Shown: positions 1-64,000 of the stretch, piece after piece
How positions within the stretch are numbered: position 1 is the stretch's first letter
Layout: each line of letters starts with the position of its first letter
From: Hyphomonadaceae bacterium
GTDB taxonomy: Bacteria > Pseudomonadota > Alphaproteobacteria > Caulobacterales > Aquidulcibacteraceae
NCBI GenBank assembly: GCA_016791365.1
Contig: JAEUMT010000027.1
Location: forward strand, 124,001-188,000
Direction: 5' to 3'
DNA: 64,000 nucleotides
Program-made: the position numbers and the translations under genes
Notes under the pieces: generated by a model
The model's input: only the letters and a program-made list of their open reading frames with translations
What the model was told of the DNA's origin: nothing
The model's database searches: none

Positions 1-56
1 CAAAATCAGCCGCGCCGCTAAGACCTCAGCAATTGTTACGCGCGCATACCAGAAGC

Positions 57-857
57 ATGTCAGGCGCAAACGCCATTGATCAGCCGCTGCCGCGCACACG
101 CGCGGCGCCGATCTATGCGATCGCCTCCGGGAAAGGCGGCGTCGGCAAGACGTGGCTCTCCACAATGCTGTCGATTGCGTTTGGCCGCGCCGGCCAGCGG
201 GCGCTGCTCGTCGATTGCGACCTCGGGCTCGCTAATGTCGATGTGCAGCTGGGCGTGCGGCCAACGGCGGACGTGCATTCGGTGGTGCGCGGCTTTCTTG
301 AACTTGAATCCGCTGTCACGCCGGTCATGGGCGGCCCCGGGCGCAACGGCGGCTTTGATCTTATCGCGGGGCACTCGGGCTCAGGCGCGCTTGGGGCGGT
401 GAAGCTCGAAGAAGTGGCGCGCATCGCCAACGGGCTTTCGCGGCTGACGCCGCATTATGATCGCGTCTTGCTCGATCTTGCGGCGGGCATCGACCCGACC
501 GTGCTACGCTTCGCGCGCGCCGCCGATCGATTGATCCTGGTGACGACCGAAGAGCCAACAGCGCTCACGGACGCTTACGCGATGGTGAAGCTGTTGCGCC
601 TGCAAGGCTCGCAAGTAACGCCGTGGGTGATCGTGAACATGGCCGAGAACCGCGTCAAAGGACGCAAGGTGTTCGATCAGTTCGCGATGGCGTGTAACGA
701 ATATCTTGGCTTCAAGCCGAAATTCGCCGGCGCGATCACACGTGACCCGCGCGTGCCGGATTCAATCCGCGCACAAACGCCGTTGCCGACGCGCCATCCG
801 CAAAGCCAGGCATACGAAGACGTGATCCGCATCGTCGAAGCGCTGAACGCGGGTTAG
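57..857 (+). CDS. flhG: Flagellar number/placement ATPase FlhG (MinD-like)
   Basis: ParA/MinD-family P-loop ATPase that, in the FlhG/FleN family, works with the GTPase FlhF to control flagellar number and position. The deviant Walker A motif GKGGVGKTW lies near residues 25-33, and LLVDCDLGLANVD is the second conserved strand. The product has 266 residues from the ATG at 57, close to the family's usual length. A TTG at 33 would add eight residues but has no better ribosome site. The N-terminus contains DQPLP, a possible relic of the DQAxGL FlhF-activating motif of the family. flhF would be expected just upstream, outside the window. The stop overlaps the convergent DUF1275 gene by 4 bp. fliI and fliJ nearby support the flagellar assignment. 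Confidence 0.85.
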   Translation: MSGANAIDQPLPRTRAAPIYAIASGKGGVGKTWLSTMLSIAFGRAGQRALLVDCDLGLANVDVQLGVRPTADVHSVVRGFLELESAVTPVMGGPGRNGGFDLIAGHSGSGALGAVKLEEVARIANGLSRLTPHYDRVLLDLAAGIDPTVLRFARAADRLILVTTEEPTALTDAYAMVKLLRLQGSQVTPWVIVNMAENRVKGRKVFDQFAMACNEYLGFKPKFAGAITRDPRVPDSIRAQTPLPTRHPQSQAYEDVIRIVEALNAG

Positions 858-1492
858 CCGGCGGACGGCATTTTGCTCAGGACGATCGTGAGCAAGGCGG
901 CGAATGCGGCGGCAAGCCAAAGCGATTGCAGGCCGATCCAATTGTAGATGAGCGCGCCGAGAGTTGCGCCAAGCACCAGGCCGCTCCACAGCAAGGCATA
1001 TGGCGCCCAGTCCCATCGGCTGCCGCCGACCAGCGCCGCGGCCAGCCGTTGCCCCATGCGCACGAGCGTTCCCGTCATGTAGGTGACGCCGATGCTGACT
1101 TCCCCTCCACGCACAAACACGCCATTCATCGCGCCCATCGCGCTCGCCAACAACGCGATCGCAATGCCGGGCGCCGACATGCCCGCAAGGAACGCCGCAA
1201 GTGCAAGCAAGCCGGCCACGCACGCCAGGACGCGGACGCCGCCAGTATGATCGCCGCGGCGATTAATCAGCGCACCGAGCATGACGCCAAGCACGAAGAT
1301 GGCAATGAGACCGCCGGCAAGTTGGGCGGCGCCGAGATGCGAGGCAAGACCAACGCCCAATCTTGTCGAATTGCCGCTCATGAACGAGACGAAGTAGCCA
1401 CCGAGATGAATGAACGCGTTGGCGTCGGCGAAGCCCGCCAGGGTGGACAATGCGGCGGCAAACAACCAGTAGCGGCGTCTGTACCGGAGCAT
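854..1492 (-). CDS. DUF1275 (YoaK-type) membrane protein
   Basis: A 212-residue, strongly hydrophobic protein with about six predicted transmembrane segments. It opens with RRRYWLFAAALSTLAGFADA followed by FMSGNSTRLG, the recognisable start of the YoaK/DUF1275 family; a small-residue-rich motif (YMTGTLVRMG) recurs in the second half. The biochemical role of the family is unknown. It follows fliJ with a 3-bp gap on the same strand, so it may be transcribed with fliI-fliJ, but there is no functional reason to call it flagellar. Confidence 0.75.
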   Translation of the reverse strand: MLRYRRRYWLFAAALSTLAGFADANAFIHLGGYFVSFMSGNSTRLGVGLASHLGAAQLAGGLIAIFVLGVMLGALINRRGDHTGGVRVLACVAGLLALAAFLAGMSAPGIAIALLASAMGAMNGVFVRGGEVSIGVTYMTGTLVRMGQRLAAALVGGSRWDWAPYALLWSGLVLGATLGALIYNWIGLQSLWLAAAFAALLTIVLSKMPSAG

Positions 1493-1495
1493 GAT

Positions 1496-1912
1496 CTAGC
1501 GATTTAGGCGCGCGGCGCGCAGCGTCGCAAATTCGTCGAGCTCGGCGTCTTCACGCTTTTCGCGCTTTCGAATTTCGCGCTGCTCTTCCAACTCGATCAG
1601 GCGTTCGAACTTGCGCACTTCCGTGTGAGCTTCGGCGATGAGTGCGCGCAGGCGTTCAGTTTCCTGGGCGATGAGGATGCGTTCAGCGTCCAGCGCCTTG
1701 CGCACGGCAATCGCCGTGACAGCGTAGCCGCCATAGGCGCGCGCGGATTCATAGTCGCGTTGCGCCAGCCTTTGCTCGTTGCGCAGGGTTTGTTCGTGGC
1801 CGTCGATGCGCTGGACGACGTTGGCGTCCTTGGTGACCTGATCCGCCAGCGCACGGCGCAGCGTTTCGAGATCCCGTTGTGCGAGTTTTAGGAGGGTGCG
1901 GAGGGATTTCAC
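1496..1912 (-). CDS. fliJ: Flagellar export protein FliJ
   Basis: A 138-residue, highly charged, almost entirely alpha-helical protein rich in Arg, Glu, Leu and Gln with heptad-like spacing, as expected for the coiled-coil FliJ. In the family FliJ couples the FliI ATPase hexamer to the FlhA export gate and acts as a general chaperone of flagellar type III export. The assignment rests on size, composition and position immediately after fliI on the same strand, because FliJ sequences diverge strongly. The 148-bp gap to fliI is filled by a repeat element instead of the usual close coupling. Confidence 0.75.
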   Translation of the reverse strand: MKSLRTLLKLAQRDLETLRRALADQVTKDANVVQRIDGHEQTLRNEQRLAQRDYESARAYGGYAVTAIAVRKALDAERILIAQETERLRALIAEAHTEVRKFERLIELEEQREIRKREKREDAELDEFATLRAARLNR

Positions 1913-1924
1913 TGCAGCACTTCC

Positions 1925-2047
1925 AATGCTCCCCCGCGTGCGGGGGAGCTGTCAGCGAAGCTGACTGAGGGGGCGGCGCGCACGGCTGACGGACTTACCC
2001 CCTCCCCTCGCTTCGCTCGGACCTCCCCCGCAAGCGGGTGAGGATGG
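1925..2047. repeat. REP-like palindromic intergenic element
   Basis: Three hairpins in tandem fill the fliI-fliJ gap: perfect 10-bp arms at 1928-1937 and 1940-1949 (GCTCCCCCGC / GCGGGGGAGC), a GTCAGC-GAA-GCTGAC hairpin at 1951-1965, and an imperfect CCTCCCCCGC / GCGGGTGAGG hairpin near 2022-2043. Multi-hairpin elements with runs such as CTCCCCCGC and CAGCGAAGCTGA are typical dispersed intergenic repeats in alphaproteobacteria. In the transcript it could attenuate or stabilise the fliI/fliJ mRNA. No second copy was noticed in this window. Confidence 0.75.
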
Positions 2048-2060
2048 AAGATGGCGCGCG

Positions 2061-3380
2061 TCATTGCATTGCGTCTTCAAGCATGCCGAAGCTTTCGGCG
2101 AGGGTCGAATGTTCGTCACGTTGCTGGGTCAGCACGCGTTCGATGGCGGGGCGCACGCGGATTGCTTCGTCGACTTGCGGATCAGCGCCGGCTTTGTAGG
2201 CGCCGATGCGAATGAGCTCTTCCATTTCGCCGTAGAGGCTCAAGGCTTCGCGCGCGCGTGCGACGAGCGCGTTCTCTTCGCCAGTGTGGCACATCGGCAT
2301 GAGGCGCGAGATCGACTTCAGAACATTGATCGCGGGATAGCGGCCGCGTTCAGCGATCGAACGCTCCATGACGATGTGACCATCGAGAATGCCGCGCACG
2401 GCGTCGGCGATCGGTTCGTTGTGGTCGTCGCCGTCGACGAGCACGGTGAAGAGCGCCGTGATAGAACCCTGCTCGCCTTCGCGGCCGGGACCGGCGCGTT
2501 CGAGCAACTTCGGGAGCTCGGCGAACACGGAGGGCGTGTAGCCCTTGGTTGTCGGCGGCTCGCCGACGCCAAGGCCGATCTCGCGTTGCGCCATGGCGAA
2601 GCGGGTGACGGAGTCGATCAGCAGCAGGACGTCTTTGCCCTCGTCGCGGAAATGTTCGGCGACGGCGCAGGCCATGTGCGGCGCGAGGCGACGGCGGGCG
2701 GCGCTTTCGTCGGAGGTCGCGACGACAACGACGGAGCGGCGGCGGCCCTCTTCGCCGAGCGTGTCCTCGATGAATTCCTTCACTTCGCGTCCGCGTTCGC
2801 CAACCAGGCCGATGACGATGACATCGGCGTTGGCGCCGCGCGCGAGCATCGACATGAGCACGGACTTGCCGACGCCGGAGCCGGCGAAGACGCCCATGCG
2901 CTGTCCACGGCAGAGCGCGGCAAATATGTTGATGGCGCGTACGCCGACGTCGAGACGACCGCCGACGCGGGCGCGGTCGTGTGCGGATGGCGGCGCGGCG
3001 CGCACCGGTGTCGGCTTCAACCCGCTCGGCAGCGGCCCCTCGCCGTCCACAGGATTGCCGAAGCAATCGATGACGCGGCCGAGCCACGCTGGTGACGGGC
3101 GCGCCATGGGCGATGCGCCTTCGAGCACCACACGCGCGCCAGGCCTAATCGCTTCGATCGAGTCATACGGCGCGATCAGCGCGCGATCTCCACGGAACCC
3201 TACGATCTCTCCACGCACCGAAGCGTGCCCGAAGATCGTCACGCGGGCGCCAAGTGCGAGCGCTTCGACGGGGCCGGTTACTTCGATAAGCGCGCCTGAG
3301 AGTCCGGTCACGCGTCCTTCGAAGCGACGCGCGTCGAGTGCATGAATCTCTTCAGCAAGTTTGGTGAGTAATGAAGGCAT
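2061..3380 (-). CDS. fliI: Flagellum-specific ATPase FliI
   Basis: A 439-residue ATPase of the flagellar type III export apparatus, homologous to F1-ATPase beta. It shows the Walker A motif [11 protein letters not shown], then [15 protein letters not shown], Walker [20 protein letters not shown], and the FliI-typical [13 protein letters not shown] and [20 protein letters not shown] blocks. Length matches the family. It is followed on the same strand by fliJ after a repeat-filled gap. Its start faces ctrA across a 241-bp divergent region that contains a CtrA-type half-site at 3406-3413. No clear Shine-Dalgarno sequence precedes the ATG. Confidence 0.95.
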
Positions 3381-3405
3381 CGCTGTTCACATTAAATGCA
3401 GCGAC

Positions 3406-3413
3406 ATGGTTAA
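3406..3413 (-). promoter_or_regulatory. CtrA-type half-site upstream of fliI
   Basis: On the minus strand this reads TTAACCAT, the half-site recognised by CtrA in Caulobacter. It lies 26 bp upstream of the fliI start. A further TTAA at 3392-3395 is 14 bp away, not the 7-bp spacing of a full CtrA box. CtrA control of flagellar genes is established in Caulobacter; applying it here is inference. Confidence 0.45.
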
Positions 3414-3439
3414 CCGACATTTACAGGTACAGCGCGGCT

Positions 3440-3606
3440 GATTCCGAGTGCGGAATCAAATCAACCTCTAGAGCGTGTGAAATAGTGCGTCCCAACGCCT
3501 TGCGTCGATTAACGAAGCGACTCATGAAGAAATTCAGCGCGAGGGGTCGCGCGTTCGTTAAAAGTTAACCGGTTAGGACTCATTACTGAGTCGTACAGGT
3601 TAACCC
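3440..3606 (+). promoter_or_regulatory. ctrA promoter region with GANTC sites and TTAA boxes
   Basis: Five GANTC (CcrM methylation) sites occur in 153 bp: 3440-3444, 3453-3457, 3519-3523, 3577-3581 and 3588-3592. TTAA boxes lie at 3558-3561, 3565-3568 and 3600-3603, the last two followed by CC as in CtrA half-sites. In Caulobacter crescentus one ctrA promoter is silenced by full GANTC methylation and another is autoregulated by CtrA, so the arrangement here suggests both kinds of control. Exact -35/-10 elements were not assigned. Confidence 0.55.
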
Positions 3607-3621
3607 AGTAGGGGCGACGTA

Positions 3622-4344
<723 letters not shown>

Positions 4345-4392
4345 TTCTCCGAATTCACGCTACAGACTGCGTAGCGGGCGGAACTAACGTAG

Positions 4393-4425
4393 CCTCGGGA
4401 TCGAAAGATCCCGAGGTTTTCGTTT
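4393..4425 (+). terminator. Intrinsic terminator after ctrA
   Basis: Perfect 10-bp stem CCTCGGGATC (4393-4402) and GATCCCGAGG (4407-4416) with a GAAA tetraloop, followed by TTTTCGTTT. It lies 48 bp after the ctrA stop and only 3 bp before the next start codon. Confidence 0.92.
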
Positions 4426-4428
4426 ACC

Positions 4429-5943
4429 ATGATCGATCGTCGCCATGTGTTGCGCGCCGGCGCCGCGATGCTCGCGAGCGCGGCGGCCACGCCTGCACTG
4501 GCGGACGAAGACGCAGCATCGCAATTGCGCCGCCTCGTTGATCGCCTGGCGGATCGCTCGCGGGTTACGCGGCCATTTCTGTTGCGGCGGTTCGATGCAA
4601 CGCGGCTCAGCGCCCGCGAACGCGTGCTCTACGAAACGCTCCTTGCAGGCGCCGACGCGGATGCGGCGCTGGCGCAGCGCGCGTGGGGCAGGACAGGCCA
4701 ACCCTATCCTGTCACGCATCGTACGGGCGCGTGGCGCAGCGCATCGTCGCTCCGCGACGGCAACCGGGTTCGTGGCGCCGTCCGCGCCGTGAACCGCGAC
4801 ACGAACGATCTGCGGGCGTGTGCGGATCGTGGCGTCATAGCGCCTGACTTCCTCATTGATGCAGCATTGCGGGAAGTTCGCGGCGCCATGCGCGGTGTAG
4901 GCGCAACACAAGTCGCCGATGGCGACATGCTGATTGAATCGCTTAGCCGGCAAGCCGATGTCCTCGAACATCAACGCGCCCACGCCGGCAATCAAGCCGG
5001 CATGTGGCGACTCCCCGATGGGGACGAGTTTTACGCACAAACATTGCAGTTTCAGCTTGGCGCGCCGCTGGACCCGCACGAAGCACACGCCCGCGCCGCA
5101 GAGCGCTGTAGTGAGCTTCAAGCGCAAGCGGATCCTCTGCTCCGCGCGGAAGGCCTGACACGCGGCAGCGTAGCGGCGCGTCTGCGCGCATTTGCGCGGG
5201 ACGAAAGATTTCAGTTGAGAGATCGACCCGCCGCTGTCGCGGCCATGAACGCGCAGCTGTCGCGCACCAGAGAGCTGGCGGCGCCGGTGCTTGATATTAC
5301 GACCCAAGGCGTGGTCGCTGAGCTTGACCCCGCACTGAGCGCCGGCGGCGCCCGCAGCCAGCGCAACGGCGCCAACCTCCTCATGGATTTCGCCACAACG
5401 CGGCCGGCATGGTCGCTGGCGAGCATGGTGCATCATGAGCATACGCCTGGGCACATTCTACAAGCGCGATTCAATCGCGGCGTGCCGCCGCTGCAGCTGC
5501 GCTACAGCGGCGGGTTCGGCGAGGCATGGTCGATCTATGCGGAGATGCTTGCCGATGAGCTTGGCGCGTTCGAAGGCAATCGGCCGGCGCGCATCGGCTA
5601 TCTGCAGTGGATGATGTTCCGCATGGCGCGCGTCGTCGCCGATACCGGCATTCACGCGAAACGCTGGAGCCGTGAGCGCGCGATCGCGGAAATGTATGCG
5701 CTGCAGGGCGATGAGACGGCGCTTGTGACAATCGAGGATGATGTCGCGCGCTTCGCGGCGCAACCGGGCGCGTTTGCCGTGCAAGGCTATGCGGCGCTTC
5801 ATTTCATGGACCTGCGCGAACGCACGCGACGCGCGGCGGGGACGCGGTTTTCGCTATCCGCCTTTCACGATGCGGCGCTGCGTGGTGGGCCACTCTCCCC
5901 GCCCGGCCTTGAGCAGGCCATGAAGGCGGCGTTCGACCTATAA
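4429..5943 (+). CDS. DUF885 family secreted protein (Tat-type signal)
   Basis: A 504-residue DUF885 protein. The N-terminus has a twin-arginine-like signal (DRRHVLRAGAA) and a plausible cleavage after ALA near residue 25, implying a periplasmic or exported location. The DUF885 hallmark HHEHTPGH near residue 330 is followed by YSGGFGEAWSIYAEMLADE and, later, EMYALQ. This family resembles zinc-metallopeptidase folds, but its substrate is unknown. The start codon is 3 bp behind the ctrA terminator and lacks a Shine-Dalgarno sequence, so it may be translated from a leaderless transcript or may start further in, for example at the Met in AAMLASAAA. The stop overlaps the convergent amidohydrolase by 6 bp. 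Confidence 0.8.
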   Translation: MIDRRHVLRAGAAMLASAAATPALADEDAASQLRRLVDRLADRSRVTRPFLLRRFDATRLSARERVLYETLLAGADADAALAQRAWGRTGQPYPVTHRTGAWRSASSLRDGNRVRGAVRAVNRDTNDLRACADRGVIAPDFLIDAALREVRGAMRGVGATQVADGDMLIESLSRQADVLEHQRAHAGNQAGMWRLPDGDEFYAQTLQFQLGAPLDPHEAHARAAERCSELQAQADPLLRAEGLTRGSVAARLRAFARDERFQLRDRPAAVAAMNAQLSRTRELAAPVLDITTQGVVAELDPALSAGGARSQRNGANLLMDFATTRPAWSLASMVHHEHTPGHILQARFNRGVPPLQLRYSGGFGEAWSIYAEMLADELGAFEGNRPARIGYLQWMMFRMARVVADTGIHAKRWSRERAIAEMYALQGDETALVTIEDDVARFAAQPGAFAVQGYAALHFMDLRERTRRAAGTRFSLSAFHDAALRGGPLSPPGLEQAMKAAFDL

Positions 5944-7593
5944 AGCTTCGTGCGCAACGCGCCCGTTGGAGATGGTGAGCTTTGCAGACGCGGTTGGGAT
6001 GGCGCTTGGCTCCGCGGTCATCAGGTCGGCTGAGAAGGCGGTGACGTTCGCCTGCTTGCCAACCTCGATCGTGCCGCGCTCGTTTTCGGTGAAACTTGCG
6101 AAGGCCGGCGCCGCGGTGAACATGCGCAAGGCCTCCGCGCGCGTGACGGCTTCTTCAAGATGCCAATCGGGGCCAGCGAAGCCGTTCAAATCATGGCGAT
6201 AGGTGGCGGCGTAAAACTCGACCAGCGGATCGCCCTTCTCAACCGGCGCGTCCGTGCCGCCGGCGATGGTTGCGCCTGAGTCAAGCAGCGCGCGCCACGC
6301 ATAGGCGCCGGCAAGGCGGCTAGGCCCGAGGCGCGCGGGCGCGAAGAAGAGATCGCTGATCGCGTGCGAAGGCTGCATCGAGGCGATGACGCCCTGGGCG
6401 GCGAAGCGGGGAATGTCCTCTGTCGCGAGAATTTGGGCGTGCTCAATCCGATAGCGGGCGTTGCGAAGCGCTTCCGGGTTGTCGGCAAAAGCGTCACGAT
6501 AGGCGTCGAGGACCAGGCGGTTGCCGCGATCGCCGATGGCGTGCGTTGTCACCTGAACGTTCTTTGCCTTGGCGCGCTGGATCATCGCGGCAATTTGCTC
6601 AGGCGGCGTAACAAGCAGGCCGGATGAGGTGCGCACATCGCTGTAGGGCGCGAGCAATGCGGCGCCGCGCGAGCCGAGCGCGCCATCCATGTACATTTTG
6701 ATGCCGCGAACCTTCACGGCGCCCTCGCCGTACGGACCGGTTTCGAGAATTCCTTCCGCGTCCTCAGGCGTGAGATAAATGTCGGCGCTGATCGGCAGAT
6801 CGCCGCTGGCCGCGAACTCCTGAAACAGCTGCGCTTCGGCCAGCGTGGTGCTCATGTTGTGAACGCCGGTCCAGCCGCGGGACGCGTAAATGCGTGCGCC
6901 CTGCAGCAGCGCTTCGCGCATCATCGCCGCGGTCGGGGGCGGAAAACGGCTCTGTACGAGGGACATGGCGTTGTCGATCAACATGCCGGTCGCCGCGCCC
7001 GAGGCGTCACGCTCGATGCTGCCGCCGGCCGGATTGGCGGTGTTGTTGTCGATTTGCGCAAGCTGTAGCGCGGCGGTGTTGACGACCGCGGCATGGCCGT
7101 CGATGCGCTCAAGGAAAACGGGACGATCGGAGACGATGGCGTCGAGATCGGCGCGATTGGGGAAGCGGCGTTCGGGCCAATGCGTCTCGATCCAGCCGCG
7201 CCCATAGATCGGGCCCTCCGCGTGCGAGCTTGCATAGGCGCGGAGACGATCCTGCAGATCGGTGATTGACGGCGCGCCGACAAGATCAAGCGTGAGAGCG
7301 GCCGCGCCGACACCGGAGAGGTGGACGTGCGCGTCGGTGAAGCCCGGAAACGCGGCCGCGCCGCCCAGGTCAATCTCGCGCGCATTTCCCGCATTCGCGC
7401 GCGCATCGGCGAGCGAGCCGACGACAGCGAAGAGGCCATTGCTGATGCGCAGCGCTTCGACGGGGGCTTCGGCGACGCCGGTATAAATCGGGCCGCCATG
7501 GATGATGAGATCGGGCGTGCCGCGAGGGGCGCAACCCATAACAAGCGCGCCTAGCGAAGCTTGAGCAAAATTGCGGCGGCTAAGTTGAAGCAT
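5938..7593 (-). CDS. YtcJ-like amidohydrolase with Tat-type signal
   Basis: A 551-residue member of the amidohydrolase family 3 (YtcJ-like). The metal-binding start motif DAHVHL follows AAFPGFT near residue 85; later motifs include TTHAIGDRGN, RIEHAQI and GGTDAPVE, which place the remaining His and Asp ligands. The N-terminus SRRNFAQASLGALVMGC looks like a twin-arginine signal, so it is probably exported. The substrate cannot be predicted beyond hydrolysis of an amide- or N-acyl-like bond. AGGGGGATTCC before the ATG is a good ribosome site. It converges on the DUF885 gene with a 6-bp overlap. Confidence 0.85.
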   Translation of the reverse strand: MLQLSRRNFAQASLGALVMGCAPRGTPDLIIHGGPIYTGVAEAPVEALRISNGLFAVVGSLADARANAGNAREIDLGGAAAFPGFTDAHVHLSGVGAAALTLDLVGAPSITDLQDRLRAYASSHAEGPIYGRGWIETHWPERRFPNRADLDAIVSDRPVFLERIDGHAAVVNTAALQLAQIDNNTANPAGGSIERDASGAATGMLIDNAMSLVQSRFPPPTAAMMREALLQGARIYASRGWTGVHNMSTTLAEAQLFQEFAASGDLPISADIYLTPEDAEGILETGPYGEGAVKVRGIKMYMDGALGSRGAALLAPYSDVRTSSGLLVTPPEQIAAMIQRAKAKNVQVTTHAIGDRGNRLVLDAYRDAFADNPEALRNARYRIEHAQILATEDIPRFAAQGVIASMQPSHAISDLFFAPARLGPSRLAGAYAWRALLDSGATIAGGTDAPVEKGDPLVEFYAATYRHDLNGFAGPDWHLEEAVTRAEALRMFTAAPAFASFTENERGTIEVGKQANVTAFSADLMTAEPSAIPTASAKLTISNGRVAHEAL

Positions 7594-7651
7594 GGAATCC
7601 CCCTACCCTTGTCGACATAGCCGCACCGCGCAGCCCGGCGCCTACGAAAGT

Positions 7652-8353
7652 TTAACGCGACCGATTTTGAGCGTCGATCAGCGGCGTGAAATCGCCAGGC
7701 GGCGGCAACTGGAAGCGATCGAACGCCCAATCGGCGTAGGGCCCTTTTGTATCCACCCAATGCATGAACAGGTGCGCCGACCACCGGTTCGGGTTGGACG
7801 CGAGGCGTCCGTGCCGATAGTTCACGCCCTGATAGAGGATGGCGTTTCCGGGCGCGAGATCGACGGAGGAATATTCTTCATCGCCAAAATCATCGGCGGG
7901 CGCGAGTTTCTGCGCCGTGGGAAATTCAAAGCGCTGATGACCGATTTCAAAACTCCAAGTCTTGCCGTCGGAATAAGCGAGCGGCATCGATAAGCTATGC
8001 TCGCACGACGGACGATCCGCATGCACCTTGCAGACGTCCCCGCCCTGATAGACGCGGAAGAACGCGTATGTTGGCACCAGCGCCTTTCCCGTTGCGTCGC
8101 ACATGCGGGCGGTGAGACCCCAGTGAAATCCCATCAGCGGCGCGTAGTGGTACGAGTAGATTTCATACGCGCGCTTGTTCGTGATCTCGGGTTGCTGCAT
8201 GAGATTCGCCAAGGTCGCGGCATCGGAGCGCGCGATGTCGCTGTGCATGATAGCCAACAGCGCCTGAACGACATCGCCGGAGGCGACGCTCAGGAGATGA
8301 GCCGAGCCCTTGGCATAATAGTCGCCGCGCGTTTTTGCTTCGTCAGCCGCCAT
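7652..8353 (-). CDS. 2-oxoglutarate/Fe(II)-oxygenase-like protein
   Basis: A 233-residue protein with FFRVYQGGDVCKVHADRPSCEHS around residues 110-130, giving an HxD pair inside a cupin-like jelly-roll context, and a later NYRHGR histidine near 195. This pattern is seen in uncharacterised proteins related to the 2OG-Fe(II) dioxygenase superfamily. The HxD...H assignment is inferred from the pattern, not proven. AGGGAGCC before the ATG supports the start. It stands alone between convergent or co-directional single genes. Low confidence on function, high on it being a real gene. Confidence 0.5.
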   Translation of the reverse strand: MAADEAKTRGDYYAKGSAHLLSVASGDVVQALLAIMHSDIARSDAATLANLMQQPEITNKRAYEIYSYHYAPLMGFHWGLTARMCDATGKALVPTYAFFRVYQGGDVCKVHADRPSCEHSLSMPLAYSDGKTWSFEIGHQRFEFPTAQKLAPADDFGDEEYSSVDLAPGNAILYQGVNYRHGRLASNPNRWSAHLFMHWVDTKGPYADWAFDRFQLPPPGDFTPLIDAQNRSR

Positions 8354-8535
8354 TTTGGCTCCCTAGGCGCGCACGTTAGTGTGGCAGGCGCCCGCGAGAC
8401 AAGCCGAGGCCCCCTTGGCGTGCAGCGCCGCGCCTCATAATGGCGTTTGCGGTCTTGTTTCAATGAGACAATGCAGGGAATCCATTGCCTTGGCCGCCTT
8501 CGGCTCGACCTTTAGGGGCGGCGCCGGCAGATCGC

Positions 8536-9315
8536 CTAGCGGTTGAAGACAGGCTTTCGCTTGGCGAAGAAGGCGCTTACCGCTTCACCGAAATCGGCCA
8601 GACCGGCACAATATACAAAGGCGTCGCGTTCCTTCGTCAGCTGTTCCGCGAGCGGACTGTCGGGTGCGCTGTCGATCAGGCTCAATGTTTGACGGATCGC
8701 CGCCGATGGGCCGGACGCTAGGCGATCCGCGAGTTCACGCACCACATCCTCTAACGCCTCAGCCGCGACGACACGATTGACCAGACCCAGTTGCAGCGCG
8801 CGATCGGCGGTGATCGGCTCGGCAAGCAGCGCAATTTCGGCCGCGCGGCGTGCGCCAACCGTTCGGGTGAGCGCCCACGACCCGCCGCAATCGGGCGTCG
8901 CCGCGACGCGGATGTAGGCGAGATTCAACGTTGTGTCTTCGGCGGCGACCGCCAACGTCGTCATGAGCGCCAGACTGACGCCGGCGCCGGCAACATTGCC
9001 TTTTAGCACCGCAATGCTCGGGAGATTGCTTTGGCGCAGGCGCAGCAGCGCTTCGTGCATAACGTCAATCAACTCGCCAGCCGCCGCCGATGCGTCGGGA
9101 GCAGCACTGAGGTGCGCAAGATCGCCGCCCGAGACGAAGGCGCGCCCCTCGCCCGAAAGCACCACGACACGCACGCCCGGGTGGTCGACCGCGCGGTCGA
9201 CCGCCCCGAGGAACGCCCGCGCGGTCTCAAGATCGAGAGCATTTAGTCGTTCGGGGCGATTGAAATGAATGCGGGCGACCCCTCCCCCGACGTCGAACAA
9301 CACGCGCTCACTCAT
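8536..9315 (-). CDS. Enoyl-CoA hydratase/isomerase (crotonase) family protein
   Basis: A 259-residue crotonase-fold protein. The first oxyanion-hole loop is GRAFVSGGDLAHL and the second is VAGAGVSLAL. The usual catalytic acidic segment reads AATPDCGGSW, with Asp in the region where hydratases carry Glu, so the reaction could be hydration or isomerisation. Start chosen at the Met of MSERVLF with GATGAGG upstream; an in-frame ATG at 9330 would add five residues. It lies just left of the catabolic supercluster and has no copy of the cluster operator upstream, so membership is uncertain. Confidence 0.85.
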   Translation of the reverse strand: MSERVLFDVGGGVARIHFNRPERLNALDLETARAFLGAVDRAVDHPGVRVVVLSGEGRAFVSGGDLAHLSAAPDASAAAGELIDVMHEALLRLRQSNLPSIAVLKGNVAGAGVSLALMTTLAVAAEDTTLNLAYIRVAATPDCGGSWALTRTVGARRAAEIALLAEPITADRALQLGLVNRVVAAEALEDVVRELADRLASGPSAAIRQTLSLIDSAPDSPLAEQLTKERDAFVYCAGLADFGEAVSAFFAKRKPVFNR

Positions 9316-9478
9316 CGGCAACCTCATCATCGTTCAGCGTCTGTCCGGCACAAGGCGCCGGCCCGGAACCTTGACAGCGCAACGCCAGCGCGGGCACAAG
9401 CGGGCGATATAAGCACAATAGGGCGGAAAACGAACATGCACCAGCCTTGGCGCGCCGCCTCCAACCGGGGCGTCCTCT

Positions 9479-11074
9479 ATGTCCAGCTATGATTATGTGA
9501 TTGTTGGCGCGGGCTCGGCGGGCTGTGTGTTGGCCCATCGCCTTTCCGAGGATCCGAACGTCAGCGTGCTGCTCATCGAAGCTGGCGGCGAGGACGATCA
9601 TCCATTCATTCACATGCCACGCGCGCTCGCCAAGATCATGGGCAACACGCGCTACATCTGGCCGTTCATGTCGGAGGCGTCGCGAGCTTCCAACGGGGCC
9701 GGAGAATTCTGGGCGCGCGGCCGCACGCTTGGCGGCTCAAGCTCGATCAACGGCATGATGTATGTCCGCGGGCATGCGTCCGATTTCGACGAATTGGCCG
9801 ATGCTGTCGGCGACGACTGGAACTGGTCGCACATCGACGCCGCCTATAAGGCAATGGAGTCGCATGAGCTGGGCCCGTCGCCGTCGCGTGGAGATGCGGG
9901 GCCCTTGCACATCTCGCTTCCCAAGGAGCGATCGCCATTGAGCGAGGACCTGATCAACGCTTGCACCAGCATGGGCATGAAGCGGACCGATGACGTAAAT
10001 GATCCGGCCGGCGAGGAACGCGCCGGCTACGCGCAGTGGACCATTCGCAAAGGTGTCCGTGAAAGCGCCTCGCGCGCGTTCCTCAAACCCGTCCGCAATC
10101 GCCCGAACTTGACCGTGGCTACCAATGTCGTCGTCGACAAAGTCGAGTTCGAGGGCGACCGCGCCGTCGGCGTGGTCGGTCTTCGCGACGGCGCGCCGGT
10201 GGCCTATCGCGCTTCGCGCGAAGTCATCCTGTCGTGCGGTACCATCGGTTCTCCGGCGATCCTGCAGAGATCCGGCATCGGACCAGCGGCGAGTCTGCGC
10301 GAGCGCGGCATCGAAGTGGTAAGAGACAGCTCAGCGGTAGGCGCCAATCTGCGTGAGCACCGTGGGATCGTCATGCAATGGCAGGTCCCCGACGAGCACT
10401 CCGACAATCAGGACTATCGCGGCCTGTCCCTGCTGCTCAGCGTCGCACAATATTATTTGACCCGCACGGGTCCGATGGCGAAGGCGGCGTTTGATATCGG
10501 CGCGTGGTTCAAATCACGACCGGGACTGAACCGCCCCGATGGTCAGATTTTGCTGAGCCCGTTCTCGTTCGACTACACAAGCGCAACACCCAGGGTCGAG
10601 GATTCCGGCGGAATCATTTGTTGCCTTTACATGCTGCGCCCCCAATCGACCGGGACGGTGCTCATAAAATCCAAAGACCCGAACGAGTATCCGGTCATTG
10701 ACGCGAATTATGATTCAGACACCAGCGACAGCAGCACCATGGTCGAGATGATGCGCTACGCGCGTCGGCTGGTGGCGCAATCGCCGTTGTCCAAGTACGC
10801 GCCACGGGAGACGCGGCCCGGCGCCCAGTTTCAAACTGACGCCGAACTACACGAAGCACATCGCCAGATGGGCTACACGAACTATCACGCTGTCGGCACA
10901 TGCCGGGCGGGCAAGGACGAGCAATCCGTGCTCGATCACAAGCTTCGGGTGCGCGGCGTGAACGGGCTGCGCGTCGTCGACGCCTCGATCTTTCCATTTA
11001 TGCCAGCCGGCAACACGAACGCACCTGTGATGGTTCTGGCGTGGCGCGCCGCCGACGTCATCAAGGCCGGCTGA
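9479..11074 (+). CDS. GMC-family FAD oxidoreductase (choline dehydrogenase-like)
   Basis: A 531-residue glucose-methanol-choline oxidoreductase. FAD-binding VIVGAGSAGCVLAHRL is at the N-terminus and GRTLGGSSSINGMMYVRGH is GMC signature 1. GTIGSPAILQRSGIGP is signature 2. The C-terminal active-site histidine lies in NYHAVGTCRAG and the Asn in PAGNTNAPV. Such enzymes oxidise primary or secondary alcohols to aldehydes or ketones, so it could act on hydroxyls introduced by the neighbouring P450s. It is the first gene of the supercluster on this side. A weak match to the cluster operator at 9402-9416 was not accepted. Confidence 0.9.
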   Translation: MSSYDYVIVGAGSAGCVLAHRLSEDPNVSVLLIEAGGEDDHPFIHMPRALAKIMGNTRYIWPFMSEASRASNGAGEFWARGRTLGGSSSINGMMYVRGHASDFDELADAVGDDWNWSHIDAAYKAMESHELGPSPSRGDAGPLHISLPKERSPLSEDLINACTSMGMKRTDDVNDPAGEERAGYAQWTIRKGVRESASRAFLKPVRNRPNLTVATNVVVDKVEFEGDRAVGVVGLRDGAPVAYRASREVILSCGTIGSPAILQRSGIGPAASLRERGIEVVRDSSAVGANLREHRGIVMQWQVPDEHSDNQDYRGLSLLLSVAQYYLTRTGPMAKAAFDIGAWFKSRPGLNRPDGQILLSPFSFDYTSATPRVEDSGGIICCLYMLRPQSTGTVLIKSKDPNEYPVIDANYDSDTSDSSTMVEMMRYARRLVAQSPLSKYAPRETRPGAQFQTDAELHEAHRQMGYTNYHAVGTCRAGKDEQSVLDHKLRVRGVNGLRVVDASIFPFMPAGNTNAPVMVLAWRAADVIKAG

Positions 11075-11127
11075 CGCCGCGCTTTCTTGACAGGACACAG
11101 TCGCGCCAATAGCATATTGATACACAT

Positions 11128-11142
11128 GTGCGATTAACGCTC
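11128..11142. promoter_or_regulatory. Cluster operator (copy 1), SDR-P450 operon
   Basis: GTGCGATTAACGCTC, differing from the cluster-wide 15-bp palindrome GTGCGATTATCGCTC at one position. It lies 75 bp upstream of the SDR start at 11218 and would control the SDR-P450-ferredoxin-P450-ferredoxin operon. Confidence 0.7.
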
Positions 11143-11217
11143 AACCTGAGGAATAGGCGCAATGGCGGTCAGCGAAGCGTTGAGCGCGCCACTAGCTCCC
11201 CCCGCAGAGTCGCCAAG

Positions 11218-12003
11218 ATGACCGAGACCGCGGCAGTCTCCGGCGCGAAATTCCGGTTGGATGGCAAGACCGCGATCGTGTTCGGTATCGGCCCGTGTCT
11301 CGGCAATGGGATCGCGTTGGCCTTAGCCGACGCCGGCGCAAACGTCGTCGTGAACGCACGACGACACGAAGCGGTCGAAACACTTGCCGCCAGCATCAAC
11401 ACGACACGCAAAGGCGCGGCCGCCGGCATCGCCGCCGATGTGACAACCGCCGAAGGCGCCGAGATGGTGTTGCGCGGCGCACAAGACGCGTTCGGCGGCA
11501 TCGATATCATCGCCTACAACGCCTATGCGCTCGACGCCGGCCACAACACGACGTTTGCTTACGACTCCCCGTTCGACACCACCGACGCGGATTGGGCGCG
11601 CTGCTTTGAGGTCAACGTGCTGGCGCCTTATCGCATCGCGAAAGCCGCGGTTCCGCGCATGCGTAAGGGCGGCGCGTTCGTCAGCAGTCTCGCGGCCGCC
11701 GCGTTTACGCCGATCCTGCCGGCCGTCGCCTATGGCGCCACGAAATCGGCGCTCGCGACGATGACGAAGTACCTGGCAAAGGCTTGCGCACCTGACATCC
11801 GGTTCAATGCGATCTCGCCCTCCAACATCGAAAACCCGGCGCGCCCGGCGGCGATGAGGGCAGCGGCGGCTTCCTACCCAATGGCGCGCATGGGCACGCC
11901 CGAGGAAGCGGCTGCCGCAGTGGTGTTTCTGGCATCCTCCGCCGCCAGCTTCATCACAGGCCAGATCATCTACGTCGACGGCGGACGAGTAACGACTGCA
12001 TAA
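11218..12003 (+). CDS. Short-chain dehydrogenase/reductase
   Basis: A 261-residue SDR from the ATG at 11218. An upstream in-frame start at 11128 lies inside the operator and would add an unconserved basic tail. The dinucleotide loop is the variant FGIGPCLGNG instead of TGxxxGxG. The NAYA stretch and SSLAAAAF...YGATK contain the catalytic Ser, Tyr and Lys. It ends with the usual FITGQIIYVDGG. It probably oxidises or reduces a hydroxyl or ketone made in the pathway. It is first in an operon with two P450-ferredoxin pairs; the next gene starts 12 bp after its stop. Confidence 0.85.
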   Translation: MTETAAVSGAKFRLDGKTAIVFGIGPCLGNGIALALADAGANVVVNARRHEAVETLAASINTTRKGAAAGIAADVTTAEGAEMVLRGAQDAFGGIDIIAYNAYALDAGHNTTFAYDSPFDTTDADWARCFEVNVLAPYRIAKAAVPRMRKGGAFVSSLAAAAFTPILPAVAYGATKSALATMTKYLAKACAPDIRFNAISPSNIENPARPAAMRAAAASYPMARMGTPEEAAAAVVFLASSAASFITGQIIYVDGGRVTTA

Positions 12004-12014
12004 CGGAGGAAGCC

Positions 12015-13238
12015 GTGATTGACCCTGAATTGCGCAAGCAAGTCCCCGCGCATGTGAGGGACGACCAGATTGTGATGTACGACTACGTCAGCGATCCACG
12101 CATCGCCAAGGTCGGCGACGTTCAGCTCGGCATGCACCTGCTGCACGAGGAGGCGCCCGACGTGTTCTACTCGCCGTGCAATGGCGGGTTTTGGGTCGTC
12201 ACGCGCCTCGACATCATGTCAAAGATCCTTCCGGACACTGATCACTTCTCGAACAAGGAATTGGTGATCCCACGCATCGTCAGCGATGCCGTGATGATCC
12301 CACTCAACCTCGATCCGCCCGAACATCTTCAGTATCGCATGGTGCTGATGCGCCACTTCGATCCGAAATCGATCCGCGCAATGGAGCCGTTCATCCGCGC
12401 GTGGGCCAACAAGCTGATCGACAAGGTTATCGCACAGGGTCATTGCGAGTTCGCCGAGGAAATCGGCGCGGCCTTTCCGGTCTCGGTGTTCATGGAGCTG
12501 ATGGGCTATCCGCTGGATCAGTTCGAGGAATTCCGCCGCATCGTGCACGCGTTCTTCGCGCCCGAGACGACGCCGGAAGAGCGCGTCAAAGTGCAGACCA
12601 AGATCCTCGAGACGGTCGCCGTCTATTTCGATGAGCGTCGCAAGGAGCCGCGCGACGATCTTGTCAGCAAGCTGTTGCAGGAAAAGGTGTGGGATCGCCC
12701 ACTCACCACCGACGAACTCAACTCGATCGGTTTCCTGCTTTTCCTCGCCGGCCTGGACACTGTCGCCAACACCTTGTCGTTCACCTTCAATTATCTAGCC
12801 CAGGATCAGAAGATGCAGGAGCGGCTGGGCGCGCACCCTGAGATCATCCCCTCCTTTGTCGAAGAGGCGCTGCGCCGGTTCTCGATCGTGCAACAGCCGC
12901 GCCTGGTGAAGGCGGACGTCGAGATCAACGGCGCTCAGATGAAGGCTGGCGAAATGGTGGTGTGCTCGCTGCCGCTCGCCGGCATGGATGACCACCGCAA
13001 CCCGATGCCGGAGGTCTTTGACGTGGACCGCAAGGATCGCGCGCACCTCGCATTCTCGGTGGGACCGCACACGTGCGTTGGCAACCAATTGGCGCGGCTC
13101 GAAATGCGCATCCTGACAGAGGAATGGGTCAGGCGGATTCCGCACTTCTGGCGCAAGGCCGGAACCGAGCCCGAGCGCCGCATCGGCGGCGTCGCGGCGC
13201 TCTCTAAACTCTTTCTCGAATGGCCGAAGCCGAACTGA
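12015..13238 (+). CDS. Cytochrome P450, P450cam (CYP101)-like, copy A1
   Basis: A 407-residue soluble P450 starting with GTG behind GGAGGA. It shows FLAGLDTV (245-249, acid-alcohol pair D248-T249), ExxR at E284-R287 and the heme loop FSVGPHTCVG with Cys354 as thiolate ligand. Its layout follows P450cam: CNGGFWVVTR, HFSNKE, PLNLDPPE, FPVSVFMELMG and EEWVRRIPHF all have counterparts. The residue equivalent to P450cam Tyr96, which binds camphor, is Ala92 here. Electrons probably come from the adjacent ferredoxin and the reductase at 49500-50741. Its paralogue is the P450 at 57459-58673. Confidence 0.93.
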   Translation: MIDPELRKQVPAHVRDDQIVMYDYVSDPRIAKVGDVQLGMHLLHEEAPDVFYSPCNGGFWVVTRLDIMSKILPDTDHFSNKELVIPRIVSDAVMIPLNLDPPEHLQYRMVLMRHFDPKSIRAMEPFIRAWANKLIDKVIAQGHCEFAEEIGAAFPVSVFMELMGYPLDQFEEFRRIVHAFFAPETTPEERVKVQTKILETVAVYFDERRKEPRDDLVSKLLQEKVWDRPLTTDELNSIGFLLFLAGLDTVANTLSFTFNYLAQDQKMQERLGAHPEIIPSFVEEALRRFSIVQQPRLVKADVEINGAQMKAGEMVVCSLPLAGMDDHRNPMPEVFDVDRKDRAHLAFSVGPHTCVGNQLARLEMRILTEEWVRRIPHFWRKAGTEPERRIGGVAALSKLFLEWPKPN

Positions 13239-13252
13239 CGGGGTTTGCCAAC

Positions 13253-13576
13253 ATGCCTATCTTGGAGGTCACAACCCGATCCGGGGACCGGTGCAGCGTT
13301 GAAGCCGCGGAAGGCGCCACGCTAAAGCAGGCTTTGATGGACGGCGGCGTGAGCGAAATTCTCGCGCTGACGAGTTGCGGCGGCTACTGCTCTTGCGGGA
13401 CGTGTCATGTGTTCGTGGATGAGATGAGCTTCTCGCGCCTTCCGCCGGTGAAGGCCGACGAAGACGCCCTGCTCGACTTTCACGACTCACGCACGCCGTT
13501 CTCACGGCTTTCGTGCCAAGTGAAGATCACCAAAGAGCTTCACGGCATGCACGTCACCATCGCGCCGGTGCTCTGA
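13253..13576 (+). CDS. [2Fe-2S] ferredoxin, putidaredoxin-like
   Basis: A 107-residue adrenodoxin/putidaredoxin-type ferredoxin. Cluster cysteines follow C-x5-C-x2-C in SCGGYCSCGTC and the fourth is in RLSCQ. An extra Cys sits between the first and second ligands, where putidaredoxin has Ala. Start taken at MPILEV, 15 bp after the P450 stop; an upstream in-frame ATG at 13220 would overlap the P450 by 19 bp. It is sandwiched between two P450 genes and is the likely electron donor of one or both. Confidence 0.93.
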   Translation: MPILEVTTRSGDRCSVEAAEGATLKQALMDGGVSEILALTSCGGYCSCGTCHVFVDEMSFSRLPPVKADEDALLDFHDSRTPFSRLSCQVKITKELHGMHVTIAPVL

Positions 13577-13579
13577 GCC

Positions 13580-14749
13580 ATGGGCAACGCGCTGTTCGAC
13601 GATTTCGACATCCATAAAGCGGGCTCGCGTGAGAACGCTGAATGCGTTTGGGCGCAACTGCGCGACGCGCCTGGCCTGGCGCATTGCGATCTCTATGGCG
13701 GCTTTCACATCGCGGCCAGATACGCCGACATGAAAGCGGTGCTGATGAATCACGGCCTCTTCGCCTCAGGCGCGGGCATCACGCTGCCGCCCGCCACGAC
13801 GCGCTCGCGGCACATCCCGGCGGAGATCGATCAGCCCCTGCACAAAGACTATCGCGGCGTCATGCAACGCACGCTGATGCCCGATCGCGTGGCGCCAATG
13901 GAGCCTGCGGTGCGGGAGATCGTCACGCAATTGCTCGACGCGTTCACCAGCACGCGTCTGGACCTGTTTACCACCTTGGCGCGCCCGCTGCCGGTTTACG
14001 TGATGCTGCAATTCCTCGGCCTGCCCCGCAGCGACGGGCCCATGATCGACACGCTGGTCGAGGATCTCCACGCTGAAGTGGCGAGTGGCGTGCCGCGCGG
14101 CGCGGGCCCCAGACTTACTGCGTACGCCGAAGACGTCATCCGCAACCGCACGCCGGACGGCGAGGATTTTGTCTCCACAGTGATGCGTGGCGAAGTTGAG
14201 GGCCGGACGCTTACGTTCGATGAGCAGGCCAACATGGTGCGCCAGGTGCTGATCGGCGCCTTCGACACCACGAGCCTCACGCTGGCTTCGGCGGTGTGGT
14301 GGCTGGCTCAAAATCCCGCCGACGTAAGGCGCCTGCGCGACGAACCGGCGCTCATGAACACCGCCACCGAGGAAATGGTGCGGTTCGCATCCGCCTCCAC
14401 CTATCTTCGCCGCACGGTCACCGACGACGCGGTCTTGAGCGGCACGTCATTGCATAAGGGCGACCACGTGCTGCTCGCCTTTGGCGCGGCCAATCGTGAT
14501 CCGAGCACCTTCAAAGATCCGGACACTCTCGTCCTCGACCGCAAGCCGAACCCGCATCTGGGTTTCGGCATGGGCGTGCATCGCTGCATCGGGTCGCATC
14601 TGGCTAAGTTGCAGCTTCGCGTCGCGCTTGAAGAACTGCTGAATCGTTATGACCTGGCGCCCGATCCGGACGAGGCGATCGCATTCAGCACCGGCCTTGG
14701 ACAAGGCATCATCAGACTGCCGCTGATCCTGTCGCGGCGCGCGGGGTAA
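13580..14749 (+). CDS. Cytochrome P450, copy B1
   Basis: A 389-residue soluble P450 with IGAFDTTS (D229-T230), ExxR at E265-R268 and heme loop FGMGVHRCIG (Cys336). It belongs to a different family from A1; its closest relative in the window is the P450 at 23799-24992, with which it shares HIPAEID, TYLRRTV, AFGAANRDP and the LGFG heme approach. It starts 3 bp after the ferredoxin stop and is followed 4 bp later by a second ferredoxin, so the P450-ferredoxin pairs are co-expressed. The substrate is unknown. Confidence 0.93.
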   Translation: MGNALFDDFDIHKAGSRENAECVWAQLRDAPGLAHCDLYGGFHIAARYADMKAVLMNHGLFASGAGITLPPATTRSRHIPAEIDQPLHKDYRGVMQRTLMPDRVAPMEPAVREIVTQLLDAFTSTRLDLFTTLARPLPVYVMLQFLGLPRSDGPMIDTLVEDLHAEVASGVPRGAGPRLTAYAEDVIRNRTPDGEDFVSTVMRGEVEGRTLTFDEQANMVRQVLIGAFDTTSLTLASAVWWLAQNPADVRRLRDEPALMNTATEEMVRFASASTYLRRTVTDDAVLSGTSLHKGDHVLLAFGAANRDPSTFKDPDTLVLDRKPNPHLGFGMGVHRCIGSHLAKLQLRVALEELLNRYDLAPDPDEAIAFSTGLGQGIIRLPLILSRRAG

Positions 14750-14753
14750 GCTT

Positions 14754-15071
14754 ATGCCGACCATCCATGTCAAGCTGCGCAGCGGCGACCAACGCTCAAT
14801 CGAAGCCAAAGCCAACCAGTCGGTCATGGAAGCGCTGCGCGACAACGGCGTTTCGGAGATCGAAGCGATGTGTGGCGGGTGTTGTTCATGCGCAACCTGC
14901 CACGTCTTCGTGGACGCCGCTTATGCGGACAGAACGCCGCCGATCTCCGAGGCGGAGAGCGAATTGCTGAGCATGTCGGACCATCGCCGCGAGACGTCAC
15001 GGCTCTCGTGCCAAATTCCGTTCACCGCGGACTTGGACGGCCTCGTCGTGGAAGTGGCGCCGCTGGATTAG
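14754..15071 (+). CDS. [2Fe-2S] ferredoxin, putidaredoxin-like
   Basis: A 105-residue putidaredoxin-type ferredoxin with ligands in MCGGCCSCATC (C-x5-C-x2-C) and SRLSCQ; two extra cysteines lie within the loop. The C-terminus LDGLVVEVAPLD resembles the end of putidaredoxin but lacks its terminal Trp. It follows P450 B1 by 4 bp and ends in a 4-bp overlap with a convergent crotonase gene. It is likely the redox partner of the upstream P450. Confidence 0.93.
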   Translation: MPTIHVKLRSGDQRSIEAKANQSVMEALRDNGVSEIEAMCGGCCSCATCHVFVDAAYADRTPPISEAESELLSMSDHRRETSRLSCQIPFTADLDGLVVEVAPLD

Positions 15072-15871
15072 GAGCCGCCGAACTTCGGTTTGCGCTTTTC
15101 AAGAAACGCTTTGGCCCCTTCGGCGTGGTCTTTCGTGAACAGCGTCAGTTGGTCGTAGGCCTGCGAGGTCTCAAAAGCGCCCGCTGTCATTTGCTTGAGC
15201 AGCAGGTTGACCGACATCTTGGTGTAGGAGATCGCCAGCGGCGGCCCGGCGGCCAGCTTCTGCGCCATCGCTTCCACCGCGGCGTCAAGCTCAGCGTCCG
15301 GCAGACAATAATTGATCAGCCCCAGCTCAGCCGCCTTCTTGGCCTCGACCGGTTCGCCGGTCATCAGCAATTCCTTGGCGCGATGAAAACCGATCAGCAG
15401 CGGATAGAGAGCCGCGCCGCCGTCACCCGCGGCAATGCCCATCTTCACGTGCGAGTCGCAAAAGCGCGCGCCCTCGGCCGCATAAACAAGATCGCACGCC
15501 AGCGCGATGTTGACGCCGACGCCGTAGGCGGGGCCGCGCACTTTCGCGATGATGGGCTTCTCGGCATCGAGCATGTTCCAGAAGAGACGCCTTGCACTGC
15601 GCGTCTTCGGGCGACCCGGGCGGCCCGATTGATTGTCGGCGTCCTGCACGCTCAGATCAGTGCCGGCGCAGAATGCGGCCCCCTCGCCAGTGAGAATGGC
15701 GACACGAATGTCATCGTCGGCGTCGACATCGTCCCAGACGCGCTCGATCTCACGGTGCATCGGACGTGAGACAGCGTTCTTCTTGGTGGGATTGTTGAGC
15801 GTGAGCGTGACGATCGCATCGCGCTTCTCAATCTTGATCCACTCGTACCGCTTCGGATCGATCTCCGGCAT
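15068..15871 (-). CDS. Enoyl-CoA hydratase/isomerase family protein
   Basis: A 267-residue crotonase. GAAFCAGTDLSVQ and GPAYGVGVNIALACDL form the oxyanion hole, followed by VKMGIAAGDGGAALYPLLIG, where the hydratase acids are not both evident. The ATG at 15871 is chosen because GGAG lies 8 bp upstream; the ATG at 15877 is too close to it. A perfect copy of the cluster operator lies 60 bp upstream, shared with the divergent MFS gene. It may hydrate an enoyl-CoA intermediate. Confidence 0.87.
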   Translation of the reverse strand: MPEIDPKRYEWIKIEKRDAIVTLTLNNPTKKNAVSRPMHREIERVWDDVDADDDIRVAILTGEGAAFCAGTDLSVQDADNQSGRPGRPKTRSARRLFWNMLDAEKPIIAKVRGPAYGVGVNIALACDLVYAAEGARFCDSHVKMGIAAGDGGAALYPLLIGFHRAKELLMTGEPVEAKKAAELGLINYCLPDAELDAAVEAMAQKLAAGPPLAISYTKMSVNLLLKQMTAGAFETSQAYDQLTLFTKDHAEGAKAFLEKRKPKFGGS

Positions 15872-15930
15872 CAGCATGACTCCCTGAACACCCGGCAGCT
15901 TACACGAAATCCGGTTTCCTGCACACATAC

Positions 15931-15945
15931 GAGCGATTATCGCTC
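15931..15945. promoter_or_regulatory. Cluster operator (copy 2), perfect palindrome
   Basis: GAGCGATTATCGCTC is a perfect inverted repeat with 7-bp arms around a central T. It lies between the crotonase at 15068-15871 and the MFS transporter at 16035, so it can govern both divergent promoters. Outside it, ATAC flanks both sides. Confidence 0.8.
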
Positions 15946-16034
15946 ATACGTGCGAAATCACTTGTCCGCAAGCCGCCTTCGCGTGACACTCGATCGCCAG
16001 CGGGCCGTCAGAGCCGCGGCGGGGGAGCAAGTTG

Positions 16035-17411
16035 GTGAGCGAGAGTGTCGAGAGCCGAGGGCGCGGTTTCCCATTTGGGAACTGGCTTATCGCTGTCCTT
16101 TTCGCGGCTTGCTACGTGTTCTCTTACGCCGACAGGCAAGTGCTCAGCATTCTGGTGGAGCCGATCAAGGCGTCGCTTCAGCTCAGCGACACGCAGATTG
16201 GTCTCATGCAGGGGGTCAGTTTTTCACTCTTCTACGTCGCAGCTTCCCTCCCGCTGGCATGGCTCGCCGATCGCGTGTCGCGCACGAAGGTGATCAGCGG
16301 CTGCGTCGCGGTGTGGAGCATCTTCTCGATGAGCTGCGGCTTTGCGGCAAACTTCGCGCAATTGCTCGGCCTACGCATCGGCTTGGCGATGACGGAAGCC
16401 GGGCTTACCCCGGCCGCGCTTGCATTGCTGGCGGCGCGCTTCGATCCACGTCGGCTCGCAACCGCCACTGCAATGTTCATGCTTGCGCCGTTCATCGGCG
16501 GCGGCTTGGCGATCGCCGGCGGCGGGCTGCTGCTTGGCGCGGTGGAGCGCTCGCACGCGGCCGGCCATCCGCTGTTTGGATCGCTTGAACCATGGCGCAT
16601 GGTGTTTCTCCTGGTTGGCGCGCCTGGCCTCGTGATCGCGCTGCTCGTGCTGTTGATCCGAGAACGCAAGGACACGACTGTCAAAGCCGCCAAGCTCGAA
16701 GGCGAAAGCCTCGGCGATCTCGTTGCCTATCTGCTTCGCGAGTGGCGCATCTTCGTGCTCTACGGGTTGGCGATGGGCCTCACCATGACGGTGCTGAGCG
16801 GCTATATCACCTGGCTGCCGGAGGCGATCCGGCGCGCCGAGAACCTCACGGCGGCGGAAGTCGGCGTCGCGTTCGGGCCGATCTATCTCGTCGCCGGTTC
16901 GGCCGGCACGCTACTGGCCGGCGTCTTTGTCATGACCCGCAGCGGCGGCGATCCGGTGCGTACAATCCTCACCACCATGCTCGTGGTGAACCTCCTCTTG
17001 TGGCCGCTTGCGACCTTTGGGCTGATCGTGCCTGGCCTATCGACAAAGCTCGCGATGATGGGCGGAACGATCTTCCTGATCAGCTGCATCACCAGCCTCT
17101 CGTCACTGCCCTACCAGCACCTGACTCCGCACGCGATGCGCTCGCAGGCGTTGGCGCTGCTTGCGATGGTGTCGGCCCTGCTTGGCACGGGGCTGGGGCC
17201 TGTGCTTGCCGGCGTGATGAGCGACCAATTCACTTTCGCATCGCAACCGCTGTCTTTCGCGCTATCGCTGATCGCCGGCGTCGCCATTCCCTTGGTGCAG
17301 CTGCTGCTCTTCATCGTGCTGCGCCGTCACATGAAGACACGCCTTGATCGAGACGTGGCGGCAGCGGCGCCGTCGAATGCGCCACCAAGCGAAAACCCGG
17401 CGTTGACCTGA
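16035..17411 (+). CDS. MFS transporter
   Basis: A 458-residue major facilitator superfamily permease with about twelve hydrophobic helices. After helix 1 (WLIAVLFAACYVFSYADRQ) it has the MFS loop LAWLADRVSRTKVI between helices 2 and 3. The ADRQVLS motif in helix 1 is typical of the spinster-like and aromatic/organic acid branches. GTG at 16035 is preferred over TTG at 16032, with GGGGGAGC upstream. It is followed 16 bp later by an SDR gene. It could import the substrate or export an intermediate of the catabolic cluster. Confidence 0.88.
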   Translation: MSESVESRGRGFPFGNWLIAVLFAACYVFSYADRQVLSILVEPIKASLQLSDTQIGLMQGVSFSLFYVAASLPLAWLADRVSRTKVISGCVAVWSIFSMSCGFAANFAQLLGLRIGLAMTEAGLTPAALALLAARFDPRRLATATAMFMLAPFIGGGLAIAGGGLLLGAVERSHAAGHPLFGSLEPWRMVFLLVGAPGLVIALLVLLIRERKDTTVKAAKLEGESLGDLVAYLLREWRIFVLYGLAMGLTMTVLSGYITWLPEAIRRAENLTAAEVGVAFGPIYLVAGSAGTLLAGVFVMTRSGGDPVRTILTTMLVVNLLLWPLATFGLIVPGLSTKLAMMGGTIFLISCITSLSSLPYQHLTPHAMRSQALALLAMVSALLGTGLGPVLAGVMSDQFTFASQPLSFALSLIAGVAIPLVQLLLFIVLRRHMKTRLDRDVAAAAPSNAPPSENPALT

Positions 17412-17427
17412 GTAAACGGAGCATGAC

Positions 17428-18174
17428 GTGACGCAAGCAAGAGCAGCGATCGTAACCGGGGGCGCGAGCGGGATCGGCAAGGCCTGCGTGGAGATGTTGG
17501 CCGCGCGTAACTGGGCAGTGACCATCGCGGATCTGGGCGCCGATGAGGGTCAGGCGCTCGCCGAGGCGATCCGCCGCAACGGCGGCGCGGCCCAGTTCGT
17601 ACGCACGGACGTTTCCGACGAAGGCGCTGTTCAAGCCATGGTGCGGGCGTCGGAGGAAGCGCACGGCCCACTCTGGGCCGCGATCAACAGCGCCGGCGTC
17701 GTTGGCGCTTCCAAGCCCGTGCATGAGACCACACTCGAAGAATGGGACCGCTGCAGCGACATCAATCTGCGCGGCATGTTCTTGTGCATCAAATATCAGC
17801 TTGCGGCGATGTGGCCGCACGAACGCGGCGCGATCGTCGCTGTCTCGTCCGCCGCGGCGGTCAAAGGCCTGCCGAACAGCGCTGACTATTGCGCGGCGAA
17901 AGCCGGCGTGAACGGACTGGTGCGCGGCGCGGCGCTGGATTGCGCGGAGCGCAACATTCGCATCAACGCGCTCATGCCCGGCGCCACGGCGACCCCGCTC
18001 GCGGCGCGCTCCACCGCTTCAAACCCCAATCTCGGCAAGACACGGGTACGGCCGATGAACCGGATGGCGGCGCCGGAAGAGATCGCAAGCGCGGCCGTGT
18101 GGCTGGTGTCGGACGAATCCACCTTCGCGACCGGGGCCGCGTTCGCGGTGGATGGCGGCATGACCATAGCGTGA
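17428..18174 (+). CDS. Short-chain dehydrogenase/reductase
   Basis: A 248-residue classical SDR starting with GTG. It has VTGGASGIGKACVEML for NAD(P) binding, D at the end of strand 2 (TIADLGAD) suggesting NAD preference, NSAG, VSSAAAV and the catalytic DYCAAKAG, and ends FAVDGG. It shares a transcript with the MFS gene. It probably oxidises a secondary alcohol in the pathway. Confidence 0.88.
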   Translation: MTQARAAIVTGGASGIGKACVEMLAARNWAVTIADLGADEGQALAEAIRRNGGAAQFVRTDVSDEGAVQAMVRASEEAHGPLWAAINSAGVVGASKPVHETTLEEWDRCSDINLRGMFLCIKYQLAAMWPHERGAIVAVSSAAAVKGLPNSADYCAAKAGVNGLVRGAALDCAERNIRINALMPGATATPLAARSTASNPNLGKTRVRPMNRMAAPEEIASAAVWLVSDESTFATGAAFAVDGGMTIA

Positions 18175-18195
18175 GCGGCGCCGAAGGGCTGAAAT

Positions 18196-19365
18196 CTACT
18201 TCGCCGCTTCAAGCGCTGCCGTCACGGCGTCCTGAAACATGCGTATCTGCACTTCCATGCCGCCGAGCAGCACTTCCTTGATCGCGCCTGAGCGCAACCC
18301 CTTATCGCATTGCTCCGCCGCCCAATAATCTTCCTTGGCGAACACCTGCTCCATCAGATCGAACGCCTCGCGCATCTTGCCGGCGATACGTTCATCGCGC
18401 GGCGGCGCGTCGTAGAGCTGGTAGTAATCGACTTCGGTCTTGTCGGTCGCCACCGGCCGCACCACACCGAGGCTGATGTAATGCGGGCTAACGACGATGA
18501 TCCCGTTCGGGAACGTGACGTAAGAGAACACCATCATCTTGCGCATTTCGGCGAAGCGGTCGGTGATCCCCGCGCGCTCGAAATTGCCGCGATGCGCGGC
18601 GTTGCGGATATGGGGACCGATGCGGTCGATCATGTTTTCGGAATCGACGCCAAACTGCGCCAGCGAGTCCTTGTGCAAGCGCGTGACGTGATAGGAGTCG
18701 AGCATGGAATCCATGATCAACTTCCAGTTCGCGTTCACCTTGAAGGTCGCCTTATCATAGAGAAAAAGGTTCTTCATATTGAACACGTCGAAGTCGGCGG
18801 CGAGTTCGCCGGTGACGCTCGAGAAGTCCGGCGGATTGTCAGCGTCGAGGCCGACCCAAATCAGCCCGCCCGCTTCCACGCACGGCAGCTCCTTTAGGCC
18901 CAGGTCTTTCTTCTCGAGGCCAGGAAAGATTTCCGGCCGCGGCAAGCCGATCAATTTGCCATCGAGGTCATACGTCCAGGCATGATAGGGACACACCAGC
19001 CGCCCGGTCGTGGCGCGGTCGGACTGGCACAATTTCATGCCGCGGTGACGGCAAACATTCGCGAAAGCATGCGCCGCGCCGTCCTTGGTGCGCGTCACCA
19101 ATACCGGCATGCCGGCGATATCAACGGCGGCGTGTTCGCGTGGATTTGCGATCAGCGCTGAAGGCGCGGCGATGATGGGCGTCCGGCGATAGACCCGCTG
19201 CAGCTCTGCGTCGAAACGCGCGGGATCAACATAAACTGAAGCTTCCACGGTATCGCGCATCTGCGGCAGGCGAATAGCCGCGAGCTCCGGCATGGCGTTC
19301 AACAGCGCCTGCTGACCCTTCGTCAGGACGTCGCGGTGGACGGGTTTTTCAGTGACTTGTTCCAT
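18196..19365 (-). CDS. Rieske non-heme iron oxygenase alpha subunit, copy 1
   Basis: A 389-residue ring-hydroxylating-type oxygenase. The Rieske [2Fe-2S] ligands are C105-R-H107 and C125-P-Y-H128. The mononuclear iron histidines lie in DSYHVTRLHKDS (HxxxxH). It lacks a signal peptide. Start chosen at MEQVTEKP, two bases after the stop of the upstream acyl-CoA dehydrogenase; the longer reading frame upstream is read-through into that gene. It is last in a minus-strand operon of one P450 and four acyl-CoA dehydrogenases. It has a paralogue at 58685-59842. No dedicated Rieske reductase was seen, so one of the ferredoxins may serve. Confidence 0.92.
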   Translation of the reverse strand: MEQVTEKPVHRDVLTKGQQALLNAMPELAAIRLPQMRDTVEASVYVDPARFDAELQRVYRRTPIIAAPSALIANPREHAAVDIAGMPVLVTRTKDGAAHAFANVCRHRGMKLCQSDRATTGRLVCPYHAWTYDLDGKLIGLPRPEIFPGLEKKDLGLKELPCVEAGGLIWVGLDADNPPDFSSVTGELAADFDVFNMKNLFLYDKATFKVNANWKLIMDSMLDSYHVTRLHKDSLAQFGVDSENMIDRIGPHIRNAAHRGNFERAGITDRFAEMRKMMVFSYVTFPNGIIVVSPHYISLGVVRPVATDKTEVDYYQLYDAPPRDERIAGKMREAFDLMEQVFAKEDYWAAEQCDKGLRSGAIKEVLLGGMEVQIRMFQDAVTAALEAAK

Positions 19366-19367
19366 TG

Positions 19368-20435
19368 TTAGGCGCCTGATTTCGATGCGACGGATTCGGT
19401 GAACGCGAGGCGCGCGATCCGCTCCTTGTGTGCGGTCGAACTGCCGAACAGAACCTGGTTGAACTTTGCGCGCTTCAAGTAGAGATGGCAGGGATGCTCC
19501 CAGGTGAAGCCGATGCCGCCATGCAGCTGTATCGCGTCCTCCGCGACGGCGGCATACAGATCGCACGCATAGAATTTCGCGCTCGACGCCAGCGCCGAAG
19601 CGGACTCTTTGGCGCCCACGGCCAAGGCCGCTTGCCGCACGAGCGCCGCGGCCGCTTCCAGTTGCACTTTCCAGTGCGCCGCGCGGTGTTTCAGCGCCTG
19701 GAACGAACCAATCGGCCGCCCGAACTGCTCGCGGATGCCAAGATAGTCGATGGTCCGCTCGAAGATCGCCTGTGCGCCGCCGACGGCGTCGCAGGCAACC
19801 GCAACCGCCAATTGATCTTCGACATTTGCACGCCCGGCGGCATTCAGACCAATGGCGGAATCCTTGGACACGCTCACTGCATCGAGCTGGACGCGGGCGA
19901 CACGGCGGGTGAGGTCGACGATCGCCTGGCTCGTAACTTTGACGCCTTCTTGCGCCGTGCGGATGACAACGAAACCCGCTTCCGTAGGCGCGAGCAGCAG
20001 ATCGACATCCGCTGCAAACAGGACATCTTCCACCATGCCGCTGATGCGGCCGTCGCGCATGCTGACTTTCGTGCGCAACGGATCGGCGACGCTCGCTGTC
20101 AGGGCGCCGCTGACGATGTCAGGCAACACGTCTTTGCGCAGGACAGATGAGCCATGCGCGGCAATGAGGCTCGCGGCGGTCAACGTCGTCAGCGTTGGCG
20201 CGGACGCCGTGATACGGCCGAGTTCTTCATGCAAGACAGCGAGATGCGCGTAGCCTTGACCAAGGCCGCCATCATCGGCGCTGACGCCAAGTCCGAGCCA
20301 ACCCAACGCGGCCATGTCCGACCATAGTTCGCGATCGACCGGCCGGCCTTGTTCGCCCGGAATCGTGATCGCGCGATCGTTCAATGCGCCGCGAATGGCG
20401 TTGCGCAATTCGAGAAGATCGAGCGCTTCGTCCAC
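19368..20435 (-). CDS. Acyl-CoA dehydrogenase family protein (short)
   Basis: A 355-residue acyl-CoA dehydrogenase-fold protein starting with GTG behind AAGGTAGGATC. The N-terminal helical domain (LGWLGLGVSADDGGLGQGYA) and the C-terminal part with GIREQFGRPIGSFQALKH and LHGGIGFTWEHPCHLYLKRA are clear. It ends in a KER-type tail without the GTNEIQ motif of conventional homotetrameric enzymes. Such chains often pair with another to form alpha2beta2 enzymes acting on bulky CoA esters. It follows its likely partner at 20440-21405 with 4 bp between. Confidence 0.85.
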   Translation of the reverse strand: MDEALDLLELRNAIRGALNDRAITIPGEQGRPVDRELWSDMAALGWLGLGVSADDGGLGQGYAHLAVLHEELGRITASAPTLTTLTAASLIAAHGSSVLRKDVLPDIVSGALTASVADPLRTKVSMRDGRISGMVEDVLFAADVDLLLAPTEAGFVVIRTAQEGVKVTSQAIVDLTRRVARVQLDAVSVSKDSAIGLNAAGRANVEDQLAVAVACDAVGGAQAIFERTIDYLGIREQFGRPIGSFQALKHRAAHWKVQLEAAAALVRQAALAVGAKESASALASSAKFYACDLYAAVAEDAIQLHGGIGFTWEHPCHLYLKRAKFNQVLFGSSTAHKERIARLAFTESVASKSGA

Positions 20436-20439
20436 GATC

Positions 20440-21405
20440 CTACCTTGCCTGAACCAGGCGGCCCTGTTGCGCCACTGTCGGCGCGGGCCACAGCTTGGTT
20501 GCAACGGAACGCGCCGCATCGTTCACCCCGCCGACTTCGGCTTGCAACGCCCGCACGCGATAGGTCCAGAAGTGCAGCAAGTGCTCGGTGGTGACGCCCA
20601 TGCCGCCGTGGAACTGGTGCAGGTCAAACAGCAGGCGGCCAACGTTCTGCTGAACGTAGCAGGCGGCCATATCGGCATGAACAGACTCGCCGCTCCATGC
20701 GGCGCGGAGCGCCATGTAATAGGTCGCGCGTGCAATCGCGTGGCACTGGACAAGACGATGCTGCACGCTCTGGAATGAGCCGACCGCCCGCCCGAACACG
20801 TGACGCTGCTTCACATACTCCACCGTGAAGTTTACGGCGCTGTCAGCGGCGCCCGCGGCCTCGGCGGCGATGGCGACGCGCCACCATTGCCGCAATTTGG
20901 GACCGGCGCCGGCAATCCTGCGGCCAGCGCCGAGATCGGGCGCGCGACGGAAGCGGCCGTAGGGAAACGCCAGCACACTCTTGACCGTCTCAATCGCTCC
21001 GGCAGCGACAGGCAGCACGACGACATCGTCGCCAAGATCGATGAGCGCCGTTGTGGCGATCGGAAGATTGCGGTGCGCCTTGTCGAGATCGCGCCCGGCA
21101 ATCAACGCGACGGGCCCATCCACGCCTTCGTTCGCTGGCAGCAACATGGGCGCCACGAGCGCCGATGCGCCCGTTTCCACCAGCACCGGCAGACGCGCCG
21201 CTTCGATGACGATCAGCGCGGCCTCCAGCGCGCCCATTTCGCGCGCGGCGTCGAAGAAGCCGCTGGCCTTGAGCAACGCCTGCAGCCCGGAATGATGATA
21301 GGCGTAACTGAGACGCTCGCCTTGCGGCAGTTCTCCGTGATCCTGCAGGATTGACTGCAGGGCGCTTACCAGCGCCTGCTGGTCTTCGGTGAGATGGAAA
21401 TCCAT
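20440..21405 (-). CDS. Acyl-CoA dehydrogenase family protein (very short subunit)
   Basis: A 321-residue, shortened acyl-CoA dehydrogenase homologue. It has the N-terminal EDQQALVSALQSIL helix, a reduced middle beta domain and the C-terminal HVFGRAVGSFQSVQHRL and FHGGMGVTTEHLLHFW. It lacks the catalytic-Glu and FAD-binding motifs expected in the C-terminal part of full enzymes. It may be the non-catalytic partner in a heteromeric acyl-CoA dehydrogenase with the product of 19368-20435. The start ATG overlaps the preceding stop by 1 bp (TGATG), indicating translational coupling. Confidence 0.82.
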   Translation of the reverse strand: MDFHLTEDQQALVSALQSILQDHGELPQGERLSYAYHHSGLQALLKASGFFDAAREMGALEAALIVIEAARLPVLVETGASALVAPMLLPANEGVDGPVALIAGRDLDKAHRNLPIATTALIDLGDDVVVLPVAAGAIETVKSVLAFPYGRFRRAPDLGAGRRIAGAGPKLRQWWRVAIAAEAAGAADSAVNFTVEYVKQRHVFGRAVGSFQSVQHRLVQCHAIARATYYMALRAAWSGESVHADMAACYVQQNVGRLLFDLHQFHGGMGVTTEHLLHFWTYRVRALQAEVGGVNDAARSVATKLWPAPTVAQQGRLVQAR

Positions 21406-22550
21406 CATTTGCTCCGCGGCAATCCGAGGCCGCGCTGGGCGATCAAGTCCAGCTGGATCTCGTTGGTGCCGCCCGTGATGCCGGCAGGAATGTTGATGCG
21501 ATAATAGTCTTCCAAGAGCACGTTGCCGCCGGCCAGGCCGTTGGGAAACACGTCGCCCAGGAAATTCATGAGGTCGGTGGTCGCTTCCAGCGAAGTGATA
21601 CGCGACAAGTTGGAATCGGTGTTGGCCTCGGACTTCTTCACCCGCTGGTCCACGACCAAGTACGTGAGCAGCCGAGCCGCCTCGAACTTCGACGCCAAGG
21701 CGCCGACGCGCGTCTGGATCACCGGATCGTTGTCGTAGCGGCCCTCTTCGCGAAGCTGCTCAACGGCCAAATGCAACGCCTGCAGGCCGGTGTGATAACG
21801 CGGCACGCCGACGCGCTCAAACGACAGGGCGTGCGTCACGATCTTCCAGCCCTGCCCTTCCTCGCCAACGCGATTGACCACCGGAATCTTCACGTCCGTG
21901 AAGAAGACCTCGTTGAGGTGTCCATCCTTGATCAGGCCCGGGAACGAGGTCACCGAAATGCCGGGCGCGTTCATGGGCGTCAGCAGGACGGTGATGTCCT
22001 TCTTGCCGGGGCCGGTGCGCACCAGCATGAAGCACCAATCGGCGGTGCGCGCGTACGAGGTCCAGATTTTCGAGCCATTGACGATGTAGTGGTCGCCAAC
22101 GCGCTCGGCGCGGGTGCGGAGCGCGGCAAGATCGGTGCCGGCGTTCGGTTCGGAAAAGCCCTGACACCAGATGACGCGTCCGCTGGCGATGCCTTTGAGG
22201 TGCTGCTCCTTCTGCGCCTCAGAGCCAAACGTCATCAACGTCGGCCCGATCCAGTTGATGTTCATGTATTGGGGGCCACGCGGCTCGCCGGCGGCTTTCA
22301 TCTCTTCATTCAGGATGAAGTGACACCAATCGTCGGCGCCGTTGCCGCCATATTGCTTCGGCCAATGCGGCACCAGCAGGCCCCGCTCAGCCAAGCCTGC
22401 ACAGAAATCGCGCGAGAATTCCACCTGCAGATCGGACGCGTAGCTTTCCGGGACGTAGCGTTCATCCCAGTCATCAGGCAGCAGTTCGTCAAGCGCGGTG
22501 CGAACGCGCTTGCGATACTCTTCCTGCTCTGCTGTCCAAGCGAATTCCAT
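21405..22550 (-). CDS. Acyl-CoA dehydrogenase family protein
   Basis: A 381-residue acyl-CoA dehydrogenase with WCQGFSEPNAGTDLAALRTRA, VNGSKIWTSYA, FERVGVPRYHTG and the C-terminal GITGGTNEIQLDLIAQRGLGLPR. The residue before GT is Gly, not the Glu of medium-chain enzymes, so any catalytic base lies elsewhere. It forms part of a tightly packed run of four acyl-CoA dehydrogenase genes and is 15 bp from the upstream copy. Its high similarity in layout to 22566-23780 suggests duplication. Confidence 0.88.
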   Translation of the reverse strand: MEFAWTAEQEEYRKRVRTALDELLPDDWDERYVPESYASDLQVEFSRDFCAGLAERGLLVPHWPKQYGGNGADDWCHFILNEEMKAAGEPRGPQYMNINWIGPTLMTFGSEAQKEQHLKGIASGRVIWCQGFSEPNAGTDLAALRTRAERVGDHYIVNGSKIWTSYARTADWCFMLVRTGPGKKDITVLLTPMNAPGISVTSFPGLIKDGHLNEVFFTDVKIPVVNRVGEEGQGWKIVTHALSFERVGVPRYHTGLQALHLAVEQLREEGRYDNDPVIQTRVGALASKFEAARLLTYLVVDQRVKKSEANTDSNLSRITSLEATTDLMNFLGDVFPNGLAGGNVLLEDYYRINIPAGITGGTNEIQLDLIAQRGLGLPRSK

Positions 22551-22565
22551 GTCTCTCCCCGTCCC

Positions 22566-23780
22566 TCAGCCGGCCCCCGCCGGCTGTGGTTCGCGCGGCA
22601 GCCTCAGGCCGCGCTCCGCCACGATGTTCTTCTGAATTTCGGTGCTGCCGCCCGAGATCGTCCATGCCCACGAATACAGATAGTCCTGCATCCAATAGCC
22701 GGTCTCGTTGCCGCCCCCCATCAACACCGCTTGCAAATGCTGCGCGCCCGCGCCTCCGATCGTCACCCCAAGCGCTGTGAAATCACGCAGCAGTTCACTG
22801 TAGTAGATTTTGATGATCGACGGCTCGACGCCGGCTTTGCCGCCGCGCAGCACCTGCATCAGCATCTCGTTGACCAGGAACCGCAACGCTTGGATGCGCA
22901 CATGCACATCAACGAGGCGGCGGCGGATTTCGTCATCGTCGATCAGCCGCCCGCCCGCGGGCGCCGGCGATTGCGCGTCGCTCAGCAACAACTCGAAACC
23001 GACGCGCATGCGCTCAGCGAGTTCAAGTATGGTGAGCCCACGCTCCGAGGACAGCGTCGATTGCGCCACCGCCCAGCCATTGTTCTCCTGCCCCACGATG
23101 TTCTCCGCGGGGATTTCGACGTCATCCAGAAATATCTCATTGAAATGCGACGCGCCGGTAATCTGCTTGATCGGCCGCAGCGTGACGCCCGGAGTCTTCA
23201 AATCAAGAATGAAATACGTAATGCCCCGCGTCTTGGAGGACTTGGGATCGGTGCGCGTCAGCAGAAGGCAAAAATGCGCGTGGTGCGCGTTTGAAGACCA
23301 GGTCTTCTGGCCGTTCACAACGAAGCGATCACCGCGGCGCTCAGCGCGCGTGCGCAGGCTCGCAAGATCAGATCCGGCGTTCGGTTCGGAAAAGCCCTGA
23401 CACCAGATTTCCTCTCCGCTTAGGACCGCAGGAAGGTGGCGACGGCGTTGCTCCTCAGTGCCCCATTCCAGCAATGTCGCCGGCACGTGATGAAGCGCGA
23501 TAAAATAGAGAATGAGCCGCGGCGCGCCGGCGCGGGCGATTTCCTCGTAGAGCACGATCTGCTGGGCGAAACTGAAGCCGCCCCCGCCCCATGCTTTCGG
23601 CCAATGAGGCGCGCCGAAGCCGCCTTCCATCATGCGACGGAACCAGAATTTCTGAAACGCGACGTGCTCGTCTTCTGAAGCGCCGCGCATCTTGTCCTGC
23701 CAATCGGCGGGAAGATTGGCGGCAAGCCACGCGCGCACGTCGGCGCGGAATGGTTCGAGGTCCTTCAGCTCTTGCAGCAT
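22566..23780 (-). CDS. Acyl-CoA dehydrogenase family protein
   Basis: A 404-residue acyl-CoA dehydrogenase. It contains IWCQGFSEPNAGSDLASLRTRAERRGDR, VNGQKTWSSNAHHAHFC, SERGLTILELAERMR and a C-terminal SGGSTEIQKNIVAERGLRLPR. The SSERG segment may supply the helix-G region where some FadE enzymes keep their base. It lies 18 bp downstream of P450 B2. It probably introduces an alpha-beta double bond in a branched or cyclic acyl-CoA. Confidence 0.88.
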   Translation of the reverse strand: MLQELKDLEPFRADVRAWLAANLPADWQDKMRGASEDEHVAFQKFWFRRMMEGGFGAPHWPKAWGGGGFSFAQQIVLYEEIARAGAPRLILYFIALHHVPATLLEWGTEEQRRRHLPAVLSGEEIWCQGFSEPNAGSDLASLRTRAERRGDRFVVNGQKTWSSNAHHAHFCLLLTRTDPKSSKTRGITYFILDLKTPGVTLRPIKQITGASHFNEIFLDDVEIPAENIVGQENNGWAVAQSTLSSERGLTILELAERMRVGFELLLSDAQSPAPAGGRLIDDDEIRRRLVDVHVRIQALRFLVNEMLMQVLRGGKAGVEPSIIKIYYSELLRDFTALGVTIGGAGAQHLQAVLMGGGNETGYWMQDYLYSWAWTISGGSTEIQKNIVAERGLRLPREPQPAGAG

Positions 23781-23798
23781 GACGCCACCATAGCCGGC

Positions 23799-24992
23799 CT
23801 ACCCGCCCTTCGGCTTCAAAATGATCGGCAGGCGAACAATCCCCTGATTCAATCCACTGCTCATCATCACGCCCTGATCCGGATCAAGGCTGATACCCGC
23901 ATAGCGGGCGAGCACTTCTTCGATCGCGATCTTCATCTCGGCCTTCGCGACCCACGAGCCGATACAGCGATGCGCACCGAATCCAAAACCCAGGTGGTTG
24001 TTCGGCTTGCGATCGAGCCTGATTTGCGATGGACACTCAAACTCAGCCGGATCGCGATTGGCTGCGCCAAACGCCAGCACAACACGGTCGCCAGCTGCAA
24101 GGTCTTGTCCGCCAAATGTAACGTCGCGCGAGACCGTGCGGCGCAGATAGGTCGCGGGCGAGGCGAAACGGACGACGTCTTCGTTGAACGCATCGATCAA
24201 GGAGGGCTCGGCCCGCAGGCGCTCCAAATCCTCCGGCCGCTGCGCCAGCCACCACACCGCTGTCGTCAACGCAATTGCCGTGGAATCAAAGCCGCCAACC
24301 AGGATCAGCCTCACCATCGAGACTTGTTCTTCGAGCGTGAGCGGGCGGCCATCGACCGCGCCGCAGATAATGTCGGACACCAGCGTATCGTCATCCGACG
24401 AAACCTTGGGCGCACGGGCAAGAAGCGTGTCGCGCACGTAGGCGGTGAGTTGATCAGCGCCGCCTTGGCGGACACCGGTCGCGACCTCCTCGTGCAACGC
24501 GACGACGAGCGCATCGAGCCGTTGGGCGTCGCCCTCGGGCAATCCCAGCAACGCAAGCGACACATGCACGGGCAGCGGGCGCGCGAAGGCGTCAACGAAG
24601 TCGACATGCGTCTCGCCGGTAATGCGGTCGAGAAGCGAGGTCACGATTCGACGAATGCGCGGCGCCATCTTAGCCACGCGATCCGGTGTGAAATGCCTCG
24701 CCATGATGGCGCGGTAGGCGCGCTGCGCCGGGGGATCGACTTCGGCCGGGATGTGCATTGAACGCACCCCCTGATCGGGAACGACAATGCCCTGCGCCGA
24801 AGAGAATAAGGCGTGGTCCACCAGCGCCTGCCTTAGCTCGGCATAACGGCTGATGAGATAGAAGCCGCCCAGCGCCTCGCTACGCGCCAAACCGGGCTGC
24901 GCGCGCATGCGCTCCCACACCAATTCAGCGTCAACGCGTACATCCTTGGCGTGCAGGTCGAAGGAGCGGAAATCTGAAGATATGGGTGCGTT
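23799..24992 (-). CDS. Cytochrome P450, copy B2 (DxxR instead of ExxR)
   Basis: A 397-residue P450, paralogous to B1 at 13580-14749. The heme loop is FGFGAHRCIG with Cys345. The I helix reads GGFDST (235-240), with Ser in place of the usual Thr after Asp. The K-helix motif that is ExxR in almost all P450s reads D274-V-V-R277. Start chosen at MANAPISS behind GGAGGGAAGTGGAG; longer in-frame starts run into the promoter. It heads an operon of four acyl-CoA dehydrogenases and a Rieske oxygenase. It has no adjacent ferredoxin and must use one from elsewhere. Confidence 0.92.
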   Translation of the reverse strand, partial: NAPISSDFRSFDLHAKDVRVDAELVWERMRAQPGLARSEALGGFYLISRYAELRQALVDHALFSSAQGIVVPDQGVRSMHIPAEVDPPAQRAYRAIMARHFTPDRVAKMAPRIRRIVTSLLDRITGETHVDFVDAFARPLPVHVSLALLGLPEGDAQRLDALVVALHEEVATGVRQGGADQLTAYVRDTLLARAPKVSSDDDTLVSDIICGAVDGRPLTLEEQVSMVRLILVGGFDSTAIALTTAVWWLAQRPEDLERLRAEPSLIDAFNEDVVRFASPATYLRRTVSRDVTFGGQDLAAGDRVVLAFGAANRDPAEFECPSQIRLDRKPNNHLGFGFGAHRCIGSWVAKAEMKIAIEEVLARYAGISLDPDQGVMMSSGLNQGIVRLPIILKPKGG

Positions 24993-25028
24993 TGCCATCT
25001 CCACTTCCCTCCATTTGTTCGCATTTCG

Positions 25029-25069
25029 CACTAATGTCTCATTAGTGATCATTGCTTGGGGGGTGTCAA
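25029..25069 (-). promoter_or_regulatory. Promoter with overlapping inverted repeat upstream of P450 B2
   Basis: On the minus strand TTGACA (25069-25064), a 17-bp spacer and ACTAAT (25046-25041) form a sigma70-like promoter. A perfect inverted repeat, CACTAATG-TCT-CATTAGTG at 25029-25047, covers the -10 element, as a repressor site would. This sequence is unrelated to the cluster-wide operator. It splits the long minus-strand run into two transcription units, the lower beginning with P450 B2. Confidence 0.65.
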
Positions 25070-25110
25070 GGCGTTGCCCAGCCTCTGGCGCAGGGAAGTC
25101 GGGCATGGTC

Positions 25111-26478
25111 CTAGGTTTCGCCGCGACCCTCCCGCGGCGGATTCCATTCCGGGTCGGCCCGCCCCTCAGCCAGCGTTACGCCGCACTCCTCCAGCAGAGG
25201 CTGGATCTGTTTTGCGGCCCAGGCCTTGCGGCGAAACAGGACGTCGCTCGGGAAGTCGCCCTCGGCGCGGCGATAGTCGCGGAGCAATTGCTTGGCGACG
25301 CTGGCCAGATGCAGCTCCGTCACGCCATCCGCCACCCCTTCATGCAGCGCGATCGCGAGGTGCCGCGAAAATTGCATTTCGTTGGAGAGCCCGATCGAGC
25401 CGTGAAGATGCAGTGCGCGTAGCGTGACGTCTTGCGCGATCTTCGACATCGCCGCCTTCACGGCCGAGATCATCTTGCGTCCTTCGCGGCCATGCTCTTG
25501 GCGCGCATCGAACATCCAGGCCGTGTAGAGAACGAGCAGCCGGAATTGCTGATACTCGATGTAGCTATTTGCGATGTCCATCTGGACCGCCTGCCGATTG
25601 GCGATCACCTCGCCATAGGATTCCCGGCTGAGGGCGCGCTCCGCCATCATGTCTATCATCTGCTTGACGCGCCCGATCGTACGTTGAGCGTGGTGCAAAC
25701 GGCCGCCGCCGAGGCGCGATTGCGCCACCTTGAAGCCTTGCCCCACCGGCCCCAGCCGTTGGCGGTCGGACACACGCACATTCGTGAACCGAATCCACGG
25801 ATGGCCGCCACTGCGATACTCATCGCTGAACAGCCCAATCGCGCGCACGATCTCAAATCCGGGCGTGTCGGTCGGCACGATGAACATGCTGGCGCGATTG
25901 TGTGGAGCTTCATCCGGATTGGTGACGGCCATCACAATGATGAAAGCGGCGTGATTGGCGCTTGAAGCAAACCATTTGTCGCCGTTGATCACCCAGTCGT
26001 CACCGTCGCGCACCGCTGTGGTGCGCAGGTTGGTTGGATCCGAGCCGCCTTGCGGCTCGGTCATCGCATAACAAGAGAAAATGTCATTCGCGAGCAGAGG
26101 CTTTAAGTAGCGCTCCTTCTGCTCATCTGTGCCGAACATGGCGAGAATTTCGGAATTGCCGCTGTCTGGCCCCTGGCAGCCGAAGATCACCGGCCCGAAC
26201 GCCGAGGTGCCGAACTGCTCATTGATGTAAGTAAGCTTGACCGCGCCAAATCCCTGGCCGCCCAGGTGCGACGGCAAGTGCGCGGCCCACATGCCTTGCT
26301 CCTGCACATCGCGCTGCAGGCGCCGGATCAGTTTGCGCAAGGGCTTGTTCTGGATGTCGTAAGGCGCATCCTTGTCGTAGTCGTAGAGATATTCGAGCGG
26401 ATAGACCTTCTCGCGGACGAAGTCCTTCATCCAATCCAGCTTGGCCTGGAACGCGGGATCGATCGAGAAATCCACCAT
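25111..26478 (-). CDS. Acyl-CoA dehydrogenase family protein (long form)
   Basis: A 455-residue acyl-CoA dehydrogenase-like protein. It has CYAMTEPQGGSDPTNLRT, VINGDKWFASSANHAAF, a long GGGRLHHAQRTIGRVKQMIDMM helix and LHLHGSIGLSNEMQFSRH. The C-terminal motif is DGVTELHL instead of GTNEIQ. The length and architecture resemble the ACAD10/11-type branch, which in mammals is linked to 4-hydroxyacyl-CoA metabolism. An APH-fold kinase at 35721-36755 may be its functional partner. It is 12 bp downstream of an SDR gene in the same operon. Confidence 0.85.
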   Translation of the reverse strand: MVDFSIDPAFQAKLDWMKDFVREKVYPLEYLYDYDKDAPYDIQNKPLRKLIRRLQRDVQEQGMWAAHLPSHLGGQGFGAVKLTYINEQFGTSAFGPVIFGCQGPDSGNSEILAMFGTDEQKERYLKPLLANDIFSCYAMTEPQGGSDPTNLRTTAVRDGDDWVINGDKWFASSANHAAFIIVMAVTNPDEAPHNRASMFIVPTDTPGFEIVRAIGLFSDEYRSGGHPWIRFTNVRVSDRQRLGPVGQGFKVAQSRLGGGRLHHAQRTIGRVKQMIDMMAERALSRESYGEVIANRQAVQMDIANSYIEYQQFRLLVLYTAWMFDARQEHGREGRKMISAVKAAMSKIAQDVTLRALHLHGSIGLSNEMQFSRHLAIALHEGVADGVTELHLASVAKQLLRDYRRAEGDFPSDVLFRRKAWAAKQIQPLLEECGVTLAEGRADPEWNPPREGRGET

Positions 26479-26490
26479 GGCTTTTGCTTT

Positions 26491-27228
26491 CTAGGCTGAG
26501 TAGCCGCCGTCGACGGTGAGTTCGGCGCCGGTAACGTAGCTGGCGGCGTCGGAGGCGAGGAAGAGGACGACGCGCGCGATCTCCCGCGAAGTTGCAACGC
26601 GTTTCATCGGAACGGACTGGGCGAACGACGACTTGCCGGATCCGGCGGCGGCGTCCGTGATCATGGAGACGTCGAGCGCGCCGGGCAGCACTAGGTTGAC
26701 GCGCACCTTGTCGGCGGCGAACTCGGCCGCGGCATAGCGCGACAAACCGCGAAGCGCCCACTTGCTGACGCCATAGCCGGCAAGACCTGGCGTGCTGCGC
26801 AGCGCCGCGATCGACGCGACATTGACGATGGCCCCGCCGCCGCGCGCCTTCAGGGCGGGCAACACTGCTTGCATGCCGTTGAGCGCGCCCATGAGATTGA
26901 CATCAAGGTAAGAGCGCAGCCGCTCAGGTGTAAGAGACTGAACCTGGTCGCGGCCCGCAACGCCGGCGTTGTTGATCAGCACATCGACGCCGCCGAAAGT
27001 CTCGACGGCAATCTTCACCACCTCATCCCACGCCGCGCGGTCGCTGACATCGTGCTTCACAAACAGCGCTTGCGGACCAATGGTCCGCGCAACGGCGGCG
27101 GCGCTCTCATCACGATCGGTCAGCACCAGCCTAGCGCCCGCCGCCGCCAGCAACGGCGCGGCGACACGCCCCTGACCGCCGGCGGCGCCGGTGAAGATAA
27201 CGACCTTGCCTGCAAGCTCACCGGCCAT
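26491..27228 (-). CDS. Short-chain dehydrogenase/reductase
   Basis: A 245-residue classical SDR from the ATG at 27228. FTGAAGGQGRVAAPLL binds the nucleotide, LTDRDES suggests NAD, NNAGVAG and VNVASIAA precede the catalytic GYGVSKWA. It ends YVTGAELTVDGGYSA. It starts 5 bp after the stop of another SDR. It is probably a hydroxy-acid-CoA or alcohol dehydrogenase of the pathway. Confidence 0.88.
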   Translation of the reverse strand: MAGELAGKVVIFTGAAGGQGRVAAPLLAAAGARLVLTDRDESAAAVARTIGPQALFVKHDVSDRAAWDEVVKIAVETFGGVDVLINNAGVAGRDQVQSLTPERLRSYLDVNLMGALNGMQAVLPALKARGGGAIVNVASIAALRSTPGLAGYGVSKWALRGLSRYAAAEFAADKVRVNLVLPGALDVSMITDAAAGSGKSSFAQSVPMKRVATSREIARVVLFLASDAASYVTGAELTVDGGYSA

Positions 27229-27233
27229 CACGC

Positions 27234-27995
27234 TCACCCTGTGGTCCGGCCGCCGTCGACGGGAAAGGCGTGGCCGGTGGTGAAAGTCGCGTCGCGGCAG
27301 AGAAACAGAACCGCGGCAGCCACCTCTTCCTTTTCGCCGACGCGGTTCATCGGATGCTTGGCAAGCGCCATGGTCGCGCGCTCGGGATGCTGGCTGGCGA
27401 ACCGCACCCACATTTCGCCGGTCGTCGCGCCGGGACAGACGACGTTGACGCGCACGCCGTCTTTTGCGCACTCGAGCGCGGCGCCTCGCGTCATGCCCAC
27501 GACCGCGAATTTGGCGGCCGCATAGGCGACTTGTAAAGCGCTCGGGATCAACCCCGCCGCCGACGCGCAATTACAGATCGCGCCGCCGCCCGATGCGCGA
27601 ATGGCTGGAATTTGATGCTTCATCGACAGGAATGTGCCGCGCGCATTCGCGGACATCAGCGTGTCGTATTCCTGCAGCGAAAGCTCCGTCAGCGGCGTCA
27701 CCGATTGCGCCGCGCCGGCGGCGTTGAAAGCATAATGGAGCCCGCCCCAAGCCTTCACAGTCGCCGCCACTGCGTCACGAACCGCCGCTTCGTCGGCGAC
27801 GTCCCCTTCAAACGAGAGGGCGCTCACACCTTCCGCTTCCAGGAGCGCATGCGCTTCGGCATTGGGTCCGGCGCGGCGGGAGAAGATCGCGACGTTCGCG
27901 CCTTCCCGCGCGAAGCGCAGAGCAGTCGCCAATCCGATGCCGGAGTTCGCGCCAGTCACGAAGACATTTTTCCCGTGCAAGGTCATGGCGATCAT
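27234..27995 (-). CDS. Short-chain dehydrogenase/reductase
   Basis: A 253-residue SDR with VTGANSGIGLATALRFAREGANV, FSRRAG suggesting NADP, NAAGAAQS, CNCASAAG and the catalytic AYAAAKFAVVG. It ends TTGHAFPVDGGRTTG. It overlaps the preceding alpha/beta-hydrolase gene by 4 bp, so the two are translationally coupled. Confidence 0.88.
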   Translation of the reverse strand: MIAMTLHGKNVFVTGANSGIGLATALRFAREGANVAIFSRRAGPNAEAHALLEAEGVSALSFEGDVADEAAVRDAVAATVKAWGGLHYAFNAAGAAQSVTPLTELSLQEYDTLMSANARGTFLSMKHQIPAIRASGGGAICNCASAAGLIPSALQVAYAAAKFAVVGMTRGAALECAKDGVRVNVVCPGATTGEMWVRFASQHPERATMALAKHPMNRVGEKEEVAAAVLFLCRDATFTTGHAFPVDGGRTTG

Positions 27996-28840
27996 CCCGA
28001 CGGAAAATGGCGCGACAGAAAACCGGTCACACCTTCGATGAAAACGTCATTGCGATCACCGGCGACCATGTGACCGGCGCCAGGCACATCGAAGACTTCG
28101 ATCGTGGGCAAGACTTCTCGCAACTCCGCGAGGCCTGCGTCACCCACGACATCACTGCTGAGGCCGCGGATCAGCATGCACGGCACATCGCCCGCGCACC
28201 GCGCGCCTTCGACGGTTTCATGCAGCTCCACGAGTTCAACCGGAATCTCGCGGCTCAGAAATGCGGGATCCCAGTGCCAGCGCAATCGGCCGTCGTCGCG
28301 ATAGCGCAAGTTGCGCATCAGTCCGTCGCGGTCCACCGGACGCGGACGATGTGGATTGTATGCAGCGATCGCATCCACCGCCTCGTCAATCGACGCGAAG
28401 CCGTCGGGGTAACCCAGCATGAAATCGCGGATGCGCTGCACGCCGCGCGGATCCGGGCGCGGCACGATATCCACGAGGATGACGGCCCCGGGCCGGGCCC
28501 CTTCCGCCATCGCCCGCAACGCCGTCGCGCCGCCGAGAGACGCGCCGACAAGCGCCGCCGGCGCAGTCTCCTCTTCAAGCACACATGCAAGATCGTGCGC
28601 GTGGCGAGCCAAGCCGTATCCGCCGACACCCGCCCAATCACTCTCGCCGTGCCCTCGCGCATCGAAATTGACGACGCGATAGCCTCGCGCAAGCAGCGCA
28701 CCCATCAAGCCTTGCCAGGAATGCCGGGTTTGGCCGCCGCCATGCAACAGCACAACACAAGGCGCCGCCGGATCGCCGGCGACATCCGCAACAATATTGA
28801 CCCCGTCGTCTGCCACATATCGTTTGGTCTGCAGACGCAT
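27992..28840 (-). CDS. Alpha/beta-fold hydrolase
   Basis: A 282-residue alpha/beta hydrolase. LLHGGGQTRHSWQGL forms the oxyanion region, VGASLGGATALR the nucleophile elbow with Ser, DIVPRPDPRG follows strand 6, and GAGHMVAGDRND contains the catalytic His. It may cleave an ester, lactone or thioester intermediate, or a C-C bond. It lies 9 bp downstream of the thiolase gene and overlaps the next SDR by 4 bp. Confidence 0.85.
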   Translation of the reverse strand: MRLQTKRYVADDGVNIVADVAGDPAAPCVVLLHGGGQTRHSWQGLMGALLARGYRVVNFDARGHGESDWAGVGGYGLARHAHDLACVLEEETAPAALVGASLGGATALRAMAEGARPGAVILVDIVPRPDPRGVQRIRDFMLGYPDGFASIDEAVDAIAAYNPHRPRPVDRDGLMRNLRYRDDGRLRWHWDPAFLSREIPVELVELHETVEGARCAGDVPCMLIRGLSSDVVGDAGLAELREVLPTIEVFDVPGAGHMVAGDRNDVFIEGVTGFLSRHFPSG

Positions 28841-28849
28841 CGGCCCAGA

Positions 28850-30076
28850 TCACATCCGTTCGATGATCGCCGCCGGTGCAAGTCCACCCGCCGCACACAT
28901 AGTGACGAGACCAATATTGGCGTCGCTGCGCTCAAGTTCATCGAGCAGTGTGCCGGCGAGGATGGCGCCGGTTGCGCCGATCGGATGGCCCAGCGCCATG
29001 GCGCCGCCGTTGACGTTGATCTTGTCGGGGTCCACGTCGAGGTCGCGCATGAACTTCAGCGGCACAACCGCGAACGCTTCGTTGACCTCGAACAGATCGA
29101 TGTCGCCCACATTCATGCCCGCTTGCTTCAACGCCTTCTTCGCAGCCGGAACCGGCGCGTTCAGCATCAATGTCGGATCGTCGCCAACTGTCGCGATCGA
29201 ACGAACACGAGCACGCGGCTTCAAGCCGTGCGCCTTGGCGTATTCCGGCGTCGCCAACAGCAGCGCGCCGGCGCCATCCACGACGCCCGAGCTCGTGCCC
29301 GCTGTGTGCATGTACCGTATTTGAATGTCGGGAAAGACCTGGCGGATCAGCGTTCCATACGTCGTTCCCGACGGATCGATTTCGCGATCGAAAAACGCCT
29401 CGAATGCCGGCTTCAAACCCGCGAGCGCCGCCGCGGTGGTCTGTGGTCGAGGATATTCTTCATGATCCAGCGCGATCCCGCCGTCGGCATTGCGGACTGG
29501 AACCAGGCTGCGGCTGAACCGACCCTCTTTTATGGCGCGATCGGCCCGCTGCTGGCTTTGCAAAGCCAGATCATCCAGCTCCTCACGCTGAAAGCCCTCA
29601 AGTGTGGCGACGAGATCCGCGCAGACGCCCTGATGTGGTTGCGGAATGCGTTTGCGTAGATCGAGATTGCCGGAGTCCAGCATGAATTCGCGCTGCAACG
29701 TGCGTGTGTAGGACATTTGCTCGACGCCGCCAGCCACGACCAATTGCTGGGCGCCCGACATCACGCCCATCGCGGCGACATTGAACGCCGTAAGGCCGCT
29801 GCCGCAAAACCGGTCAAGCGAGAACCCTGGAACGGTCGTCGGATAACCTGCGTCCAGCACCGCCATGCGGGCGAGATCGAGGCCCTGCTTGCCCTGCTGG
29901 GTGTTCACGCCGGCAATGACGTCGTCGACATCCGCCCGCTCCATGCCTGTACGTTCGGCGAGCGCGGTCAGGAGCGTCGAAAATATCCGCTGTGGGTGGA
30001 GTTCCGACAGGCCGCCGCCCGGTTTTCCCGCGCCTCGCGGCGTTCTTACGGCGTCAATAATCCAGGCCTCGCCCAC
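28850..30076 (-). CDS. Acetyl-CoA acyltransferase (thiolase)
   Basis: A 408-residue degradative thiolase. DRFCGSGLTAFNVAAMG contains the nucleophilic Cys near residue 90, GGAMALGHPIGATGA the catalytic His, and MCAAGGLAPAAIIERM the second Cys. It would cleave 3-ketoacyl-CoA in beta-oxidation and may also split acetoacetyl-CoA produced through BKACE and the CoA-transferase. It is the first gene of a minus-strand operon. A cluster operator copy lies 22 bp upstream. Confidence 0.92.
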   Translation of the reverse strand: MGEAWIIDAVRTPRGAGKPGGGLSELHPQRIFSTLLTALAERTGMERADVDDVIAGVNTQQGKQGLDLARMAVLDAGYPTTVPGFSLDRFCGSGLTAFNVAAMGVMSGAQQLVVAGGVEQMSYTRTLQREFMLDSGNLDLRKRIPQPHQGVCADLVATLEGFQREELDDLALQSQQRADRAIKEGRFSRSLVPVRNADGGIALDHEEYPRPQTTAAALAGLKPAFEAFFDREIDPSGTTYGTLIRQVFPDIQIRYMHTAGTSSGVVDGAGALLLATPEYAKAHGLKPRARVRSIATVGDDPTLMLNAPVPAAKKALKQAGMNVGDIDLFEVNEAFAVVPLKFMRDLDVDPDKINVNGGAMALGHPIGATGAILAGTLLDELERSDANIGLVTMCAAGGLAPAAIIERM

Positions 30077-30097
30077 GGCTGCTCTCCAACGCTAGTT

Positions 30098-30112
30098 GAG
30101 CGATTATCGCCC
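30098..30112. promoter_or_regulatory. Cluster operator (copy 3), thiolase promoter
   Basis: GAGCGATTATCGCCC, one mismatch from the perfect palindrome, 22 bp upstream of the thiolase start. A partly eroded copy, GTGCGATATTGTTAC at 30177-30191, lies further out in the same divergent region. Confidence 0.7.
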
Positions 30113-30248
30113 TCTCGTTACCATATGCGACAAGACGCTCTGCGTCGATCAGGCCTTTGTCAAGCCGACGGCGGGTGTGCGATATTGTTACTTTTGTGAC
30201 ACTAACGCCGCAGATGGCGTTAAGAGCGGCGAAATTCCGACCAATTGA

Positions 30249-30282
30249 AACTCGTCTTATTGACATAGGCAAAAGACGAGTT
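30249..30282. promoter_or_regulatory. Long inverted repeat around a -35 box, receptor promoter
   Basis: AACTCGTCTT (30249-30258) and AAGACGAGTT (30273-30282) are perfect 10-bp arms separated by 14 bp. A TTGACA box (30260-30265) sits in the spacer, pointing at the TonB-dependent receptor. No well-spaced -10 was identified. The repeat differs from the cluster operator and suggests a second regulator for the receptor. Confidence 0.6.
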
Positions 30283-30312
30283 CCTTAGTATTTGTGCGAA
30301 GAACGAACGCAT

Positions 30313-30327
30313 GAGCGAAAGACGCTC
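30313..30327. promoter_or_regulatory. Degenerate cluster operator, receptor leader
   Basis: GAGCGAAAGACGCTC keeps both outer arms of the cluster palindrome (11 of 15 positions match GAGCGATTATCGCTC) and is itself a GAGCG/CGCTC inverted repeat. It lies 18 bp upstream of the receptor start. Confidence 0.4.
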
Positions 30328-30345
30328 AGCTAGGGGAGGAAGTCC

Positions 30346-32490
30346 ATGCTACAGTCCAAGGCTCCTTGGGGCGCACGAGATAGCAAGCTTCAATTGTTGG
30401 CTGGCGCAGCCTTTGCGGCAGCCACAATGTTTAGCGCACCTGCTATGGCGCAAACCGGCTCCGGTCAGACCGCGAGTGACGACAACGAAATCGTGGTCAC
30501 GGCGCAGCGACGTGAAGAACGGCTCGAAGACGTCCCGATCTCAATCGCAAACGTATCGGGAGAAGCCCTCGAGACCATGAGCCTCGATGACGTGATGGCG
30601 CTTCCTCAAGCTGTGCCCTCCTTGCGCATCACACGCGCCGGCACGTTCGTTCAACCGTCAATTCGCGGCATCGGCAGCCAAGTCGCGCTGCCGGGCTTGC
30701 CGCAAAACGTCACCACCTACATTGACGGCTATTATGTGCCGACCGCGGGCGCGTCGAACTTCAGCCTCATCAATATGGATTCAGTGAACGTTCTTAAGGG
30801 GCCGCAAGGAACGCTCTTTGGTTTCAACACCACGGGCGGCGCCATTCAGCTGAATACGCGGCGGCCGCAGCACGATACGTCGGGCTTCATCCGTGGCGGT
30901 TACGGCGCCGACAACACCGCCTCGTTCGGCTTCTACGGCACGACGGGACTCTCAGACACGCTCGCCGTGGACCTCGCCGCCTACTATGAGCAAGGCGACG
31001 GATTCATGACCAACGTGGTCAACGGTGACGATCAAGCCGGCGCGTACGATCAGTATTACTTCCGCGCGCAGGCGCTGATTGAGCCAACGGATGGCATCAG
31101 TTTCAGGATCGCCCTCGCCCACAGCGAGGAAAACGATCCGCGCACGCAAAATGTCGTCGCGCGCGACGGCATCACGATCGCCGCGCCGGTTGTGGGCGTG
31201 ACCATCGCAACCCAGCCCGGACAGATTTCACACAATCAAGAAGGCTATGCGCGGTTCACGTCGGATTCTCTGACCATCACCAGCTCGTTCGATCTCGGCT
31301 TCGCAACGCTTACATCGTACACGGGCTATCGCGAAGACACGGTGTCCCAAGGGCTTGATTACGAAGCTTCGTCAGCGGCGCTCAACTTCTCCCACTGGCG
31401 CGTGCCCGACGCGACCTTCACGCAAGAATTCAACCTGACATCAAACTCCAGTGACGATCCGTTGAGTTGGGTGCTCGGGGCATTCTATATGCACACCGAA
31501 GACGAGTATTTTTATCACACGAACGGCGCCTCGATCTTCGACTCGAGAAACACGACGATTTCATCCGCCGTGTTCGCGGACGCAACGTACCAAGCCAGCG
31601 ACCATCTCTTCCTTACTCTCGGTGGACGCTATTCATGGGATAATCCGCAGGTCCACTCGTTCTTGTATCCATTCTCGCTGACAACGAACGCCGAAGCCGA
31701 CTTCTCGGACTTCACCGGCCGAGCTGTCGCCCGCTATCAATTCGATGATGGCTCCAACATCTATGCGTCCTTCACGCAGGGCTACAAAGCAGGCGCTCTC
31801 CCCGCTTCGTCATTCAGCACGGTGCCGATCGAGCCGGAAACGATCGATGGCTACGAAGTTGGTTACAAGACCTACACGGGACCATTCCGCCTCGATCTCG
31901 CGGCCTTCTATTACGACTACCGCGATGTCCAGGTCACCTCGTACGGCGCGGGCGGATCGAGCGTCACGGTCAATGCCGCAGGCGTCGAGAGCTACGGCGT
32001 CGATGGGATGTTCGCCTGGGACGTCACTCCCGATCTGACGCTCACGGTCAACGGCGGCTGGACGCAAGCTGAATACACCAGCTTCCCCAATGCGACCGGC
32101 TTCCTCTTCAATGCCGGCGCCGGGACCATCACCAACGTTCTGGTGGATGCGAGCGGCATGCGCGTGCAACGCACACCTGAGTTCTCAGGCAACTTCGCGG
32201 TCGATTACGGCTTCGACCTCGCGGGCGGCCGGATGGGCCTCAACGCGAACATCTTCTACACGGGCGACTTTACGTTCGACGCCGCGGGTCAATTGCCGCA
32301 AGACTCGTATTCGCTCGTCAACCTGCGGGCGACGTGGACCGACCCCTCAGAGCGCCTCGACCTCTCTGTGTTCGGAACCAACGTTACCGATGAAACTTAT
32401 TTCGTCTCGAGCTTCATCGATCCTTACGCCGCCCGCTCAGTGTACGGCGATCCCGCCCTCTGGGGCGTGTCGCTGACCATGCACTACTAG
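30346..32490 (+). CDS. TonB-dependent outer-membrane receptor
   Basis: A 714-residue receptor with a signal peptide ending near SAPAMA and a mature N-terminus. EIVVTAQRREERLEDVPISI is a TonB-box and plug start typical of alphaproteobacterial receptors. The plug continues through PSIRGIGS and VLKGPQGTLFGFNTTGGAIQL. The rest is beta-barrel with alternating aromatic strands and ends in WGVSLTMHY, a C-terminal aromatic as required for BAM insertion. It is preceded by GGGGAGGA and followed by a strong terminator, so it is monocistronic. As the only outer-membrane receptor in the cluster, it probably takes up the growth substrate. Confidence 0.93.
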   Translation: MLQSKAPWGARDSKLQLLAGAAFAAATMFSAPAMAQTGSGQTASDDNEIVVTAQRREERLEDVPISIANVSGEALETMSLDDVMALPQAVPSLRITRAGTFVQPSIRGIGSQVALPGLPQNVTTYIDGYYVPTAGASNFSLINMDSVNVLKGPQGTLFGFNTTGGAIQLNTRRPQHDTSGFIRGGYGADNTASFGFYGTTGLSDTLAVDLAAYYEQGDGFMTNVVNGDDQAGAYDQYYFRAQALIEPTDGISFRIALAHSEENDPRTQNVVARDGITIAAPVVGVTIATQPGQISHNQEGYARFTSDSLTITSSFDLGFATLTSYTGYREDTVSQGLDYEASSAALNFSHWRVPDATFTQEFNLTSNSSDDPLSWVLGAFYMHTEDEYFYHTNGASIFDSRNTTISSAVFADATYQASDHLFLTLGGRYSWDNPQVHSFLYPFSLTTNAEADFSDFTGRAVARYQFDDGSNIYASFTQGYKAGALPASSFSTVPIEPETIDGYEVGYKTYTGPFRLDLAAFYYDYRDVQVTSYGAGGSSVTVNAAGVESYGVDGMFAWDVTPDLTLTVNGGWTQAEYTSFPNATGFLFNAGAGTITNVLVDASGMRVQRTPEFSGNFAVDYGFDLAGGRMGLNANIFYTGDFTFDAAGQLPQDSYSLVNLRATWTDPSERLDLSVFGTNVTDETYFVSSFIDPYAARSVYGDPALWGVSLTMHY

Positions 32491-32555
32491 GCCGACGTCG
32501 TCCCCGCGGGTCTCGATCACCACCCGCGGGAACGAGATCCTCCCGTATCAACTTC

Positions 32556-32588
32556 GGGGCCCACGAACACCGTGGGCCCCTTTTTTTT
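32556..32588 (+). terminator. Intrinsic terminator after the receptor gene
   Basis: Perfect 10-bp stem GGGGCCCACG (32556-32565) and CGTGGGCCCC (32571-32580), loop AACAC, then eight T residues. It ends 1 bp before the convergent crotonase stop codon. Confidence 0.95.
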
Positions 32589-32589
32589 G

Positions 32590-33372
32590 TCAGTCTTCGG
32601 ACCAAACCGGACGTCGCTTCTCGGCAAAAGCGCGCGGCCCTTCGATCGCGTCCCGGGACGCCCGCATCGCCCGTACGCCTTGCCACTCCCATTGTCTGGC
32701 GATTGCCTCGGCCAGCGGGAGATCGCACCCAAGCATCACGGCTTCCTTCGCCGCTTGCACCGCCACCGGGCTGCAGTCCGCGATCTGTGCGGCGAGTTGA
32801 AGCGCCGTCTCAAGCGCCTTTCCCGGCGCCGTGACATCACTTACGAACCCCAAGCCACGCCCCTCTTCCGCAGTAACAGAGCGCGCCGTCAGGATCATGC
32901 TCATCGCGCGCTTGACGCCGATCGCGCGTGGCAGCCGGTGTAAGCCGCCGGCGAGGGCGGCAAGACCAACCTTTGGCTCCGGCAAAGCGAAGGTCGCGTT
33001 TGACGACGCCACGATGATGTCGCTGGCGAGAGCGATCTCGAACCCTCCCCCGAATGCAACGCCATTGACGGCCGCGACGACCGGTTTTTTGAGATCGAAG
33101 CGGTTGGCCAACCCTCCAAATCCCGAGGGGGGCATATCGCGTGAACCGCCTGCGGCGTAGTGCTTAAGGTCGTTGCCCGCTGAAAACGCGCGCTCTCCCG
33201 CGCCGGTAATCACCAGCACGCGAAGCGCTGGGTCATTTGCAAACGCATCGATGACCGCATGGCATTCGAAATGCGCTGGCGAATGAAGCGCGTTCATGAC
33301 CTCTGGCCGGTTCAGAGTAAGAACGAGCGTATTGCCCTCGCGCCGGACGGTGACAAATTGGTAGTCGCTCAC
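32590..33372 (-). CDS. Enoyl-CoA hydratase/isomerase family protein
   Basis: A 260-residue crotonase. GERAFSAGNDLKHY and VAFGGGFEIALASDI form the oxyanion hole; LPEPKVGLAALAGGLHRLPRAIG has the glutamate region typical of carnitinyl-CoA dehydratase-like members. It is last in a five-gene minus-strand operon (kinase-like protein, three SDRs, crotonase) and overlaps the upstream SDR by 4 bp. Confidence 0.88.
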   Translation of the reverse strand: MSDYQFVTVRREGNTLVLTLNRPEVMNALHSPAHFECHAVIDAFANDPALRVLVITGAGERAFSAGNDLKHYAAGGSRDMPPSGFGGLANRFDLKKPVVAAVNGVAFGGGFEIALASDIIVASSNATFALPEPKVGLAALAGGLHRLPRAIGVKRAMSMILTARSVTAEEGRGLGFVSDVTAPGKALETALQLAAQIADCSPVAVQAAKEAVMLGCDLPLAEAIARQWEWQGVRAMRASRDAIEGPRAFAEKRRPVWSED

Positions 33373-34142
33373 ATTCGTATCCCCCCATCAAGGCGGACGT
33401 GCTCGCCATTGAAGTACGAGTTGCGGCACATCTCGACCACGAGGCTAGCGTATTCATCCGCGCGACCAAGGCGATGAGGAAATGGCACGCTATCGCCAAG
33501 TTGCTTGCGCAATTCCGGCCGCGCCGTGGCGAAGAGCGGCGTATCGAACACACCCGGCAGAATGGCGTTGACGCGGATGCCCTCGCGCCGGAAGTCGCGC
33601 GCGATTGGCAACGTCAAACCGACGATGCCATTCTTCGATGACGCATAGGCTGCCTGCCCCGCTTGTCCATCCTCGGCGGCGACCGAAGCGGTGTTCACGA
33701 CCACCCCGCGCTCGCCATCCTCATTCAAGGGCTCAAGCGTCAGCATTCCGGCTGCCGACTTGGCGATGCAACGGAATGTGCCGATGAGGTTGATCTGCAC
33801 AATCTTTTCGAACTGATCGATCGGAAAATGACTGATCTCGCCGGTCTCTCGCGCGCGCTGCGCGGTCTTGAAGGTGTTGCCGCGTCCGGCGCAATTGACC
33901 AGGATACGTTCCTGCCCGTGCGCCGCGCGCGCCGCTTCGAACCCGGCGATGACGGACGCATCGCTCGTCACATCAACCTCGCAAAAACAGCCGCCAACTT
34001 CGCCGGCGACTTTCTCACCGCGCTCGCGGTTGAGATCGAAAATGGCGACCTTGACGCCCTCGGCCGAAAGCGCACGCGTCGTCGCCTCGCCCAGGCCGCT
34101 CGCACCGCCCGTGACGATGGCGGCCAGTCCCTTCAATTGCAT
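33369..34142 (-). CDS. SDR, short-chain 3-hydroxyacyl-CoA dehydrogenase-like
   Basis: A 257-residue SDR. VTGGASGLGEATTRALSAEG, FDLNRERGEKVA, INLIGTFRCIAKSAAGM and ASVAAEDGQAGQAAYASSK match the type-10 17-beta-hydroxysteroid / 3-hydroxyacyl-CoA dehydrogenase branch. That branch oxidises straight and branched 3-hydroxyacyl-CoAs. Start at MQLKGLA, because the upstream in-frame extension overlaps the preceding SDR gene. It may provide the hydroxyacyl-CoA dehydrogenase step of the pathway, since no FadB-type enzyme is present. Confidence 0.87.
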   Translation of the reverse strand: MQLKGLAAIVTGGASGLGEATTRALSAEGVKVAIFDLNRERGEKVAGEVGGCFCEVDVTSDASVIAGFEAARAAHGQERILVNCAGRGNTFKTAQRARETGEISHFPIDQFEKIVQINLIGTFRCIAKSAAGMLTLEPLNEDGERGVVVNTASVAAEDGQAGQAAYASSKNGIVGLTLPIARDFRREGIRVNAILPGVFDTPLFATARPELRKQLGDSVPFPHRLGRADEYASLVVEMCRNSYFNGEHVRLDGGIRM

Positions 34143-34164
34143 GGTTCGATGCCCTTCTCTTGAT

Positions 34165-34959
34165 CTAGTACTTGTCCGCACGCGGCCGCGCTTTCAGTGC
34201 GGCGCGTATGGCGTCCACATCGGGCGGCCGCCGCAAGTGCAGCCCGCCGTCGACGTGCAGCGTCTCGCCCGTAACCCAGGACGGCGCCGTCGCCAGCCAC
34301 GCCACCGCTTCAGCGACCTCCGCCGGCGTGGAGGCGCGTCCAAGCGGCATCTCCGCTGCCGCGATAGCGCCAGCTTCCGGATGCGCGAGCAGGCTCATGG
34401 CGGCGGGCGTCTGGATGGGTCCGGGACACACGGCGTTGACGCGAATATTGCGCGGCGCGTATTCGAGCGCCGCATACTTCACCAGCATCTGCAGCGCGGC
34501 TTTAGCCCCGCCGTAAGCGAAATAGCCCGGCCACGCGTTGACGCCGGCGATCGAACTCATCAGCACCATGCCGCCGCCGTCCGCCATAGCGCGCGCGGCG
34601 TGGCGGACGAAATAGACGCTGGCGAAGTAGTTGAGATCGAAGCTGCGGCGCAGCTCCGCCTCGCTAATGTCGTCGATCATACCGCTGACGCCGGCGCCGG
34701 CGGCCATGACAGCGTAATCGATCGGCGCGCCAAGCGCCGCGCGCGCCGCACGCACAAACACCTCAACCTCGTTCTCCTGCGTCGCATCGCATTGAAAGGC
34801 GACGCCGCCGATGGCCTTCGCCAACGCCGCCGCCTTATCAACACGCCGGGCGGCGACCGCCACCCGCACGCCGCGCGCGGCCAGCGTCTGCGCCGTCACC
34901 CAGCCGGTGCCGCCTTCTTCCGAAGCGCCAAGAACAATCGCTGTTTTTTGCTCAGCCAA
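34165..34959 (-). CDS. Short-chain dehydrogenase/reductase
   Basis: A 264-residue SDR. The dinucleotide loop is unusual, GASEEGGTGWVTAQ, in place of TGxxxGxG. The catalytic region is normal: MSSIAGVNAWPGYFAYGGAK. It ends VTGETLHVDGGLHLRRPPD with a longer tail than usual. It sits between two other SDR genes in the same operon, 11 bp downstream of 34971-35711. Confidence 0.85.
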   Translation of the reverse strand: MAEQKTAIVLGASEEGGTGWVTAQTLAARGVRVAVAARRVDKAAALAKAIGGVAFQCDATQENEVEVFVRAARAALGAPIDYAVMAAGAGVSGMIDDISEAELRRSFDLNYFASVYFVRHAARAMADGGGMVLMSSIAGVNAWPGYFAYGGAKAALQMLVKYAALEYAPRNIRVNAVCPGPIQTPAAMSLLAHPEAGAIAAAEMPLGRASTPAEVAEAVAWLATAPSWVTGETLHVDGGLHLRRPPDVDAIRAALKARPRADKY

Positions 34960-34970
34960 ACCGCCCTCCT

Positions 34971-35711
34971 TCAGCGCAACGCCCCGTCGCAGCGAACGAT
35001 GGTCCCGCTGACGAAGCTGGATGCGGGGCTCGCGAGGTAAAGCGCCGTGGTTACGATCTCCTCGGGCCGTCCGGGACGCCCCGCGGCGTTGGGCGCGCTA
35101 TGGCGCTGCTCTTCGCTCCACGCTCTGGAGATGTCGGTCAGGAACGGTCCCGCCGCGATGGCGTTGACGCGCACCTTCGGCCCATATTCCTGCGCCAACG
35201 AAATCGTCATCGCGTTTAAAGCCGCTTTCGCGCCGGCATAGGCGACCACGCGCGGCATCGCTTTCCATGAGGCCCCGGAAGAAATGTTGATGATGGATCC
35301 GCCCTCGCCCTGCGCCATGCGTTGACCAATGAGCGCGGCGAGCCGGAAGGGGCCCTTGAAATTGAGCGCCACCACCTTGTCGAACAAGTCTTCGGTGACG
35401 TCGTGCGAGTCGACCGCGGGCGACATGCCGGCGTTGTTCACGAGGATGTCGATGCGCGGAAACGCTTGATAGGCGCTCTCCACCAGGCGATCGATGTCGT
35501 CCCACTTGCCCGCGTGCACGCGCAGCCCGAGTGCTTTGCGGCCCATGGCGCGGATGCGTTCGGCGACCTCTTCGCAATTCTCGAGCTTACGGCTCGCAAC
35601 GATGACATCGGCGCCGGCGTCGGCAAAGGCGAGCGCCATCTCAAGACCGAGCCCGCGTGATCCCCCAGTGATAAGCGCCGTTTTGCCGCTCAGATCGAAA
35701 AGGTCTTGCAA
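34971..35711 (-). CDS. Short-chain dehydrogenase/reductase
   Basis: A 246-residue classical SDR with ITGGSRGLGLEMALAFADAGADV, ASRKLEN suggesting NADP, NNAGMSP, INISSGASW and the catalytic AYAGAKAALNAM. It ends FVSGTIVRCDGALR. It starts 9 bp after the kinase-like gene and shares its operon. Confidence 0.88.
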   Translation of the reverse strand: MQDLFDLSGKTALITGGSRGLGLEMALAFADAGADVIVASRKLENCEEVAERIRAMGRKALGLRVHAGKWDDIDRLVESAYQAFPRIDILVNNAGMSPAVDSHDVTEDLFDKVVALNFKGPFRLAALIGQRMAQGEGGSIINISSGASWKAMPRVVAYAGAKAALNAMTISLAQEYGPKVRVNAIAAGPFLTDISRAWSEEQRHSAPNAAGRPGRPEEIVTTALYLASPASSFVSGTIVRCDGALR

Positions 35712-35720
35712 CGGGCGCTC

Positions 35721-36755
35721 CTAAACCAGCCGCAGCGCGCGCTCGAACAACGCGACAGTCCGCGCATGAAAGCGATCGCCGATTTCCTTTGGCGCCTTGC
35801 CGGCGCAGGCGCGGGCGTACGTGCCTTCCAGCAGGATACCGAGCTTGTAGCAGGCCAGCACCACATACCAGTCCATGGCCGAAAGATCGCGTTCAGACCG
35901 TTCCCGATAATGTGCGAGCAGCTCATCGGCGCTGGGAAATCCCTCCCAAGGCTCGATCTTCATCGACGTCGGATCGTCCGAGCGCGGCCAAGTCGTCAGC
36001 ACCCAGCCCAGATCGATAAGCGGATCGCCAATGGTGGCGAGCTCCCAGTCAACGATGGCGGCAAGTCCGGGACCGCTGTTGCTGAACATGACGTTGGCGA
36101 GGTGATAGTCGCCGTGAAGAATGCCGGGCTTGAAGGTCGAGGGTCGATTGCGTTCGAGCCAGTCGCCGACGCGCTCAACCGGCTGTGCGAGATCGACGCC
36201 GCTCCAGCCGCTCAGCCCGGCATACCCTTCGAACTGCTTCCGCCAACGCCCTACCTGCCGCTCTAGAAATCCCTCGGCCCGGCCAAAACCAGCGAGCCCA
36301 ACGGCAGTGTAATCAACTTCGCCAAGACGAAGCGCGCCGTCCACCAAGGCAAATCCCATCCCGCGCCGGAGCTCTGGACTGCCGGCGTGCAGCGCCGGCA
36401 TGCCGGTCGTGACATTGAAGCCATCGATCGCCTGCATCAGGTAGAAATTCGCCCCTAGAACATCGGGCTCCTCACACGCCGCGATGAGCCGCGGGTGGGG
36501 CACGTCAGTATGAGCAATCGCGGACAGAACCTGAATCTCGCGCCTGATCGTCTCGTTGGCCTCGGGACGCGCGTGACTTGAAGGCCGGCGCAAGACGTAG
36601 CGTGCGCCGTCGCGGGTGAAAGCCAGCAACAGATTTTGCGTTCCGCCCGCCAGCACCTTTTCATCGCCGATCGGCCCGCTGCCGAGTGCGTGGCGGTCCA
36701 TCCAGGCGGCCAGCGCGCCGGCATCCACAAGGGCCCGCCAAGCCTCAGCGCTCAT
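35721..36755 (-). CDS. APH-fold phosphotransferase (ACAD10/11 N-domain-like)
   Basis: A 344-residue kinase of the aminoglycoside phosphotransferase superfamily. LAGGTQNLLLAFTRDGARYVLRRPS forms the N-lobe, LHGDYHLANVMFSN the catalytic loop and VDWELATIGDPLIDLGWVL the metal-binding aspartate segment. Homologues fused or adjacent to acyl-CoA dehydrogenases (ACAD10/11, bacterial LvaA) phosphorylate 4-hydroxyacyl-CoAs so the hydroxyl can be eliminated. A role of that kind is more likely here than antibiotic resistance. It is first in an operon with three SDRs and a crotonase. An operator copy lies 42 bp upstream. Confidence 0.83.
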   Translation of the reverse strand: MSAEAWRALVDAGALAAWMDRHALGSGPIGDEKVLAGGTQNLLLAFTRDGARYVLRRPSSHARPEANETIRREIQVLSAIAHTDVPHPRLIAACEEPDVLGANFYLMQAIDGFNVTTGMPALHAGSPELRRGMGFALVDGALRLGEVDYTAVGLAGFGRAEGFLERQVGRWRKQFEGYAGLSGWSGVDLAQPVERVGDWLERNRPSTFKPGILHGDYHLANVMFSNSGPGLAAIVDWELATIGDPLIDLGWVLTTWPRSDDPTSMKIEPWEGFPSADELLAHYRERSERDLSAMDWYVVLACYKLGILLEGTYARACAGKAPKEIGDRFHARTVALFERALRLV

Positions 36756-36796
36756 GCCTTGCCAAGCCTCCCGAATGTGCGTTTATTTTACAGATC

Positions 36797-36811
36797 GTAC
36801 GATATTCGCTC
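36797..36811. promoter_or_regulatory. Cluster operator (copy 4), kinase/DUF35 divergent region
   Basis: GTACGATATTCGCTC matches the consensus at 11 of 15 positions and lies 42 bp upstream of the kinase-like gene. The rest of the 214-bp divergent region holds isolated half-sites (TGTGCGA near 36846, TCGCAC near 36912) that may serve the DUF35 gene. Confidence 0.55.
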
Positions 36812-36969
36812 TTTGTCGAGCGACGGTCACGCCTTGTCAAGCCGTTGTGCGAATTGAGCGGCAGTTGTAAAACCTCAGCCTACATCGTATAAACGCACGT
36901 ATGTTACATAGTCGCACGAACGCTTGACGCGACTTCTCGCCTGCTTGGGCGTGCTAAGGTGGACGTTGC

Positions 36970-37404
36970 ATGGCCTATAGTTTCGAGCAGCACAAAATTG
37001 TCGGCGCGATCGCCGCCGACGACGACTATTGGCGCGGGCTCGAAGACGGGGTTTTCAAGCTGCCGCGCTGCGACCGGTGCAAGACCTGGACATGGCCCGC
37101 GCACTTTCGCTGCGGACACTGCGGCAGCTGGGACTTCGAATGGGTGGCGCTCGAACCCAAGGGCAAGATCTTCACTTGGACACGCACCCAATATGCGTTC
37201 GACCGCGTGCTCGAACGCAAGGAGGACGTTCCATACGTGACCATCGTTGCCGAAATTCCCGAAGCCAACGGCGCACGGGTCATGGGCTTGTTGAAGGGCG
37301 ATGAAAGCGGTTTGCGCATCGGCGCCGACGTGCGCGGCACAATCGATCCCCCGAGCGCCAAGAGCAAATTCTATCCGAGCATCCGCTGGAACATCGAGCG
37401 CTAA
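36970..37404 (+). CDS. DUF35 OB-fold/zinc-ribbon protein
   Basis: A 144-residue protein of the DUF35 (ChsH2 C-domain-like) family. A rubredoxin-like zinc ribbon is formed by C34, C37, C48 and C51, followed by an OB fold (KGKIFTWTRTQYAF...). Such proteins bind and activate thiolase-fold lipid-transfer proteins, as with Ltp2 in steroid side-chain degradation. The next gene, 28 bp on, encodes exactly such a partner. AAGGTGG precedes the ATG. Confidence 0.88.
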   Translation: MAYSFEQHKIVGAIAADDDYWRGLEDGVFKLPRCDRCKTWTWPAHFRCGHCGSWDFEWVALEPKGKIFTWTRTQYAFDRVLERKEDVPYVTIVAEIPEANGARVMGLLKGDESGLRIGADVRGTIDPPSAKSKFYPSIRWNIER

Positions 37405-37432
37405 GCGGTTCACGAGAAACAAGGAGATATCC

Positions 37433-38599
37433 GTGAGCAAGTTTCGTGGCGCAGCGGCGATCGTCGGCATTGGTCAGACGCCTTACTACAAGCGGGCGAC
37501 GTCGCCCGAACCCGAAGTAAAGCTCGCGCTGCGCGCCATCACCGCGGCCGCTGACGATGCCGGCATTGATGTGCGCGACATCAATGGGTTTGTCTCATAT
37601 GCCTCGGAGCGCAGCGACCCCGCGAAACTCATGCCCGCGCTTGGCACCCGCGAAGTGAAGTTCGCCTCACTCGTGTGGTTTCACGGCGGGGGCCTGCCCG
37701 CCACGCTCAATATCGCAACCGCCGCGATCATGGCGGGGCAAGCGGATGTCGTTGCGGTTTACCGGTCCATGGCGGAGAGCAGCAGCCAGCGCTTGCGGGT
37801 GATCGTTGCACAGAACGACACCTCTTCGCAGTACCTGGTCAACGGACTGGATTCTCCGGCGCAAATTCTGGCGTTGCGCGCGCAGCGCATGATGGAATTT
37901 CACGGCGTGCCGCAATCGGCTTTGTACGCCACGGTGCAAGCCTCCTACTATCACGCCAAGAACAATCCCAGAGCCTACGGCCGCAATACCGAGATGAGCG
38001 CCGAGATCTACAACAATGCGCGCATGATCTCAGAGCCGTACCGCTTGTTCGACTGCTCGCGGGAAAATGACGCCGCCGGCTGCGTTCTGGTCGTATCCGC
38101 GGAACGTGCGAAGGATCTGAAACAAAAGCCCGCCTACATTCTCTCCGCGCCCATGGGCACGATGGAAGGCGGCGGCGCGCTGGAGGAAAACTGGCGCCCT
38201 TACTACGCCACGGCCGGTCAGACGGAGTTGGCGGAACGCATGTGGCGAGAGTCGGGCTACGGGCCCAAGGACGTCGACGTCGCGCAAATCTATATGAACA
38301 TGAATTCGATGGGCATCGGGGCCATGCTTGATCACGGCTTCTTCGCCATGGAGGACGCCGGCGCCTTCTGTACGTTTGACAACCTCACAGCGCCCTCGGG
38401 CAAGCTCCCGATCAACACCTCCGGCGGCGACCTCGGCGAGGGCTTTATCCACGGCTTCGGTCTTGTGCCGGAGGCGGTGCGCCAAGTCCGCGGAACGTCC
38501 CCCAACCAGGTCCCCGGCGCCAAACTCTCACTCGTTACCGGCGGTCCCGGCGACCTTATGAGCAGCACCGCCCTTCTGGGCAGCGAAGAAACGCTTTAA
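37433..38599 (+). CDS. Ltp-type thiolase-fold protein (probable acyl-CoA aldol lyase)
   Basis: A 388-residue member of the SCP-x/Ltp nondecarboxylating thiolase group, GTG start behind AAGGAGATAT. AAIVGIGQTPYYKR opens the fold and HGFGLVPEAVRQVRGTSPNQVPGA closes it. The segment that holds the nucleophilic Cys in true thiolases reads VWFHGGGLPATLN (81-93) and has no Cys, and there is no GHPxGATG motif. With the DUF35 partner upstream this points to a retro-aldol cleavage of a beta-hydroxyacyl-CoA, as by Ltp2, releasing a ketone and a short acyl-CoA. The exact substrate is unknown. Confidence 0.82.
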   Translation: MSKFRGAAAIVGIGQTPYYKRATSPEPEVKLALRAITAAADDAGIDVRDINGFVSYASERSDPAKLMPALGTREVKFASLVWFHGGGLPATLNIATAAIMAGQADVVAVYRSMAESSSQRLRVIVAQNDTSSQYLVNGLDSPAQILALRAQRMMEFHGVPQSALYATVQASYYHAKNNPRAYGRNTEMSAEIYNNARMISEPYRLFDCSRENDAAGCVLVVSAERAKDLKQKPAYILSAPMGTMEGGGALEENWRPYYATAGQTELAERMWRESGYGPKDVDVAQIYMNMNSMGIGAMLDHGFFAMEDAGAFCTFDNLTAPSGKLPINTSGGDLGEGFIHGFGLVPEAVRQVRGTSPNQVPGAKLSLVTGGPGDLMSSTALLGSEETL

Positions 38600-38631
38600 T
38601 TCGGGCTTAGCAGCGAGCAACACGTCCTTCC

Positions 38632-40149
38632 ATGAGCGGCTTTACCATTACGCGGGCACTGCAGTGGTGGCGGCGCGAGCACCCTGAGCGCATCGCGGTG
38701 CACTATGAAGGCGACGAGGTCAGCTTCGCCGAACTCTACGATTGGGCGGCGCGCATTGCCGATCACCTGCGCACCAACGGCGTAAAGCCGGGCGATCGCG
38801 TTTCAGGTTTTGCCGAGAATTCGCTCGACTACGCTGCGCTCATCATCGGCATCGTACTGGCAGGAGCGATCCACGCACCGATCAGCTTTCGCTCCAGCGC
38901 ACGCGAGTTGCGCCGAACGCTCGATGTCCTGACTCCCACGTTGGTGTTTGCCGACAATCAGCGCGCGGCAACCGCGACGGAAGCTCTCGGGCTGGACGAA
39001 GCCGGCAAGCTACGCTCGCTTGGAGAAATCGGCCCTCTAAAGAATGCTCCAACACCCCGCGCGGCACACACGCCTCACCCCGACGACCCGCTGTTCATTA
39101 TCAGCACCAGCGGCTCCACCGGCGAGCCCAAAGGCGTCGTATATACGCACCGCTCCTTCATGACCTACGCGGCCGAGTTCGCGATGATGGAGCCGGAGTG
39201 CTGCAATGGCGGCAGCGTTTTCGCGACGGGCCCGTTCTCCTCATCCTCCGGCACGATTCTGCTGATCCAGTTCCTGGCGAGTGGGGCCAGCGTCTATTCT
39301 CAACGTCATTTCGACGCGGCGGAAGCGCTGCGTCTTATCCTCGACAAACGTATCCGGGTGTTCCTCGCGTCGACGATCTTTTTCGAGCGCATCGCGGCCT
39401 TGCCGGAGTTTGAGACCGCCGATCTCTCCTGCGTGAAGTTTGCGCAGATCGGCGGCGCGCGCGTGAACCCGGCGCTATTGTCGCGCTACAGGCAGCGCGG
39501 CCTGATCCTGCGCCAAGCCTACGGCTGCACCGAAGCCGGCGGCGCCTGGGCGGCGCGTGACGATACGGCGTTGACCGAGCCGGAAAAGTGCGGCGCAGGC
39601 GCGATGTTCACGGAATTCGCCATCAAGGACGAGGATGGCGGTTTCGCGCCGCCCCATGTGCCCGGCGAAATTCTCATCCGCAGCGCCTGCCTCTCGGCCG
39701 GCTACTGGAACAACGAAAAAGCCACGGCGGAAGCGTTCCGCGACGGCTGGCTTCATACCGGCGATCGCGGCGTCGCCGACGAGCGGGGCGCGATCACCTT
39801 CATCGACCGCATCAAGGATATCATTATTTCCGGCGGCATGAATATCTCCGCGATGGAGGTCGAGCGCGTGGTGGCTGAGGCGCCTGGAGTTCGGGAAGTT
39901 GCGGTGCTCGCGGCGAAGGATGATCAGTTCGGTGAGACGCCGATGGCCGTCATTTATGGCGATCCGAAAACCATCAGCGTCCCGGATATCATCCAGCACT
40001 GCAATGCGCACCTCGCGAACTTCAAGGTGCCGCGCTACGTCGCGGTCGAAACCGAGCCGCTGCCACGGCTTCCCTCAGGCAAAATCTCAAAAGTACTGCT
40101 TCGGCAAAAATACGAAGCCGCGCATACGTTCCTGCCTAAGGTCCGTTGA
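38632..40149 (+). CDS. AMP-forming acyl-CoA synthetase
   Basis: A 505-residue ANL-superfamily ligase. FIISTSGSTGEPKGVVYTH is the AMP-binding P-loop; QAYGCTEAGG, GYWNNEKATAEAFRDGWLHTGD and RIKDIIISGGMNIS follow in the expected order. The catalytic Lys lies in LPSGKISKVLL near the C-terminus. It would activate a carboxylic acid intermediate to its CoA ester. It follows the Ltp gene by 32 bp and precedes a crotonase by 15 bp. Confidence 0.9.
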   Translation: MSGFTITRALQWWRREHPERIAVHYEGDEVSFAELYDWAARIADHLRTNGVKPGDRVSGFAENSLDYAALIIGIVLAGAIHAPISFRSSARELRRTLDVLTPTLVFADNQRAATATEALGLDEAGKLRSLGEIGPLKNAPTPRAAHTPHPDDPLFIISTSGSTGEPKGVVYTHRSFMTYAAEFAMMEPECCNGGSVFATGPFSSSSGTILLIQFLASGASVYSQRHFDAAEALRLILDKRIRVFLASTIFFERIAALPEFETADLSCVKFAQIGGARVNPALLSRYRQRGLILRQAYGCTEAGGAWAARDDTALTEPEKCGAGAMFTEFAIKDEDGGFAPPHVPGEILIRSACLSAGYWNNEKATAEAFRDGWLHTGDRGVADERGAITFIDRIKDIIISGGMNISAMEVERVVAEAPGVREVAVLAAKDDQFGETPMAVIYGDPKTISVPDIIQHCNAHLANFKVPRYVAVETEPLPRLPSGKISKVLLRQKYEAAHTFLPKVR

Positions 40150-40164
40150 TGGAGGGCGGCCCGC

Positions 40165-40938
40165 ATGAGTGACAACGTCCGGCTTGAGCTCAACGGCGCC
40201 GTCGCTACAGTTGCGATCAATCGTCCGCAGGCCCGCAACACGCTGCGCCGCGGCACCGGGGCTGAAGTCTATCAAGCGGTGAAAGAGGTCGCGGACAACA
40301 AGGATGTGCGCGTTCTTATTTTCCGCGGCGTCGGCGACGATTTCTGCTGCGGCGCTGATATGAAGACGCCGGAAAGCCCGACCGACCCCAAGCCCGAGCC
40401 CTCCTTCGTCACCTACCAGGTCGCCGTGCTGCTGCATGAAATGCCGCAAGTCACCATCTCGGCGATCCGTGGTGGTTGCGCCGGCGCCGGGTTTGGCTGG
40501 GCCTGCGCCACCGACTTTCGCGTCGGCGACCACAGCGTGGTGATGAACACGGCGTTTCTGGAAGTCGGCGTCGCTGGCGACATGGGCGTGCCGTGGACTC
40601 TGCCGCGCCTTATCGGCGCTAGCCGCGCACGCGACCTCACCTTCTTTCCGCGCAAAGTGCGAAGCGAGGAAGCCCACGCGCTGGGGCTGCTGGATCGCCT
40701 ATGGCCCACCACCGCATTCGAGGCTGAGCTTGAGACCTTCGCCGCGACGCTGGCTGGCGCCGCGCCGCTTGCGCTTGCCGCGCTCAAGGCCAATTTCGTG
40801 CAGGCTGAGCAAACCGACTTTCGCACTTTCATCGCACTCGAGGCGGAACGGCATATTCGCCTGCTCGCAACCGGCGATCGCTACGAAGCCTTCCGCGCGT
40901 GGCTCGATAAGCGGCCGCCGAAATTCACCGGCCACTAA
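40165..40938 (+). CDS. Enoyl-CoA hydratase/isomerase family protein
   Basis: A 257-residue crotonase. DDFCCGADMKTPE and RGGCAGAGFGWACATDF form the oxyanion hole; LEVGVAGDMGVPWTLPRLIG has Asp near a usual acid position. It closes a four-gene operon: DUF35, Ltp, ligase, crotonase. It may provide the hydroxyacyl-CoA substrate of the Ltp lyase, because no MaoC-type hydratase was found nearby. Confidence 0.88.
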   Translation: MSDNVRLELNGAVATVAINRPQARNTLRRGTGAEVYQAVKEVADNKDVRVLIFRGVGDDFCCGADMKTPESPTDPKPEPSFVTYQVAVLLHEMPQVTISAIRGGCAGAGFGWACATDFRVGDHSVVMNTAFLEVGVAGDMGVPWTLPRLIGASRARDLTFFPRKVRSEEAHALGLLDRLWPTTAFEAELETFAATLAGAAPLALAALKANFVQAEQTDFRTFIALEAERHIRLLATGDRYEAFRAWLDKRPPKFTGH

Positions 40939-41514
40939 TCAGGTCCGAAAGTCGATAATCCGCGCCGCGCCGGTTGCGACATCCAGCACCGCGCAGCTCT
41001 GCACGAATCCTTCGTCATGCGGCCGCCCAATCCCGGTGGAGCCCGGATTGATCACCAACGTGGAGCCGACCTTGCGCACCACCGGCTGGTGGGTATGGCC
41101 GTAGAGGACGATGTCAGCATCAACCTCCGCAAAGCGCGAGAAGGCAGAGCTGCCTGGCGGCACATAGTCGTAATTGGATGGCCAGGGCGTCGCATGAACC
41201 AGCAACATGCGTTGGCCCAGAAGCTCCAATTCAGCCTCACTCGGTCGGGTCGCGAGCCAGTTCGCCAGCGCCGCGTCTTCGACGGCGCCGAGGCGCGCCT
41301 CGGCGCCTGGCCCGTCGAAGAAGACCTGCTCGTGATTGCCGCGAATTGTCAGCGCGCCGCGCGCGCGCAACAGCCCCACAACCGGCGCTGAGAAGCGAAA
41401 TTCATCAATGACATCGCCAAGCGCGAATAGCTGATCAATCGGCCCCATGAGCCCAAGCGCGTGCTCAAGAGCGGCGATGTTGCAATGTATATCGGAGACG
41501 ACTCCAATCCGCAC
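40939..41514 (-). CDS. Metallophosphoesterase (YfcE-like)
   Basis: A 191-residue calcineurin-like phosphoesterase. All five motifs are present: VVSDIHCN, ALGDVIDEF, IRGNHEQ, LLVHATP and YGHTHQP. GTG at 41514 is taken as start because it directly precedes the first strand. It has no obvious catabolic role and may be a bystander or a phosphodiesterase acting on nucleotides. It follows the aldehyde dehydrogenase on the same strand. Confidence 0.85.
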   Translation of the reverse strand: MRIGVVSDIHCNIAALEHALGLMGPIDQLFALGDVIDEFRFSAPVVGLLRARGALTIRGNHEQVFFDGPGAEARLGAVEDAALANWLATRPSEAELELLGQRMLLVHATPWPSNYDYVPPGSSAFSRFAEVDADIVLYGHTHQPVVRKVGSTLVINPGSTGIGRPHDEGFVQSCAVLDVATGAARIIDFRT

Positions 41515-41571
41515 GCGCTTGGCTCCGTCTGTCCGCCGGCAACGGCGGCTCAATGGGCGATCAGTGCGAAC

Positions 41572-43056
41572 TCAAGCCGGCTTCAGATGGCTCGGCCGCT
41601 CGCGCAGGATAATGGTTTTCGTTTCCAAGAAGGGATGCAGGCCCTCCACGCCGCCTTCGCGACCGACGCCCGATTGCTTGAAGCCGCCAAAGGCAATGGT
41701 GAAGTCGGTCAGATGCCCGCTTTGGCCTACGGTGCCGGTGCGCAAGCGGCGCGCCACGCGATAGGCGCGATCAGGATCATCTGTGAACACCGCGCCGTTC
41801 AGACCGAAGATGCTGTCATTGGCAAGCTTGATCGCGTGCTCTTCGTCATCGGCGGGAATGACCGCAAGCACCGGCCCGAAGATCTCCTCCTGGGCGATGG
41901 TGGACCTGTTATCGACGTTGGCGAACACCGTTGGTTCGACGAAGAAGCCGCGATCAAGATGCTTCGGGCGGCCGCCGCCGGCGACCACCTTGTAGCCCTC
42001 CTCGCGCCCCTTCGCGATATAGCTCTCGACGCGATCCCGCTGGCGCCGCGTCGCCACCGGCCCCATCTGAGTATCGGCGGCAAACGGGTCGCCAACCTTC
42101 ACCTTCGCAAACGCGGCGGCCAGCGCATCGGTCAATTGCTGCTGGCGATCCCGCAGCACGATGATGCGCGTCAGCGCCGCGCACACTTGTCCCGTCATGT
42201 CACAGCCGCGCTCGGCGAGCGTCTTCGCCGCACGCTCGACATCGCAATCGTCGAGCACGATCGCCGCCGATTTGCCGCCCAGCTCCAGGGTGTATCGGCC
42301 GATGCGCTCCCCCATGATCGAGGCGATACGTCGTCCGGTGGCGCTGGAGCCGGTGAAGGCGATCTTGTCTATGTCCGGGTTACGCACGAGCGCTTCTGAC
42401 GCTTCACGATCCGCCGTGACGACATTGAGCACGCCAGGCGGCAAGCCCGCGGCGGCGGCCGCTTCCGCCAGCAACAGGGCGTGGCCGGGCGCTTCTGGTG
42501 AGGCCTTCAGAACCACCGTGCATCCGGCGAGCAATGCAGGCGCCACCTTGAAGGCGGCGATCATGATCGGCCCATTCCAAGGAATGATGGCGCCGACAAC
42601 GCCCACCGGTTCGCGCACGAGCAAGCCGAGCTTCGCGCCGGTTACGGTTTTGTGTTCTTCCTCGAACGGAAATGACTCAGCCAGGCTGGCGTAATAGCGA
42701 AAGAAGCCGCCGGCGCCGGGTGAATAGGCCGACGACATCGAATAGAGAATGCCCATCTCGTTGGGCCAGATCGATGCAATATCGGGCGCGCGTTTGTTGA
42801 GCTCGTCGGCCAACGCAATCATGTAGCCAGCGCGGTCTTTGTGCGACATCCGCGGCCACGGTCCGTTGTCAAAGGCTTCGCGGGCGGCGGCGACAGCGCT
42901 GTTCACATCAGCGACCTGCGCGCTGGCGACACGGAAATAGAGTTGCTCGGTTGCGGGAGAGATCACCTCGATCTCCGCGTCCGTCGATGGCTTCACCCAC
43001 GCGCCATTGATGTAGAAGCGGTTCGGGTGCTGCAGCGGAACGGCATTCGTCGCCAT
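41572..43056 (-). CDS. Aldehyde dehydrogenase (NAD-dependent)
   Basis: A 494-residue aldehyde dehydrogenase. IIPWNGPIMIAAFKVAPALLAGC, FTGSSATGRRIA, LELGGKSA (catalytic Glu) and GQVCAALTR (catalytic Cys) are all in place; EEIFGPVLAVI lies near the C-terminus. Start at MATNAVPL behind GGAGGAAG. It would oxidise an aldehyde formed by the GMC enzyme or an SDR. A cluster operator is 57 bp upstream. Confidence 0.93.
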   Translation of the reverse strand: MATNAVPLQHPNRFYINGAWVKPSTDAEIEVISPATEQLYFRVASAQVADVNSAVAAAREAFDNGPWPRMSHKDRAGYMIALADELNKRAPDIASIWPNEMGILYSMSSAYSPGAGGFFRYYASLAESFPFEEEHKTVTGAKLGLLVREPVGVVGAIIPWNGPIMIAAFKVAPALLAGCTVVLKASPEAPGHALLLAEAAAAAGLPPGVLNVVTADREASEALVRNPDIDKIAFTGSSATGRRIASIMGERIGRYTLELGGKSAAIVLDDCDVERAAKTLAERGCDMTGQVCAALTRIIVLRDRQQQLTDALAAAFAKVKVGDPFAADTQMGPVATRRQRDRVESYIAKGREEGYKVVAGGGRPKHLDRGFFVEPTVFANVDNRSTIAQEEIFGPVLAVIPADDEEHAIKLANDSIFGLNGAVFTDDPDRAYRVARRLRTGTVGQSGHLTDFTIAFGGFKQSGVGREGGVEGLHPFLETKTIILRERPSHLKPA

Positions 43057-43112
43057 CTTCTTCCTCCACGCCGAACCCAACCCGGGCCGCGCGACGGATC
43101 GGCTGCGTTTAT

Positions 43113-43127
43113 GTGCGATTATCGCCC
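43113..43127. promoter_or_regulatory. Cluster operator (copy 5), aldehyde dehydrogenase promoter
   Basis: GTGCGATTATCGCCC, one mismatch to the consensus, 57 bp upstream of the aldehyde dehydrogenase start and between it and the iclR-like gene. Confidence 0.75.
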
Positions 43128-43211
43128 GGTTGTTCTATTATCATCCAACCGGCGCGGGATTTTGGCAAGCCGCTTTCTCCCGGGCGTCCGCTGCCGCAGG
43201 GACGGCGATAG

Positions 43212-44045
43212 TCAGGGCAGAAACGTGCTGAGCTGCGACTTCACATCGAGCAGACGCGGCAAATACTCGTCGCGTAGCTTTTCAACCGAAACACGCGCGG
43301 CCAACACGCCAACCGTGATCGCCGCCACAGTCTTGCCGGAGAGGTTGTTGATCGGCACGGCGATGGAACGCGCGCCAACTTCAAGTTCCTGATCAATGAT
43401 CGAATAGCCGGCGGCGCGCACACGCGATAACTCAGCCATCAAATCGTCCAGGCGCGTAAGGGTTTTCTCGGTCAATGCCGGCCGCTCACTGGTTCGCAGA
43501 ATGGCGCGGCTTTGCTCAATCGGCAGCGCCGCCAGCAGCACTCGACCGAGCGACGAGCAAAACGCGGGCAACCTGCTGCCAGCGTGAAGGCCGGTGCCCA
43601 TGATGCGGTGGTGCACGGCGCGCGCGATATAGACGATCTCAGCCCCGTCGAGCACGGCGGCAGAGCAAGACTCACGCAACTCGTCGGCCAGCCGATCGAG
43701 AGTCGGCTGGATCAGGCGGGGCAGCGACGCCGCGAGATAGGAATGTCCAAGCCTGAGGATACGGGGCGTTAGTTCAAAATAGCGCCCATCCGTGGTCGCA
43801 TAGCCCGCCTCGACGAGGGTGAGCAGGCAGCGCCGCGCCGAGGCCCGGTCGAGTCCGCTGAGACGGGCGACCTCCGCGATCGTCAGCGCGCTCCGGCCTC
43901 GGCCAAAGGACTCAATTACCGAGAGCCCCTTAGAAAATCCGCCCATTCTATCAACGCCTTGGAGGTAGCGTCCGGTCGTTGACGCGGCCTCCTTGTCAGC
44001 GGCGGGCTTTGCGGTGCGGCTCGTTTTCACGGTGCTATTTGGCAT
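43212..44045 (-). CDS. IclR-family transcriptional regulator (PcaR/PobR-like)
   Basis: A 277-residue regulator from MPNSTVK. The N-terminal winged helix reads LTIAEVARLSGLDRASARRCLLTLVEAGYA, followed by FELTPRILRLGHSYLAASLP and the C-terminal ligand domain with RLPAFCSSLGRVLLAALP and ARSIAVPINNLSGKTVAAI. These segments match the PcaR/PobR/PcaU branch, which usually controls catabolic genes in response to a pathway metabolite. It is the only transcription factor in the supercluster. A related palindrome lies 16 bp upstream of its start, implying autoregulation. Confidence 0.9.
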   Translation of the reverse strand: MPNSTVKTSRTAKPAADKEAASTTGRYLQGVDRMGGFSKGLSVIESFGRGRSALTIAEVARLSGLDRASARRCLLTLVEAGYATTDGRYFELTPRILRLGHSYLAASLPRLIQPTLDRLADELRESCSAAVLDGAEIVYIARAVHHRIMGTGLHAGSRLPAFCSSLGRVLLAALPIEQSRAILRTSERPALTEKTLTRLDDLMAELSRVRAAGYSIIDQELEVGARSIAVPINNLSGKTVAAITVGVLAARVSVEKLRDEYLPRLLDVKSQLSTFLP

Positions 44046-44060
44046 CTGTCCCTGCGGAGA

Positions 44061-44081
44061 TTTGTGCGATTGTTGCACAAA
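44061..44081. promoter_or_regulatory. Cluster operator (copy 6), iclR promoter
   Basis: TTTGTGC-GATTGTT-GCACAAA has perfect 7-bp arms. Its core GTGCGATTGTTGCAC matches the cluster consensus at 12 of 15 positions. It lies 16 bp upstream of the iclR-like start and 79 bp upstream of the divergent NTF2-like gene. Confidence 0.7.
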
Positions 44082-44159
44082 TTCGCGAGAAAGCACAAGC
44101 GCCGGCATTCGAAACGCTATTCCAATATCGCGCATATGTGCGAAATTTTACGGCCGCTC

Positions 44160-44648
44160 ATGGATGCATCCGCTCAACTTCTCGCCTTGGAAGCGATCCG
44201 CGCGCTAAAGGCGCGCTACTTCCGATGCGTCGACACCAAGGATTGGTCCGGCCTGGCGTCCGTGTTTGCGCCGGACATCGCCTTCGACCGAACCGTAGGC
44301 ATGGCTGTGCAAGATCCTTGGACTGGCCAGTGGACTCCAGCCATCCCGGATGCGCCCGTCATCGTTCGCGGCCGCGACGCGGTGATGGCGATGGTGCGCG
44401 GCGCGATCGAACACGTGCGCACGGTGCATCACGGCTTCATGCCGGAAATCGAAATTGAAAGCGTCGACACAGCACGCGGCGTCTGGGCCATGCGTGACGA
44501 AATTTACGACAGGTCCGGGCGCCTGATTGTCAGCGGCAGCGGCCACTATCACGAGACCTACGAATGTCTCCCCTCGGGATGGGCAATCAAGACATCGAAA
44601 CTGACGCGGCTGTGGCTCACCTACGGCGACGGCGGACGCGACATCTGA
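44160..44648 (+). CDS. SnoaL/NTF2-like protein
   Basis: A 162-residue protein of the SnoaL-like/NTF2 fold. IRALKARYFRCVDTKDWSGLASVFAPDIAFD is the characteristic N-terminal helix pair. This fold holds small isomerases, dehydratases and hydroxylases such as ketosteroid isomerase, and many with unknown role. Start at MDASAQLL; the upstream extension overlaps the promoter. It is followed 15 bp later by an SDR. A steroid-isomerase-like role is possible but not shown by any motif. Confidence 0.75.
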   Translation: MDASAQLLALEAIRALKARYFRCVDTKDWSGLASVFAPDIAFDRTVGMAVQDPWTGQWTPAIPDAPVIVRGRDAVMAMVRGAIEHVRTVHHGFMPEIEIESVDTARGVWAMRDEIYDRSGRLIVSGSGHYHETYECLPSGWAIKTSKLTRLWLTYGDGGRDI

Positions 44649-44663
44649 ATTTGGGAGGCGAGA

Positions 44664-45446
44664 TTGGACCTGGGACTTCGCGGCCGGCGCGCCGTCGTGT
44701 GCGGCGCCAGCAGCGGCATCAGCCGCGCGGCGGCCCATCGGCTTGCGGCTGAAGGCGCGATCGTCACGCTGGTGGCGCGCACCGAGGACAAGCTTGCCAC
44801 GGCCGCAAGCGAAATAGCAGCCGATACGGGAGCGGAAGTCGACTACGTCGCCGTCGACCTTGCCACGCGCGATGGACGCGCGCGGCTGCTGGAGGAGCGC
44901 CCTGTCGTCGATATACTGGTCGCCAACGCAGGCGTACCACAACGCTTCGCTTCATTTCAGACGTTGACCAAGGAAGATTGGGACTACTGGTTCGAGTCGC
45001 ACTTTTTTTCCGCGCTGGATCTGATCTACGGCTACGCTCCAGGGATGATGGCGCGAAAGTTCGGACGCATCGTCAACGTGTCCGTGAACTTCATCAAATT
45101 CCCGCAGGTGAACGCCGGCCACTCACACGCGGCGCGGCTGGCGCTCGCGGGTGCGATCGCAGCACTCGTCCGCGAACTCGCGCCCCACAACGTCACCATA
45201 AACAGCGTCCTGCCAGGGTTGATCGACACCCCGGCGCTGCGCCGAGCTTTGCAGGAGCGCGCCGCCGCTCGCGCTGTGCCCTATGAAGACATCGTCGCTG
45301 AGGTTTGCCAGCGCACCGCGGCCGCGCGCCTGTGCTCCGCCGAGGAAGCAGGCGACCTCATCGCGATGTTCTGCGCAGCGCAGATGGGCTACGTCACCGG
45401 CCAAAACATCATCAACGACGGCGGCGCATTCCAAGGTCTGTTCTAG
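44664..45446 (+). CDS. Atypical short-chain dehydrogenase homologue
   Basis: A 260-residue SDR with TTG start behind GGAGGCG. The nucleotide loop GASSGISRAAAHRL is normal. The catalytic YxxxK segment is replaced: the aligned stretch reads NAGHSHAARLALAG, placing Ser at the Tyr position and Arg at the Lys position. Similar S-x-x-x-R members exist among SDRs annotated as 3-oxoacyl-ACP reductase-like and may use another mechanism or be non-catalytic. It overlaps a convergent crotonase by 4 bp. Confidence 0.8.
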   Translation: MDLGLRGRRAVVCGASSGISRAAAHRLAAEGAIVTLVARTEDKLATAASEIAADTGAEVDYVAVDLATRDGRARLLEERPVVDILVANAGVPQRFASFQTLTKEDWDYWFESHFFSALDLIYGYAPGMMARKFGRIVNVSVNFIKFPQVNAGHSHAARLALAGAIAALVRELAPHNVTINSVLPGLIDTPALRRALQERAAARAVPYEDIVAEVCQRTAAARLCSAEEAGDLIAMFCAAQMGYVTGQNIINDGGAFQGLF

Positions 45447-46207
45447 GTCTTCTCAGCGCGCCAGCGCGCGGCGGCGGCCTCTTCGGCTGCGATGGCGCTT
45501 TCCATCGCTTCGCCCTCGTCGAGCAACGCCATCTCGCGCGTGAGCAAACGCCGGTCCACGGCGCTGATCGCGGTGCAAAGCGCGAGGCAGCGCGTGAGCA
45601 AGGCCGGCGGCTCGACGACTTCGTTGACCAATCCCCATTGAAGCGCCGTCCCAGCGTCTATGGGCGACGCTGTCAGCATCATTTGCCGCGCCCGGCGCAC
45701 GCCGATGGCGCGCGGCAACAGAGCCGTCATGCCCCACGCGGGAAACAGCCCCACTCTCGCGTGCGTGTCGGCAAACGTTGCCCGCTCGCTTGCGATGATG
45801 AAGTCGCAGCTCAGCGCAATTTCCAATCCGCCGGTGACACAAGGCCCATCGACCGCGGCGATGACAGGTTTTCCGAATGCACGAAGCGCCTCTCCAGGGT
45901 GCGGCCGCACCATCGGCGCGGGCCGGGCGCGGCTCTCCTTAATATCGACACCGGCGCAAAAAGCGCCGGCAGCGCCAGCAAGGATAAGCGCGTCGACATC
46001 GTCGTTGGCATCGGCATCCGCCAGCACCGCCGCCAGCGCACGACGCATATCGCGTGTCATGGCGTTGCGCGCTTCGCTCCGATTAAGCACGACAATGCGA
46101 GTCTTGTTGCGCGTCAGAACCACAATAGGGCTGGATTGGCCGGCGACGAGGAGATCAACATCGCCGGCGCCGTTGTCGTCCACATGTGCGACGCAGAGCT
46201 CAGTCAT
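45443..46207 (-). CDS. Enoyl-CoA hydratase/isomerase family protein
   Basis: A 254-residue crotonase with AGAFCAGVDIKESR and GPCVTGGLEIALSCDFI for the oxyanion hole and ARVGLFPAWGMTALLPRAIG at the active-site helix. The start codon overlaps the upstream nitronate-monooxygenase-like gene by 8 bp. It probably hydrates or isomerises an enoyl-CoA. Confidence 0.87.
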   Translation of the reverse strand: MTELCVAHVDDNGAGDVDLLVAGQSSPIVVLTRNKTRIVVLNRSEARNAMTRDMRRALAAVLADADANDDVDALILAGAAGAFCAGVDIKESRARPAPMVRPHPGEALRAFGKPVIAAVDGPCVTGGLEIALSCDFIIASERATFADTHARVGLFPAWGMTALLPRAIGVRRARQMMLTASPIDAGTALQWGLVNEVVEPPALLTRCLALCTAISAVDRRLLTREMALLDEGEAMESAIAAEEAAAARWRAEKT

Positions 46208-47183
46208 CTAAAACCCCTCGCGCCGTTCCACGCATATCGCCCAGTTCACAGGCGGCGACGTACTCCTCGCGTAGCCGCGCCGCCAAGGTCGCGACGGTCG
46301 GAATATCCCGGATTAACTCCACGCCGTGTCCCGCGCTCCAAATATCGCGCCACGGGCGCACGCCGTGTGGCAAGTGCTCGTAGCTGCGCGGCGCCGCCAC
46401 AACCGGCAAGTCGTCCGGGTCGAGTCCATGATCGCGCAAAGAAGGCGCCAACCAATTCGCCGCCACGCCGGAAATGCGCGGCGTATAAGTGATGTCGTCC
46501 GCGCGGGCGTTGACGAGCATCGCCTTATAAGCCGCGGGGGCCCGGGACTCCGCGGTCGCGATGAAGCGTGTGCCGAGATAACAAAGATCAGCGCCTAACA
46601 CTTCGGCGGCGCGGATCGCCGCGCCGTTCGCGGCGGCGCCGGCCATGATGATCGTGCCGGAAAACATCTCCCGCACGCGCGGAATGAGCGCGAATGGGCT
46701 GAGAGAGCCGGAATGCCCGCCTCCGCCGGCGCCAATGCAGGTAAGTCCGTCAACACCAACCGCGATCGCCTTTTCCGCATGCGCGATCGTCACGATGTCG
46801 TGGAACACCCGCATGCCGCGCGCATGCGCGCGCGCCGTCAAAGCAGCAGGATTGCCCATTGCGCTGACAATGACATCAACACCGTGTTGCGCACACAGCG
46901 CAAGATAGAGATCGATCTCCTCATCCGTGCGGCGGCCGGAAAGATTGACGGCAAGCACGCCGCACAGATTGCCGTTTGCCGCGGCCGCCGCCCTTTTACG
47001 ATGCTCACCGATCTGCGTGAGCCAAGCCGCGAACTCCTCGATGTCGCGCGCATTGTGAGTGGGCAACCCCGCCATCAATCCGGCGATACAAGCTTCCGCC
47101 ACCAGTTCGGGGCCGCTCACCATCATCATCGGCGCGCAGAATGCGGGGAGCGTAAGCCTTCGCCGGATATCAGGATCGAGCAT
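46200..47183 (-). CDS. Nitronate monooxygenase-like FMN enzyme
   Basis: A 327-residue TIM-barrel flavoprotein of the NMO/2-nitropropane dioxygenase family. The FMN and active-site segment is CIGAGGGGHSGSLSPFALIP with the His; later MAGAAANGAAIRAAEVLGADLCYLGTRF binds the phosphate. Many members are not true nitronate oxidases. In catabolic clusters they often act as enoyl or quinone reductases, so the reaction is left open. An operator copy lies 95 bp upstream. Confidence 0.82.
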   Translation of the reverse strand: MLDPDIRRRLTLPAFCAPMMMVSGPELVAEACIAGLMAGLPTHNARDIEEFAAWLTQIGEHRKRAAAAANGNLCGVLAVNLSGRRTDEEIDLYLALCAQHGVDVIVSAMGNPAALTARAHARGMRVFHDIVTIAHAEKAIAVGVDGLTCIGAGGGGHSGSLSPFALIPRVREMFSGTIIMAGAAANGAAIRAAEVLGADLCYLGTRFIATAESRAPAAYKAMLVNARADDITYTPRISGVAANWLAPSLRDHGLDPDDLPVVAAPRSYEHLPHGVRPWRDIWSAGHGVELIRDIPTVATLAARLREEYVAACELGDMRGTARGVLDD

Positions 47184-47277
47184 CTGTACGCGCTCAGGTC
47201 AGCAGCGGCAGCGGGCGCTTCTCGAACGCAGTCACGACTGCTCTCTTCTCTTGAAGGCGCCCATCTTCCGTCTCCCG

Positions 47278-47292
47278 GTGCGATTATCGCTC
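47278..47292. promoter_or_regulatory. Cluster operator (copy 7), NMO-like promoter
   Basis: GTGCGATTATCGCTC, an exact consensus match, 95 bp upstream of the NMO-like gene in the divergent region shared with the BKACE gene. Confidence 0.75.
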
Positions 47293-47368
47293 AAATTGCT
47301 CGAATATCCGGCCAGCCTATGGAGCAGCGGGCGCCTGTCAACGCATCGACGTGCAACTTCGCACGGAT

Positions 47369-47383
47369 GCGCGATATTCGTTC
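47369..47383. promoter_or_regulatory. Cluster operator (copy 8), BKACE promoter
   Basis: GCGCGATATTCGTTC, a weaker copy 61 bp upstream of the BKACE gene. With copy 7 it gives each divergent promoter its own site. Confidence 0.6.
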
Positions 47384-47443
47384 ACGACGTCAGACGATCA
47401 TGGTACCTTCGCAGTCTCGAACCGGTCAGAAGCGAGCTCCGAG

Positions 47444-48319
47444 ATGTCCAAGATTTTCCTGACCTGCGCCGTCACCGGCAATCACACCACGCGCCAGCAG
47501 CACCCGGATCTGCCGGTGACGCCCAGCGAAATCGCCGAAGCGTGCCTGGGCGCGGCGGAGGCCGGCGCGGCGGCGGTGCATATTCATGTGCGCGATCCGG
47601 AAACGGGCCGCCCGTCCATGGACGTGCAGCACTATGCCGACGTCGTCGATCAAATCCGCCGGCACAATAAGGCGCTGGTGATCAATCTCACCACCGGACC
47701 AGGGGGCCGCTTTCAGCCGTCAGAGCATGACCCGGTCGTGCCTGGACCGCGCACGAATCTGCTCGTGCCCGAGAGGCGCGTGCAGCACATCGCCGAACTC
47801 AAACCAGACATCGCGACGCTCGATCTCAACACCATGGTGTTCGGCGGCGAGGTTGTCATCAATACGCCGGCGAACATCCGGAGAATGGCAAAGGTAATGC
47901 GTGAGGCCGGCGTCCGCCCGGAACTTGAACTATTCGACAGTGGCGACATCGTGCTGATGAATGACCTCATCGCCGACGGCACGCTCGACACGCCGCCACT
48001 GTGCTCGCTGGTGATGGGCATCAAGTACGGCTTTGCGCCAACCATTGAGATGATGTTGCTGGCGCGTTCGTTGCTGCCAACGGGATCGCACTGGACCGGC
48101 TTCGGCACTGGCCGACACGCTTTTCCCTTGCTCGCGCAAGCTGTGCTAGCGGGCGGCAATGTACGCATCGGTCTCGAAGATGCGGTCTTTCTCTCAAAGG
48201 GCGTGCTCGCGCCTTCCAACGCAGCGATGGTCGTCAAAGCGCGGCGCCTCGTTGAGGACCTGGGCTCGGAGCTTGCGACGCCCGATGAAATGCGGGCGCG
48301 GATCGGGTTGAAGCACTAG
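47444..48319 (+). CDS. Beta-keto acid cleavage enzyme (BKACE, DUF849)
   Basis: A 291-residue member of the BKACE/DUF849 zinc TIM-barrel family. AAAVHIHVRDPETGRPSMD carries the HxH zinc ligands, LTTGPGGRF and PELELFDSGDI are family motifs, and TGFGTGRHAFPLL follows near the C-terminus. The family converts a beta-keto acid plus acetyl-CoA into an acyl-CoA plus acetoacetate. The substrate pocket cannot be read. Acetoacetate could be reactivated by the CoA-transferase at 52979-54327. Start at MSKIFLT; longer in-frame starts cross the operator. Confidence 0.9.
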   Translation: MSKIFLTCAVTGNHTTRQQHPDLPVTPSEIAEACLGAAEAGAAAVHIHVRDPETGRPSMDVQHYADVVDQIRRHNKALVINLTTGPGGRFQPSEHDPVVPGPRTNLLVPERRVQHIAELKPDIATLDLNTMVFGGEVVINTPANIRRMAKVMREAGVRPELELFDSGDIVLMNDLIADGTLDTPPLCSLVMGIKYGFAPTIEMMLLARSLLPTGSHWTGFGTGRHAFPLLAQAVLAGGNVRIGLEDAVFLSKGVLAPSNAAMVVKARRLVEDLGSELATPDEMRARIGLKH

Positions 48320-49503
48320 TCGAAGCGAGTCACCGTCGGGGCGTCATTCCAAATCGTCCGATCCGGCAGCGGCCGCAGAAAGCTTCGATCGAGCGCTTGG
48401 ATAGACGGGCATCCAATCGCCGAAAGCGTGGCCGCGACCCCGCGCTGGAACAAGCGCAATACCGAAGCCACGCCCGCTTCGCCGCCCGCCGCAAGTCCCC
48501 AGAGATACGGCCGTCCAATCAGCACCGCCTTCGCGCCGAGCGCACAGGCGCGCACGACGTCAGCGCCGCGACGCACACCGCCGTCCAGCAGTACGTCAAT
48601 CTTATCCGCGACTGCTTCCGCGATCTCAGGCAGGACGCTGACGGCCGCGGGCACGCCGTCAATCACCTTGCCGCCGTGATTGGATACCGAAATGCCGTCG
48701 GCGCCACATTCAAGCGCGCGCCGCGCATCGGCGACGCGCATGACGCCTTTGATCAACAGCGGCCCGTCCCATTGCTTGCGGATCCAGGCGACGTCGTCCC
48801 ATGTCGGCGGCGTCGCCGTCAGCAACTTGCCGACATCGCCGACCGCCATGGCGCCGCCGTCAGGCGACGGCGGTGCGTTCGGGCAATTCATAGTCAAACC
48901 GCCGGCCAAGAGCGCCAGAAGCCAGCCTGGCCGGTCCCACACTTCCGGCAGGAAGGCGATGGCGTTGGCCAGATCGGCTTTCGACGGCAAGGCGCGGCTG
49001 ATGCGATCGAACGGCGTGATGGCCGAAAGATCGATGGTCAACACCAACACGCGGCAACCAGCGGCGCGCGCCAGCTCAATGCTGGCTTTGACGCCTTCAC
49101 GGCCGTTGATCATGTAGATTTGAAACCAGGTGTCGTCGTTCTGCGCGCAGATGTCGCGCGCCGGCGCGCCACTCAGATGACTGATCGCGATCGGTATCCC
49201 CGCCGCGTGAGCGGCGCGCGCGGCGCCAGGCTCGGCGTCCTTATGGACGATGCGGATGAAACCGGTCGGCGCGATGACGACAGGCATGGCGATCTCGCGG
49301 CCGAGCACCTTGACTTTCGTCTCAGCGCGCTTGATCGCTTCGCCGAGATGCGGATCGAATAGAACACGGCCGAAGGCCAATTCGTTGGCGCGGACTGTGC
49401 GCTCGTTCTCCTTGCCGCCTTCGATATAGTGAAACACTGCCGGCGGCAGGCGTCGCCGCGCCAGCTTCCGCGCATGCTCGACACTCGAAATTGTCACGCT
49501 CAT
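48316..49503 (-). CDS. FMN-dependent alpha-hydroxy acid dehydrogenase
   Basis: A 395-residue (S)-2-hydroxy-acid oxidase/L-lactate dehydrogenase-type flavoprotein. PVVIAPTGFIRIVHKDAE, FQIYMINGREG, ISVSNHGGKVIDGVPA with the catalytic His, and DVLLDGGVRRGADVVRACALGAKAVLIGRPYLWG for the FMN phosphate are all present. It oxidises a 2-hydroxy acid to a 2-oxo acid. The ATG overlaps the preceding reductase stop by 4 bp (ATGA). Confidence 0.9.
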   Translation of the reverse strand: MSVTISSVEHARKLARRRLPPAVFHYIEGGKENERTVRANELAFGRVLFDPHLGEAIKRAETKVKVLGREIAMPVVIAPTGFIRIVHKDAEPGAARAAHAAGIPIAISHLSGAPARDICAQNDDTWFQIYMINGREGVKASIELARAAGCRVLVLTIDLSAITPFDRISRALPSKADLANAIAFLPEVWDRPGWLLALLAGGLTMNCPNAPPSPDGGAMAVGDVGKLLTATPPTWDDVAWIRKQWDGPLLIKGVMRVADARRALECGADGISVSNHGGKVIDGVPAAVSVLPEIAEAVADKIDVLLDGGVRRGADVVRACALGAKAVLIGRPYLWGLAAGGEAGVASVLRLFQRGVAATLSAIGCPSIQALDRSFLRPLPDRTIWNDAPTVTRFD

Positions 49504-50741
49504 GTGCGCTGCGGACCCGCGGGCGCGGCGGCGGCGACGAGTTCCTTCATCGGCTGAGCGGTGTCGCGGATCAGGTCCGGCGCAATGGTGCGTCCGGTCT
49601 GGATCAGCATCTTGGCGCCGAGGAATTCCGCCGGTTTGTTGACCGCATCCACAGCGATGATGCGTCCGCCTTTGTAGTAGAAACACGCAAACGTCCGCTC
49701 CGACGGATCGCCGCGCATGACGATCTGGTCGTAGCCCTGAAAGAGGCCGGCGATCTGCAGTTTGAGATCATATTGATCAGACCAGAACCAGGGCGTCTCG
49801 ACCGCTGCCTGTTGTCCCAACAGCGCGGCGGCGACGATCTTGGCGCCCTCGACCGCGTTGTGCACGCTCTCGAGCCGGCACGTGCGATCGAAATGCGCGA
49901 TTGGTCGCGCCGCGCAATCGCCGATCGCGAAAATATCGGGGTCAGAGGTTCGGCACTGCGCATCGGTGACAATGCAATTGTCGACTTGCAGAGCGCATGC
50001 TTCGGCAAGCGCCGTGTTCGGCGTGACGCCGATGCCGGCGATCACAATATCGGCGGCGATCTTCTCGCCACTCGCCAGCACCACCGCCTCGACCTTGCCC
50101 TCCCCGATGAGCCTTTCGGGCGTCGCCCCCAGCAAGAAGCGCACGCCTTGCCGCTGGTGCTCCGCAAGGAAGAACGCCGACATCTCGGGGCTGGTCACGC
50201 GCGCGAGCGGCCGGTCAGCTGCTTCAATAACGGTGACGTTGAGCCCGCGCTTGCGCGCCACCGCCGCGGCTTCGAGTCCGATATAGCCCGCGCCGATTAC
50301 CACGAGCGACGCGCCGGGCCGGAATGCGGCGCGCATGGCATCCACGTCGGCCGCGGTACGCAGCACGTGAACGCCGTTCAGCGCCGCGCCCGGGAGCGTC
50401 AGACGCCGCGGCGTTGCGCCAGTCGCAATCACCAAGGCGTCGTAATCGAGCGCGCGTCCACCATCGAGACGCACGCTCTTCGTCGTGCGATCCACGGCGA
50501 CGACACGCGCGGATGGCAGGAACTCTATTCGTTCGTCAGCATATTTTTCGGCGGGCCGCAGCAGGAGACGATCGATGGAAAGGTCGCCCAACAGATAGGC
50601 TTTCGACAACGGCGGCCGCTGATAGGGCGGCATCGGCTCTTCGCCGATCAGCACAATCGCGCCTTCAAAACCGCCCTGCCGCAAACGCTGAGCGGTCTCT
50701 CCTCCAGCCTGACCGGCCCCTATAATGACGACGCGCGTCAT
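49500..50741 (-). CDS. Ferredoxin-NAD(P) reductase, putidaredoxin reductase-like
   Basis: A 413-residue FAD/NAD reductase. VVIIGAGQAGGETAQRLRQGG binds FAD, PYQRPPLSKAYLLGD matches putidaredoxin reductase, VVIGAGYIGLEAAAVARKRG binds NAD(P)H, and IFAIGDCAARPIA is the second FAD motif. It is the only such reductase in the window and probably feeds all three ferredoxins. It lies in a four-gene minus-strand operon with the MFS and SDR genes upstream, all joined by ATGA overlaps. Confidence 0.92.
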   Translation of the reverse strand: MTRVVIIGAGQAGGETAQRLRQGGFEGAIVLIGEEPMPPYQRPPLSKAYLLGDLSIDRLLLRPAEKYADERIEFLPSARVVAVDRTTKSVRLDGGRALDYDALVIATGATPRRLTLPGAALNGVHVLRTAADVDAMRAAFRPGASLVVIGAGYIGLEAAAVARKRGLNVTVIEAADRPLARVTSPEMSAFFLAEHQRQGVRFLLGATPERLIGEGKVEAVVLASGEKIAADIVIAGIGVTPNTALAEACALQVDNCIVTDAQCRTSDPDIFAIGDCAARPIAHFDRTCRLESVHNAVEGAKIVAAALLGQQAAVETPWFWSDQYDLKLQIAGLFQGYDQIVMRGDPSERTFACFYYKGGRIIAVDAVNKPAEFLGAKMLIQTGRTIAPDLIRDTAQPMKELVAAAAPAGPQRT

Positions 50742-51565
50742 ACGTTCTTCATCAGCGCGACATCAGCCCATGCGTCCAGACACTGCTGCATTGAACTGAG
50801 CTTGCCGCGCGCGCCGGACAAAGCATCTTCACCCACAAGTAGCCGCTGCGGCGGTTCCGGTGCGACGATGGCAGCCCAGACCGCCGCGGCCGCTTTGTCC
50901 GGGTCGCCGCCATTGTGCGGTCCGTCTGTTTGCATCCACTCACGCAAGCGCCCCACCGTGTCGGCGTAGGCATCCATGGCGGGCGACATCCGCGTGCCCT
51001 CGACGAACCTGGTTTTGAACGAACCCGGCTCGACGATGATGACTCGGATGCCGAAGGGCGCCAGTTCGCCCGCAAGCGTCTCGCTCAAACCCTCAACAGC
51101 GAACTTGCTTGCGCAATAATTCCCGGCCCCGGCCATACCCACAAAGCCCGCCAGTGATGAGAAATTGACAATGCGGCCGTCGCGGCGCGACCGCATCGAT
51201 GGCAAAGCGGTGCGGACCACATTCATCAGACCGAACACGTTCACTTCGAACTGCGCACGCGTTTCCGCGTCGGACGTTTCCTCGATCGCGCCGAGCAATG
51301 CATAGCCTGCACTGTTGATCAGCACGTCCACGCCACCGAAACGTCCGGTGGCCGCCGACATCGCGGCGGCAATCTCGGCGGGCTTGGTAACGTCCATCAC
51401 CGCGATTTCGGCGCCCGCCGCCTTCAGCGCCTGCAAAGGTTCGCTCCTCCGGCCCGTCGCGAAGACGCGTTCGCCGCGCGCCAGCGCTAATCGCGCGAGC
51501 GACAAACCAAGGCCACTGCTGGCGCCGGTGACGAACCAGACCCGCCCTTGGCGTGCGCTACTCAT
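50738..51565 (-). CDS. Short-chain dehydrogenase/reductase
   Basis: A 275-residue SDR with FVTGASSGLGLSLARLALARGERV, TGRRSEP suggesting NADP, NSAGYALLGAIEE, VNFSSLAGFVGMAGAGNYCASKFAVEGL and GIRVIIVEPGSFKTRF. This is the retinol-dehydrogenase-like or 'oxidoreductase' SDR type with a longer C-terminus than the others. Start at MSSARQG, overlapping the MFS stop by 4 bp. Confidence 0.87.
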   Translation of the reverse strand: MSSARQGRVWFVTGASSGLGLSLARLALARGERVFATGRRSEPLQALKAAGAEIAVMDVTKPAEIAAAMSAATGRFGGVDVLINSAGYALLGAIEETSDAETRAQFEVNVFGLMNVVRTALPSMRSRRDGRIVNFSSLAGFVGMAGAGNYCASKFAVEGLSETLAGELAPFGIRVIIVEPGSFKTRFVEGTRMSPAMDAYADTVGRLREWMQTDGPHNGGDPDKAAAAVWAAIVAPEPPQRLLVGEDALSGARGKLSSMQQCLDAWADVALMKNV

Positions 51566-52791
51566 TCCGCGCCTCCCACAGCGGCTGCGGGGCGTGCGCG
51601 GGCGCCAACTTGATAAAGAACGGCGGACACCACCATGAGCACACCGACGCCGAGATAAGTCGCGTCGTAGCCGACCAAATGATAGAGCGGCACGTAGATC
51701 ATCGGCGCCAGAAATCCGGCGAAACAATTGAGCGCGGTGGCAAGTCCGATGCCGTGCGGCGCAATCTTCTCATCGCACCCATTCATCGCGCTCACGAAAG
51801 CCGCGGGAACGCCGATGCCAACGCCGAGACTGCCCACGCCAACACCCAGCGCCGTCATTGGCAAGGTCGTCGACGCTCCAAAGCATGTCGCGCCCACCGC
51901 GAAACAACCAAGCGCCAGCGCGATGGAGTTGTGGAGGCCAATACGCGCTTCCAACGCGCCGAACGACACGTTGGCGATGCCGATAATGATGGGCGAAATA
52001 ACCAATATGCGAGCGATGAGATCGGGGTCGCTGAAACCGCGCGAATTCAGCAGAAACGTGGTTTGGACAATGAAGAGATTGCCAACGAGAACCAGCACCA
52101 GGATGAGCGCATAGGCCGGCGCCAGACGACGAGCTGCGACGGCCAACTCGCCAAGACTGAAACTCACCTGAGGGCGAACCGGCGGAAACCGCGCAAATAC
52201 AACGAGCGGCACGGTGACGAGGGCCAGCAGCGCGTGCACAGCGAATGGCGCGCGCCACGACACCTGCGCCGCTATCGCCGCGACAGAAAGAAAGATCACC
52301 GCGCTTCCAGCCGCTGTCGCCAAGCCGAATCCGGTCATGCGAGGGCGCGCGCGCGCATCGTAACTCATGCCGATCGCGACGGTGCAGGCCCCAAGCAGCA
52401 TGCCGGCGCCTAAGCCCGTGGCAAAGCGGGACGCCAGCAACAGGCGAGCGTCGTCGATAATGAATCCCAGCGAGCCCAACGCAGCGAAGATCAGCCAGCC
52501 AACCATGAGGGTCGTTCGCAGGCCGAGCCGCGCCACTGACAGGCCGGCAACGAGGCCGCCAAATCCCGTTCCGAGGATAGCCAGACCGACGCTCATCTGC
52601 GCTACCCATTCGCCGGCGCTACCGCCGCCGAAATGCTCGGCGATCCTCGGCAGGATCGGCGGCAATGCGTCGTAGATCATTGCCGGCGCCATGTAGCCGG
52701 CGAGCACCGCCAGCGTGGTGACCATGGTGGGACGGCTTAGGTCACGCTCGCTTGTTGCAGCCGCAGACGGATCTTTCTCAAAAACTTGCAT
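51562..52791 (-). CDS. MFS transporter
   Basis: A 409-residue major facilitator with about twelve helices. GLVAGLSVARLGLRTTLMVGW is the loop 2-3 region and helix 4 is LASRFATGLGAGMLLGACTV. It begins an operon with an SDR, the ferredoxin reductase and the FMN dehydrogenase. A cluster operator lies 62 bp upstream. It probably moves the substrate or an intermediate across the inner membrane. Confidence 0.87.
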   Translation of the reverse strand: MQVFEKDPSAAATSERDLSRPTMVTTLAVLAGYMAPAMIYDALPPILPRIAEHFGGGSAGEWVAQMSVGLAILGTGFGGLVAGLSVARLGLRTTLMVGWLIFAALGSLGFIIDDARLLLASRFATGLGAGMLLGACTVAIGMSYDARARPRMTGFGLATAAGSAVIFLSVAAIAAQVSWRAPFAVHALLALVTVPLVVFARFPPVRPQVSFSLGELAVAARRLAPAYALILVLVLVGNLFIVQTTFLLNSRGFSDPDLIARILVISPIIIGIANVSFGALEARIGLHNSIALALGCFAVGATCFGASTTLPMTALGVGVGSLGVGIGVPAAFVSAMNGCDEKIAPHGIGLATALNCFAGFLAPMIYVPLYHLVGYDATYLGVGVLMVVSAVLYQVGARARPAAAVGGAE

Positions 52792-52852
52792 GCGCGCTCC
52801 GGGCCTCCTGGTGTACGGGCCGATTTAGGGGTGCGCAATCTCTGTTCCATAT

Positions 52853-52867
52853 GTGCGATATTCGCTC
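52853..52867. promoter_or_regulatory. Cluster operator (copy 9), MFS/CoA-transferase divergent region
   Basis: GTGCGATATTCGCTC, 62 bp upstream of the MFS gene and 111 bp upstream of the CoA-transferase alpha gene. Confidence 0.72.
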
Positions 52868-52978
52868 GTCGTCGATTATGGCCCTTCTGGTCGTTTACCG
52901 CACACCCCTTGCGCCGCGGCCATCGCGCCCGCAATGTGCGGCCGCCGCGGATAGCAGCGGTCAGCAACGCAACGTTCG

Positions 52979-53695
52979 ATGTCGACAAAAGTATTCCCCT
53001 CTCCCCAGGCCGCGCTCGACGGACTCCTCTTTGACGGGATGACGCTGATGTCGGGCGGCTTTGGCCTGGTTGGCAATCCGGAGAGCCTGATCCCCGCAAT
53101 CCTGGAGAGCGGCGTGAAAGACCTCACCGTGATTTCCAACAATTGCGGCGCCGACAAGTTCGGCCTGTGGCTGCTGCTGAACAACAGTCAGATCCGCAAG
53201 ATGGTCTCCTCCTACATCGGTGAGAACAAGTTGTTCGAACAACTCTATCTCTCCGGCGAGCTTGAGCTTGAACTCACTCCGCAGGGCACATTGGCCGAGC
53301 GCATTCGCGCCGGCGGCGCCGGCATTCCCGCTTTCTATACGCCGACGGGAGTCGGCACGGTCGTCGCCGAAGGCAAGCCCGTGGAAGAATTCGAAGGACG
53401 CATGTACGTGCGCGAGAGGTGGCTGCGCGCCGACCTCTCCATTGTCAAAGCCTGGAAGGCGGACCCGGAGGGCAACCTCGTCTTCCGCAAGACCGCGCGG
53501 AATTTCAATCCGATCATGGCGGCGGCAGGAAAAGTCACGGTCGCTGAAGTCGAATATATCGTCGAGGCTGGCGAACTGGACCCTGACGCCATTCATACGC
53601 CCGGTGTTTACGTCGATCGCATCGTTCTGAGCACGATCAACGAAAAGCGCATCGAACAGCGCACGACACGCTCGCGTTCGGAGGCGGCCCAATGA
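52979..53695 (+). CDS. 3-oxoacid CoA-transferase, alpha subunit
   Basis: A 238-residue type I CoA-transferase alpha chain: [45 protein letters not shown] and [12 protein letters not shown] are hallmarks of ScoA/AtoD-type subunits. The most likely reaction is transfer of CoA from succinyl-CoA to acetoacetate or another 3-oxo acid. It overlaps the beta subunit gene by 4 bp. An operator copy lies upstream. Confidence 0.92.
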
Positions 53696-54327
53696 GCTGG
53701 ACGCGCGAACAGACAGCCGCGCGGGCCGCACGCGAGCTGAAAGACGGCTATTATGTCAATCTCGGCATCGGCATCCCGACTCTCGTCGCCAACTACATTC
53801 CCGCCGGCGTACGGGTAACGCTGCAATCCGAGAACGGCATGCTCGGCATGGGTCCGTTCCCGTTCGACGACGAGATCGATCCTGATCTCGTCAACGCAGG
53901 CAAACAAACGATCACGCAGCTGCCGACCTCAAGCTTCTTCGACAGCGCACAAAGCTTCGCCATGATCCGCGGCGGCCACATCGACGCCGCGGTGCTGGGC
54001 GCGATGGAAGTCTCGGAGACCGGGGACATTGCCAACTGGGCGATCCCGGGAAAGATGGTCAAAGGGATTGGCGGGGCCATGGATTTGGTCGCCGGCGTCA
54101 AGCGCGTGATCGTCGTGATGGATCACACCAACAAAGCAGGCGAGTCGAAGGTGCTGCCCAAATGTACGCTGCCCCTCACCGGTGTGGCGTGCGTCGATCT
54201 CATCATTACCAATCTGTGCGTCCTGGCGGTCTCGCGCGAGCAGCGGGGCCTGCGGGTGCTGGAATGCGCTCCAAACGTCACGCTCGACGAGGTCCGCGCG
54301 AAGACCGAAGCGCGGCTGCTGGTTTGA
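53692..54327 (+). CDS. 3-oxoacid CoA-transferase, beta subunit
   Basis: A 211-residue beta chain with [14 protein letters not shown] and the catalytic [12 protein letters not shown], whose Glu forms the CoA thioester. [23 protein letters not shown] and [17 protein letters not shown] follow as in ScoB/AtoA. With the alpha chain it forms the active enzyme and may reactivate acetoacetate released by BKACE. The ligase gene starts 14 bp after its stop. Confidence 0.92.
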
Positions 54328-54341
54328 CGGCGGGACCCAGC

Positions 54342-55877
54342 ATGACTCTTGTCGCCCTCGCCGCCCATGGACCGAACGACCCCGCGTTCGTTGAGGCGGA
54401 GTGCGGCGAAGCGATGTCCTTCGCCGAACTTGACGCCGCCTCAGCGCAGCTGGCGCGCGTGCTCAGAGGCAAGCTCGCGATCGGCGATCGCGTCGCCGTG
54501 CTGCTCGACAACGGTCCCAGCTTCAGTGTCGCGACATGGGCTTGCCGGCGCGCGGGCCTCCGGTTGGCGCCGGTGAATTGGCACCTCACTTTTCAGGAGG
54601 CCGCTTACATCGTCGACAACAGCGACGCGCTGGCGTTGATCACGACGCCGCGACTGGCCGAAATCGCCAGCAAGATCGCCGCGGACAATTTGCGTTTACG
54701 GCTTCGCATTTCGGACGCCGCGCCATTCGATCGATTCGAGAGCCTGGCTGCGCTAATCGAACGCGAACCGAAATCGCCCCTCCAGGATGAGACCGAGGGC
54801 AACCTCATGTTCTACTCCTCCGGCACGACCGGGCTTCCGAAAGGCATTCTCAGGCCGCTACCCGACGCGCCCTTCGGGACGCAGACGAAGCTCGAAGTCA
54901 TGATGTCCGCGCTCTACGGCTTCGATACGGACACACGCTTTTACGCGCCCGCCCCGCTTTATCACGCAGCGCCTTTGGCCTGGACGATGGGCGCGCAAAT
55001 GCTCGGCGGCTGCGCCTACATACCCAAGCGCTTCGACGCCGAGCAGGCGCTGGCGCATATCGAGAAATATCGCATCACGCACGCCAAGTTCGTGCCGACG
55101 CATTTCGTCCGCATGCTGCGTCTGCCGGAGTCCGTGCGCCGCAAATACGATCTTTCCAGCCTGCGATTTGTCATCCACTCAGCCGCCCCGTGCCCAGCCG
55201 ACATCAAGGAAGCCGTCATCGCCTGGTTCGGACCTATCGTTCACGAATATTATTCGATGAGCGAAGCCGGCGGCTTCACCGCAATCAACTCCAATGAATG
55301 GCTGGCGCACCGAGGCTCGGTCGGCCGCTCGCTGCGCGGCAAAGTGCACATCCTTGACGATGACGGACGCGAACTGCCCGCCGGCGAGGTCGGCCACATC
55401 CATTTCGAAAACGCTGAGCGCTTCGAGTATCACAAGGCGCCCGAGAAGACGGAGGCGTTCTTCAACGCCGCGGGCTGGTCGCGCCCCGGCGACATGGGCT
55501 GGCTCGACGCGGACGACTTTCTCTATCTCGCCGACCGCGCCAGCCACATGATTGTCTCCGGCGGTGTGAACATCTATCCGCAAGAGATCGAAGCCGCACT
55601 GGCGGCGCACGAAGCGGTTCTCGACGCCGCCGTCATCGGCGTTCCAGACGTGGAATACGGCGAGGCGGTCAAAGCCGTCGTGCAACTGCAGAACAGCGCA
55701 AACGCCGGCCCGGCGATGGAGGCGGCGCTGATCGCACACTGCCGCGCAAGACTCGCTGCGTTCAAATGCCCACGCAGCGTCGATTTCGTCGACGCCTTGC
55801 CGCGCCTGCCAACCGGCAAGCTGCAGAAGCGCGAACTGCGCCAACGCTACTGGCCTGACTCCAAGAAGCTCATCTGA
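54342..55877 (+). CDS. AMP-forming acyl-CoA synthetase
   Basis: A 511-residue ANL-family ligase. LMFYSSGTTGLPKGILRP is the P-loop, EYYSMSEAGGFTAI the A5 motif, RPGDMGWLDADDFLYLADRASHMIVSGGVNIYP the hinge region and LPTGKLQKREL the catalytic Lys. FEYHKAPEKTEAFF is in the place of the usual GYWN motif, a feature of a branch of acyl-CoA synthetases found in steroid or terpenoid degraders. The longer in-frame reading upstream overlaps the CoA-transferase, so MTLVALAA is taken as the start. Confidence 0.9.
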   Translation: MTLVALAAHGPNDPAFVEAECGEAMSFAELDAASAQLARVLRGKLAIGDRVAVLLDNGPSFSVATWACRRAGLRLAPVNWHLTFQEAAYIVDNSDALALITTPRLAEIASKIAADNLRLRLRISDAAPFDRFESLAALIEREPKSPLQDETEGNLMFYSSGTTGLPKGILRPLPDAPFGTQTKLEVMMSALYGFDTDTRFYAPAPLYHAAPLAWTMGAQMLGGCAYIPKRFDAEQALAHIEKYRITHAKFVPTHFVRMLRLPESVRRKYDLSSLRFVIHSAAPCPADIKEAVIAWFGPIVHEYYSMSEAGGFTAINSNEWLAHRGSVGRSLRGKVHILDDDGRELPAGEVGHIHFENAERFEYHKAPEKTEAFFNAAGWSRPGDMGWLDADDFLYLADRASHMIVSGGVNIYPQEIEAALAAHEAVLDAAVIGVPDVEYGEAVKAVVQLQNSANAGPAMEAALIAHCRARLAAFKCPRSVDFVDALPRLPTGKLQKRELRQRYWPDSKKLI

Positions 55878-55897
55878 CCCACAAAGGAGGAAACAAC

Positions 55898-56233
55898 ATG
55901 CACAAGATTATCATCGCGGCGCTTTCGATGGCGGTCGTATTCACGGCCGGCGCGCAAGCCGGTACGGTTGAAAATTCATTCGGGCACACAGTCGTCTCGC
56001 GCACCGCCGACGGCCAGGAGTCGCGCTGGCAATATTTTCCGGACGGCACCTACACGATGACGATGAACGACCAGACGACACGCGGCGCCTGGGCCTATGC
56101 CGACGGCCAGCTTTGCCTAACACCCGCGGGCGGCCAGCAAGTCTGCTACGCCGACACCGGCGACCATCATGTCGGCGACACCTGGACCATGCCAGGCGCG
56201 AACAACACCACGGTGACCATACGCATCGAGTAG
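55898..56233 (+). CDS. Small secreted protein of unknown function
   Basis: A 111-residue protein with a clear signal peptide (MHKIIIAALSMAVVFTAGAQA, cleavage near residue 21). The mature part is short and polar, with YFPDGTYTMTM, a GAW repeat unit and two cysteines in GQLCLTPAGGQQVCY that could form a disulfide. AAAGGAGG precedes the ATG. It is last in the CoA-transferase/ligase operon. It is not recognised; a periplasmic binding or lipid-contact role would be speculation. Confidence 0.75.
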   Translation: MHKIIIAALSMAVVFTAGAQAGTVENSFGHTVVSRTADGQESRWQYFPDGTYTMTMNDQTTRGAWAYADGQLCLTPAGGQQVCYADTGDHHVGDTWTMPGANNTTVTIRIE

Positions 56234-56255
56234 AGCGCGGGCCGGTGGCGCGCCC

Positions 56256-57011
56256 TCAGCGCGCCACCCAGCCTCCATCCACGACGAGCGCCTGACCGGT
56301 GACGAAGCTGGCGCTGGCGCCCGCAAGATAAACCACCGCTTCCGCGATCTCTTCCGCTTCGCCCATGCGCCCCATCGGCGTCGCGGCGCGCAACGCTGCG
56401 ATCTTCTCTGGGTCGGCCATATTCCTGGCGTTGATCGGCGTCGCGATGACACCTGGGCAAACGGCGTTCACGCGGATGTTCCGCGGCGCGTACTCGATCG
56501 CGGCCGCCTTGGTGAGCCCGATCACGCCGTGCTTAGCGGCGACGTAGGCGGGCACGTTCATCATGCCCACAAGCCCCGCAATCGACGCACAGTTTACGAT
56601 CGCGCCGCCGCGCTCGCGCATGGCGTTGATCTCGTGCTTCATGCACCACCACACGCCGCGCAGATTGATGGAAACGACGCGGTCCCAATTCTCGTTGGAG
56701 CATTCCGCGGTTGGCGCGCGTTCGCCGTCGATCCCCGCGTTGTTGTAGGCCATGTCGAGCGCGCCGAAAGCCGAGACGGCCGCGGCGACGGCGGCGATGA
56801 CGTCCGCCTCAACGCGAACGTCACAGCGGCAAAACCGCGCCACGAGGCCTTCCCGCGAAAGCGCGGCGACCAGGGCCTGCCCCTGCTCAGCCTGAACGTC
56901 AGCCACCATGACGGACGCGCCCCGCCGGGCGAACAAGGCCGCGGTGGCGGCGCCTATGCCCGAAGCGGCGCCCGTCACCAACACGGCGCGGCCCGTCAGA
57001 TCGTGCGTCAT
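56256..57011 (-). CDS. Short-chain dehydrogenase/reductase
   Basis: A 251-residue classical SDR with VTGAASGIGAATAALFARRGASV, VADVQAEQG suggesting NAD, NNAGIDG, VNCASIAGL and the catalytic AYVAAKHGVIGL. It ends FVTGQALVVDGGWVAR. It lies downstream of the ferredoxin gene on the same strand with a 127-bp gap and may be read from the same transcript. Confidence 0.88.
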   Translation of the reverse strand: MTHDLTGRAVLVTGAASGIGAATAALFARRGASVMVADVQAEQGQALVAALSREGLVARFCRCDVRVEADVIAAVAAAVSAFGALDMAYNNAGIDGERAPTAECSNENWDRVVSINLRGVWWCMKHEINAMRERGGAIVNCASIAGLVGMMNVPAYVAAKHGVIGLTKAAAIEYAPRNIRVNAVCPGVIATPINARNMADPEKIAALRAATPMGRMGEAEEIAEAVVYLAGASASFVTGQALVVDGGWVAR

Positions 57012-57120
57012 GGCAAACCCGCCTCCAGCGATACGACGCCTCGCTTATAGGAGCGTTTCACCACACCTTGCGCGGAGAAAATGCGCGCCGCCGCATCACG
57101 ACGATGCGATGGCGCTCGAT

Positions 57121-57142
57121 CATGCTTCTACCATGCTTCTAC
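57121..57142. repeat. Two tandem 11-bp repeats at the ferredoxin stop
   Basis: CATGCTTCTAC occurs twice in direct succession and a third partial unit (CAT) follows. The ferredoxin stop codon lies in the second unit. No role is evident. Confidence 0.7.
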
Positions 57143-57462
57143 CATTCCGGCGCGATAGTGACTCGAAGACCGTCCATGCCTTCGCTCAGCGGCACCGAGC
57201 AAGAGAGCCGAGAATTGGCGCGCCGGTCGTCGCGCACAAAAAGGAGATCGTCCTCCTGGCTGGACATTGCCGGCAGGCGCGGCATGTCGCTCTCGTCGAC
57301 ATACACATGGCACGTGCCGCACGAGCAGCAGCCGCCGCAACTGGTCAGCGCATCGACTTCCCCGGCGCCGCCGGCCATCAGCGCCGCCTTGAGCGACTGG
57401 CCCGGGCTCGCTTCCACCGCTTTTTGTTCGCCCGATCGTAGCGTGACATTGATGCGCATCAT
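57139..57462 (-). CDS. [2Fe-2S] ferredoxin with C-terminal Trp, putidaredoxin-like
   Basis: A 107-residue putidaredoxin-type ferredoxin: ligands in SCGGCCSCGTC and RLSCS. It ends APEW, with a terminal Trp as in putidaredoxin, where Trp106 aids P450cam and reductase binding. Tandem ATG codons at 57462 and 57459 follow GGGGGGAAA and overlap the P450 stop, so coupling is tight. It is the likely donor for P450 A2. Confidence 0.93.
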   Translation of the reverse strand: MMRINVTLRSGEQKAVEASPGQSLKAALMAGGAGEVDALTSCGGCCSCGTCHVYVDESDMPRLPAMSSQEDDLLFVRDDRRANSRLSCSVPLSEGMDGLRVTIAPEW

Positions 57463-58673
57463 TTCCCCCCGCGTGTCCATTCCAACGGCAACGACTGCAG
57501 CGACATGACCTGCCCCGCGCGCCACACAAGGCGTCCGGTCTCAGGAATGCGGAACGAGGGAATGCGCTTCAGCCATTCTTCGGTGAAGACCTTCATCTCG
57601 GCGCGCGCGAGCACATTGCCGATGCAGGTGTGCGCGCCGGTCGAGAAGACCAGGTGCTCGCGCCGCGGCCGGTCGATATCGAAGCGCTCCGGGTCCGGAT
57701 TTTTTCTGTCGTCGAGACCGGCGGCCGGCAGGGCGCACGAGACCATGTCGCCTTCGCGCATGTGCACGCCGTCGATGTCGACGTCCTTCTTGACGATGCG
57801 CGTCTGATGCACGACCCCGAAGCAACGCAGCGACTCCTCGACAAAGTCGGGAATGCGCGAGGGATCGGCCACGAGACGCGCCTGCAGCGGCGCATCCTCC
57901 GCGAGATGGCGGAAGGAGAACGTCAGCGCGTTGGCGACGGTGTCGAGACCGCCCAGGAAAAGCAAGAAGCCGTAGGACTCCACTTCCGCGTCCGTCAGCG
58001 GACGGCCGCGCACGCTCTCCTCCATCAGCTTGCTCAGCAGATCCTCGCCCGGCGTGGCCCGGCGCGCGGCGATCATTTCGCGGATCACCGAGATGATCGT
58101 GCTTTGTAGTTCGAGATAACGCGCATTCGAGATCGGACTGAAATATTCGTGCACGATGCCGCGGAATTCGTCGAAGCGCTCGCGCGGCATCGCCATGAAG
58201 TCCATGAAAACCGAGACCGGAAACGCGGCACCCAGCCGCTCGCTGAAATCGCACTCCCCCGCCGCGATCACTTCATCGATCAGTTCGTTCGCCCGCTTTC
58301 TGAGCTCCGGCTCAAGCGCGTCCACGAACTTGCGATTGACGTGCTTCATCAGCGCCGCGCGATAGCCCGCGTGCTCCGGCGGATCCAAGTTCAGCGGCAA
58401 CATCACATTGTCGCTGTTGGATTTTGGGATCGTCAGCTCCTTGCTGGAAAAATGCTCGGCGTCGCGCAGGATCGACGCGATGGTGTCGAAGCGCATCACC
58501 ACCCAATGACCGCCATTGCGGCACGTGTAGAAAATCTCCGGCGCCTTCTGCTGCAGGGCGCGGTAGCCCTTGTGCGGGTCCTGCAGAAGATCTTTGTCCA
58601 GGAAGATGTCGAGATCGAAGACCTGATCGGGCTTCACGTGTTTCGGACGCTCGATGGTTGTATCCAGCGGCAT
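57459..58673 (-). CDS. Cytochrome P450, P450cam-like, copy A2
   Basis: A 404-residue P450, paralogue of A1. It has GGLDTVAN (241-247), ExxR in EESLRCF (E280-R283) and the heme loop FSTGAHTCIG with Cys350. CRNGGHWVVMR, HFSSKE, PLNLDPPEH, FPVSVFMDFM and EEWLKRIPSF correspond to P450cam. The Tyr96 equivalent is Asn89. Start at MPLDTTIE; longer in-frame readings overlap the Rieske gene. It lies between that gene and a ferredoxin, in an operon headed by a cluster operator. Confidence 0.93.
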   Translation of the reverse strand: MPLDTTIERPKHVKPDQVFDLDIFLDKDLLQDPHKGYRALQQKAPEIFYTCRNGGHWVVMRFDTIASILRDAEHFSSKELTIPKSNSDNVMLPLNLDPPEHAGYRAALMKHVNRKFVDALEPELRKRANELIDEVIAAGECDFSERLGAAFPVSVFMDFMAMPRERFDEFRGIVHEYFSPISNARYLELQSTIISVIREMIAARRATPGEDLLSKLMEESVRGRPLTDAEVESYGFLLFLGGLDTVANALTFSFRHLAEDAPLQARLVADPSRIPDFVEESLRCFGVVHQTRIVKKDVDIDGVHMREGDMVSCALPAAGLDDRKNPDPERFDIDRPRREHLVFSTGAHTCIGNVLARAEMKVFTEEWLKRIPSFRIPETGRLVWRAGQVMSLQSLPLEWTRGGK

Positions 58674-58684
58674 GCAAGCCTCCC

Positions 58685-59842
58685 CTAGCTTTTCAGAATG
58701 TTTTCCAGGATCCCGTGGAAGCGGGCGATGTCCTGTTCCATGCCGCCCAGCACCATTTCCTGCACGACGCCCGTCTGCGCCGCGATGGTGCCGAGTTCGG
58801 CGACCCAGAAATCCTCTTCCATGGTGATGCGCTGCATGAGCGCGATCGACTTCTCGCACCGCGCCTTTTCGGCGTCGGTCTCGGGCATCTTGTCGACCAG
58901 CATGTAGTAATTGATGACGGTGCTTGTCGCCGATTGCGGCGACAGCAGCATGACGTTGATATAGGTGGGACTGGTGATGATGAGGCCGCCGGCCACGATC
59001 GTGTAGCTGAACACGCCAAAATCGCGGAAATCGGCGAAGGTCTCGACGCCTTGTCCGCGTTCGCGCTTGTAACCGACGCGCGCCGACGACTGCAGCAGGT
59101 TTTCGCCGATCTCGACGCAAGCAGTGGAGCGATCCACGAACATGGAGCCGAGTGAATCGCGGTGCAGGCGCGCGATGTGATAGTTCTCGAGGAAAGCATC
59201 GTGCACCAGCTTCCAGTTGGCCGGTATCTCCACGCGCATCTTCTTGTAGATGATCTGCGACCCAAGGCCGATGGCGTCGAACTCCGGCGCCAATTCGTTC
59301 TCGACCGCTTTGAAATCGGCCTTTGCGTTCGGATCGAGATTGACCCAGATGAGACCGCCCGCCTCGACGCACTGCAGCGCCTTCAGTTTGTGCTTCTTCT
59401 TGTCGAGCCCGGGAAACACCTCTTCGCGCGGCACGCCGATCAGCTCACCCTTCATGCTAAACGACCACGCATGGTAGGGACACGTAATGAGGGCGCCGGC
59501 TTTCGCTTCGACCTCATCCGACAAGCGCACGCAACGGTGCGTGCACACGTTCATGAAAGCGTGGGCCTGACCATCATCGTCGCGCGTTAGCAGCAGCGGC
59601 ACGCCATAATCATTGTTCACCACATGCATGCGGTTTCGCGGCAGCGCGATCGACACCTCCACCGGCACCGGCCTGCCGCGAAAGAGCTTTCGCCGCTCCA
59701 GGTCGAAGCGGTCCGCATCGGCGTAAACACTGGTCGGTCGATAGCTCAGCGCTTTGGGAACGATGCTTGGGTCGCTATCCTCAAGGCTCGCCAAAATTTG
59801 CCGCTGATACTTGGTAAGACCGGGTTCCTTGCGCGTCGCCAT
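58685..59842 (-). CDS. Rieske non-heme iron oxygenase alpha subunit, copy 2
   Basis: A 385-residue Rieske oxygenase, paralogue of 18196-19365. Rieske ligands are C100-T-H102 and C121-P-Y-H124; the mononuclear iron histidines are in NYHIARLHRDS. Start at MATRKEP behind AAGGAGGCGCTT; an upstream ATG would add ten residues. It is first in an operon with P450 A2 and a ferredoxin. An operator copy lies 70 bp upstream. Confidence 0.92.
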   Translation of the reverse strand: MATRKEPGLTKYQRQILASLEDSDPSIVPKALSYRPTSVYADADRFDLERRKLFRGRPVPVEVSIALPRNRMHVVNNDYGVPLLLTRDDDGQAHAFMNVCTHRCVRLSDEVEAKAGALITCPYHAWSFSMKGELIGVPREEVFPGLDKKKHKLKALQCVEAGGLIWVNLDPNAKADFKAVENELAPEFDAIGLGSQIIYKKMRVEIPANWKLVHDAFLENYHIARLHRDSLGSMFVDRSTACVEIGENLLQSSARVGYKRERGQGVETFADFRDFGVFSYTIVAGGLIITSPTYINVMLLSPQSATSTVINYYMLVDKMPETDAEKARCEKSIALMQRITMEEDFWVAELGTIAAQTGVVQEMVLGGMEQDIARFHGILENILKS

Positions 59843-59911
59843 AAGCGCCTCCTTGGCGCGCGATGGCATCACCAGGCCGGCGAGGCGGAATTGATCGAAC
59901 TCAAACTTTTG

Positions 59912-59926
59912 GGGCGATTATCGCAC
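59912..59926. promoter_or_regulatory. Cluster operator (copy 10), Rieske/P450 A2 operon
   Basis: GGGCGATTATCGCAC, core identical to the consensus, 70 bp upstream of the Rieske start. It is the rightmost copy seen and marks the right edge of the regulon. Confidence 0.72.
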
Positions 59927-60234
59927 ATTGGTGCGGATGGCGCTTTTGTCGCAGCAAGCAGTGCGGCTCTTTGAGGACGGATCTGGCGCGGTTCGAACCA
60001 AGGCCGGCTTTCGCCGTCATTCTCTTACGTCGGACAACCCGGGACTGCGTCCGGCGATAGGTGATGCAGAGACGTGGGATCAGCATGGCGCGCCCTTCAC
60101 GTCGCAACGAAACCATGCCTGATTACCAGCTTGCGGGGATGCGGTGCATTTTGCCTCGTAAGGGCTAAGGCAGATGAGGCACTTCACGTTTTGCGTCATC
60201 GCCATGCCTCAGAGTTGTATTCGATAAGCCCAGA
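59927..60234. other. Non-coding gap between catabolic cluster and helicase gene
   Basis: About 300 bp without a convincing gene. It contains the palindrome GGTTCGAACC at 59990-59999 but no cloverleaf around it. No terminator hairpin or further operator was seen. Short frames here have no family features. Confidence 0.5.
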
Positions 60235-63200
60235 TCAGGGCAGCGCTCGCTCAAGTTCTGCGAAAGCGCCAGCCGACGCCCATTCGAACCTATTGCCAAT
60301 AACGTAGAGGTTCTCCTGCGCACGCGTGATCGCGACATTGAGTTGGTTGGGGGGATTGCCCGCCCAATTGCGCGCGCCCTTCTGATGCGGCTCGGCCGCA
60401 CCTAGCACCAAGAAGACCGTGTCGGCTTCTCTGCCTTGCACCGTATAGACTGTCCCCACGCGCTCGCTGACCCAGCGCCGCGGATCGCTTGCCCATCGGC
60501 GCAGGAAGTCCTGTTTCACCAGCAATTGCCGCAATTGTTGTGCGACGATCCGGAATGGCGAAATGATGTAGATGTCGGGTGAAGTCTCCGTCTCCGCGGC
60601 CACCAAGCGCTCAAGCTCACGCAACAAAGCTTGGCCTTCCGCCTCGCTCCATTTGTCTATCGTGCGGCCGGGGCGCACGTCGATCCATCGAGATTCTCCC
60701 AAGATGTTGCGGATCTCACTCGGCCGCTTGCCGCGGCCATTGACCATGATCCCTTCGTACGAGATCCGGTTGGAGAGCGAAAACATCGGCTCGGCGCAGC
60801 GCCTATGGACGAGAAGGGGCAAGCCGATCCACGCGTCTAGGGTTTCGAGGTGCGTACCCACCTGACATGCGGCGTCAGCCAAGGTCTGGACAGAGGCCAC
60901 CAACGGGATGGCGCGGCTGGCGGCGATGTAGCGCTCGCTGTCGACGCCGCAATCGTTGGCGATAAGATCACAAAGCGCCGTCGGCAACGGCACCACCGGC
61001 GGCAGTTGCATCGGATCGCCGACCACCACGACCTTCCTCGCGCGCATTAGGGCGCCAACGGCAGACTGCGGCGCAGCCTGCCCGGACTCGTCGAGCAGCA
61101 AGAGGCCGATGCTCTCTTCAGGCAGGTACCCCAGCATGCGCTCGACCGACGCGTAGGTCGTCGATATGGCCGGCACAACGAGAAAGAACGTCGACCAAAG
61201 ATCGCTCATGCGCTCGCGCACGCTCGCCGTCCAAGCTGATTTTCCGAAAAAGGTCCGAAACAGCAAATCCAGATTGTTGCGGATCGGTCCCGCAGCGCTT
61301 TCGATGAAAGCGCGGTGAACCTCCATGGCCTGCTCGAACATGAGACGACGCAAACGTTGAGTCTCAGGATCGAACCAAGCCGTGTCGCGTTGAAGATCTT
61401 CCGGCGGCCGATCAAAGAATGCCGCATCGGCGAAGCGATCGCCTGCGATGGCGTGAGCTGCCTCGAGTGCCGTCGTCGACGCCGTTAGGTCACGTGCTCG
61501 GCCGTCGGCAAACGTCTTGGCGTCTTCCTTCCGAGCAGCGGCCAGCTTCATTTGGCTTTGCTTCTCGGCGAACACCGCGGTTGCCGCCTTCATCGCGGCT
61601 TCCGCGCGCATGGCGCCGATGTCAGCAGCTTCGGTGCGTTCGCGCCATGACTGCATCTCTGCGCCGTTGAAGAAGCGCGCAAACATGCCGGGGGCCGCCG
61701 CGGCTGCTTGGCCCACCTCAACACGCGCACGATCGAGTGTGGCGCGCGCGTTGTGATGGGCCTCCTCTATACGGCTCGCGCCCAAATTTGCGTTGACCCA
61801 TTCTTGCTCAGCGACAGCGAGCGCCGCGCGCGCAGCGTCGAGTTGCCCTGCTCTTGCCTCGCTCGCGCCGACCGCCGCGCGGCCGGCCGCCAATTGTGAC
61901 AGGCGTTGTTGAAGCTCGGCGCGGGTCGCCTTGAATGCCTGTCGCGCCTTTGCCCAACTGGGTCTCGCCGGCGCGGCGTTGACCAACTCCACCAAGCGCG
62001 GCGCGCGCCGTTCGACGATGCGTCCCGTGTCGGGGTCCTTCACCTCGATACGCTGCGGCAAGCCGCTGAGTTCGAGTAAGTACGATCGAAGGCCGAAATC
62101 GAAATCCTTCCACGCACATTGGCTGAACGTGTAGCGATTAGACGAGTTGCCGAGCACGGCCGCCGCCAATCCCCAGGTCGTCTTGGCGGGATCGGCGCGA
62201 CGCAGGCCGTGTTTTTTCTCTTCGGTATCGAGACCACGCGCCACGTTGTCGGAAATAGCTGAGAAGTATTCGAACGACGCGGCAAACTCCGCGGCGCCAC
62301 GCTTTGGCAAAGCCTCACTGACGTTCTCGACCGCCTTGTTGTTCGAGGACGCGACGATGATTTCGAAGCCTTTCAGCTTCGAATCGACCGCGTGATGGCG
62401 GCATGGCGTCTGGTTGATCCGCTGGGTGTGACTCGTCTTGGAGAAAGCGTCCTCGGGACTTGCGAACTCGATCAACCGCTCAGCGCGTTCGACCACTTTG
62501 GCGGCGATGAGATCGCGCAGCAGCGTAGTCTTGCCAGTGCCTGGCGGGCCATTCACTGCCAAGAGATCGAGGCGTTCGCTCGCGTTGACAGCCGCCTGTT
62601 GAAGTAACACGAGGGGATGCCCTCCCTTCGATGGCCATGCGCCCAACGGCGTTGCGTTCGGCGCCAACATCTCGTCAGCGAGGATGTCGTTGCGCCTGAC
62701 ATCTTTCCGTGCAGTCGCTGTGGTTAGGCCCAGGTATTTCGCGAGAAGTTTCGGAACCGCACCACGCTCGACTGTTGCAAGCGCCCAAGCCAAGTCGTTC
62801 AGGAAGAAACTTCCCATCGGCGGCGGTTCAGGTGGCTCCTCCGCCCGAAACCAGTGATAGACGCGAATGGCGAAGTGCGGCTCGACGACGAGCTCGCTGG
62901 GCAATCGCAATTCCGCGATCAGCTTCTGGAACGCGTTCGCAACTATCTGGCGCGTCAGCGGGAGAACATCGCCCTCTTCCTCGTCGGTTCTGGTGATCCA
63001 CGCCGTCACGGCCTCACGCAGACGTTCTTCGTGCTTGGGCCAATCGCTCAGGGCCTTCAGATTGCGTTCGAGCGCGAACGGCAAACCCCAGGCGAAGCTG
63101 GAGACAGAAACGCTATCCGCTCCGATCGGCACGCCCTTGTTGTCGAGCGTCACGATGCAGATGGGTGCATAGCCAGGCGTTGGGCCGCTATTTTCGTTGT

Positions 63201-63747
63201 AGTCCTTGAAGGCTGCGAGCAGCGCCGAGGTCGCCTCTTCCATCCGGACTGCGCCCAAGACGAGCTGATAGAAGAGACGCCTATTAGGACGCGCGGGTTC
63301 ACCGCGCTCCCATGGCAGCGTTCCTTTGGCATCCAATTCCGCAATGCGATTTTCGGAGCCATCGGCGATGTCGCTTGGACGCCGATAAATCGACGCCGGC
63401 GACAACACTTCCATGGCGGTCCAAGCGCGGAGCACGCTCGCCGCATCGTCACGAGAAATGCCGGGCGATGCTGGCGGCGGGCTCGATCCGATCGCGTGGG
63501 GCTTTCGCCATGTCCCGTCACGCACTGGCGCGCGCGGCGGCGGCAATTCTTCGGCGCCAGCGGCCTCCTCTTCTGCGATGTCTGGTTCTGGCTCCGGCGT
63601 TGATTCTTCCGCCTCGATGGCGTCAGTCGCCTCGGGCTCGGAGTCCAGGCGCTTCAGGGTGCGCGTGATGGATGCTGCCAAGCGATTGTTGCGGGGCCGG
63701 TCCCGGCGCTCGGCGAGTTCGTCGAGACTGCTGTAGCTTTTGAACAT
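60235..63747 (-). CDS. Upf1-like SF1 helicase/AAA protein with coiled-coil insert
   Basis: A protein of about 1170 residues of the Upf1/Dna2-like SF1 helicase group. Walker A is GPPGTGKTTLLRDL; Walker B reads LLLLDESGQA; VVVGDPMQLPPVVPL is motif III; VYTVQGREADTVFLVLG and LNVAITRAQENLYVIGNR are motifs V and VI near the C-terminus. Between motifs I and II lies a long Ala/Glu/Arg-rich segment likely to be coiled coil. The N-terminus is acidic and Pro-rich. Helicases of this kind act in RNA or DNA metabolism or defence; the context does not decide. Start at MFKSYSS, but see the possible frameshift just upstream. Confidence 0.8.
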   Translation of the reverse strand: MFKSYSSLDELAERRDRPRNNRLAASITRTLKRLDSEPEATDAIEAEESTPEPEPDIAEEEAAGAEELPPPRAPVRDGTWRKPHAIGSSPPPASPGISRDDAASVLRAWTAMEVLSPASIYRRPSDIADGSENRIAELDAKGTLPWERGEPARPNRRLFYQLVLGAVRMEEATSALLAAFKDYNENSGPTPGYAPICIVTLDNKGVPIGADSVSVSSFAWGLPFALERNLKALSDWPKHEERLREAVTAWITRTDEEEGDVLPLTRQIVANAFQKLIAELRLPSELVVEPHFAIRVYHWFRAEEPPEPPPMGSFFLNDLAWALATVERGAVPKLLAKYLGLTTATARKDVRRNDILADEMLAPNATPLGAWPSKGGHPLVLLQQAAVNASERLDLLAVNGPPGTGKTTLLRDLIAAKVVERAERLIEFASPEDAFSKTSHTQRINQTPCRHHAVDSKLKGFEIIVASSNNKAVENVSEALPKRGAAEFAASFEYFSAISDNVARGLDTEEKKHGLRRADPAKTTWGLAAAVLGNSSNRYTFSQCAWKDFDFGLRSYLLELSGLPQRIEVKDPDTGRIVERRAPRLVELVNAAPARPSWAKARQAFKATRAELQQRLSQLAAGRAAVGASEARAGQLDAARAALAVAEQEWVNANLGASRIEEAHHNARATLDRARVEVGQAAAAAPGMFARFFNGAEMQSWRERTEAADIGAMRAEAAMKAATAVFAEKQSQMKLAAARKEDAKTFADGRARDLTASTTALEAAHAIAGDRFADAAFFDRPPEDLQRDTAWFDPETQRLRRLMFEQAMEVHRAFIESAAGPIRNNLDLLFRTFFGKSAWTASVRERMSDLWSTFFLVVPAISTTYASVERMLGYLPEESIGLLLLDESGQAAPQSAVGALMRARKVVVVGDPMQLPPVVPLPTALCDLIANDCGVDSERYIAASRAIPLVASVQTLADAACQVGTHLETLDAWIGLPLLVHRRCAEPMFSLSNRISYEGIMVNGRGKRPSEIRNILGESRWIDVRPGRTIDKWSEAEGQALLRELERLVAAETETSPDIYIISPFRIVAQQLRQLLVKQDFLRRWASDPRRWVSERVGTVYTVQGREADTVFLVLGAAEPHQKGARNWAGNPPNQLNVAITRAQENLYVIGNRFEWASAGAFAELERALP

Positions 63748-63820
63748 CGCCCTCGGCTTTGGCCTCCAGGAAGATCTGCTCAAGGACGTCGATCGTGGCG
63801 TGCAAAAATGGGCGCGTCAT
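63736..63820 (-). other. Possible frameshifted N-terminal segment of the helicase gene
   Basis: In another minus-strand frame an ATG at 63820 encodes MTRPFLHATIDVLEQIFLEA followed by KAEGDVQKLQQ. Read across to the helicase frame, this would join LDELAERRDRPRNNRLA into one natural-looking helical segment. A single-base shift near 63726-63736 would connect them. It may be a sequencing error, a true frameshift, or chance. Confidence 0.35.
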
Positions 63821-64000
63821 TGGCATCCGTTGTCGCGCAACTTTGAGGACGACGGCCGGCGCGGTCAATCCGCGCCGTCACGCTACCGGCGTTTGTTGTC
63901 GCATCACGCAGCGCGATCACTGACTTCGGAAATGCCCGACTAAATCCGCTAGCGAGATCCTGCACTGGCAAAGCTCCTGCCTTTCGCCTTCCTAGCGCCC

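Follow-up and report, generated by a model that had tools for sequence, protein, structure and literature searches.

The operon described here lies in a 64-kb stretch of DNA (the window) and consists of four closely spaced genes on the same strand, in the order DUF35 protein, Ltp-like protein, CoA ligase and ECHb. It is part of a catabolic island that also holds short-chain dehydrogenases and an IclR-type regulator. The features on which our argument draws are the following.

9479..11074, + strand: GMC oxidoreductase (PF00732/PF05199), a frequent neighbor in the clade described below
12015..13238, + strand: cytochrome P450 of the CYP101 kind (p450 Pfam domain; best PDB matches CYP101D5, CYP101J2 and P450cam)
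13580-14749, 23799-25106 and 57459-59372: other P450s (p450 Pfam domain)
18196..19566, - strand: Rieske oxygenase alpha subunit (PF00355, PF00848), candidate source of a beta-hydroxyl; start probably near 19326
19368..23780, - strand: four genes for acyl-CoA dehydrogenases of a heteromeric type resembling that of steroid pathways (Pfam ACAD domains)
28850..30076, - strand: true thiolase with a GHPIGATG motif (PF00108/PF02803; NF004682 over its cut-off)
32590..33372, - strand: ECHa, crotonase-fold protein with both hydratase glutamates, a possible hydratase in trans (PF00378, 201 bits)
36970..37404, + strand: DUF35 protein, 144 aa, with a C4 zinc ribbon and an OB domain; proposed partner subunit
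37433..38599, + strand: Ltp2-like thiolase-fold protein, 388 aa, GTG start; proposed retro-aldolase
38632..40149, + strand: AMP-forming acyl-CoA ligase, encoded by the operon's third gene (PF00501, 227 bits)
40165..40938, + strand: ECHb, crotonase-fold protein without the two hydratase glutamates (PF00378, 139 bits); not a conserved member of the module
47351-48319: beta-keto acid cleavage enzyme (BKACE) of the same island; a relative with 78% identity lies near the L020 locus

Within the beta-oxidation cluster, a gene for an APH/EcKL-type kinase-like protein (35721-36755) is divergent from the DUF35 gene, and the end of the catabolic island is occupied by an ORF of 1182 aa with AAA_11/AAA_12 domains (60235-63783).

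The DUF35 protein scores above the Pfam cut-offs for both zf-ChsH2 (25 bits; cut-off 23.2) and OB_ChsH2_C (35 bits; cut-off 27.1), and Cys34, Cys37, Cys48 and Cys51 make up its zinc ribbon. It is the only PF01796 protein in the host genome (3.46 Mb, 99% complete). Its best PDB matches, with modest E-values, are 9myr_B, the DUF35 protein of CtShy (E 1e-6), and 6ok1_B, ChsH2(DUF35) (E 7e-6); because these are the DUF35 subunits of two aldolases, we count them in favor of a retro-aldolase. The pairing with the Ltp gene is not due to chance, since the two genes directly adjoin in 79 of 80 related loci among the matches listed. In the loci that share a Phe344 residue with the window (see below), the DUF35 gene is directly upstream of the Ltp gene (58/59 among the matches listed), and in the sister loci with Tyr344 it is directly downstream (21/21 among the matches listed); the adjoining DUF35 proteins always carry CxxC...CxxC (58/58 and 21/21, respectively, among the matches listed). 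The one locus in which no adjoining DUF35 gene was found beside the Ltp gene is L025, of the Phe344 clade. L025 (10001-11161) and L033 share a 50-kb contig of the same family as the window, and this contig carries three Ltp copies with 69, 64 and 50% identity to the window protein, the first of which is the one without an adjoining DUF35 gene.

The mechanically called ORF of the Ltp gene opens at an ATG (37301) inside the DUF35 gene. The true start is likely the GTG at 37433, which has AAGGAG ahead of it and stands 28 bases past the DUF35 stop. The resulting protein matches Pfam Thiolase_C_1 with 71 bits (cut-off 28), and its best NCBIfam model, NF005892, reaches 307 bits, below the model's cut-off of 469. 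The whole genome holds a single relative at E<=0.001, and no match was found in phage records. No Cys is present in the VWFHGGG segment, the thiolase Cys (ACASGG) of 7yvy aligns with Gly85, and the region of the GHPxGATG loop reads SGGDLGEGFIHG. As none of the three Cys of the protein (208, 217 and 313) is plausible as a replacement nucleophile, we reject a thiolase; Cys208 is also not universal in the Phe344 clade, being Ser in L045. SCP2-thiolases, PhlC, BbsB and archaeal thiolase share the thiolase fold with the window protein, and several of them have a DUF35 partner, but these enzymes use a nucleophilic Cys where the window protein has Gly85, and their identity to it is 16-23% by structure alignment.

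The best PDB sequence match of the Ltp protein is Ltp2 of Thermomonospora curvata (6ok1_A, E 3.7e-56), followed by the Sphaerobacter 'thiolase' 4u4e (E 1e-32), with the remainder much weaker. An AlphaFold2 model built with 40 sequences has a mean pLDDT of 86 and a pTM of 0.90. When its Foldseek matches were re-ranked with VIA-align 2, 6ok1 came first (Z 51.7, rmsd 2.1 over 375 residues, 35% identity) and Sal-Shy, 9myr, second (Z 45.2, rmsd 2.5 over 372 residues, 23% identity). That the two nearest structures are both retro-aldolases supports a retro-aldolase here. An earlier, sequence-only reading of this DNA had described a zinc-ribbon DUF35 protein ahead of an Ltp-type protein with no Cys in VWFHGGG and no GHPxGATG motif, and had likened the pair to ChsH2-Ltp2; the Pfam domains, the alignment to 7yvy and the top rank of 6ok1 in both sequence and predicted fold bear out this description.

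We took the residue roles in Ltp2 from PMC12329534, where, in the part of the article available, Tyr294 of TcLtp2 is the base, Tyr344 the acid and His296 a residue of the oxyanion hole, and where CtSal uses Tyr302 and Cys304, the latter located at the His296 position and essential. At the positions of Tyr294, His296 and Tyr344, our alignment places Tyr287, Asn289 and Phe338 of the window protein, which keeps only the base of the three; the YDHF of TcLtp2 becomes YMNM. IpfD has Tyr, Ala and Tyr at the same positions. The loss of the acid Tyr344 and of His296, as read from the alignment, was not foreseen by the sequence-only reading. Because two of the three TcLtp2 residues are changed, and because Cys304 is essential in Sal, the changed site could mean another reaction.

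The window pair can be compared with two known aldolases. With TcLtp2-TcChsH2(DUF35) (6ok1), a steroid C3 side-chain aldolase, it shares a whole-length match, an Ltp2-like fold, an adjoining zinc-ribbon DUF35 partner, the base Tyr and the lack of a thiolase Cys; it differs in YMNM for YDHF, in Phe for Tyr344 and in its free-standing DUF35 protein, whereas that of TcChsH2 is fused to a MaoC domain. With CtSal-CtShy(DUF35) (9myr), a bile-acid C5 aldolase, it shares the fold, the DUF35 partner and the base Tyr, but identity is only 23%, Asn289 replaces the Cys304 of the YDCY motif, the ribbon is C4 rather than C3H1, and there is no MaoC fusion.

The Phe at the Tyr344 position marks a single clade. 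In samples not picked by motif, Tyr and Asn are present in each of 13 order-level homologs, a number that includes the window, with Phe344 in 10 and Tyr344 in 3. Among 28 of 29 newly fetched class-level loci (L115 was left out, its frame being lost at a contig end), the base Tyr is present in 28/28, position 344 is Tyr in 27 and His in one, and at position 296 there are 13 Asn, 8 Cys, 4 Ala and 3 His. The base Tyr is invariant in our alignments A1 and A2. The combined set of 122 rows among the matches listed contains 66 with Asn and Phe344, 34 with YENF and Tyr344 and 22 others; motif frequencies among the 80 loci listed are biased because one of the two patterns used to find these loci contains Y[EMD]N. 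In a quick maximum-likelihood tree (118 rows after four near-duplicates were dropped, motif columns omitted, no bootstrap), all 64 Asn/Phe344 rows lie on one side of a single branch with an SH-aLRT of 100 and one change. The clade spans Pseudomonadota and Actinomycetota, with members in Sphingomonadales, other Alpha-, Beta- and Gammaproteobacteria, Mycobacteriaceae, Pseudonocardiaceae and Streptomyces, and the window protein groups with sphingomonad sequences (84-89% identity). IpfD falls outside it on a long branch whose place is unsure, and CtSal is also on a long branch. The Phe344 clade is widespread and apparently uncharacterized, and it forms a branch of a known enzyme family. To our knowledge no activity has been assigned to any of its members, and in the literature searched on DUF35/Ltp/oxygenase modules we found no description of the clade, its active site or its neighborhood pattern.

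The absence of a MaoC partner, also remarked on in the sequence-only reading, holds across the window: a profile made from 23 MaoC sequences matched none of its 584 ORFs of at least 60 aa, and the DUF35 gene is neither fused to nor encoded with a MaoC hydratase. All PF01575 and PF13452 matches in the genome lie outside the window (C4:124001-188000), at C4 ~70.8 kb, at C4 319 kb, on C37 and on C44. Throughout the Phe344 clade, a neighboring MaoC gene is typically absent. With the 23-seed profile, which finds this genome's unseeded double-MaoC protein and may miss divergent MaoC, MaoC was found near 1/59 Phe344 loci and 5/21 Tyr344 loci among the matches listed (1/59 and 4/21 with an earlier, weaker profile). 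The single Phe344 case among the matches listed is L082, where the gene is on the other strand, 2.4 kb off. A blastp match to MaoC in L032, found by neither profile, looks like a thioesterase-type hotdog protein. Two Tyr344-type loci, L073 and L085, each carry two MaoC-type genes 2.6-4.5 kb upstream of the Ltp/DUF35 pair, an arrangement reminiscent of the ChsH1-ChsH2 hydratase pair.

What accompanies the pair instead can be seen from the 80 loci among the matches listed, for which up to 10 kb on each side was searched, contig-end loci included, with Rieske, P450, ligase, crotonase, GMC and dehydrogenase profiles seeded with the window proteins. Among these matches, the Phe344 and Tyr344 loci differ in the presence of a Rieske protein (43/59 versus 4/21), a P450 (46/59 versus 2/21), either oxygenase (54/59 versus 6/21), a CoA ligase (47/59 versus 4/21) and a GMC oxidoreductase (32/59 versus 0/21); the counts are 28/59 versus 4/21 for crotonase and 33/59 versus 14/21 for acyl-CoA dehydrogenase. 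When only loci with full flanks are counted, a Rieske protein or P450 is present in 44/46 Phe344 and 4/14 Tyr344 loci among the matches listed. Fisher tests give p <1e-4 for Rieske, P450, ligase and GMC, values that are descriptive because the counts ignore kinship among loci that lack independence and because Phe344 had a single origin. The Rieske motif CxH...CxxH is carried by 49/53 Rieske matches. The pattern has exceptions on both sides: 5/59 Phe344 loci among the matches listed have no oxygenase within reach, and four Bradyrhizobium loci of the Tyr344 type (L088, L089, L092 and L099) stand beside a Rieske gene, as do the pairs on two annotated plasmids of Delftia and Burkholderia, possibly of this type, which counts against a story of Phe344 alone.

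A precedent for such a module exists in ibuprofen degradation, in which, according to the available part of PMC9195938, a CoA ligase acts first, ibuprofenyl-CoA is then dihydroxylated by a dioxygenase, and retro-aldolase cleavage yields propionyl-CoA and 4-isobutylcatechol; IpfDE is there a DUF35/Ltp retro-aldolase without MaoC. A hydratase-free DUF35-Ltp module is thus already known in kind. On pIBU218 of R. wittichii MPO218 the gene order is Rieske alpha, Rieske beta, Ltp-like, OB-fold and AMP ligase, which we identified as ipfABDEF by order and annotated functions, and no MaoC annotation is found in the stretch around these five genes. The window shares with IpfD-IpfE the free-standing pair, the ligase adjoining it and a Rieske oxygenase, here ~18 kb off in another transcription unit. 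The two systems belong to different branches, with 29% identity between the Ltp proteins; IpfD has YDAF with Tyr344, IpfE has no CxxC zinc ribbon, and the Ltp gene precedes the DUF35 gene. Beside ipfDE, pIBU218 carries a second Ltp/OB-fold pair (50938-52502; L103:10939-12503) with a full Ltp2 site (YDHF, Tyr344), which adjoins a crotonase and a CaiB-type CoA transferase and is also present on pRW412a (L100).

Taken together, the likeness to Ltp2, the fact that the pair cannot act as a standard thiolase and the lack of a nearby MaoC make an aldol-lyase module, that is, a putative DUF35/Ltp retro-aldolase, the best reading of the sequence and the structural model. We infer that the DUF35 and Ltp proteins would form a two-subunit enzyme acting on a beta-hydroxylated CoA thioester, and that this substrate would be cyclic and terpenoid-like. 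The operon ligase would make the thioester, and cleavage would release an acyl-CoA together with a ketone, aldehyde or phenol. We propose that Tyr287 takes the proton of the beta-hydroxyl and that Asn289 probably holds the enolate; because the acid corresponding to Tyr344 of Ltp2 is missing, the enolate would have to take up its proton from another group or from water. As in ibuprofen degradation, an oxygenase (Rieske or P450) is the most likely source of the beta-hydroxyl, rather than MaoC or ECHb. We consider this explanation as a whole, an oxygenase-placed hydroxyl and a ligase-made thioester feeding a DUF35/Ltp retro-aldolase, to be reasonably probable. It retains what the sequence-only reading had put forward as a possible aldol lyase module, namely the pair, the likeness to ChsH2-Ltp2, the lost thiolase residues and the missing MaoC, and departs from it on the operon crotonase as a substitute for MaoC.

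The main rival concerns the source of the hydroxyl. Dehydrogenases would make an enoyl-CoA, ECHa or a MaoC protein encoded elsewhere would hydrate this to a tertiary beta-alcohol, which would be the substrate cleaved by the DUF35-Ltp pair. The distance of the window's Rieske gene from the pair, together with the presence in the cluster of steroid-type heteromeric acyl-CoA dehydrogenases (IpdE2-like, below cut-off; best PDB matches 6wy9 and 4x28) and of ECHa with both glutamates intact makes such hydration in trans possible, and the four MaoC-bearing genes elsewhere in the genome and the crotonase in nearly half of the Phe344 neighborhoods also speak for it. Likewise, the hydratase and aldolase domains of C. 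testosteroni function when separately expressed, according to the available part of PMC12502768. Against it stands the distribution of the candidate genes. Among the seven closest relatives in the matches listed, a Rieske relative is on the Ltp contig in all seven, roughly 7 to 21 kb away (79, 70, 65, 60, 43, 42 and 39% identity), as opposed to an intact ECHa relative in three and an ECHb ortholog in two, so that an oxygenase is the better-supported source. ECHa relatives of at least 50% identity occur in five of these seven genomes. The L020 locus gives three blastp pieces of ECHa and its genome no whole match at the threshold used, which suggests that its copy may be split. Moreover, in 17/46 full-flank Phe344 loci among the matches listed, the 10-kb flanks hold an oxygenase and a ligase gene but lack genes for crotonase and acyl-CoA dehydrogenase; several of these loci are mycobacterial and arranged as P450, Rieske, DUF35, Ltp, ligase, and L082, the locus with MaoC, is one of them. 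We therefore regard hydration in trans as unlikely, if the most serious of the alternatives.

It is less likely still that the Ltp protein catalyzes some other Claisen- or acyl-type reaction or serves as a non-catalytic CoA-binding partner. The loss of the acid and of His296 would fit such a role, and Phe338, Ser209 and Arg210 are fixed in 66/66 Asn/Phe344 rows among the matches listed, whereas the other rows nearly always have Cys at the Ser209 position and mostly Gln, Met or Leu at that of Arg210. The Ser209 position may be that of the CoA-contacting Ser of classical thiolase. Acyl transferases and thiolases (PhlABC, BbsAB, archaeal thiolase) likewise have a DUF35-thiolase architecture, but these use a catalytic Cys that the window protein lacks, and the nearest structures are Ltp2 and Sal. 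Tyr287 and Asn289 are, in addition, strictly kept across the Phe344 clade rows among the matches listed, which suggests catalysis.

The suggestion of the sequence-only reading that the operon crotonase replaces MaoC is very improbable: ECHb does lie 15 bases past the ligase gene, as its orthologs in L020 and L023 lie just past theirs, but it and both orthologs, whose identities to it are 63 and 54%, have Gly and Phe at the positions of the two glutamates, and nothing above 37% identity was found at the threshold used in the other five of the seven closest relatives among the matches listed. The glutamate positions are those of rat crotonase, and ECHa has a glutamate at both. We accordingly reject ECHb as a hydratase on its residues and its poor conservation. 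Its unusual site, GAGFG ... NTAFL.VGVAGDM in the window and L023 and similar in L020, points to a crotonase-fold enzyme with a different reaction; an isomerase or hydrolase acting elsewhere in the pathway is more likely.

Returning to the retro-aldolase proposal, the substrate is perhaps an alicyclic, terpenoid-like acyl-CoA, which we offer as no more than a fair guess. A steroid pathway proper is not established: the dehydrogenases look to be of the steroid type, yet the P450 tested is CYP101-like. The resin-acid (dit) pathway was also considered, and likened by description only; ditF is named a putative sterol carrier-like protein in the available part of PMC13063091.

More tentatively, and with less confidence than we place in the retro-aldolase itself, the Phe344 clade might constitute a third, undescribed class of DUF35-coupled aldolases, built on a Tyr base and an Asn without the acid Tyr344 or Cys304, perhaps aided by Ser209 and Arg210, and dedicated to oxygenase-placed hydroxyls, which would let Pseudomonadota and Actinomycetota cut at blocked carbons without a hydratase. 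If the retro-aldolase proposal holds, retro-aldol cleavage by DUF35-Ltp pairs would extend beyond steroid side chains and would not depend on MaoC hydratases, IpfDE would not be a one-off, and a large clade whose members often bear the annotation 'lipid-transfer protein' or 'acetyl-CoA acetyltransferase' would consist of enzymes that cleave carbon-carbon bonds in hydroxylated cyclic acids. With Tyr344 naturally missing, the clade also offers a direct test of enolate reprotonation in the DUF35-Ltp active site.

Plasmids of Delftia and Burkholderia plantarii (L105 and L106) carry an Ltp/OB-fold pair with 46 and 41% identity to the window, adjoining a Rieske oxygenase, a PDR/VanB reductase and CoA transferases, a plasmid-borne module of oxygenase plus cleavage.
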